26,251 nucleotides of DNA from a virus: IMG/VR virus record IMGVR_UViG_3300030104_006133, positions 1 through 26,251 of that record; one strand, 5' to 3'. Below, piece after piece: positions 1 through 26,251 of this stretch (positions within the stretch are counted from its first letter, which is position 1; each line of letters starts with the position of its first letter). The notes under the pieces were generated by a model. That model saw only the letters and a list, made by a program, of their open reading frames with translations. It was not told the origin of the DNA and searched no databases. Both the position numbers and the translations under genes were made by a program.

Positions 1-65
1 CTTGCAAATTCTTTTTCTAGCCTGCGGACAGCTTCTTGTTTGTGTTCATCAGTAAGGGCTACCAT
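1..65 (-). CDS. Partial CDS at left edge, hypothetical protein N-terminus
   Basis: Only the first 21 codons lie in the window. The ATG is at 63-65 and the reading runs off the left end. The visible start reads MVALTDEHKQEAVRRLEKEF, a charged amphipathic helix. An AAGG-type ribosome binding site lies about 12 bases upstream. It follows the 98-residue basic gene at 77-373 by about 11 bases, so it should belong to the same minus-strand operon. The function is unknown. Since this operon starts with the small terminase, a packaging gene may follow off the window, but the visible part does not identify one. Confidence 0.6.
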   Translation of the reverse strand, partial: MVALTDEHKQEAVRRLEKEFA

Positions 66-76
66 TTTTTAGTAGA

Positions 77-373
77 TTACCTTTTTGCTTTTTTTCGCAT
101 TGTTGTTGCCATTCTTTTTCTTTGTTTTTTTGCTTCGGTAAAAGACCTGTCAAAAACTTTATCTAATCCAGTTGCCGGTCCTGTAGCAAATTGTCTTTTG
201 GTAGCCCTGTTAACCTTTTTTGTTAAATCGTCCAAAAGTTTTTGGTTTCTTTGTTTAACTCGAGATTTAGGTTTTTTAGCTTTGGCTGTAGCACCAGTTC
301 CACTTTTTAATGAACCCGCACCACTCCCAAGATAAGTTTTTTTTGTTTTTCGTTTCCCCATAGGTTTTGGCAT
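77..373 (-). CDS. Small highly basic phage protein (98 aa), function unknown
   Basis: The 98-residue product is dominated by lysine and arginine from end to end, with few acidic residues and no membrane segment. The middle holds a Gly/Ser/Ala-rich stretch (around residues 16-30, GSGAGSLKSGTGATAKAKK). A good AGGAG site sits 7 bases before the ATG. The gene starts 11 bases after the 24-residue AT-hook-like gene and belongs to a cluster of four basic small proteins downstream of the small terminase gene. The composition suggests nucleic acid binding, for example DNA condensation or packaging, or a virion-internal protein. That is inference; I recognise no domain. The plus-strand reading of the same DNA is Phe/Leu-rich in the way expected of the complement of Lys/Arg codons, so the minus strand is the coding one. 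Confidence 0.75.
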   Translation of the reverse strand: MPKPMGKRKTKKTYLGSGAGSLKSGTGATAKAKKPKSRVKQRNQKLLDDLTKKVNRATKRQFATGPATGLDKVFDRSFTEAKKQRKRMATTMRKKAKR

Positions 374-384
374 ATCAAGTCTCC

Positions 385-459
385 TTACATGCGTTTCTTT
401 TTATTTTTCTTTGGGGGTCGTCCTCTTTTAGAACCGTATGTTCCTTTTCCTTTAGGCAT
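385..459 (-). CDS. 24-aa AT-hook-like micropeptide
   Basis: This is a very short ORF, ATG at 457-459 and TAA at 385-387. It encodes 24 residues beginning MPKGKGTYGSKRGRPPKK and ending NKKKRM. The KRGRPPKK segment fits the AT-hook core, a Gly-Arg-Pro flanked by basic residues, which binds the minor groove of AT-rich DNA. The gene starts 3 bases after the stop of the upstream 54-residue gene, and its GGAAG ribosome site overlaps that gene's last codons, so the two are probably translationally coupled. Similar tiny proteins with a GTYGSKxGRPPKK pattern occur, as far as I recall, in marine phage contigs. The coding call rests on the ribosome site, the spacing and the motif, not on length. Confidence 0.65.
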   Translation of the reverse strand: MPKGKGTYGSKRGRPPKKNKKKRM

Positions 460-462
460 GGA

Positions 463-627
463 TCACTTCCTTTTTTTGGCAGTTTTTGCCGATTGTTTAA
501 ACGCTTTTGTTGTCGGTCTACCTTTTTGACCGGGTTTTCTCATTTTTTCTCCGGACCCTGCTTTTATCCTTTTGCGTTTGGCATGGATATTTTCGTAAAG
601 TCCTTTTCTAGATTTACTTTTAGCCAT
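463..627 (-). CDS. 54-aa basic phage protein, GLYxNIHAKRKRIKAGSGE family
   Basis: This 54-residue ORF is strongly basic. The start is fixed by AAGGAG placed 6-7 bases before the ATG at 625-627. Its pattern, GLYENIHAKRKRIKAGSGEK, then MRKPGQKGRP, then FKQSAKTAKKRK, is one I recall as recurrent in marine and environmental phages, where it has no assigned role. It also contains a Gly-Arg-Pro flanked by lysine and threonine (around residues 35-38), a weaker AT-hook-like match than in the gene that follows. It lies between the 88-residue basic protein and the 24-residue peptide, in the operon downstream of the small terminase. A DNA-binding or virion-associated role is inferred from charge and context only. 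Confidence 0.75.
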   Translation of the reverse strand: MAKSKSRKGLYENIHAKRKRIKAGSGEKMRKPGQKGRPTTKAFKQSAKTAKKRK

Positions 628-657
628 TTAGAACTCCTTGAATAGGCTTAAATAGGG

Positions 658-924
658 CTACCACTTTGCTTTATTAGCCCAATAAGCTGCGGACATTTTG
701 CCTTTGGCTATATTTTTTCTGTGTCTCGCTTTAAAAGACTTGGCTCGTTTGGTCATAGTTCTGTCACCTGTGACTCCCTGTTGTCCAAACCGAATCGTTT
801 TTACTTTACCCCCCTCTTTTGCTACAACGACATGGGATTTAGTAGGGTGGGAGGGTGTTCTTTTGGGTTTGTTATACCCGGACACCCCTGCACGTTTTAA
901 TCTTGAATCTTTTTTTTCAGCCAT
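658..924 (-). CDS. Basic phage protein (88 aa), function unknown
   Basis: A start is possible at 948, but I choose the ATG at 922-924 (MAEKKDSRLKRAG) because GGGAGA lies 6 bases before it. The first part contains GVSGYNKPKRTPSHPTKSH followed by a short hydrophobic strand and IRFGQQGV. The second half is basic, ending in ARHRKNIAKG and AAYWANKAKW. The pattern of a compact beta-like segment with SHVV and RFGQ, then a basic helical tail with HRKNIAKG, is familiar to me from phage genomes as a conserved protein of unknown function. It is the first gene after the long gap downstream of the small terminase and leads the cluster of basic proteins. Confidence 0.75.
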   Translation of the reverse strand: MAEKKDSRLKRAGVSGYNKPKRTPSHPTKSHVVVAKEGGKVKTIRFGQQGVTGDRTMTKRAKSFKARHRKNIAKGKMSAAYWANKAKW

Positions 925-1139
925 TTCTTTCTCCCATTTCACGTCCACTTAACCTTAAGGCGGACGTAGAGCTGTTTGGGTAAGGAGGTAAACAAATATT
1001 AAATATCAACAAAAAATAAAATTTATAACCCTACGCCCCTATTTAAAAATACCAAAAAAATAGAAAATCTCCAAAACTTTGAACACCTACCCATAAAAAC
1101 GAACACCACTAAAGAAGAAAAGAAGCAAAAGAAGAAAGG

Positions 1140-1174
1140 CGTTTTATATCCCCCTAAAGGGGATATATAAAACG
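1140..1174. terminator. Strong hairpin, possible terminator
   Basis: The left arm CGTTTTATATCCCCC (1140-1154) and right arm GGGGATATATAAAACG (1159-1174) form a stem of about 14 pairs with a 2-base bulge and a 4-5 base loop. The arms carry A and T runs on both sides, so it could terminate transcription in either direction. There is no long T tract after the stem. It could instead be part of a packaging or replication site. Confidence 0.5.
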
Positions 1175-1200
1175 ACCCTTAACTCTACGAAGAGAAAGAT

Positions 1201-1347
1201 AGCGTCCCAGTCACGAGCGTTGCACAGCGTTTCAAATAGCGTTGCATGAAACACTTAGCGTCCCTTCTTATGTCTTTATAAGACAACGAAAAACGCTAAG
1301 TTAGTCACGAGCGTTTCAACCGTTACGCATGAAACGTTGCATGAAAC
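1201..1347. repeat. Direct-repeat cluster, candidate pac/cos or origin site
   Basis: Three exact direct repeats occur in the same order: AGCGTCCC at 1201-1208 and 1257-1264, AGTCACGAGCGTT at 1209-1221 and 1303-1315, and GTTGCATGAAAC at 1241-1252 and 1336-1347. GTTTCA and TGAAAC half-sites alternate through the block. CTTAGCGT near 1254 pairs with ACGCTAAG near 1292 to close a longer hairpin. Such repeated, dyad-rich DNA beside a small terminase gene would suit recognition by that protein; an origin or regulatory array is the alternative. A related sequence (GAGCGTGGCAC) recurs in the hairpin at 2965-2998. Confidence 0.6.
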
Positions 1348-1504
1348 GGTAAACGTATTATCTAGGAAAACTCACAAATTTGGTTGAAAGGAGAGCTTAT
1401 GAGCTTATGGCAGGCGCCCCCCTTCGCCGTTCAACTTTGGGACTTTTTTTATGTGACACCCCTAAAAAAAACACGGGGTTGCGCTGTGCCTAACGTCGTC
1501 GGCG

Positions 1505-2026
1505 CTATTCGCTGTTGGAAATTTCTCGAAAATTTCCATCGATTGGGGTACCAGTATCGCCGTCGATTGTGCCTGCATCGCCATCGCTTGCGCCCCGATG
1601 GCGTGCGAATTCGAGCGCTTGCAGTAGCTCCGATGTTGGCAACTCTAGCAAGTTATGATCGACCGATCCGGTAACTTGCACTTGCTTATCGGCGAACCCG
1701 CAAAGCGACGCCAACGAATCGAGACATTGACGACCGGCGCTTATCTGATTGGCGCTTTTCGCCCGCTCCAACAAATCAATGTAGTTCTCGATCAGAAATG
1801 ACTTGCTAACAAGCGCTTCCTGATCAATTTTACTGATAAGACCTTGCTTTTTAGTAACAATTGCTTTTCTCACTCGAGGGTGCCGTAAAAGCCGGCTAGC
1901 ACTAGGATTAACGGAGCTATCCGGCCGGTCGTGGGCATTATATGCGTCCCGGTAAGCTTGGGTAGCATTCATACCATTGTTAAGGTAATGAGTTACAAAC
2001 AAATCTTGTCTTTCATTCAATGCCAT
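1505..2026 (-). CDS. terS: Phage terminase small subunit
   Basis: The product has 173 residues. Residues 1-60 match the N-terminal DNA-binding part of the Terminase_2 small-subunit family: ERQDLFVTHYL near the start, the NATQAYRDAY helix at 19-28, then ASRLLRHPRVRKAI at about 43-56. This protein binds the packaging site and delivers it to the large subunit. The middle (residues 70-125) is helical, as expected for oligomerisation. The last 30 residues are a low-complexity Gly/Asp/Thr tail with DGDAGT and DGDTGT repeats. AAGGAA lies 7 bases before the ATG. The gene is more GC-rich than its neighbours. No large subunit follows; a repeat-bearing gap and small basic genes come next. A small inverted repeat (1516-1536) lies inside the 3' end. 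Confidence 0.88.
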   Translation of the reverse strand: MALNERQDLFVTHYLNNGMNATQAYRDAYNAHDRPDSSVNPSASRLLRHPRVRKAIVTKKQGLISKIDQEALVSKSFLIENYIDLLERAKSANQISAGRQCLDSLASLCGFADKQVQVTGSVDHNLLELPTSELLQALEFARHRGASDGDAGTIDGDTGTPIDGNFREISNSE

Positions 2027-2090
2027 AGCTATTCCTTACTGATTAAAAATGATTGTATGATTATTTTATCAACGGATACACGAATAAATG

Positions 2091-2119
2091 TTGACACGTC
2101 GCAAAAAGGGGTGTATTGT
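2091..2119 (+). promoter_or_regulatory. Sigma70-type promoter of the 2.1-4.5 kb operon
   Basis: A perfect -35 box TTGACA (2091-2096) is separated by 17 bases from TATTGT (2114-2119), a good -10 box. Transcription would begin near 2126, about 35 bases before the ATG at 2160. The site lies between the divergent small terminase gene and the plus-strand operon. Confidence 0.75.
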
Positions 2120-2127
2120 ACCTAACA

Positions 2128-2143
2128 AATAAATAAGTTTTAC
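2128..2143 (+). repeat. Leader repeat, copy 1
   Basis: The 16-base sequence AATAAATAAGTTTTAC is followed within 3 bases by a GGGGG ribosome binding run and the ATG at 2160. An identical copy stands before the next gene at 2668-2683. It makes the 5' ends of the two genes nearly alike. Confidence 0.8.
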
Positions 2144-2159
2144 TTGGGGGTAAATAAAA

Positions 2160-2672
2160 ATGCAAAGATTCAAAGATTTAACAAATAATATTGAGATACC
2201 CGAGGGTTTCGCGCTTGATGAGTCAACATTAGATTTGAACAAATCGTCATGGCCTGCAGTCTATAACGTTACTGATGATAACAGGCCAACATTTAGAATT
2301 TTGTTTTATGACTATGTTGGATGGAGTGAAAGCCAACGCATAAGTGATGAGCTTTTAATTGAGATGTGGGGGGAATATTATCCGAATGATGGAATAATCC
2401 ACATTCCAAAATATTGTGTTCAATATGCCGAAACTTTCGAAAAATTAGAAGGAGGAATAGACGGTCACGATATTGATTGGCTACATGATGATTTGACTGA
2501 TGATTGGAACGAAGTATTAAACGCAATTGAGCAATGGAAAAAAACGCAAAATGAGACAACATTGTTGCAAGATTTAGAAGATTTAGTTAGTGAATTTTCA
2601 AGGGGAAAGCTAACAGAACCACAAGTTATAGAAATCCTAGAATCGATTGTTAAACACGAAAAAACGCAATAA
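2160..2672 (+). CDS. Hypothetical acidic phage protein (170 aa)
   Basis: I do not recognise this 170-residue protein. It is acidic and rich in Trp, Tyr and Asp, with no signal peptide, membrane segment or cysteine cluster. The segment at about residues 95-120 is very acidic (GGIDGHDIDWLHDDLTDDW). The C-terminal 50 residues look helical (LEDLVSEFSRGKL, then VIEILESIVK). It is the first gene after the promoter at 2091-2119 and has a GGGGG ribosome run 8 bases before the ATG. Strong acidity and small size are shared by DNA-mimic and anti-defence proteins, but nothing specific supports that here. Confidence 0.75.
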   Translation: MQRFKDLTNNIEIPEGFALDESTLDLNKSSWPAVYNVTDDNRPTFRILFYDYVGWSESQRISDELLIEMWGEYYPNDGIIHIPKYCVQYAETFEKLEGGIDGHDIDWLHDDLTDDWNEVLNAIEQWKKTQNETTLLQDLEDLVSEFSRGKLTEPQVIEILESIVKHEKTQ

Positions 2673-2683
2673 ATAAGTTTTAC
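2668..2683 (+). repeat. Leader repeat, copy 2
   Basis: This is an exact copy of the 16-base element at 2128-2143. It overlaps the stop codon of the 170-residue gene (TAA at 2670-2672) and is followed by CTTAAGGGGGTAA, which provides the ribosome site of the gene at 2702. A shorter version (GCAATAAATAA) also follows the stop of that next gene at about 2949. Confidence 0.8.
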
Positions 2684-2701
2684 CTTAAGGGGGTAACAAA
2701 T

Positions 2702-2947
2702 ATGCAATACGATAGTTTAAACAATTTAAAAATACTTGAGGAATCTAATGATATAAGTACCCATATTGATGTCTACGAAAGTTTTATTTCGCATTGCTCA
2801 TCAATAGGCGTTGATTTAAGTGATGGCGATGCATCCGAAGTGTTATATGGATTAACGCCTAAAGATTGCGAGTCTGAAAATCAGTATAAATATATTGTAG
2901 ATTTTTTAAAAAGATTTATCGACATATGGGAAAGCAAAGAATTTTAA
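2702..2947 (+). CDS. Hypothetical acidic protein (81 aa)
   Basis: This is an unrecognised acidic protein of 81 residues, rich in Asp, Glu and Ser. Helical stretches are likely at residues 20-40 (IDVYESFISHCSSIGVDL) and 60-80 (YKYIVDFLKRFIDIW). It follows the 170-residue gene after a 29-base spacer that repeats that gene's own leader, so the two appear co-expressed under the same translational signals. The strong hairpin at 2965-2998 comes directly after it and may end or attenuate the transcript. It could be a regulatory or anti-host protein, but the sequence does not say. Confidence 0.7.
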   Translation: MQYDSLNNLKILEESNDISTHIDVYESFISHCSSIGVDLSDGDASEVLYGLTPKDCESENQYKYIVDFLKRFIDIWESKEF

Positions 2948-2964
2948 AGCAATAAATAAATAGC

Positions 2965-2998
2965 GAGCGTGGCACGAAACGTCATTCGTTCCACGCTC
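2965..2998 (+). terminator. Long stem-loop between genes
   Basis: The arms GAGCGTGGCACGAA (2965-2978) and TTCGTTCCACGCTC (2985-2998) pair at 13 of 14 positions around a 6-base loop. There is no T run behind it. It may be an intrinsic attenuator, an RNA processing site, or a protein-binding dyad related to the GAGCGT repeats at 1.2 kb. Confidence 0.65.
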
Positions 2999-3025
2999 TA
3001 ATCACTTAAAAGGGGTGCCTTTCAA

Positions 3026-3775
3026 ATGACTACTGCAAATATATCAGAATCAAAATTACTTTCATACTCGAGTACTAAGATTGAACATTCAAACGGGTAT
3101 GGGAGCGAGTATTACACAGCAATTATGTACCTTCAACCATCGACCCAATCGGGTAAAAATTTATGCCCATATTCTAGCGCCGGCTGTGAATTGGCATGTC
3201 TGGTAACTTCCGGACGTATGAACATGGCACAGCAAGCCAGACACAACAGAACACAGGCATTTAACACGAATCGTGAAGCTTTCAAAATTCAACTATTCGG
3301 CGAGATTGAAGCGCATATCAAAAGGGCGCATAGAAAAGGATTGAAGCCGGCTGTCAGATTAAACGGCACTAGTGATATAGCTTGGGAATTAGTTTACCCA
3401 GATATGATGCCCAAATTCTCAGAAGTTCAATTCTACGACTATACAAAATTCCCAATTAATAAACGTACCAGAATACCGGCAAATTATGATCTGACTTTCT
3501 CGAGATCCGAATCTAATCACGATCAAGTTATACCAACACTAGAAGCCGGTCGCCGTGTCGCCGTCGTATTCGATGTAAAGCGCAATGACCCGCTACCAGA
3601 AATATACCTTGGCTATCCGGTAATTGACGGCGATTTGCACGATATGCGATTCCTTGACCCGCAAGGCGTAATTATCGGATTACACGGTAAAGGCCGAGCC
3701 GGTAAAGATAGGACCGGCTTCGTTGTCCAGGTCGAAGATTTTATGCAGGAAATAATTTTAAATCAAGTAGCTTAA
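3026..3775 (+). CDS. Conserved phage protein with CX6CX3C cysteine cluster (249 aa)
   Basis: This is a soluble 249-residue protein. Residues 47-58 hold three cysteines, CPYSSAGCELAC (C47, C54, C58), followed by SGRMNMAQQARHNRT. Later blocks are PAVRLNGTSDIAWE (about 109-122), QFYDYTKFP (about 135-143), TFSRSESNHD, VAVVFDVKR, YPVIDGDLHDMRFLDP and a TGFVVQ C-terminus. I recall the same ordered blocks in a widespread family of phage proteins without an assigned function. The cysteines suggest a bound metal or Fe-S cluster, though the spacing is not the radical-SAM CX3CX2C. The many invariant-looking polar residues suggest an enzyme. The gene is more GC-rich than the two before it and stands alone between two strong hairpins, like an independently acquired cassette. 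The ribosome site is AAAAGGGG upstream. Confidence 0.8.
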   Translation: MTTANISESKLLSYSSTKIEHSNGYGSEYYTAIMYLQPSTQSGKNLCPYSSAGCELACLVTSGRMNMAQQARHNRTQAFNTNREAFKIQLFGEIEAHIKRAHRKGLKPAVRLNGTSDIAWELVYPDMMPKFSEVQFYDYTKFPINKRTRIPANYDLTFSRSESNHDQVIPTLEAGRRVAVVFDVKRNDPLPEIYLGYPVIDGDLHDMRFLDPQGVIIGLHGKGRAGKDRTGFVVQVEDFMQEIILNQVA

Positions 3776-3780
3776 TAAAA

Positions 3781-3806
3781 TAGCGCCCCTGTTAGGGCAG
3801 GGGCTA
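3781..3806 (+). terminator. GC-rich stem-loop after the cysteine-cluster gene
   Basis: The arms TAGCGCCCCTG (3781-3791) and CAGGGGCTA (3798-3806) pair with one bulged G around a 6-base loop. It lies 5 bases after the stop at 3775. No T tract follows, so partial termination or mRNA stabilisation are both possible. Confidence 0.6.
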
Positions 3807-3827
3807 GTTACCCTGGAGGGTATAAAA

Positions 3828-3974
3828 ATGAGCCATTTAGTTAACGATCAACACGACGAATACGTTTTTGAATACGTATGGGAAAAGTTATCCGAAAAGT
3901 TAGGGAGAGACCCAACGCCGGAAGAACAGGAATCAGAAGTAAACAAAGAAATGGAAATTATAGGGAGAAATTAG
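3828..3974 (+). CDS. Hypothetical acidic 48-aa protein
   Basis: This small ORF has a strong GGAGGG ribosome site 8 bases before the ATG at 3828. The product is 48 residues, acidic and probably all helical: FEYVWEKLSEKLGRDPTPEE, then a second helix ending in EMEIIGRN. The LGRDPTPEE turn resembles short helical linkers in sigma-factor or DnaA-like folds, but it is too short for assignment. Its TAG stop is followed immediately by the ATG of the next gene at 3975, with no gap, so they are translationally coupled. Confidence 0.65.
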   Translation: MSHLVNDQHDEYVFEYVWEKLSEKLGRDPTPEEQESEVNKEMEIIGRN

Positions 3975-4151
3975 ATGAGTTCAGATATTGGAGAATACAT
4001 AGTTTGTGATGAATGTGAAGAGAGACGTTTTATTGAAGACCACCATTGCCCAAAATGCGACGCTTGTTGGAGCGTCCGAGACGATCCAGAGCAGGATTTA
4101 GAATTGCCGGTCGGCATATGTGACGATTGCAAAAGCAAAATAAATAATTGA
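3975..4151 (+). CDS. 58-aa zinc-ribbon protein
   Basis: The start is fixed by GGGAG 8 bases upstream and by direct abutment with the preceding stop. The 58-residue product has seven cysteines: C11-x2-C14, C25-x2-C28-x2-C31 and C49-x2-C52, with two histidines before C25. This fits one or two treble-clef or zinc-ribbon sites. The rest is acidic. Such small zinc proteins in phage early regions usually bind nucleic acid or a host protein; the partner here is unknown. The next gene starts 28 bases later and also begins with a zinc ribbon. Confidence 0.7.
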   Translation: MSSDIGEYIVCDECEERRFIEDHHCPKCDACWSVRDDPEQDLELPVGICDDCKSKINN

Positions 4152-4179
4152 TATAATCAAAGCAAGGAAAAGGTAAACG

Positions 4180-4536
4180 ATGGATAATATATCTGAAGAA
4201 ATTTTTATCAATAAAATATGCCCTGAATGTGACGATCAACTCGACGAGTCGAGGGCCTTTGAGTATGGCACGGGTAAGTTCATGTATGAATGCAAAAGTA
4301 ATGACTGCGACTGGGAATATATCGGGGCAGTAGTTCCCGATCTTTTAACAACGGACCAAGTCGCAGCAATTACCCATAAAAGCGCTCGGCATATTCGTGA
4401 TGAGTGGTGCCATCCAGAGACGGGAATATTGCCGACTCTCAGGATTCCGGGAGCTAAATATATTTACATCGAAAGCCACGACCTAAACCGAGCAATTAAG
4501 AGCGGGAAAATTCGTAAGAAAAAACGGAACAGATAA
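4180..4536 (+). CDS. Zinc-ribbon plus excisionase-like winged-helix protein
   Basis: The protein has 118 residues. The N-terminal third carries a four-cysteine ribbon (C14-x2-C17, C38 and C43). Residues 55-110 look like the excisionase/MerR-type winged helix (HTH_17 class): LLTTDQVAAITHKSARHIRDE forms the helix-turn-helix, and LRIPGAKYIYIESHDLNRAI the wing and last helix. The tail is basic (KIRKKKRNR). The stop lies 5 bases before the first arm-type repeat of attP, and the integrase is on the other side of attP. The position suggests a recombination directionality factor that bends the left arm. A transcriptional regulator is the alternative. Zinc ribbons are not usual in Xis proteins. Confidence 0.75.
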   Translation: MDNISEEIFINKICPECDDQLDESRAFEYGTGKFMYECKSNDCDWEYIGAVVPDLLTTDQVAAITHKSARHIRDEWCHPETGILPTLRIPGAKYIYIESHDLNRAIKSGKIRKKKRNR

Positions 4537-4541
4537 CGGAA

Positions 4542-4561
4542 ATTCTCCCACTATTCTCCCA
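4542..4561 (+). repeat. Arm-type integrase repeats, left pair
   Basis: ATTCTCCCA occurs at 4542-4550 and again at 4553-4561, an 11-base period. A partial third copy (ATTATTCC) follows. The same pair recurs at 4795-4814. Paired direct repeats on both sides of a core are characteristic of the sites bound by the N-terminal domain of lambda-type integrases. Confidence 0.75.
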
Positions 4562-4690
4562 TTATTCCATGGGAAAACCCATGCGTGTATGTTAAAAACG
4601 TTCATCACGTTGCACTAATTTTCGTGTAATTAGTCACAAAAAATGGCTTAATGTGAAAAGGGCAGGGTAGGAAATTGTAAGACAATAGTA

Positions 4691-4729
4691 TTATCAGGAC
4701 TGCGCTCTAACCGCCTGAGCTACAGGCCC
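4691..4729 (-). other. tRNA-Ile(GAU) 5' half, attP core identity block
   Basis: Read on the minus strand, 39 bases from 4729 reproduce a bacterial tRNA-Ile 5' half: acceptor strand GGGCCTG, TA, D-arm GCTCAGGCGGTTAGAGC, then CAGTC and the anticodon loop CTGATAA with anticodon GAT. After the loop the similarity stops: TACTA cannot pair with CAGTC, and no T-arm follows. It is therefore not a functional tRNA but a fragment ending at the anticodon loop. This is the expected phage copy of a host attB in which strand exchange happens in or near the anticodon loop. Integration would join this 5' half to the host 3' half. Confidence 0.85.
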
Positions 4730-4794
4730 ATTTTCGCTATTTTAGCTACGAAAACGGGGTGTTTCCGTTGTTTTCTCAACCCCTTAAAAAGGAT

Positions 4795-4814
4795 ATTCTC
4801 CCATTATTCTCCCA
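4795..4814 (+). repeat. Arm-type integrase repeats, right pair
   Basis: ATTCTCCCA occurs at 4795-4803 and 4806-4814, with the same 11-base period as the left pair. It lies 43-62 bases from the 3' end of the integrase gene. Confidence 0.75.
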
Positions 4815-4856
4815 CTTTTTCTGAGAAATATATTTTTAAGGAACACTTATTATACA

Positions 4857-6284
4857 TTAACTAAGTAAAAAATCGTCATGTTTTTTCTGCACATTAGAAA
4901 CGTGAATTACGTCTGAACCTTTTCTAAGATGCCCGTATCTATCAATGGTAAATGCAACGCTCTTATGACCTAATCTTGTTGAAATTTGTTTGTCAGATGC
5001 CTTTTCCTCTATCAATTCACTTACATGATAATGTCTTAAATCATGTAATGTCCCCGGTTGTATTTCAACATCAGATAATCCGTTTTCAAATTTTTTATTT
5101 GCTTCATTCCTAGCCCTAATAAATGCCTGAGTAAAAGAACTTTCTGCAAATAAACTTCCGTCTTTATGAGAAAATATGAAATCACTTTGTTTAGGTAAAT
5201 TGATACTTCCTCTTTTAATGTTATTTGCGTGTTGGATTTTTTTTTGTTCCTCTAATATCCTGACAGCAAAATTGTCCTCGCCACAGTAACCTAAAGATAT
5301 TTTTCTAATAGAAGCAGGTGTTTTTGGTGGGTTAATTGTTCCATCTGCTTTAATTACAGTCCATTGTTTTTTGTTATCGTCATAAAATAAACTTCTTTTA
5401 ACTTGTAAAAAATGAACCATTATTTTTTCATTTGTAGAATCATTCATAACAGGTTCCTGGGTCCAGTCTTTCCATTGTAAAGACAATATTTCATTGCGCC
5501 TTAAACCTGTGACAGATGCTAGTAGGGTAGGTAACATAAAAGATGTTTCTTTCATACAATCTGCTATAGCGTGTACCTCTGCGGTGCTAAAGTAAATGTC
5601 TTTCGATGAGTTTTTGTATTCTGTTACTTTGTCTCTAAAATTCTCTGGGAAATTGGGCAAATAATTTTTTGTAATCCAATTTTTTTTAACAGCATAGTCT
5701 AATGCTGTTCGTAAACAAATAAGTTCCTTTTCAGTTGTAGTAGGGGCAATCCGTACTGGGTTTGGATGTTTTTGCCATAAAACCCATTCGTTAATTTTTT
5801 GATTCCATTTGTACTTTTCTCTAAAATTAATTATGGTTTCATAATGTTTAATATTTAAATCTTTAACCTTTGGGTTATGAGCTAGTATGTGTTTTATAAG
5901 ATTTAATGCTTGCTCAACAGATTTTTTTGCGCTTGTTTTTTTAAAATGCTTCTTGTCTAGGTACATATCAAAGAGTTGAAAGAGCGACATTTTGTCGTTT
6001 GTTTCAAATACTTGACCGCTTGCATTCCATTGTTTTTTTAGATCGTAAATTGCGTTTATAGCTTTTGTTTCAGAGGGGTATGCACCTTGGCTTTTAAGTT
6101 TTTTGTAATGAGCATTTTTGTACGCTTCCCTTTCTGATTGGGGCATATCTTTTGGGTACACTAACGGCTCGCCTATTTTTGAAGCCCAAACTTTTCCACT
6201 TTCGACAGTTTTGCCATCAACGACATACTCACAAAGGAAAAACCATTTACGCTCTGGATTGCTGTATCTTAATTTTTTTGGCAT
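4857..6284 (-). CDS. int: Tyrosine-family site-specific integrase
   Basis: This 475-residue tyrosine recombinase would integrate the phage at tRNA-Ile. The catalytic set is visible: R262 in TGLRRNEI, K321 in the beta-hairpin PPKTPASIRKISL, H414 and R417 in LHDLRHYH, H440 in LGHKS, and the nucleophile Y450 in DRYGH. Residues 1-45 form a small beta-rich N-terminal segment (WFFLCEYVVDGKTVESGKVW) suited to arm-site binding. Residues about 95-210 are the helical core-binding (SAM-like) domain. It is somewhat longer than lambda Int because of insertions around 285-320. The gene ends 43 bases from the right arm repeats, the usual int-attP arrangement. GGAGAA precedes the ATG, and only 3 bases separate it from the upstream regulator gene, so the two are co-transcribed. 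Confidence 0.95.
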   Translation of the reverse strand: MPKKLRYSNPERKWFFLCEYVVDGKTVESGKVWASKIGEPLVYPKDMPQSEREAYKNAHYKKLKSQGAYPSETKAINAIYDLKKQWNASGQVFETNDKMSLFQLFDMYLDKKHFKKTSAKKSVEQALNLIKHILAHNPKVKDLNIKHYETIINFREKYKWNQKINEWVLWQKHPNPVRIAPTTTEKELICLRTALDYAVKKNWITKNYLPNFPENFRDKVTEYKNSSKDIYFSTAEVHAIADCMKETSFMLPTLLASVTGLRRNEILSLQWKDWTQEPVMNDSTNEKIMVHFLQVKRSLFYDDNKKQWTVIKADGTINPPKTPASIRKISLGYCGEDNFAVRILEEQKKIQHANNIKRGSINLPKQSDFIFSHKDGSLFAESSFTQAFIRARNEANKKFENGLSDVEIQPGTLHDLRHYHVSELIEEKASDKQISTRLGHKSVAFTIDRYGHLRKGSDVIHVSNVQKKHDDFLLS

Positions 6285-6287
6285 TGT

Positions 6288-7397
6288 TTATTCTCCTTCG
6301 CTCATAATGATTTGCGCCCTTGCGTTAGCAAGTTCTGTAATGGATTGCAAATAACGATTGTCACGTTCGAGTAAGTACTCTTCTATAGTTGGCATAATAG
6401 TGTGTTCCAGGTCATCCAACACTAATTTAAAAAAATCATCTTTTTTAAGTTTTTTCCCATCTTTATCTTTGTAACTGTCGTAATGAAAAAAGATTGTTAA
6501 TTCCCTGTCTTTATTTTCAGGATCGCCATATATATCAAGTACTTTAACTCCTGCGGTAGTCATTTCTGGCCGTGTTTTGGGATTGGAGATATACATATAA
6601 GGAGATTCAATTGTGGTTTGCGTAACAAATTTGTGGGGTAAATTCTTAACGAACTCAGACGATTGGGGAACCTTGCCAGAAGTGTATATTTCGTAGTCCA
6701 TAAAGGATTCTTCATTTATTTCAAAAGCCAACCCCCGTACAATCCTAAACCTATCGTATTTACAGTTGAGTTTTGTCCAGATTTCCTTCTGCAAGTATGA
6801 TTCTAAGTGCCTGCTACCCCACTTCCAACCCGACATTGTCCGCATACTAATAGGATTGTCTGAGTATGTTGGAAGCCCTGTAGCCATATCCGTTTTACTA
6901 GAACATTGTTGAATAGAAAAATTGATTGAAGATTCTATAAAATCTTTTGCAGCACTTGTTAGGTCGTTAAAGTTATCGACAATCTTTTCGTTTATCCTTT
7001 TAAACCAGTTACTTTTAGCTATATTTAAAGACTGCACTAAAGATACATCGGCTCTAATTTTTTCTGCATATACATCAGGTAAATAAAATAAAGGATTTCC
7101 TGCATCTGGGGAATCCTCAAAAACTTGCATGTATTTTTCTCGCATGTCATCTGTAAAATGAGTAGTTCCGTTTTCTATTCTTGATAATGTTTTCTTGTTT
7201 ATGCCTAAAACACTAGCAAACTTTTCTTGATTACTTCCAAAACCATAAGTAGGTAAACTTCTAAGGTCTTTTAATCTTTGAGTTAAAGGTCGTTCAAATA
7301 AAACAAGTAAATCAGTTGTATCCGGCTCGCCAGTTACAGGGTTTTGTCGGAGATTAATTCTATTTTGTAAAGCTTGTTGTTTGGTTTTCGAAACCAT
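6288..7397 (-). CDS. Large XRE-type HTH regulator with unknown C-terminal domain
   Basis: The product has 369 residues. Residues about 40-98 form a Cro/CI-type helix-turn-helix: NQEKFASVLGINKKTLSRIE is helices 1-3, followed by ENGTTHFTDDMREKYMQVF. The remaining 270 residues match no domain I can name. They are mixed alpha/beta, with aromatic motifs such as MSGWKWGSRHLESYL (about 188-202) and SPYMYISNPKTRPEM, then a beta-rich KVLDIYGDP region and a helical end. There is no S24 peptidase signature (no Ser-Lys autocleavage pattern). AGGAG lies upstream, and the stop is within the ribosome site of int. The C-terminal part may sense a ligand or oligomerise; a control role in integration or lysogeny is inferred from the operon. 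Confidence 0.8.
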   Translation of the reverse strand: MVSKTKQQALQNRINLRQNPVTGEPDTTDLLVLFERPLTQRLKDLRSLPTYGFGSNQEKFASVLGINKKTLSRIENGTTHFTDDMREKYMQVFEDSPDAGNPLFYLPDVYAEKIRADVSLVQSLNIAKSNWFKRINEKIVDNFNDLTSAAKDFIESSINFSIQQCSSKTDMATGLPTYSDNPISMRTMSGWKWGSRHLESYLQKEIWTKLNCKYDRFRIVRGLAFEINEESFMDYEIYTSGKVPQSSEFVKNLPHKFVTQTTIESPYMYISNPKTRPEMTTAGVKVLDIYGDPENKDRELTIFFHYDSYKDKDGKKLKKDDFFKLVLDDLEHTIMPTIEEYLLERDNRYLQSITELANARAQIIMSEGE

Positions 7398-7435
7398 TTC
7401 TTCAACTCCTGTTTTTTTTCGATTTTTGGGCTAAA

Positions 7436-7496
7436 AACCCCAATAAGACAAAAACTGTCCTTTCGGCTCGTGCCTAGCAGGACACGATTTGGGGTT
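7436..7496. ncRNA. Nested stem structure in the leader of the XRE-type regulator
   Basis: Three nested helices are visible: AACCCCAA (7436-7443) with TTGGGGTT (7489-7496), TGTCCT (7456-7461) with AGGACA (7479-7484), and GGC/GCC closing a TCGT loop (7465-7474). On the minus strand this would be a folded 5' leader about 40 bases before the ATG of the gene at 6288-7397. A GGG/CCC hairpin with an AT loop adjoins it (about 7427-7441). It may be a cis-acting regulatory RNA, an attenuator or a separate small RNA on either strand. I do not recognise it as a named riboswitch. Confidence 0.45.
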
Positions 7497-7630
7497 GCAT
7501 GATTCTTTTTTCCTGTTATGTTGAGACTCCCCCTTTTATTGGTGGGGTTAATAAGTAGTATCAGTAGTGGTAATGGAGTAAATTATGCAGGAAGACAAGT
7601 TTGAAACGAAAATAACTGTTGACGATCTTT

Positions 7631-8059
7631 TTACTGGGAAACAGACATCGTATCTTCTGACAGATGATATAAGTCTTCGGAAGAATCGCTCAGCTCATGG
7701 GCTACTCGAAGAATTGCGTGTTGCAGAGCTGATGGAGTCTCTCGATAAAACCGAAGAAGATTCTCCTCATCTTCAGTAAGGTCTTTCCAAATTTGCAATT
7801 CATCTATTTCTTTTTTGTCTATCATGCCTAATTCTATAAAGGCTTTTATTACAGATTCCCCTGTAGCTGCACAAATGTCAGCTATTGCAGAAGCCGTGGT
7901 TGTCCCAGTTGTAGCCATTGAGCTAACAGTATTTACAGACCTGTCGGCAGCATCAGAAAGCGCTCTGGTCGAAGCAAATCTTTTCCCAGGACCGTAAAAT
8001 TTCTTAATCCATTTTTTAACTTTTTGTTTGTCTGGTTTTAGTTTTTTAGTCTCAACCAT
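7631..8059 (-). CDS. CI-like phage repressor, HTH type
   Basis: This 142-residue protein has a probable helix-turn-helix at about residues 26-75: RFASTRALSDAADRSVNTVS, then SAIADICAATGES, resembling the N-terminal domain of phage repressors. The C-terminal half is acidic and helical (EIDELQIWKDLTEDEENLL), suited to dimerisation. No autocleavage (LexA/S24) domain exists, so induction would need another route. AAGGAAAA precedes the ATG. The gene diverges from the Cro-like gene at 8203 across a 143-base control region and heads the leftward operon that includes the XRE-type regulator and the integrase. This is the classic place of a lysogeny repressor. The function is inferred from fold and context. 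Confidence 0.75.
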   Translation of the reverse strand: MVETKKLKPDKQKVKKWIKKFYGPGKRFASTRALSDAADRSVNTVSSMATTGTTTASAIADICAATGESVIKAFIELGMIDKKEIDELQIWKDLTEDEENLLRFYRETPSALQHAILRVAHELSDSSEDLYHLSEDTMSVSQ

Positions 8060-8098
8060 TGCATATTTTCCTTACCTAAAATTCATGTTGATTTAGCC

Positions 8099-8127
8099 AT
8101 CTTATCCAAATTAATATAAAAATTCAA
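8099..8127 (-). promoter_or_regulatory. Leftward promoter of the repressor gene
   Basis: On the minus strand TTGAAT (8122-8127) stands 17 bases from TAAGAT (8099-8104). The transcript would start near 8092, about 33 bases before the repressor ATG. The -35 lies in one of two ATTCAAC direct repeats (8122-8128 and 8135-8141), 13 bases apart, which may be regulator sites. Confidence 0.6.
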
Positions 8128-8156
8128 CTTTTTTATTCAACAGTACATAAATTTTC

Positions 8157-8186
8157 TTGACACTAAATATTTGTTGGTGGTACCAT
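8157..8186 (+). promoter_or_regulatory. Rightward early promoter
   Basis: A perfect TTGACA (8157-8162) is followed after 18 bases by TACCAT (8181-8186). The expected start near 8193 leaves only about 10 bases before the ATG at 8203, so the first gene would be almost leaderless. The promoter is back to back with that of the repressor. Confidence 0.65.
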
Positions 8187-8191
8187 ACAAA
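8170..8191. promoter_or_regulatory. Candidate operator dyad over the early promoter
   Basis: The imperfect dyad TTTGT-N3-TGGTACCA-T-ACAAA is centred on an 8-base perfect palindrome (8178-8185) and covers the -10 box. A repressor or Cro dimer bound here would block rightward transcription. Confidence 0.5.
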
Positions 8192-8202
8192 AAATCAAAC
8201 AA

Positions 8203-8475
8203 ATGTTTAACAAAAAGTGCAACATGGTAAATTCATCTAGACATTCTATATTTAACAAGAAGTCAATTGACGAGATTAATTCGCTCACAGGTTATACCTT
8301 TCACTATTTAGTGGATATAAAAGAAGGGCGCAAGAAAGAAACAGCTCAATTAAAAACTATGTTTGACTTGGTTTTGCGTTGCGATGAGCTTGAATCTATT
8401 AATTCTAATAAAGATGTACGGATAGCCGAATTAGAAACTCAACTAGAAATGGATAGGATATCTCATGGTGCTTGA
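8203..8475 (+). CDS. Cro-like small DNA-binding protein (90 aa)
   Basis: This is the first gene of the rightward operon, directly after the early promoter. Residues about 20-45 (SIDEINSLTGYTFHYLVDIK followed by EGRKKE) look like a short helix-turn-helix with a basic end. The rest is a charged, coiled-coil-like helix (ELESINSNKDVRIAELETQL). Position and size fit a Cro-type regulator. No ribosome binding site is seen before the ATG at 8203 or before the second ATG at 8224, so translation may be leaderless or inefficient. Its end overlaps the next gene by 11 bases. A coincidental HTH-like match is possible. Confidence 0.6.
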   Translation: MFNKKCNMVNSSRHSIFNKKSIDEINSLTGYTFHYLVDIKEGRKKETAQLKTMFDLVLRCDELESINSNKDVRIAELETQLEMDRISHGA

Positions 8476-8827
8476 TCTAACAAAATACGATTACGTTAAA
8501 ACATATTTTTTTACTGACGAAGACCCTGAGTTATCAGACCCAGAAGTCATGCAAAGGTTTTTAAGAATCAGAAAAAAAATAGAACGAGAACATAATATTT
8601 TAGGTTATGCCAAAGAGTACGGCATGACTATGGACGCAGAGCAAGTTGCTAACTATCTCAAGCTAAGCAAAAGCTCTGTATATGACTTAAAAAAGAAAGG
8701 CTATATTTTGCCCGCATCTATGACTAACGGAGAAAAAGGGGATCGATATATGACAGGTCATATTATTGATTATGTAGCAAAACGATTTACGTTAGCAGAA
8801 AAACAAATTAGCTATCAAAGGGGGTGA
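8465..8827 (+). CDS. HTH_17-type DNA-binding protein (120 aa)
   Basis: The product has 120 residues. Residues about 55-110 match the excisionase/MerR-like winged-helix class: MTMDAEQVANYLKLSKSSVY is the helix-turn-helix, followed by DLKKKGYILPASM and a final helix HIIDYVAKRF. The N-terminal 50 residues are acidic and helical. AGGA lies 8 bases before the ATG. It overlaps the Cro-like gene by 11 bases. Its location behind the rightward promoter suggests an early transcription or replication regulator, similar to a CII-type or origin-binding protein. It is a second candidate for the excisionase, less well placed than the gene at 4180. Confidence 0.7.
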   Translation: MVLDLTKYDYVKTYFFTDEDPELSDPEVMQRFLRIRKKIEREHNILGYAKEYGMTMDAEQVANYLKLSKSSVYDLKKKGYILPASMTNGEKGDRYMTGHIIDYVAKRFTLAEKQISYQRG

Positions 8828-8830
8828 ACT

Positions 8831-9487
8831 ATGGTAGCAGAACAATATCCAAATATTCCGGGTATACCGGATAAACCAAAACTTAGATTCCATTATCCAT
8901 ATGGTGTAGATTCTGAGTTACTAAGAGCTTTTGACAAAGAGCAAGTTGACTTAGCATTCAACCAGGCACTTCCAAAGCTTTTAAAATTTGTCGATGCGTT
9001 TGCGGTCTATGACGACAATGATTTAGGTTATGCAAATCTTGACGTAAGCAAATTCGATAACGCACCGAATATGCAATTCAATTACCATGCCGATCTATTT
9101 AACGACAGCGACAAATATACTGTTCGGTTAGATGGAGCCATTGTATTTGAAATGACTATATCGGCAGGCAAACGTGAATATTCAATTCCCACAGGGAGAT
9201 ATCTCAGTAAAGTAGATTTCTACAAAGAATGTAAGACTACTGGAGAGAAGGTAATTGACTTAATAAATCAGTTGCCACGTTGGATTCAGTTGCAAAAGAA
9301 TTACTTAAAAGAGATAAAACTAAAATTAATACCAGACTATCGCGTTTTAACATATTTTTCGCTAAAACACTTTGTCGAGATATTAAGTGTAGAAATTGAC
9401 GAATGTCCCGATTGCGGAAGAATTATGAGTGACGACAACTCAGAACCATATTGTGACAACTGTGTTTATAAGGGGGGAACAGTTTAA
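8831..9487 (+). CDS. Hypothetical protein with C-terminal zinc ribbon (218 aa)
   Basis: This unrecognised 218-residue protein ends in a zinc ribbon: CPDCGRIM near residue 193, then YCDNC near 207-211. The body is mixed alpha/beta with many aromatic residues (FNYHADLFNDSDKYTVRLDG, about 84-103). AAGGGGGTGA precedes the ATG, 4 bases after the previous stop. It is followed with a 1-base overlap (TAATG) by the candidate recombination protein. The arrangement suggests a role in DNA recombination or replication, perhaps nuclease or partner loading, but no catalytic motif is visible. Confidence 0.7.
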   Translation: MVAEQYPNIPGIPDKPKLRFHYPYGVDSELLRAFDKEQVDLAFNQALPKLLKFVDAFAVYDDNDLGYANLDVSKFDNAPNMQFNYHADLFNDSDKYTVRLDGAIVFEMTISAGKREYSIPTGRYLSKVDFYKECKTTGEKVIDLINQLPRWIQLQKNYLKEIKLKLIPDYRVLTYFSLKHFVEILSVEIDECPDCGRIMSDDNSEPYCDNCVYKGGTV

Positions 9488-10341
9488 TGACATTAGAAAA
9501 TATTACAGACATAGAAATAGCTGCAACCAACGCAATTGCGACAAGCCCAAAGCAGGCGACCCAGGAAGCTAAAGAGTGGGCAGAGTCTCTAATGCACGTT
9601 GTGGATACCGCTACAGACGATAAAGGTAAACCAACTATGTATGTCAATTTAAAAGGTAATAAGTACCTTAAAGTTGAAGCATGGGAATTAATAGGTAAGT
9701 TTGCCGGAGTGTCTGCACAAACCCAATCAGTAAATGCAGTATATGAACATGATGAGTGGAAGGGATACGAAGCTCATGTCATCTTAGTTGATAAGAATAC
9801 TGGACAGCCGGTAGGTGGAGCCGCAATGGCGTATTGTGGGGAAGACGAGCATGTTGCACAAGGACAGTATACGGAAGGCGGCAAACGTAATGCGGTAATG
9901 TCTATGGCTCAAACCAGAGCTACTAGCAAAGCGTTTAGGCTTAACTTTGCATTTGTTGCCCAGTTAGGTAAATACCAGTCTTTACCTTGGGATGAAGTGA
10001 CAGATGAGATGAAAGGTATTCCAAAGCCAGAACCAGAGTATCAGGGTGCTGTAACCATTCAACACAAAGGTGTAGAAGCTGACATTCCAGTTCAACCAAA
10101 ACCAAAACAGGTTAGTGAACAAAATAAAGATAAGCCTGCTAGTGAAAAAACAATTGGTTACTTTATAAATATTGCCGACCATGTTAGCCAAAATACTCCA
10201 GATTATGCTCACATAGGAAACTGTGAAGACATCTTAGAGACTAAGAAAAAAATAGATGCTAATGAATTTGTTTCTCAAGGCGAAGCAAGTAAATTACTTG
10301 ATTTATATAGTGAAACTTATAAGCAGTTATCAAGGTATTAA
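9487..10341 (+). CDS. Candidate phage single-strand annealing (Erf-like) recombination protein
   Basis: The product has 284 residues. The diagnostic block at residues 133-160 is KRNAVMSMAQTRATSKAFRL followed by NFAFVAQL. It resembles the conserved A-x-TRA-x-s-x-A-x-R core I know from phage ssDNA-annealing and Erf/RecT-like proteins. Before it comes a beta-rich part (YKA-type strand pattern, GYEAHVILVDKNTG, GGAAMAYCGED); after it LPWDEVTDEM. A Pro/Lys-rich linker (about 178-215) leads to a small helical C-terminal domain (216-284), as in SSAPs with a flexible tail. The gene sits before a RecA-fold ATPase and a RusA-like resolvase, a coherent recombination module. The family assignment is by memory of motif and context; HHpred would decide. 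Confidence 0.6.
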   Translation: MTLENITDIEIAATNAIATSPKQATQEAKEWAESLMHVVDTATDDKGKPTMYVNLKGNKYLKVEAWELIGKFAGVSAQTQSVNAVYEHDEWKGYEAHVILVDKNTGQPVGGAAMAYCGEDEHVAQGQYTEGGKRNAVMSMAQTRATSKAFRLNFAFVAQLGKYQSLPWDEVTDEMKGIPKPEPEYQGAVTIQHKGVEADIPVQPKPKQVSEQNKDKPASEKTIGYFINIADHVSQNTPDYAHIGNCEDILETKKKIDANEFVSQGEASKLLDLYSETYKQLSRY

Positions 10342-10348
10342 ACAGCAG

Positions 10349-10375
10349 GGCGAACTGTAACTGCAACGGTTCGCC
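10349..10375 (+). terminator. Stem-loop after the recombination gene
   Basis: GGCGAAC (10349-10355) pairs with GTTCGCC (10369-10375) around a 13-base loop, followed by TTCATTACAT. It is weak as a stand-alone terminator but lies just before a stronger one at 10395. Confidence 0.5.
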
Positions 10376-10394
10376 TTCATTACATAAAAATAAT

Positions 10395-10432
10395 AGGTAG
10401 CGCTCTTTTAACCTATGGGGGCGCTACCTTTT
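10395..10432 (+). terminator. Rho-independent-type terminator or attenuator
   Basis: AGGTAGCGC (10395-10403) pairs perfectly with GCGCTACCT (10421-10429), followed by TTTT. It divides the early operon into 8.2-10.3 kb and 10.4-14.4 kb segments. No clear new promoter follows, so read-through or antitermination is implied. Confidence 0.65.
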
Positions 10433-10454
10433 CGTATCTTAAAAAGGTGGATTA

Positions 10455-10793
10455 ATGACAGATTTATCACGAGAAGACAAAATCGACAGCTTATTACAAA
10501 AGCAAGTTGACATCTTAAATAAACTGTCTGAAATAGGAAACACCTGCACTTGTGAAGCCCGCTGTGCATGGCATGTATTCGGAAAACTCGAGATACAACT
10601 ATCAACACTACTCTTAGAAAAAGAACGTGAATATTTTCTCAAAGAACAAGACGTAAAACTTTACGTTAGTGACGTAGCCGGAATGATGTCTGGCTTTAAA
10701 AAGTTTGTTCATAAAAAAATTGACGAGAAAGTTAAAAGAGAAAATTTACAACCAGTCCCAATAACCAGGAGAGCTATCGATGACATTGGATAA
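10455..10793 (+). CDS. Hypothetical helical protein (112 aa)
   Basis: This 112-residue protein appears fully helical and charged. The first 30 residues can form a coiled coil (EDKIDSLLQKQVDILNKL). A CTCEARCAWH cluster (about 31-40) could bind metal or form contacts. A long helix KEREYFLKEQDVKL follows. AGGTGG lies 6 bases before the ATG, just after the terminator at 10395-10432. It overlaps the ATPase gene by 14 bases. It could be a small accessory or loader for the ATPase, judged only by position. Confidence 0.7.
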   Translation: MTDLSREDKIDSLLQKQVDILNKLSEIGNTCTCEARCAWHVFGKLEIQLSTLLLEKEREYFLKEQDVKLYVSDVAGMMSGFKKFVHKKIDEKVKRENLQPVPITRRAIDDIG

Positions 10794-12126
10794 CGATGTT
10801 TTGACCACCCGCTTTCCTTTACTGAACCCTGAACTTAATCAAGATCAGAATAACGGAACAGGCGTTTTAGCAAAGCGTTTAATATTCGATGGTTATCAGC
10901 TTAATTTTATTGCTAACGGACTGCACCCAAGATCAACAGGACCCCATGCAACAATTTCTATTTGTGAGCAAAGCCCTAATTTTAAAATTGATCCAGAGAA
11001 AACCCCATACGGTAAGTTAATTGCCTATGACACTTTTAATATAGGTAAAGACAGCGACAGGGGAAGGCTTGCAAATTCTGCTTATAAATTACTAGTTCCT
11101 AAAGACGAAAAATCATACAGCCCTTACAAAACAGTTGGGTACGATAATGATTTTTTGAAAGTTGATATGAATGAATTCTGCAAACAGATTGAACAAGTCT
11201 GGGAATCTCAATTTGATTCAGAATTAACTACGGGAGACCCGACCCTTATTCAAAAACATCGTATACATTCTTTCCTGCCGGTAGATGGAGGCAGTATTGT
11301 CTATGCACGTCCTAAATCAGGTAAGTCCTTCTTAGCACTTGCTATGGCAGTTTCTATTGATAGTGGCGTAAATAAATTCTGGAAAGTTGAACAATGTCCG
11401 GTGCTATATGTCAATCTGGAAAGGTCTGCCAGAAGTATGCAACAAAGATTAGGTAACGTGAATCGGGCATTAGGTTTAAAACCAAACCGACCACTCAGAT
11501 TCTTACATGCCAGAGGAAGATCACTTAAAGACATTGTAAATCCTATTAAAAAAACAATGTCCAGACATAATATCAAGTATGTGATTTTAGATTCTATATC
11601 TAGGTCTGGGATGGGAGACCTTACTTCAAATGATGTAGCAAATCGTATTACAGATAGCCTTAATTCTATTATTGAAAAAGGAGATAACGAGAGAGGATAT
11701 CTCGCTATTGCTCACACTAGTTGGAGTGAAGAGCATGTATATGGAAGCATCCATTTTGAAGCAGCAGCCGACTCGATTTGTTCAGTAAAAACTTCAAAGA
11801 ATGAATATAACGAACTAGGAGTTCAGTTACAAGTTGATCGTGGTAACGATGTTTCGTCCGGGGTAGAACTCCCAATGCTTAAATTTGCCTTTAATGAATT
11901 TGGTTTGAATGAAATTTCTAGTGCTTCAGCAGATGATTTCCCAGATTTAATTCCCGACACATTAAGCGAACGCATAAGTAAATACCTTGTAAGAAACCCT
12001 GACAAAACCCCAGTCGAAATAAGTGAAAGTTTAAAAATTAACGACAGTTCTGTTAGAGGAATTTTGCATCGCAATAAAGAAATGTTCAAAAAGAACGGAT
12101 CGACATACAGGATGGCAGAAGAATGA
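10780..12126 (+). CDS. RecA-fold AAA_25 (RepA-like) replicative ATPase
   Basis: The product has 448 residues. Residues about 155-380 form a RecA-type ATPase: Walker A ARPKSGKS at 176-183, VLYVNLER with a likely catalytic E214, Walker B YVILDS with D271, and a sensor-like IAHTSW near 310-315. This pattern fits the AAA_25/RepA hexameric helicase family used by plasmids and phages. The first 150 residues are variable and could bind DNA or a partner; no primase (TOPRIM) motif is visible. Residues about 393-448 look like a winged helix (ISKYLVRNPDKTPVEISESL, SVRGILHRN). A role as phage replication helicase or initiator is likely. It shares an ATGA overlap with the next gene. Confidence 0.82.
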   Translation: MTLDNDVLTTRFPLLNPELNQDQNNGTGVLAKRLIFDGYQLNFIANGLHPRSTGPHATISICEQSPNFKIDPEKTPYGKLIAYDTFNIGKDSDRGRLANSAYKLLVPKDEKSYSPYKTVGYDNDFLKVDMNEFCKQIEQVWESQFDSELTTGDPTLIQKHRIHSFLPVDGGSIVYARPKSGKSFLALAMAVSIDSGVNKFWKVEQCPVLYVNLERSARSMQQRLGNVNRALGLKPNRPLRFLHARGRSLKDIVNPIKKTMSRHNIKYVILDSISRSGMGDLTSNDVANRITDSLNSIIEKGDNERGYLAIAHTSWSEEHVYGSIHFEAAADSICSVKTSKNEYNELGVQLQVDRGNDVSSGVELPMLKFAFNEFGLNEISSASADDFPDLIPDTLSERISKYLVRNPDKTPVEISESLKINDSSVRGILHRNKEMFKKNGSTYRMAEE

Positions 12127-12602
12127 TTCAATTATGTTTCAGTAATATTTCATTCGTAACAAATGAAACATCTGCATCTAAAAAGCCGGTTTGTAAAAAG
12201 TGTAAAAGCAAAGACCTATCAAAAGATGTCGACGGGTTCCCACTATGTGTTCATTGCGGATGGGTTGATTATTCAAAAGATATTCCTAAAGCAAAACAAC
12301 CCAAGGCAAAGCATTTGAGAACAGCTTCTGTGCTTTTGAAATACATAGGTGTTGGGAAAAATTTAAAAGAAAAACTGTTACAGGTTTATGTGAAAGATAG
12401 TAAAGGTCAGCACAACGAATATAACAAAATTAGATACGAAGCTAACTGTCCCTTTTGTCCGGGCAACAACAGGATTCAAGCAACCAACCGCAAAGTTTTT
12501 ATAGGCAGAAAAAATACATTCATCAGATATTTAAATTGTTCAAACAAACACAAAATTAGATTTATAGAAACTAATGAGGAAGGGTTATTGGGATGGCAAT
12601 AA
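12123..12602 (+). CDS. Zinc-ribbon hypothetical protein (159 aa)
   Basis: The product has 159 residues and two apparent metal sites. The first (residues about 24-45) is CKKCKSKDL followed by CVHCGW, a classic ribbon. The second (about 109-141) is CPFCPGN and a later C in YLNCSNKHK. A basic linker (DIPKAKQPKAKHLR) joins them. This organisation resembles zinc-ribbon regions of phage primases and DNA-binding proteins, and the place right after the helicase-type ATPase would suit a primase accessory. No polymerase or TOPRIM motif is present. The ATG overlaps the ATPase stop (ATGA). Confidence 0.7.
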   Translation: MIQLCFSNISFVTNETSASKKPVCKKCKSKDLSKDVDGFPLCVHCGWVDYSKDIPKAKQPKAKHLRTASVLLKYIGVGKNLKEKLLQVYVKDSKGQHNEYNKIRYEANCPFCPGNNRIQATNRKVFIGRKNTFIRYLNCSNKHKIRFIETNEEGLLGWQ

Positions 12603-12973
12603 AAAAACCAATAAAAATAGTATTGCCAAATCTGCCACCTAAGGAAGCTAACCCTAACAGTAACTCACATTTCTACACACGTTCTCGTGTACGCAGAGAG
12701 CAACATGAACAGATGATTGGGTATGTACTGGAACAAGGAAGACCTGATAAACCTTTTGATAAAGCACACATCACTATAACGTGGCGTGCTAAAGATAAAA
12801 GAACACGGGACATCGACAACTTGCTCTCAGCGATGAAAGGTAGCATTGATGGACTTGTAGAAGCAGATGTATTAGTAGATGACTCAGCTAAACATCTGTC
12901 TTACACCTTGTTCTATGAGTGGGGAGATGACGTTACAGAGAATGAAACTATTCTTGAGATTACAGAAGCATGA
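12593..12973 (+). CDS. rusA: RusA-family Holliday junction resolvase
   Basis: This 126-residue protein matches RusA, the small dimeric endonuclease that resolves Holliday junctions, in length and motif. The key block is TRDIDNLLSAMKGSIDGLVE with D73, D75 and N76, then DVLVDDSAKHL with D96 and D97. These correspond to the acidic metal-binding residues of RusA. The conserved lysine is not at its usual place, four residues after the second aspartate (a serine here); K82 three residues further on may take its role. Strands ITITWRA and YTLFYEW flank the motif. The gene overlaps both neighbours and belongs to the recombination/replication operon. Confidence 0.85.
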   Translation: MAIKKPIKIVLPNLPPKEANPNSNSHFYTRSRVRREQHEQMIGYVLEQGRPDKPFDKAHITITWRAKDKRTRDIDNLLSAMKGSIDGLVEADVLVDDSAKHLSYTLFYEWGDDVTENETILEITEA

Positions 12974-13185
12974 AGTGTACTCATCACTACATAGTCGAAC
13001 CGCCAGACGGATCAAGTACAGGTAACGGACTTGTATCCATAGGAGTTTGCAAAAATTGTGGCGATAAAAAGATTCACTCAAATGATTATGACGCTGAGAA
13101 GGTAACCCTTAGACAGATAAGAAAAGGACAATGGAGAAAGATTAAAAACTTTGTAATTGGAAACGGAACACCGAGAGTTAAATGA
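12970..13185 (+). CDS. Small Cys/His metal-binding protein (71 aa)
   Basis: The 71-residue product begins MKCTHHYIVEPPDG and has SIGVCKNCGDKKIHSND near residues 23-39. The four ligands C3, H5/H6, C27 and C30 suggest a zinc site. The order C-x-HHY-x-IEPP-DG-x-G-x-CK-x-CG recalls a frequent small domain in phages and some bacteria (including Chloroflexota) that often stands near DNA-binding proteins. The C-terminal half is basic (RQIRKGQWRKIKNF). It overlaps the resolvase and the methyltransferase by ATGA junctions. The function is unknown; nucleic acid binding is plausible. Confidence 0.7.
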   Translation: MKCTHHYIVEPPDGSSTGNGLVSIGVCKNCGDKKIHSNDYDAEKVTLRQIRKGQWRKIKNFVIGNGTPRVK

Positions 13186-13709
13186 GCAATGTGGTTACAC
13201 CTACCTACAATACAATCAGCATCTGCTCCGGATACGGAGGAATTGAACTTGGACTCAATCAGGTTATCTCAGCTCGAACAATCTGCTATGTGGAAATCGA
13301 AGTTTCGGCAGCAACGATCTTGGCTACTCGTATGGAAGAAGGACATATCGATAAAGCGCCTATCTGGTCTAACCTTAAAACCTTCGACCCTAAACCATGG
13401 CGTGGAAAAGTGGATATCCTCACAGGTGGATTCCCATGTCAGCCATTCAGTATTGCAGGGAAAAGAAAAGAACAAGACGATGATAGAAACCTCTGGCCAG
13501 ATGTCGCAAAACTCATTAGGGGACTTGGGGTTCCAATCGTCTTTCTTGAAAATGTTCCCGGAATCCTTAGATACTACTGGGACACCATACGACCTGAACT
13601 ACGAGAGATGGGTTACGAAGTTACGGAAGGACTCTTCACGGCGGCAGAAACAGGCGCACCTCATAAAAGAGAAAGACTTTTTATCATGGCGTACTCCACA
13701 AGCATCTAA
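13182..13709 (+). CDS. Cytosine-5 DNA methyltransferase, motifs I-VIII only
   Basis: The 175-residue ORF shows the catalytic half of a C5-cytosine methyltransferase: SAM-binding motif I SICSGYGGIE (13-22), motif IV GGFPCQPFS with the nucleophile C86, motif VI LENVPG (E123-N124-V125), and motif VIII GAPHKRERLFIMA (158-170). It then stops at 13707-13709. The target recognition domain and motifs IX-X are missing from this reading. This frame has many stops until 14103, where a second ORF in the same frame supplies motif X. The DNA between is open only in the +1 frame. The start has an ATGA junction with the gene before. It may be one subunit of a split enzyme, a frameshifted gene, or half of a frameshift-fused product. 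Confidence 0.82.
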   Translation: MSNVVTPTYNTISICSGYGGIELGLNQVISARTICYVEIEVSAATILATRMEEGHIDKAPIWSNLKTFDPKPWRGKVDILTGGFPCQPFSIAGKRKEQDDDRNLWPDVAKLIRGLGVPIVFLENVPGILRYYWDTIRPELREMGYEVTEGLFTAAETGAPHKRERLFIMAYSTSI

Positions 13710-14325
13710 TCTGGGAAGTCGAAACAAAGGATATGGAAAAGTGTTAAACGAAGAAGCTAAAAACTGGCCAACACCAAGGGCCAGAGATGATTTTGGGCCA
13801 CAGCGATCTATGGTTGATGGGCAATGTATCTCTCCTGATGGTCAAAGATGGGGGCTTGATCTTCCTATGGCTGCTGTAAACTGGCCTACTCCAACGACTC
13901 AAAAAATTTCACATAAAGACATGGAAGTAAATGAGAAGGGTCGGAGAATGACTAAAGATAAAAAAGATAGTCACTCCCTCAACTTACAAGATACAACTGC
14001 TAACTGGACCACGCCTTTAGCGGATGACACAGGAATGAGAAAAAAGAAATTCGCCCAAGGTGGCACCGCATTGTCATTGCAGGCATTAGAGGAGGAAAAA
14101 TCATGGCCGACACCGGAAATTTACCCGTCTATCCCCCCGGACCCAAAGAAACAGATAGATGGACACACATGCTCAGTATCGTGCCGAAGGCTCAACCCAC
14201 ATTTTGCCGAGTGGTTGATGGGGCTATGTCTGGGGTGGACATCCGTCTCAGAGCCATTGGAAACGGAGTCGTTCCAAGCGTGGCAGCAATTGCTTTCAGA
14301 ACTCTTGCAAAAAATCTCGGATTAA
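13189..14325 (+). CDS. Overlapping +1-frame ORF with WPTP-type repeats, methyltransferase locus
   Basis: This 378-codon ORF fully overlaps the methyltransferase halves in another frame. Its last 200 residues contain repeated W-x-TP motifs: SWRTPQASN, NWPTPRARDD, NWPTPTTQK, NWTTPLADD and SWPTPEIYP. They are followed by LNPHFAEWLMGLCLGWTS, the usual end of WPTP proteins I recall next to phage cytosine methyltransferases. Between 13710 and 14102 it is the only open frame. The 5' 500 bases overlap motifs I-VIII and the 3' 220 bases overlap motif X. Either it is an overprinted gene, or its middle part is the target recognition region of the methyltransferase, reached by a +1 shift near the T5 run at 13678-13682. 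The true start is uncertain. Confidence 0.55.
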   Translation: MWLHLPTIQSASAPDTEELNLDSIRLSQLEQSAMWKSKFRQQRSWLLVWKKDISIKRLSGLTLKPSTLNHGVEKWISSQVDSHVSHSVLQGKEKNKTMIETSGQMSQNSLGDLGFQSSFLKMFPESLDTTGTPYDLNYERWVTKLRKDSSRRQKQAHLIKEKDFLSWRTPQASNLGSRNKGYGKVLNEEAKNWPTPRARDDFGPQRSMVDGQCISPDGQRWGLDLPMAAVNWPTPTTQKISHKDMEVNEKGRRMTKDKKDSHSLNLQDTTANWTTPLADDTGMRKKKFAQGGTALSLQALEEEKSWPTPEIYPSIPPDPKKQIDGHTCSVSCRRLNPHFAEWLMGLCLGWTSVSEPLETESFQAWQQLLSELLQKISD

Positions 14326-14363
14326 ATTCTTTAATTAAACATTCATCCAATATGAAGACCTAG
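14103..14363 (+). CDS. Cytosine-5 DNA methyltransferase C-terminal part, motif X
   Basis: This 86-residue ORF is in the same frame as the 13182 ORF. It begins with YPPGPKETDRW and carries CRVVDGAMSGVDIRLRAIGN followed by GVVPSVAAIAF, the motif IX/X end of phage Dcm-type enzymes, which completes the SAM pocket. A strong ribosome site (GAGGAGG, 7 bases before the ATG at 14103) argues that it is translated on its own. Split C5 methyltransferases are known: M.AquI, and M.EcoHK31I, whose second polypeptide is encoded in an overlapping frame. Alternatively it is the detached tail of a broken gene. It is the last gene of the rightward operon. Confidence 0.7.
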   Translation: MADTGNLPVYPPGPKETDRWTHMLSIVPKAQPTFCRVVDGAMSGVDIRLRAIGNGVVPSVAAIAFRTLAKNLGLNSLIKHSSNMKT

Positions 14364-14435
14364 AGTCGTTCGTAAAAAACGCTCTCCGTGGCTCACAGAC
14401 TTGTCGTAGTCGTGGGTATGTTGTGCGATTTGTGC
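14361..14435. other. Convergent junction between early and late operons
   Basis: This short non-coding space separates the converging operons. AGAG-CGTT and AACG-CTCT arms (about 14361-14384) can form a bulged hairpin with an A-rich loop. No T-rich terminator is clear. Confidence 0.4.
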
Positions 14436-14627
14436 CTAAGCTGCTTTAGCTTTAACAGGGTCTTGTATAGCTTTCACAAGTTTCCAAAACTTAGACATAA
14501 GCTTTGATCGCTCTGCTTGAGAGATCGATCCGTCATCCCGGATTGATTTCTCAATTTCCTGTATCAACTCAACTGCTACCGGCAACACATGAGAATACTG
14601 CATCGCCAACTTCATTGCTTTGAACAT
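14436..14627 (-). CDS. Hypothetical helical protein (63 aa)
   Basis: This 63-residue product is helical, with alternating hydrophobic and charged residues (SHVLPVAVELIQEIEKSIRD, then ISQAERSKLMSKFWKLVKAI). It is not clearly membrane-spanning. AAAGGAGA lies 8 bases before the ATG. It is the last gene of the leftward late operon, 24 bases after the small two-helix membrane protein, at the place where lysis-related genes often lie. I do not recognise a family. Confidence 0.65.
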   Translation of the reverse strand: MFKAMKLAMQYSHVLPVAVELIQEIEKSIRDDGSISQAERSKLMSKFWKLVKAIQDPVKAKAA

Positions 14628-14651
14628 AACGTTCTCCTTTGCTCTTTAGAG

Positions 14652-14828
14652 CTATTCGTTTTCTAAAACTTTTAGTGACACGCCACCTAGGAATCCAAAC
14701 AAGGACCCTAGGACAGCGGTTACAATTTCGGTTGCTTCCATTTTGTAGCCAATATACAAAGCGAAAATACTGAAGCCTGTCGCTAACAGCATACTTAGAA
14801 GTATTTGTGGTCGAATTTTTCCTATCAT
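14652..14828 (-). CDS. Small two-helix membrane protein, holin-like (58 aa)
   Basis: The 58-residue ORF starts at the ATG 14826-14828 with AGGAG 8 bases upstream. Two hydrophobic segments are clear: ILLSMLLATGFSIFALYIGY (residues about 9-28) and IVTAVLGSLFGFLGGVSL (about 35-52), separated by a short polar turn (KMEATE). Size and topology fit class II holins, which open the inner membrane at lysis. The sequence alone cannot separate a holin from other small phage membrane proteins, and no endolysin neighbour was found. It overlaps the preceding gene by 4 bases (ATGA). Confidence 0.65.
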   Translation of the reverse strand: MIGKIRPQILLSMLLATGFSIFALYIGYKMEATEIVTAVLGSLFGFLGGVSLKVLENE

Positions 14829-14995
14829 TTGTTTTCTCCTACATGAAATATCTGCCGATGATCGAGCATCCGAGCAGCTATATCTCTGTACTTATCTTCT
14901 AAATTGCTCTGATCTTTCAAATATTGCAAAGAATCTTTTTGCGAATCTAACCATTTACAGGTATCGCATTCTCGTTTTGTTTGATTAGCTACCAT
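14825..14995 (-). CDS. Hypothetical 56-aa protein with CxxC
   Basis: This small ORF runs from the ATG at 14993-14995 to a TGA overlapping the next ATG. The 56-residue product starts MVANQTKRECDTCKWLDSQ with a CDTC pair (C10, C13) and continues as a charged amphipathic helix. The ATG comes 2 bases after the stop of the 314-residue membrane protein. There is no good ribosome site, so translational coupling is likely. It lies in the presumed lysis or membrane module. The function is unknown; a coiled-coil partner of a neighbouring membrane protein is possible. Confidence 0.6.
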   Translation of the reverse strand: MVANQTKRECDTCKWLDSQKDSLQYLKDQSNLEDKYRDIAARMLDHRQIFHVGENK

Positions 14996-14997
14996 AT

Positions 14998-15942
14998 TTA
15001 TTTGACACTTACGTTCCTTTCAACAATGTTGTTTATGCTTGGTATAGAACTTACTTTTACAGTGCCAACTGATCCATCTGTAGAGCCTATTCTGAAACTG
15101 GCATTATCAATTCCTGTCCCATTTCCAAAAATAGATCGATCAGTATCTGTACCTTTAATCACAACTGAACTGCAGGTTAGGTTAGCTAAGTTAATCCCTG
15201 TGTTAAATGCAGAGACTCTTTCAAATCTAATTGTTCCAATAGTAGTTGTGGCAGTTCCGGAGTTCTGGATAATAATTCGGTCAACATCCACTCCAGATAC
15301 TTCAGGTATATTTAATGCTCCTCTGGTACTTCCAAAGCGATAATCTACCGGGTCGTTTGAAAGAGTTCCATTTATAGATACTCCATCAGCTGTAGTAGTT
15401 CCGACAGATAATGAATAAATAGTTGATGTCCCTAGTTTAAATGTAGGTGATTCGACATCTATGATCTCTAGTTTTTCGCATACGATTGAACCACTTCCAG
15501 TACTGGATATAGATATTGCATCAGTAAAGCTAGGGCTATCGGCACCGACATTAACATCTGTAAATATAATGTCTTGGATTCTTGCTCCCCCAACTTCTAA
15601 AAATAGAGTTTGAGTTGGCTGAGAATTTCTTTGACCTTCTCCAATTGTTTTTAAATCTCTAGCCTGAGAAGCACCTGCATCATAAATTGCAGGTTCAGGA
15701 TATACTGGCACTTGATCTAATCCCTCTATGGAAAAATAAATAGCACCAGATATAACTAGCGTAGAAACAAGTAATGCAGAAGCAACAATAGATTTACTTC
15801 TTTTGCCCAAATTTAATCCTGTAATGGTTGGGCTTTTTAAATTAAAAGAAATCGGTAAAGTTATTTTAAATTTAATTAAAGGTATGCTGAGGGTTGGGAA
15901 GTGAATCTGTCTCTCTTTAATTATTAATTTCCATTTTTTCAT
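14998..15942 (-). CDS. Membrane-anchored beta-rich protein (314 aa)
   Basis: Residues 1-50 are basic with amphipathic repeats (KFKITLPISFNLK). Residues 51-71 (SIVASALLVSTLVISGAIYF) form one membrane helix. The remaining 240 residues are Ser/Thr/Gly-rich with regular short beta strands (SVGTTTADGVSINGTLS, RIIIQNSGTATTTIGTIRF), as in beta-solenoids. The predicted topology is an inside tail and a large periplasmic or extracellular domain. A perfect AGGAGGT ribosome site precedes the ATG by 5 bases. It lies among small membrane proteins downstream of the tail genes. It could be a superinfection exclusion protein, a spanin-like envelope protein or a membrane-tethered tail-fibre paralogue. No family is recognised. 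Confidence 0.75.
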   Translation of the reverse strand: MKKWKLIIKERQIHFPTLSIPLIKFKITLPISFNLKSPTITGLNLGKRSKSIVASALLVSTLVISGAIYFSIEGLDQVPVYPEPAIYDAGASQARDLKTIGEGQRNSQPTQTLFLEVGGARIQDIIFTDVNVGADSPSFTDAISISSTGSGSIVCEKLEIIDVESPTFKLGTSTIYSLSVGTTTADGVSINGTLSNDPVDYRFGSTRGALNIPEVSGVDVDRIIIQNSGTATTTIGTIRFERVSAFNTGINLANLTCSSVVIKGTDTDRSIFGNGTGIDNASFRIGSTDGSVGTVKVSSIPSINNIVERNVSVK

Positions 15943-15966
15943 CAGAACCTCCTGTTAATTAAGTTC

Positions 15967-16221
15967 TTATTTTTTGTTTCCCATGTCTTCAAAAATCTTT
16001 GTTAACCCTGCAGAAACGGGCAAAGTCATCACGGCCAAAGCTGTTAACAAACCCTCGATATTCTCCAAGGTCTCCTGAGACGTTGTAGCACTCCAAATTA
16101 TTCGTGCGGCAAGGAAAAGCCAAGTAAAAACAATAGGAGAAAAAATAACTAACACTATTAGTTCACGACCCGTAATAGTCGTAGCTTCTTTCACTTCTTT
16201 TTGTTTTTTTTCAGATGTCAT
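15967..16221 (-). CDS. Two-helix membrane protein (84 aa), holin candidate
   Basis: The 84-residue product has a charged N-terminus (TSEKKQKEVKEA), a first membrane helix at about 20-44 (LIVLVIFSPIVFTWLFLAAR), a loop with acidic residues, and a second helix at about 56-74 (GLLTALAVMTLPVSAGL). The size and topology are those of holins. The ATG overlaps the stop of the coiled-coil membrane gene (TAATG), which suggests that the two products act together. It is the stronger of the two holin candidates by length. The alternative is a small membrane protein in entry exclusion. Confidence 0.7.
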   Translation of the reverse strand: MTSEKKQKEVKEATTITGRELIVLVIFSPIVFTWLFLAARIIWSATTSQETLENIEGLLTALAVMTLPVSAGLTKIFEDMGNKK

Positions 16222-16415
16222 TACCCACCTCTAAATTTGATAGCTAAATATGCTGAAACTCCTATAGATATTCCTGTAACTATTATTCCTAAAACTCCTA
16301 ATTTTTTTGTTCTTTGCATTGCTCTCCTTTTTTCTAGGTCTATCCTTGCAAATATCTTTTGCAAGTCTTGAACTTGATTACGTAGTCGTTGTTGTTCTTG
16401 ATCTTTGTAATCCAT
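16221..16415 (-). CDS. Coiled-coil membrane protein (64 aa), spanin- or XhlA-like
   Basis: I start this at the ATG 16413-16415 (MDYKDQEQQR), with GAGG 5 bases upstream; an in-frame GTG two codons earlier is less likely. Residues 5-38 form a charged coiled coil (RNQVQDLQKIFARIDLEKRR). A C-terminal membrane helix follows (LGVLGIIVTGISIGVSAYLA, about 41-60), ending in KFRGG. This coiled-coil then one-helix layout is similar to hemolysin-XhlA-type phage proteins that accompany holins. Family membership is by architecture only. It overlaps the holin candidate by one base. Confidence 0.65.
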   Translation of the reverse strand: MDYKDQEQQRLRNQVQDLQKIFARIDLEKRRAMQRTKKLGVLGIIVTGISIGVSAYLAIKFRGG

Positions 16416-16424
16416 AACCACCTC

Positions 16425-16757
16425 TTAACTCTCTCCAGACTTAGGTATTTTTCCTTGATTAATAGCGTGTCTTTTAACTGCTTTCATTTGAGCAATTCCC
16501 AAATGTGTAAGCCCACCAAATCCTGCTATTCCACGATTGTTAAATTCTTGAAAACTGTCTTTCTTTTTTCCTACACCTTTAGCTTTCCATTCTTTCGCCC
16601 AGGTGTTTGCATAATTAGTAACCATAAGCACAACATCTTCCGGATAATCGTGACGTTGCAACATGTCATCAAGTGCTCTTTTGATACGAGCCAAAGCCTT
16701 ATCGTTTTCTTCTCCGACCAATTTAGCCAAAGGCATTCTTCCTTCAGGTATTTTCAT
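16425..16757 (-). CDS. Hypothetical soluble protein (110 aa)
   Basis: A longer reading is open to 16835, but the ATG at 16755-16757 (MKIPEGRMPLAKL) is preferred because it has AAGGTGG upstream and a 4-base ATGA overlap with the 880-residue gene. The product is basic and helical (LVGEENDKALARIKRALDDM, then NYANTWAKEWKAKGVGKKKD), with a Gly-rich turn NNRGIAGFGGLTHLG. I do not recognise it. Its place between the largest tail protein and the membrane cluster may mean tail completion or lysis. No muramidase or amidase motif is visible. Confidence 0.65.
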   Translation of the reverse strand: MKIPEGRMPLAKLVGEENDKALARIKRALDDMLQRHDYPEDVVLMVTNYANTWAKEWKAKGVGKKKDSFQEFNNRGIAGFGGLTHLGIAQMKAVKRHAINQGKIPKSGES

Positions 16758-19396
16758 GATGCCACCTTCTCTATAAGTGTTAATGTACAAAGTCCCGATC
16801 TTTCTGCTAATGAGTTTGGACCACCTGCTTCCCATGTTTTTAACCCATAGGAAAAGCTACTTCTCTCTCTGTCTGCAGCTACAAATTTATCGACTGCTCC
16901 AAACTTAAAACTAATTTGTGCAACGCTGTTAATTAATGTTTCTAAATTAGAAATTACTGTTTCTATTGACTGTCCTGTCTGCTGTGCAGTTGCATCTATA
17001 TCGACAACCATCTGATGTTCATATGCAGTAGTAGGAGATACGTATCCCTCGACTACAATATCTCGTAATTTGGGTGTATCAGTATTTGTATTGCCACGAT
17101 TGATATTTAATCTGAGTGCCATATTTTTAGCTGATACTCCTGCACCTGACGCAAACGGAAGTTTAGATGTGGCAGATGTAATATCGCCTAGGTCAGTTGT
17201 CAGCGCTGCATTATCTAAACCATAGTCAACATTGATATATTCTTTATCGGATCCCGTAGAAGAATCTAAGTCATCTGCAATGACATGAGCATTTAAGAAG
17301 TTCTTATTTTCCTGTGGGATACCTAAATCAAAGAATGGTAAATCTATGGTTCCTGATTGTCCTGCGCTATGGTCTTCTCTTTTTAGTGCTACTCCACTTG
17401 CAGGGTTAGTTAATGGATATTCAATATAATGTGATGTAGATGTACTAGTTCCTGTAGAAATATTGTAATGAAGTAAAGGTGTACCTATACCGCCATCGTC
17501 TGCACTAGATATATCCATCCATTGTATTTCTCTATCAGCTGTAGAACTTCTTGCTATATGATGCCAACCTCTGCCGTTCCAACACAAAATGCGACCATTG
17601 CGACTTGCAGCTCCACCACCTACTGATGCAAATAAAAAATCACCTGCCGAAACTAATTTTTTAAAACTACCTAATAAATCTGATGGAACACCATCTCCGT
17701 AATCCAATCCAAATCCGGCTTCTAAAGTTTTTGTGTTATTTGTATTTGTAAGTCTCCTCATACCTGCAGCAGTATTAGTGTCTGCTCCAACCGGGTACCA
17801 TAAGGCTCCTTGATGAACAATCATGTCCCGACAATTGTCAGCAGAACCTGACATCTTATCTACATGTTCAATTGTCCAGTTTGTTGGTGCCGTATCACAT
17901 TCATAAAGTCCGGTTTCAGTTCCTATATATAACTTCTGTTCCCCATCAGTACCTGTCATTACGGCAAGTCCCTTAATTCCGGAAGTAGAATATATATTTA
18001 CGGCTGCTCCGGCTGCGTCATTTTCTATAGTCCAGTTATCGCCATCATCTGTTGACCTAAAAAATACAATTTTAGAATTTGTTTCATCCCATATAGCAGC
18101 AATTAATTCACCGCCAATTTCCGCTAGTTTGCCTGCGTCAATACTTTCTCCGGCTGTAACAGAGTTAAGTAATACATGAGAACCTAATTGTCCTGTACTA
18201 GATGCTGTCCATGTAGCACCATCTGTTGAAACACTTACATGAAACTCATCATTAGCTAGAAAAAGTGCAACTAAATTAGGGCCGCTAACAGCTAAATCTA
18301 GTGGCATTAATCCACCTTTAAATCTCATAGTTTGAACAGCGTGAGCAAATGAAGTTGAAGAAAATGTTTGAACTTGTGTTAATGAAGTATCAGGCGAATA
18401 ATTTCTTGTGACTCTTGCTTGCCCTGTAGTAGTGGAATTTATAGATGTTCCACCTGTGCCTGCAGCAGGAGCTGTACCTGATGCTTCTATAAATGCCATA
18501 TCAAACCCAACGTCACCTATTGTTACTGTAATTGCAGAGGTATTTGTTGAGGTTGCATTACTATCGCTATTAGATGTTCCACCTGAAACAGCACTAGATA
18601 CATTGTTTAAAGCAACTACAATTGCAGTTCCTCTACCACCACTCATATCTCCAGAAAAAGTTGCTACAGCACTAGCAGTTCCAACAGCAGGGTTTGCTAT
18701 ACCAAACACAGTAACAATGTTATCGTCAGTTCCATCAGTACCTGCTGTACGTAATTTACTCATAGCAGAACCGCCAAAAGTAGCACTATCAGTAGTTCTG
18801 TGGCTACTAGTTTTACGAGTTCCTACAAACAAAAGAACATATCTGTCTTCTCCTGCGGTAGCTACATCAACAGAAACTGAAGTTCCTGATGTAACACTAG
18901 CATTAGCTGACCCTGTCACATAACCTCCATGTGAATGTAAGTTATCAACTTCGCCTGCTTCTTCCCATTGAGGGTCATCGTCACTATCAAACTTAGCACA
19001 TGAGATTTCATGTCCAGTTGTGTCTTCAAATAACGCAAACAACGTACCTTTAAATTCTGCTGATGCCCTTATTCTTTCAAGACCTGTATGACTTGCAGTT
19101 GTTGATAGTAATGGTAGGTATATAGTTTCAAATCTTGTCTCAGATGTAGAGTTCCAAAACCTCTTATATTCTTCTGGGTCAAATGCTTTGTCAGATGATA
19201 TTTTGTTTGAGCCAAATCCATTCATTAAATTAGGAATAACAAATGATTCATACGGAGCCGTATCTTCCGGTCTTGTGCGACCAGTTTCTCTTATCGGCTG
19301 AATGTATTGCTGTACAGGGCGTGTAGTTACCTTACTGCCATCTTTATCGCCCACTAAAGCATATCCGTTTGAATTTATTTCTACGTCAAGTGACAT
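16754..19396 (-). CDS. Large tail protein with Asp-box propeller and inserted domain (880 aa)
   Basis: This is the largest protein of the window. Residues 1-150 form a start module. Residues about 160-355 are a Ser/Thr/Gly/Ala-rich domain with the pattern YVLLFVGT, ATFGGSAMSK, VTVFGIANPAVGTASAVATF and RGTAIVVALNNVS, which looks like an inserted beta sandwich. Residues about 365-640 have Asp-box (BNR) signatures, VSTDGATW (about 389-396) and RSTDDGDNW (447-455), typical of sialidase-type propellers. The last 200 residues include RDIVVEGYV and a helical segment (IETVISNLETLINSV), then a compact end. It is probably a tail-tip or receptor-interacting protein. The neighbours upstream and downstream overlap with it. 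Confidence 0.78.
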   Translation of the reverse strand: MSLDVEINSNGYALVGDKDGSKVTTRPVQQYIQPIRETGRTRPEDTAPYESFVIPNLMNGFGSNKISSDKAFDPEEYKRFWNSTSETRFETIYLPLLSTTASHTGLERIRASAEFKGTLFALFEDTTGHEISCAKFDSDDDPQWEEAGEVDNLHSHGGYVTGSANASVTSGTSVSVDVATAGEDRYVLLFVGTRKTSSHRTTDSATFGGSAMSKLRTAGTDGTDDNIVTVFGIANPAVGTASAVATFSGDMSGGRGTAIVVALNNVSSAVSGGTSNSDSNATSTNTSAITVTIGDVGFDMAFIEASGTAPAAGTGGTSINSTTTGQARVTRNYSPDTSLTQVQTFSSTSFAHAVQTMRFKGGLMPLDLAVSGPNLVALFLANDEFHVSVSTDGATWTASSTGQLGSHVLLNSVTAGESIDAGKLAEIGGELIAAIWDETNSKIVFFRSTDDGDNWTIENDAAGAAVNIYSTSGIKGLAVMTGTDGEQKLYIGTETGLYECDTAPTNWTIEHVDKMSGSADNCRDMIVHQGALWYPVGADTNTAAGMRRLTNTNNTKTLEAGFGLDYGDGVPSDLLGSFKKLVSAGDFLFASVGGGAASRNGRILCWNGRGWHHIARSSTADREIQWMDISSADDGGIGTPLLHYNISTGTSTSTSHYIEYPLTNPASGVALKREDHSAGQSGTIDLPFFDLGIPQENKNFLNAHVIADDLDSSTGSDKEYINVDYGLDNAALTTDLGDITSATSKLPFASGAGVSAKNMALRLNINRGNTNTDTPKLRDIVVEGYVSPTTAYEHQMVVDIDATAQQTGQSIETVISNLETLINSVAQISFKFGAVDKFVAADRERSSFSYGLKTWEAGGPNSLAERSGLCTLTLIEKVAS

Positions 19397-20724
19397 TAAA
19401 ACACCATTCTTGGAACGGCTACTGGAGGGGCTTTAACTTTTATCAAGTTACCCTCAACCGCTCTGATATAAGATTCTTCATATTGACGTGCCATCTCAGC
19501 CCAATATGATGTAGGGTCTGCGGCAGCCATTCTAAGTGCGACAAGTTGTCTTACTTTGTCATATAGGGGATGTAATAATTCTCCGTCTACTTCGACTGTA
19601 TCTGAATCAGCAGATACGCTAGAAAGCATGTCCCTTCCAACTATTCTGATTCTTCTTTTGTCAGGTAATATCTCAGAGAATCTCAACACTCCGCCGTCAC
19701 TAGCTCCTGCTACCGGAGGAACGTGTTCCCAGTTTCTTAGTTCTGTATATGGAATATCAGTCATTTCACTCTGACCTAATGTCATCCATACCTCATCAAC
19801 AAATACAGGTATTGCAGCCCCTGAAGATATACTTACCCCAACTGCTATAGATGTTGCTGTAGCACCTAAGTTGGCACTACCTTTTAAAAGTTCCCATCCT
19901 GTTCCGCTATGCGTTGCACTAAGGGCAGAACCTATATAAAGACTTACCCTAGATGCAGTCGTGCAATATACCCAAGCAGCAAGATTACATTCTTGCCCCT
20001 CTGTAGCTACAGCAGTATACGAACTAGATGTGGAATCGTAGGTTTGTAAAAGAGTTGTAACAACACTACTTGGAACTAATATCCTTGCAGAATTATCGCC
20101 ATATAATACGCCGTAGTTTTCCGGGTTAGTAGTTTCAGCTTCCTGATTTACACTTGCACCTGACCCGCTAATTGACCAGTTGTCACAAGATGTAGTGGTT
20201 GTCCAATCTTCAAAGTCACCATTTAACAGTAAGTTATCCCCTGATTCAGCAGTTCTTTTATTTCCTAGATAAACTCTGTCTATCCTTCGCATAGTAGATG
20301 GAAGAGTATATGTATGCTGTCTGTTACCTGTAATGATAGTTTCCAAATCCCTTACCAAAGCAATATCTGGAAACACCTGTTCACGGGCTTCGTTATATAA
20401 ACTCAATACATCACTCGGGTCTACAGCAGACAATTCATATGTAGCTCCACTAGAGTCTGCACTCCAGTTTGCACCTGCTGCTGTAAGGGTTCCTGACGAT
20501 GCAACGTAATCAGTTAATCTTCTGATTTGTCCTGAATTATTTTGTGATGTTACTTGAATAAACCATCTATTATTAAAATAATCATTTACGCTAAATCTCT
20601 TTGTTAAATTAGTATCAATGACAGATGCGTTAGAAGAAGACAAGTTTGTAGTTACGGTCCCTGTTACAAGACCCATAGGTCTCAATATATCTTGTCTCAT
20701 TGTTGAGAATGTAGTGGTCGGCAT
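19396..20724 (-). CDS. Tail/connector structural protein with CBM-like insertion (442 aa)
   Basis: The 442-residue protein begins MPTTTFSTMRQDILRPMG. A first part (1-150) ends in helical DPSDVLSLYNEAREQVFPDI. Residues about 150-165 read MRRIDRVYLGNKR. Residues 168-320 contain NLLLNGDFEDWT and further strands typical of the carbohydrate-binding beta-sandwich (CBM_4_9-like). After this the core resumes (ILPDKRRIRIVGRDML, then LYDKVRQLVALRMAAADPTS and a helix WAEMARQYEESYIRAVEG). The resumed helical end is like that of tail-completion or stopper-type proteins in podovirus-like phages. The insert could bind glycans. AAGGAAGG precedes the ATG. It overlaps the 880-residue gene by one base. Confidence 0.72.
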   Translation of the reverse strand: MPTTTFSTMRQDILRPMGLVTGTVTTNLSSSNASVIDTNLTKRFSVNDYFNNRWFIQVTSQNNSGQIRRLTDYVASSGTLTAAGANWSADSSGATYELSAVDPSDVLSLYNEAREQVFPDIALVRDLETIITGNRQHTYTLPSTMRRIDRVYLGNKRTAESGDNLLLNGDFEDWTTTTSCDNWSISGSGASVNQEAETTNPENYGVLYGDNSARILVPSSVVTTLLQTYDSTSSSYTAVATEGQECNLAAWVYCTTASRVSLYIGSALSATHSGTGWELLKGSANLGATATSIAVGVSISSGAAIPVFVDEVWMTLGQSEMTDIPYTELRNWEHVPPVAGASDGGVLRFSEILPDKRRIRIVGRDMLSSVSADSDTVEVDGELLHPLYDKVRQLVALRMAAADPTSYWAEMARQYEESYIRAVEGNLIKVKAPPVAVPRMVF

Positions 20725-20777
20725 TAAGCACCTTCCTTATATTTAATATTTCTATACCAATTACGTTGATAGAATTT

Positions 20778-21056
20778 TCAACTTACCCCTTTTGCTGTAC
20801 ACCAGTTATTAACTAATTCAGTTACTTCAGAATTAGATAGTTCAGTTTCATCAGCAATGTTGCTAACAGATGTTACGAATGGATATCTGGTGTGAATATC
20901 TAAAACTCTTGTTATCAAATCTGCCTGAGATATAGTTTCTCCGCCGCCAGAACCAACACCAATTAGGGTTGAGTCATCAACATCGCCCCAGTAACCGCCA
21001 TCGGATATATAGCTAGGAATTGCTTTGTTATCTAACGTATATTTAATGATTGCCAT
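20778..21056 (-). CDS. Hypothetical virion-region protein (92 aa)
   Basis: This 92-residue protein starts with a beta-like segment (MAIIKYTLDNKAIPSYISDG), has a Gly-rich turn (GVGSGGGE), and ends in helices (LSNSEVTELVNNWCTAKGVS). The start at 21054-21056 lies inside the end of the upstream gene (14-base overlap) with AGGAGT before it. It could be a small head-tail joining or tail component. The 53-base gap to the next gene, at 20725-20777, is the longest within the virion block. Confidence 0.65.
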   Translation of the reverse strand: MAIIKYTLDNKAIPSYISDGGYWGDVDDSTLIGVGSGGGETISQADLITRVLDIHTRYPFVTSVSNIADETELSNSEVTELVNNWCTAKGVS

Positions 21057-21867
21057 TTCGTGACTCCTCTAACTGAGGGACATATAAATAGTCATCTCTG
21101 ATGATTGCTTTTAATCCAATTCGATTCATAACTAATTTATGAGCGGAATAAAATTCATTTGCCATGTGGTCTAAAAACTCATAGAGATGTTCAACCGATG
21201 GCATTTTTCCCGTATCCATCATTTCGTTAACTTGCTGAATATAATCCCCAACAATTCTTTCGGCAGTCTGAAGATGTATTCCGTACTGTTCAAGGTATTC
21301 AGCATTTCCCTGTGTGATATGCCCTGTCAGCAACATATCTCTGTGTGACTGGCGAAATGCCTGCATAATATGATGTCTGACCTCATCGTCTTCTGCGTCT
21401 CTTTCAGTCCAGTTCTCAGGTATTCCATTAGATATGCGGATTTCTTCCATTGCATCTTGAAACGTAGCAATTTCCTTGATTGCTCCTTCAATATACATAG
21501 CTCCACGCTCTTGTTGATATCTTGCTTCTTGTATACGAATACGACTCATCTCTGTATCTTTAGCAAGCCACTCTTTAATACGAACGTCTAATTTAGCATT
21601 TTTAAAATACGCATCCTCAATAGCCAATCTTTTCTTTTCTATCTGCGAAAGACATTGACGCATCTGTCGGTAAGGACTCATGGTCAACATAGTAAGTGTC
21701 ATTAATTGGTTTGTGTGTTGAGTGTTACGTCTGCCAAGTGTTTTGTTTGCACGTTCAACTGGAACCATCTTCTCCCCAAAAATCTTGGAAATCTTTGCAG
21801 GAGTCATAGTTGAGAAATGCTTTGACATTCCTAATAAGGATTGTTCTATTTTAGCTAATGCATTCAT
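21043..21867 (-). CDS. Helical virion-region protein (274 aa)
   Basis: The 274-residue product is almost entirely helical and rich in Met, Gln, Glu and Arg. Repeated amphipathic stretches include MRQCLSQIEKKRLAIEDAYF and IRIQEARYQQERGAMYIEG. The end holds HMANEFYSAHKLVMNRIGL. There is no membrane segment. Such rod-like proteins in a virion operon are often scaffold, tail chaperone or internal ejection proteins, but no family is recognised. It overlaps the propeller gene upstream by an ATGA junction and the 92-residue gene downstream. Confidence 0.7.
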   Translation of the reverse strand: MNALAKIEQSLLGMSKHFSTMTPAKISKIFGEKMVPVERANKTLGRRNTQHTNQLMTLTMLTMSPYRQMRQCLSQIEKKRLAIEDAYFKNAKLDVRIKEWLAKDTEMSRIRIQEARYQQERGAMYIEGAIKEIATFQDAMEEIRISNGIPENWTERDAEDDEVRHHIMQAFRQSHRDMLLTGHITQGNAEYLEQYGIHLQTAERIVGDYIQQVNEMMDTGKMPSVEHLYEFLDHMANEFYSAHKLVMNRIGLKAIIRDDYLYVPQLEESRNGNH

Positions 21868-22862
21868 GACCCTGAAGCCCCTCCTCCGCCTGCTGCTGCA
21901 AACCTGTCATAAGATGAATCAGCTGTGGAGTTATTCGCTATGTTCAGGGTATCTAGCTGTCCGGTATTATGAACAGAGGTAGTTCCCCAGAACACAGAGC
22001 TTGAGTTGTGGTCTACTGTTGATGTTCTGTTTCGAATCGAACTGAGGTCGCCGCCGTCAGTAGCATCGCCTGTTGATGCTATGGTCATGTTGTCCATAGA
22101 ATCTAATGTAGCTGAAGCATTTTGCCCACCAACAACTACAGCTTTAGTTCCATTTGTAGCTATGTCAAAGGCGTTTCTTATACTTGTAAGGTCACCAAAA
22201 TCTGTGCCGTCATCAGTTGATGTTATGTTGAAATACTCTACGGTATTTACTAGACCGCTACTATTTGCACCTCCGGCAAAGAGCGCTCGTGAACTATTTC
22301 CACAACCACCTAAGTTAGAACCTGCGTGTAGGTTACCTCCAGTAGAAGCATTTCCAGTTGATGAAAAAGTTATATAGCCATATGAGGTAGAATCGCCACC
22401 ATTTCGTCCACCGACTCCATTAGAAAACACTCCTCTCGTGCCATTTGAACTTGCTCCATGAGCAGACCCGGTTGCATGTGTGTCTCCAAAATCTTGTGCG
22501 TCTCCTGTAGAAGCAGTAGTAATGTAATCTATCTGAGCTATATCACTACTGCCATCATTTCCTCCGTAAAAAACAATACGACCAGATGCTCCGGAAGACT
22601 CTGCACGACAGTACCACATTGTGTTACTGAGGTCCCCAAAGTCTTGTGCGTTGTTAAGACTTGCAATAGACACATAATCCATTACATTCACATAGGCGCT
22701 TCCGGTATAGCCTCCACCAAATATTCCTCGGTCACCTTGCCACGCATTTACAAGACTAGGCATATCCACGCCCATTATTTTTTCAATATCGGCTCTACTT
22801 ACGCCCATGAATTTCTCAATGTCAGCATCATCGACTGACATCAATTTTTCAATGTCAGCCAT
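21864..22862 (-). CDS. Six-bladed Kelch-like propeller virion protein (332 aa)
   Basis: The 332-residue protein has two repeat systems. Residues 2-34 contain three 11-residue units of the form ADIEKxMxVxx. The rest is six units of 48-50 residues starting near 45 (RGIF), 95 (RIVF), 143 (RGVF), 192 (RALF), 240 (KAVV) and 288 (SSVF). Typical contents are FGGG, a YITxASTGDA strand and DFGDL. The period and strand pattern fit a six-bladed beta-propeller of the Kelch/galactose-oxidase sort seen in marine phage tail appendages. A Gly-rich tail ends it. It would act as a receptor-binding or adhesin protein on the virion, with the short N-terminal repeat as a possible anchor. Confidence 0.78.
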   Translation of the reverse strand: MADIEKLMSVDDADIEKFMGVSRADIEKIMGVDMPSLVNAWQGDRGIFGGGYTGSAYVNVMDYVSIASLNNAQDFGDLSNTMWYCRAESSGASGRIVFYGGNDGSSDIAQIDYITTASTGDAQDFGDTHATGSAHGASSNGTRGVFSNGVGGRNGGDSTSYGYITFSSTGNASTGGNLHAGSNLGGCGNSSRALFAGGANSSGLVNTVEYFNITSTDDGTDFGDLTSIRNAFDIATNGTKAVVVGGQNASATLDSMDNMTIASTGDATDGGDLSSIRNRTSTVDHNSSSVFWGTTSVHNTGQLDTLNIANNSTADSSYDRFAAAGGGGASGS

Positions 22863-24001
22863 TATGCTATCTCTACCATCGCTAATTGAGGATTGAAAAG
22901 AATTTTGTCGCCGTGCATACCGATTCCCAGAATTTGTACAAACTCCCCGTCATCGGCAGGAGCAGTAGCATCTAAGGCTCCTGCAGCACTATCACTAACA
23001 TAAACTTCTCCACCTATGGTTAATGAAACAAAAGCAGAAGCGTCATGTGCAAATCCATACATCAAAAAATTACCTGATGCACCATTAGCAACGTCAGCAA
23101 TAGCCATAGCTACAGCAGGCATAGTACCTGCAGCATTTGCTCTAGCAGGAGCAACTTGGTTAGCTGTTCCTGTCATATATACAACCTGACCTTTTGTAAT
23201 GGTAGAACCAGTTGCGTTAGCAAAAGTTCCATAAATCCCGGTATACGCATCATCAGCGGGAGTGCTGTCTAGTACGATACCTTTACCGTCAGCTATAGTT
23301 ACATCATCACCGGCAGCTATAGTTCCAGTTGATACCGCTCCTGTAGTTGTAATAGTAGATGAGCCAGTATCAATATTTCCAAAACCTGACGTGATAGACC
23401 CTGAGTCTAATGCACCTGTAGTTACTATATTAGAACTACCTGCAGCCGGAGCTGCAGAGATATCTGATAATACTTCCGATGCACTTCTACCTTCTACTGT
23501 AGTTCCGTCAATTCTAAGAAAATCATCGTCAACTACACCTGCGGCAAATTGCGCTGTGTCATGTTGTGAAATTCCTTTAGCAATTTGTAGTTTGTTACTA
23601 GAGATTTCTAATCCACTATTTGTTGCTAAATCAACAGCAGTTGATGCTGTACCAGAACTATAGGAGACACTAATCCCATCGCCACCTGCTACGATAACAA
23701 TCCCTTTAGCACTAGCTGTACTGTCATCAGCAGATATAACAGAACTAGATGCAGTTAAACCTGTACCTGCAAGTAATGTTGCAAGAGCAGCTATAGTAGT
23801 TAATTGTTCTGTGCTACCATCACTATCTATGCTTGCTAGGGAATCTCCGTTTGTTGGAGTCACTGCAGATAATTCACTTAAATCAAGAGTTACGGTAACA
23901 GTGCCACTAGTGCCGCCGCCGGATAGCCCGACTCCGGCTGTAACGCCTTCAATGTCGCCTGTTCCGGGTTTTGATACTCCTGATGATAATACGCCTGCCA
24001 T
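22862..24001 (-). CDS. Tail-fibre-like repeat protein (379 aa)
   Basis: This 379-residue protein is Ser/Thr/Gly/Ala/Asp-rich with a long array of short beta strands (GVGLSGGGTSGTVTVTLDLS, TIAAGDDVTIADGKGIVL). This is typical of elongated trimeric phage fibres. The C-terminal 120 residues form a more compact domain: STITKGQVVYMTG, then AVAMAIADVANGASGNFLMY and GEVYVSDSAAGAL. I recall this end domain in many environmental phage fibre proteins. It overlaps the 102-residue gene upstream (TAATG) and the propeller gene downstream, suggesting these virion appendage proteins are made in step. Confidence 0.78.
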   Translation of the reverse strand: MAGVLSSGVSKPGTGDIEGVTAGVGLSGGGTSGTVTVTLDLSELSAVTPTNGDSLASIDSDGSTEQLTTIAALATLLAGTGLTASSSVISADDSTASAKGIVIVAGGDGISVSYSSGTASTAVDLATNSGLEISSNKLQIAKGISQHDTAQFAAGVVDDDFLRIDGTTVEGRSASEVLSDISAAPAAGSSNIVTTGALDSGSITSGFGNIDTGSSTITTTGAVSTGTIAAGDDVTIADGKGIVLDSTPADDAYTGIYGTFANATGSTITKGQVVYMTGTANQVAPARANAAGTMPAVAMAIADVANGASGNFLMYGFAHDASAFVSLTIGGEVYVSDSAAGALDATAPADDGEFVQILGIGMHGDKILFNPQLAMVEIA

Positions 24002-24309
24002 TAGTTCATACCTGGCACTTTGTTCCAGAATTCAAAGTCTATGGTTGCTGCATTAGAAGCATTTTCACGGATGACTTGAAATCCTGTAACTTCATCTCTC
24101 GATCTTAAAACGATAATATCGCCTGCCGCCCATTGCCTACCTTTAGTTGTAGTAGGTGCAGTTCCATCCCTTGTCTCAACAACAGGATTAGTCCTGACAT
24201 ACCCCTCTGCATAGTTAGCCTGATCGGGAACTGTCAAAGACGTTGCCGAATCAGTAACAGCATGAGTTACTAAAGAACTAGGAATAGGCGAAAAATTATT
24301 CTTAGCCAT
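24001..24309 (-). CDS. Small virion-region protein (102 aa)
   Basis: This 102-residue beta-rich protein has SIPSSLVTHAV-like polar strands (read NFSPIPSSLVTHAVTDSATS at 4-23), ending in a segment IDFEFWNKVPGMN. GAGGAAAAGG precedes the ATG. It overlaps the zinc-finger-like gene by 8 bases and the fibre gene by one. The size and position are compatible with a capsid decoration or head-completion protein. No family is recognised. Confidence 0.65.
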   Translation of the reverse strand: MAKNNFSPIPSSLVTHAVTDSATSLTVPDQANYAEGYVRTNPVVETRDGTAPTTTKGRQWAAGDIIVLRSRDEVTGFQVIRENASNAATIDFEFWNKVPGMN

Positions 24310-24874
24310 TACCTTTTCCTCTGTTCTGGTTATTGCCAGAACTTCTAGGAGCTTCCCGTTCAGCGAGCAATCTTATGGCTTCTGCCAGATTATCCTGACG
24401 TTCTAGTTCCCTTTGTTTTTCTTTTTGTATTTCGTCACCGTTAATGGTTGCCCATTCTCTACGGTGTCTTTTTTCCATATGTATTCTTAAATCATGAGAA
24501 GCTACGATGTTTGCTTTACGACATACAGGAAGTCCCATAGAGTTATATTTTTCTCTGTTGGGGTCATCTGCATGTAACATACATTTAATTTTGCCTTTGG
24601 AAGGTTCTAGGCCTTCAGGCTTTCTTGTAGTAAATGCGTATGTTCCGTCTTCATGAGTTTTCTGTAGTTGCTGTTCAAGCATGTTTCGGTTAACTGTGCT
24701 TCGGTCTCCTGTTCTTGTGTTGTAAACATAAACATAGCCGGCACTTCTTAACTCAGTTGCCGTCATCTGTATTCCGTTTGCATTACCAATAGGAGTTCCG
24801 ACTTTCATATTGCCCGGTTCTTCTGCCTGCTCTGCATCTCTTAACATTTCATGTACTGAAGGTTCGTCAGCCAT
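24302..24874 (-). CDS. C2H2-like zinc-finger protein in virion operon (190 aa)
   Basis: The 190-residue protein carries CMLHADD (C near 98) and, after about 19 residues, CRKANIVASHDLRIHMEKRH (residues about 118-137). This gives two cysteines and two spaced histidines in the style of a C2H2 zinc finger, with a longer loop between the cysteines than in classical fingers. The region before has ATELRSAGYVYVYNTRTGD. The C-terminal 50 residues are a charged coiled coil ending in a Gly/Asn-rich tail. I recall similar fingers in environmental phage proteins near capsid genes. Its role is unknown; binding of packaged DNA or of a portal complex is conceivable. Confidence 0.68.
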   Translation of the reverse strand: MADEPSVHEMLRDAEQAEEPGNMKVGTPIGNANGIQMTATELRSAGYVYVYNTRTGDRSTVNRNMLEQQLQKTHEDGTYAFTTRKPEGLEPSKGKIKCMLHADDPNREKYNSMGLPVCRKANIVASHDLRIHMEKRHRREWATINGDEIQKEKQRELERQDNLAEAIRLLAEREAPRSSGNNQNRGKGNG

Positions 24875-25293
24875 TACGTTCGCTCCTTTTTAAAGAGGGG
24901 GCCAAATGTACTTTGCCCTCTCTTCCACTTGTTTTTTTCTTCCACGTTGTCCCAGAAGATTTTGTTCCAGTCTCTGGGCTTAACTTCAGTTTTGGGTGGT
25001 GGTTTTAAATTCATATCCTGTGCTAGACGCATTGCTTCTTCCACCGTATATAGACTTTCACCTCCACCTTTACCGTCAGGTACACCACATATAAGTTGGA
25101 ACTGCTCACCGAAGAGTCTTGCATCTCCAATGTCTCGTTCCATCCTTACTTTCCGGTCACTTCTAATAACCGTTATTGCTTGGTACCTTCTCAGTCCTTT
25201 GGAATCAGGACCCATCCTATTCATCTCAGAGAGGTAATAGCACGGCTCATGACTCCAAAGTTCCGATGTGGCTAGTTCAACAAGTTTTGCCAC
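24874..25293 (-). CDS. Hypothetical virion-region protein (139 aa), GTG start
   Basis: The start is a GTG at 25291-25293 with AGGAGAGG about 6 bases upstream. The 139-residue product has a mixed first half (HEPCYYLSEMNRMGPDSKGL, then YQAITVIRSDRKVRMERDIG) and a Pro/Lys-rich second half (LKPPPKTEVKPRDW) ending in a basic tail. It lies 9 bases after the lectin-like virion gene. I do not recognise it. It could be a minor capsid or connector protein by location. Confidence 0.65.
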   Translation of the reverse strand: MAKLVELATSELWSHEPCYYLSEMNRMGPDSKGLRRYQAITVIRSDRKVRMERDIGDARLFGEQFQLICGVPDGKGGGESLYTVEEAMRLAQDMNLKPPPKTEVKPRDWNKIFWDNVEEKNKWKRGQSTFGPLFKKERT

Positions 25294-25302
25294 TTACCTC
25301 TC

Positions 25303-26052
25303 CTAAATGGTGAAGTCTCTAGCACTTCTTACATAGAAGTAATCAACATCCATGGTTAGTGCTGTAGTTGTTTTTGCTTCGACAACCAGGATTACTGCCA
25401 TATCAACTGATGTTGAAACAGCACCTGTTTTTGTCTGCTTTAGAACACCATCGATATACCATCGGCATGTTCCGTTCTCTGCAATTTCGAGTCTCAAAAT
25501 CTGAAACTCTCCTGCAGTAGCTACATCATCTGCATCTACGTTAGTAGAAGTGGTTTCACCTGTTGTGGTTCCACCGTTATAGATCATGTGCCAGTCTGTT
25601 GCGTCTGTTAGTTCTGAGCAAAATAAGAAACCTGCACCGTCAGATGCTGTAAGAGTTATAGTTGTGCCATTGCCGTGAAAGACATCATCTTCTAGAGAAA
25701 CGGTGTCTGTATTAACATCGCTTAGTCCGAAGAATACTTCTCTGTTAGCAACTGCAGGTAACCGAACTCTAGCTTCAGCAACTATGGTTCCCATGTTTCC
25801 TACGTCAAACATAGCTGCAGTAGTTACACCGGCTGCATGCTTGTCTTCGTTTGTGGTAATGAACTGTGCAACACCATTTACTCCGTCAGAGTCTAGTGAG
25901 ACTATCCCGGAGTCTGTTTCTGCAAGTCCGTCACCAATTACTCGTAGTGATCCGATATTTCCAAACGCATTAGTTAATGCGACAGGAATTTCTGCCCCTA
26001 CGAAATCTTCAAATATTTCAATTTGACCCTTTGGTCCTTGAACTGTAGCCAT
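25303..26052 (-). CDS. Lectin-like (concanavalin-fold) virion protein (249 aa)
   Basis: The 249-residue protein begins MATVQGPKGQIEIFEDFVGA and has a regular jelly-roll strand pattern: MGTIVAEARVRLPAV, VFFGLSDVN, GAGFLFCSELTD, EFQILRLEIAENGTCRWYID, GVLKQT, and VDMAVILVVEAKT near the end. This matches LamG/concanavalin-type sandwiches. I recall close relatives (with the EFQ/NILRLEI...WYVDG element) as abundant structural proteins close to the major capsid gene in environmental phages. It may be a capsid decoration or major structural protein. AAGGAAAAA lies before the ATG. The upstream HNH reading overlaps its first 35 bases. Confidence 0.75.
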   Translation of the reverse strand: MATVQGPKGQIEIFEDFVGAEIPVALTNAFGNIGSLRVIGDGLAETDSGIVSLDSDGVNGVAQFITTNEDKHAAGVTTAAMFDVGNMGTIVAEARVRLPAVANREVFFGLSDVNTDTVSLEDDVFHGNGTTITLTASDGAGFLFCSELTDATDWHMIYNGGTTTGETTSTNVDADDVATAGEFQILRLEIAENGTCRWYIDGVLKQTKTGAVSTSVDMAVILVVEAKTTTALTMDVDYFYVRSARDFTI

Positions 26053-26251
26053 TTGATTTTTCCTTCTGAAGCTCTAGCTCCAATTGCCTTATACGCTTCC
26101 TGTAGGGAGCGACTACTTCTGATATATTTCCTGTTTTACGAGGTACGGCGGCAAGGTTTTCAATCCTGTTATCCGCCATATCTCCATTCATGTTGTGTAC
26201 AACCCAACCTTTAGGAATGGGGCCATGCTTTTCAGACCACGCTTTCCTTCT
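26018..26251 (-). CDS. HNH endonuclease, C-terminal part (runs off right edge)
   Basis: The visible 77 codons begin RRKAWSEKHGPIPKGWVVHN and continue MNGDMADNRIENLAAVPRKT. The elements GPIPKGWVVHNMNGD, with its His and the Asp, and ADNRIENL are the core of the HNH_3 homing-type nuclease family. They are followed by a charged helix (RKRIRQLELELQKEK). The TGA lies at 26018-26020, inside the start of the next gene in another frame. In phages such genes are free-standing homing endonucleases, or HNH nucleases that assist terminase. Without the upstream neighbour the choice is open. The N-terminus lies outside the window. Confidence 0.75.
   Translation of the reverse strand, partial: RRKAWSEKHGPIPKGWVVHNMNGDMADNRIENLAAVPRKTGNISEVVAPYRKRIRQLELELQKEKSNGYSSRTKGSN

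Follow-up and report, generated by a model that had tools for sequence, protein, structure and literature searches.

A phage DNA cytosine-5 methyltransferase probably made as three overlapping polypeptides in two reading frames

We analyzed a window of 26,251 nucleotides, positions 1 to 26,251 of the IMG/VR virus record IMGVR_UViG_3300030104_006133. At 13182-14363, on the plus strand, three open reading frames overlap in two frames, and the coordinates and translations of the locus checked out as first given. Frame A encodes A1 (alpha-1; 13182-13709, 175 amino acids) and, further downstream, A2 (alpha-2; 14103-14363, 86 amino acids), which has its own ATG and ribosome-binding site. Frame B, at +1, encodes a single protein, B (beta; 13189-14325), that runs for 378 codons without a stop from an ATG at 13189. 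The start region (13182-13193) is compact: the A1 ATG at 13182 overlaps the stop codon of the ORF that precedes it (ATGA), and the B ATG overlaps an in-frame-A GTG (ATGTG, 13189-13193). The A2 ATG at 14103 lies 7 nt after the sequence AGGAGG (14090-14095), and between motifs VIII and IX frame A contains 12 stops versus 9.5 expected from synonymous shuffles of B. The initial annotation had described a methyltransferase locus alternating between two overlapping frames, with motifs I-VIII, a stretch rich in stops and then motif X behind a strong ribosome site in frame A, and with five W-x-TP repeats and an LNPHFAEWLMG end in a fully open frame B; all of these features were confirmed.

The locus follows a temperate phage early region (3026-12973) that includes a GP88-family protein, a tyrosine integrase on the minus strand (4857-6284), an HTH repressor-like ORF (6288-7397), an AAA_25/DnaB-like helicase (10780-12126) and a RusA-like resolvase (12593-12973). 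Beyond it, 14998-26052 is occupied by a run of minus-strand ORFs, one of them of 880 amino acids (16754-19396); among those that were searched, Pfam matches were absent and PHROG matches nearly so.

A1 corresponds to the large catalytic domain of a C5 methyltransferase, with motifs I-VIII. It reads MSNVVTPTYNTISICSGYGG...GGFPCQPFS...ENVPG...GAPHKRERLFIMAYSTSI in frame A up to the stop at 13709, and the codon for the catalytic cysteine of PCQ lies at 13437-13439. A1 matched the Pfam family PF00145 (7.9e-35) over the first half of the profile only (positions 1-162 of 324) and the PHROG family phrog_363 (1.6e-45). Motifs I, IV (PCQ), VI (ENV) and VIII (QRxR-like) were all found, and P85, C86, Q87, E123, N124, R163 and R165 are invariant across the relatives. 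A profile of these relatives matched M.HhaI over 13-176 (6e-29). In a further profile-to-PDB comparison, M.HhaI aligned over motifs I-VIII only, and motif IX was not aligned directly. Motif X lies in A2, in frame A (RLRAIGNGVVPSVAAIAF, 14244-14300, containing RLRAIGNGVVP), and was assigned from matches to phrog_363, phrog_29583 and phrog_32758 and from frame-A constraint.

B comprises, from N to C terminus, a loosely constrained leader over motifs I-VIII, five W-x-TP modules that form a putative target recognition region, and motif IX (LNPHFAEWLMGLCLGWT, 14191-14241), which was located with a column profile over 151 loci and by pN/pS; the protein ends LNPHFAEWLMG...GWT. It matched phrog_1008 ("DNA methyltransferase"; 6e-19), and a Pfam search with B and its beta homologs returned no family. 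The modules lie at 13687-13764 (module 1, WRTP), 13765-13881 (module 2, WPTP), 13882-14004 (module 3, WPTP), 14005-14103 (module 4, WTTP) and 14104-14190 (module 5, WPTP), the last of which overlies the start region of A2 in the other frame. Module 3 is 69-73% identical in nucleotides to the third module of the related loci L014 and L015 and to the first of L035. Compared with L011 (L009), the window is 88% identical in nucleotides over motifs I-VIII and the upstream flank and 96% identical over the last module, motif IX and motif X, and the two have one module in common at 99% (module 4 of the window, module 3 of L011), the other modules being unrelated. One near-identical module amid unrelated ones, between similar flanks, shows that W-x-TP modules are exchanged as cassettes between related phages. 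Internal modules have a median length of 37 residues, close to the roughly 38-40 amino acids of TRDs in multispecific phage methyltransferases. The modules of the window are both tandem and exchangeable, and by analogy with those TRDs each module may recognize a DNA target.

The identity of B was indicated by relatives in which its conserved part is joined to the other motifs. In 53 of 66 actinobacterial genome loci, a B-type segment (an EWMMG motif IX, then motif X) lies in one ORF with motifs I-VIII, the same modules, motif IX and motif X being fused to them in frame. For the actinobacterial protein L202, the PF00145 DNA_methylase model spans the whole protein (profile positions 1-321 of 324), and an AlphaFold2 model (pTM 0.77) matched M.HhaI (E 1e-13). 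Frame A stops after motif VIII in mycobacteriophages Alma and Firecracker and in Arthrobacter phage Jamun, where B comprises modules, motif IX and motif X; the beta proteins of these phages matched phrog_116 (1.6e-7 for Jamun, 9.2e-6 for Firecracker and 5.6e-5 for Alma), a family that matches A1 too. As the conserved part of B is fused between motifs VIII and X in actinobacteria and beta proteins match phrog_116, we infer that B is the target-recognition region plus motif IX of the same enzyme. The motif IX assignment draws on the fused homologs, the Pfam coverage of L202 and selection, with the phrog_116 matches of beta homologs also adduced; a PDB profile search with beta homologs gave a chance hit only, and an AlphaFold2 model of B alone was poor (pLDDT 54, pTM 0.22). 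We consider it highly probable from these comparisons that B provides the small, target-recognizing domain and A the large, catalytic domain, on separate chains as in M.EcoHK31I.

This outcome supports an earlier proposal that frame B supplies a target recognition region, which is constrained in B as well as fused in frame in actinobacteria. An overprinted second gene, also proposed, stands to the extent that B would be a second polypeptide, and fails in that B appears to be the small domain of the same enzyme and not a new protein. Homologs with one continuous frame had been named in advance as evidence against the split; they do exist, in actinobacteria, where they identify B and do not refute the division.

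Loci were classified with HMMs for motifs I-VIII, frame-B motif IX and motif X. In a first locus set, a single classified locus departed from the +1 placement of B relative to A. Because this set had been found partly through B, we repeated the scan with motifs I-VIII alone. Among the 80 phage loci recovered in this way, motif IX lay in the +1 frame in 78, and frame A was continuous through motif X in 67. Over motifs I-VIII of these 80 loci, with the first 20 codons excluded, the +1 frame contained 0 stops where synonymous shuffles of frame A predict 168; the +2 (third) frame was not depleted (465 versus 496 expected), and a single-frame actinobacterial control had 82 +1 stops versus 117 expected. 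Stop counts on B-defined regions are biased, and the whole domain and the loci found through A were used instead. Named phages with the same +1 overlap but a continuous frame A include Synechococcus phage Yong-M2-251, Phage C75C1, Burkholderia phage BcepC6B, Paenibacillus phage Shelly and an Acinetobacter phage. Alpha is a single chain (motifs I-VIII plus X) in 135 relatives, whereas frame A of the window falls into A1 and A2. A query of E. coli genomes with the coliphage copy returned no more than two partial matches.

The starts of the two frames are closely linked. Frame B opens with (A/G/T)TG TGG in 54 of 100 loci, and there a frame-A GTG overlaps the B start codon by one base (ATGTG); 28 of the 54 have no frame-A start codon upstream of that GTG, and A1 of the window has the additional ATG at 13182. 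These overlapping starts suggest that A and B begin at practically the same place.

The dual-frame selection check called for in the initial annotation showed frame A constrained in motifs I-VIII and X, and frame B in the modules and motif IX. Pooled pN/pS by divergence class, which in overlapping frames is a contrast and not an absolute measure and was referred to the third frame and the single-frame control, was about 0.24-0.50 for frame A over motifs I-VIII; there, frame B gave about 0.9 in classes up to 90% identity and 1.5 in the closest class, and the +1 frame of the control gave 1.1-1.2. The pattern reversed in the module region (B 0.30-0.32, A 1.5-1.7) and in motif IX (B 0.28, A 1.4-1.5). 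Within the window's own clade, the values were 0.24 in A and 0.98 in B for motifs I-VIII, 0.43 in B and 0.73 in A for motif IX, and 0.39 in A and 0.83 in B for motif X. Purifying selection thus switches frame along the locus, from A to B and back to A, and each frame is a conserved protein in its own segment only, being kept open but little constrained elsewhere. A selection signal in frame B, the absence of which would have counted against the initial annotation, is accordingly clear in the modules and motif IX (about 0.3) and barely present in the leader over motifs I-VIII (0.98). Over 13182-13709, the amino acids of B are barely constrained and only openness is selected. The idea that B looks conserved merely as a shadow of A holds for this N-terminal part and was rejected for the modules and motif IX, where B is constrained while A is not.

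Constraint confined to its own segment, with openness elsewhere, fits two separately translated full-length chains: an alpha chain of motifs I-VIII, filler and motif X, and a beta chain of leader, modules and motif IX. In all relatives, residues 1-165 of B amount to some 165 codons without stops and an almost free amino acid sequence. A nearly unconstrained N terminus of this length is odd for a subunit and counts against the separate-chain model.

The broken frame A of the window recurs. In the first set, frame A was stop-rich between motifs VIII and IX in 14 loci, near the chance number, and without stops there in 85 loci versus 343 expected. The first A2 ATG is preceded by a Shine-Dalgarno match of at least 5 nt in all 10 three-piece loci with motif X in frame A (the window, L011-L015, L058, L098, L099 and L112), compared with 7% of ATGs in the background and 8.5% of those in frame A of continuous loci. 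Two more loci flagged as broken lack this match: L156, which has a truncated assignment of motifs I-VIII and was excluded from the tree, and L179, which was classified as having motif X in frame B. In a FastTree tree of motifs I-VIII, whose deep branches are uncertain, the three-piece form needs three or more separate origins, and the window's seven-row clade includes one continuous locus. Each of these origins appears to have come with a new Shine-Dalgarno site ahead of motif X. In a further group of phage loci (L062, L079, L089, L102, L136, L173 and L179), motif X has moved to B and A consists of motifs I-VIII only, a change seen many times on the tree.

Together, these data make it likely that three overlapping polypeptides, each translated separately, make up a single phage DNA cytosine-5 methyltransferase at this locus. 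The large catalytic domain (motifs I-VIII) would come from A1; the small domain, with its W-x-TP target-recognition modules and motif IX, from B in the +1 frame; and motif X, which in C5 methyltransferases packs against the large domain, from A2 with its own ribosome site. The three chains would assemble and methylate phage DNA, most likely as an escape from host restriction, and the target sequence would be determined by the module cassettes that related phages exchange. Translation of each ORF, assembly of the chains, activity and the role of the modules in specificity are predictions from sequence. Of the readings put forward at the outset, the two-subunit enzyme resembling M.AquI or M.EcoHK31I is strongly supported by layout, frame-specific selection, in-frame fusions and restart sites.

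A +1-frameshift fusion, another of those readings, would have ribosomes slip downstream of motif VIII, with the T5 run as a possible site, and return before motif X to yield one fused polypeptide. The order A, B, A would then restore the canonical succession of motifs I-VIII, TRD, IX and X, and fused homologs exist. However, T5 occurs in 10 of 155 loci only, and no conserved slippery site was found at the frame junction. The N-terminal half of B and the middle of A would be useless in such a fusion and could carry stops, yet they are open; the start of B near or overlapping that of A is conserved, and A2 gains its own Shine-Dalgarno site whenever frame A breaks. Programmed frameshifting is therefore very unlikely. 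A1 and B might also suffice as a two-chain enzyme with A2 dispensable or untranslated, and according to PMC3404938 C5 methyltransferases do tolerate fragment complementation. Against this, motif X in A2 is constrained (0.39), a Shine-Dalgarno site precedes A2 in every three-piece locus, and where motif X has moved to frame B the frame-A copy is absent; we regard a superfluous A2 as most improbable. That B is an unrelated overprinted protein with its own function, overlapping the methyltransferase by chance, would agree with an N-terminal part of no known fold and with a family of its own, phrog_1008; it is extremely improbable, as actinobacteria have the conserved part of B in one frame with motifs VIII and X, between the two, and motifs I-VIII occur in every classified locus of the first set, which was itself ascertained in part through B. 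Decay of the gene, or a sequencing or assembly error (for which the T5 run at 13678-13682 had been singled out), would account for the dozen or so stops in frame A and is barely credible, being refuted by an independent sister assembly (IMG/VR contig 3300030382_003628; 99.58% identical over 6693 bases, 28 substitutions, no gap there or elsewhere), by a six-locus clade of the same layout (L011-L015, five further IMG/VR relatives, keep the three ORFs; 0 B stops over motifs I-VIII versus 13.9 expected) and by purifying selection in A1, the B modules, motif IX and motif X. The sole difference from the sister contig inside the locus, at 13259, is silent in frame A (Asn) and changes residue 24 of B, in the leader, from Ile to Thr.

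In M.EcoHK31I, the beta gene lies in another frame inside alpha. According to the summary in PMC3404938, the large subunit of this alpha/beta enzyme (Lee, Kam and Shaw 1995, cited there) carries motifs I-VIII, motif X and the predicted TRD, and the small subunit motif IX only. The three-chain arrangement proposed for the window is similar in that motif IX is on a second polypeptide in an overlapping frame, with motifs I-VIII in the other. It differs in that alpha itself is cut in two, with motif X on a third chain, in that its modules are shuffled cassettes, and in that these are constrained in B (0.30) and not in A (1.5-1.7), whereas the TRD of M.EcoHK31I is, by its description, in alpha. That published division, with recognition in alpha, counts against the split proposed here. 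An out-of-frame split C5 methyltransferase was thus already known; the window would add the third chain and the recognition region in B. M.AquI, as PMC3404938 outlines it, is a two-subunit C5 methyltransferase with motifs I-VIII on one chain and motifs IX and X on the small subunit. Here too, motifs I-VIII and IX are on different chains and the split is in the variable region, but motifs IX (B) and X (A2) of the window are on different chains and in different frames; the mycobacteriophage-type relatives (A with motifs I-VIII; B with modules, IX and X) are the most M.AquI-like. Phage C5 methyltransferases of the multispecific kind, with TRDs in tandem (Trautner et al. 1996, as cited in PMC12707154), resemble the window, with its tandem putative recognition modules (median 37 amino acids), in arrangement and size and are, unlike it, single-chain. 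The actinobacterial single-chain C5 methyltransferases, L202, L206 and L251 among them, share the EWMMG type of motif IX as well as motif X, joined to motifs I-VIII in one ORF; unlike the window, they are encoded in a single frame without overlap, and their +1 frame has stops.

More tentatively, with the odds if anything slightly against it, the window may be the three-chain extreme of a widespread class of phage C5 methyltransferases with domains in overlapping frames, a shared start and shuffled W-x-TP cassettes, multispecific and evolving their targets by cassette exchange; in the same reading, each frame of that class would be constrained as protein only in its own segment and merely open elsewhere. 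An oddity described in 1995 for one enzyme now looks commonplace among phages (78 of 80 relatives). Here purifying selection can be seen plainly to move from one reading frame to the other inside a single enzyme. These loci also provide natural experiments on the ways of cutting a C5 methyltransferase, and a ready collection of exchangeable modules, which may determine the DNA target sequence.

A literature search, itself partial, found no paper describing the phage-wide arrangement, and the out-of-frame split C5 methyltransferase is apparently both widespread and under-annotated in phages. Two related IMG/VR loci did not fit the classification, L078, whose B shares the phase of A yet lies in a separate ORF, and L083, where the frames seem to cross; a natural frameshift or an assembly error may be behind each. 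The annotation blind spot is that records usually annotate just one chain of the pair, at times the wrong one. In Acidovorax phage Alfacinha3 (L005), the ORF annotated as "cytosine-specific methyltransferase" (2501-3667) is frame B, without catalytic motifs, and the true catalytic frame A is 2464-3648. Similarly, phrog_1008 (PHROGs v4), named "DNA methyltransferase," matches frame-B proteins (modules plus motif IX), the presumed recognition subunit, without the catalytic cysteine motif, and the record of Paenibacillus phage Shelly names the B ORF "g55 internal gene."
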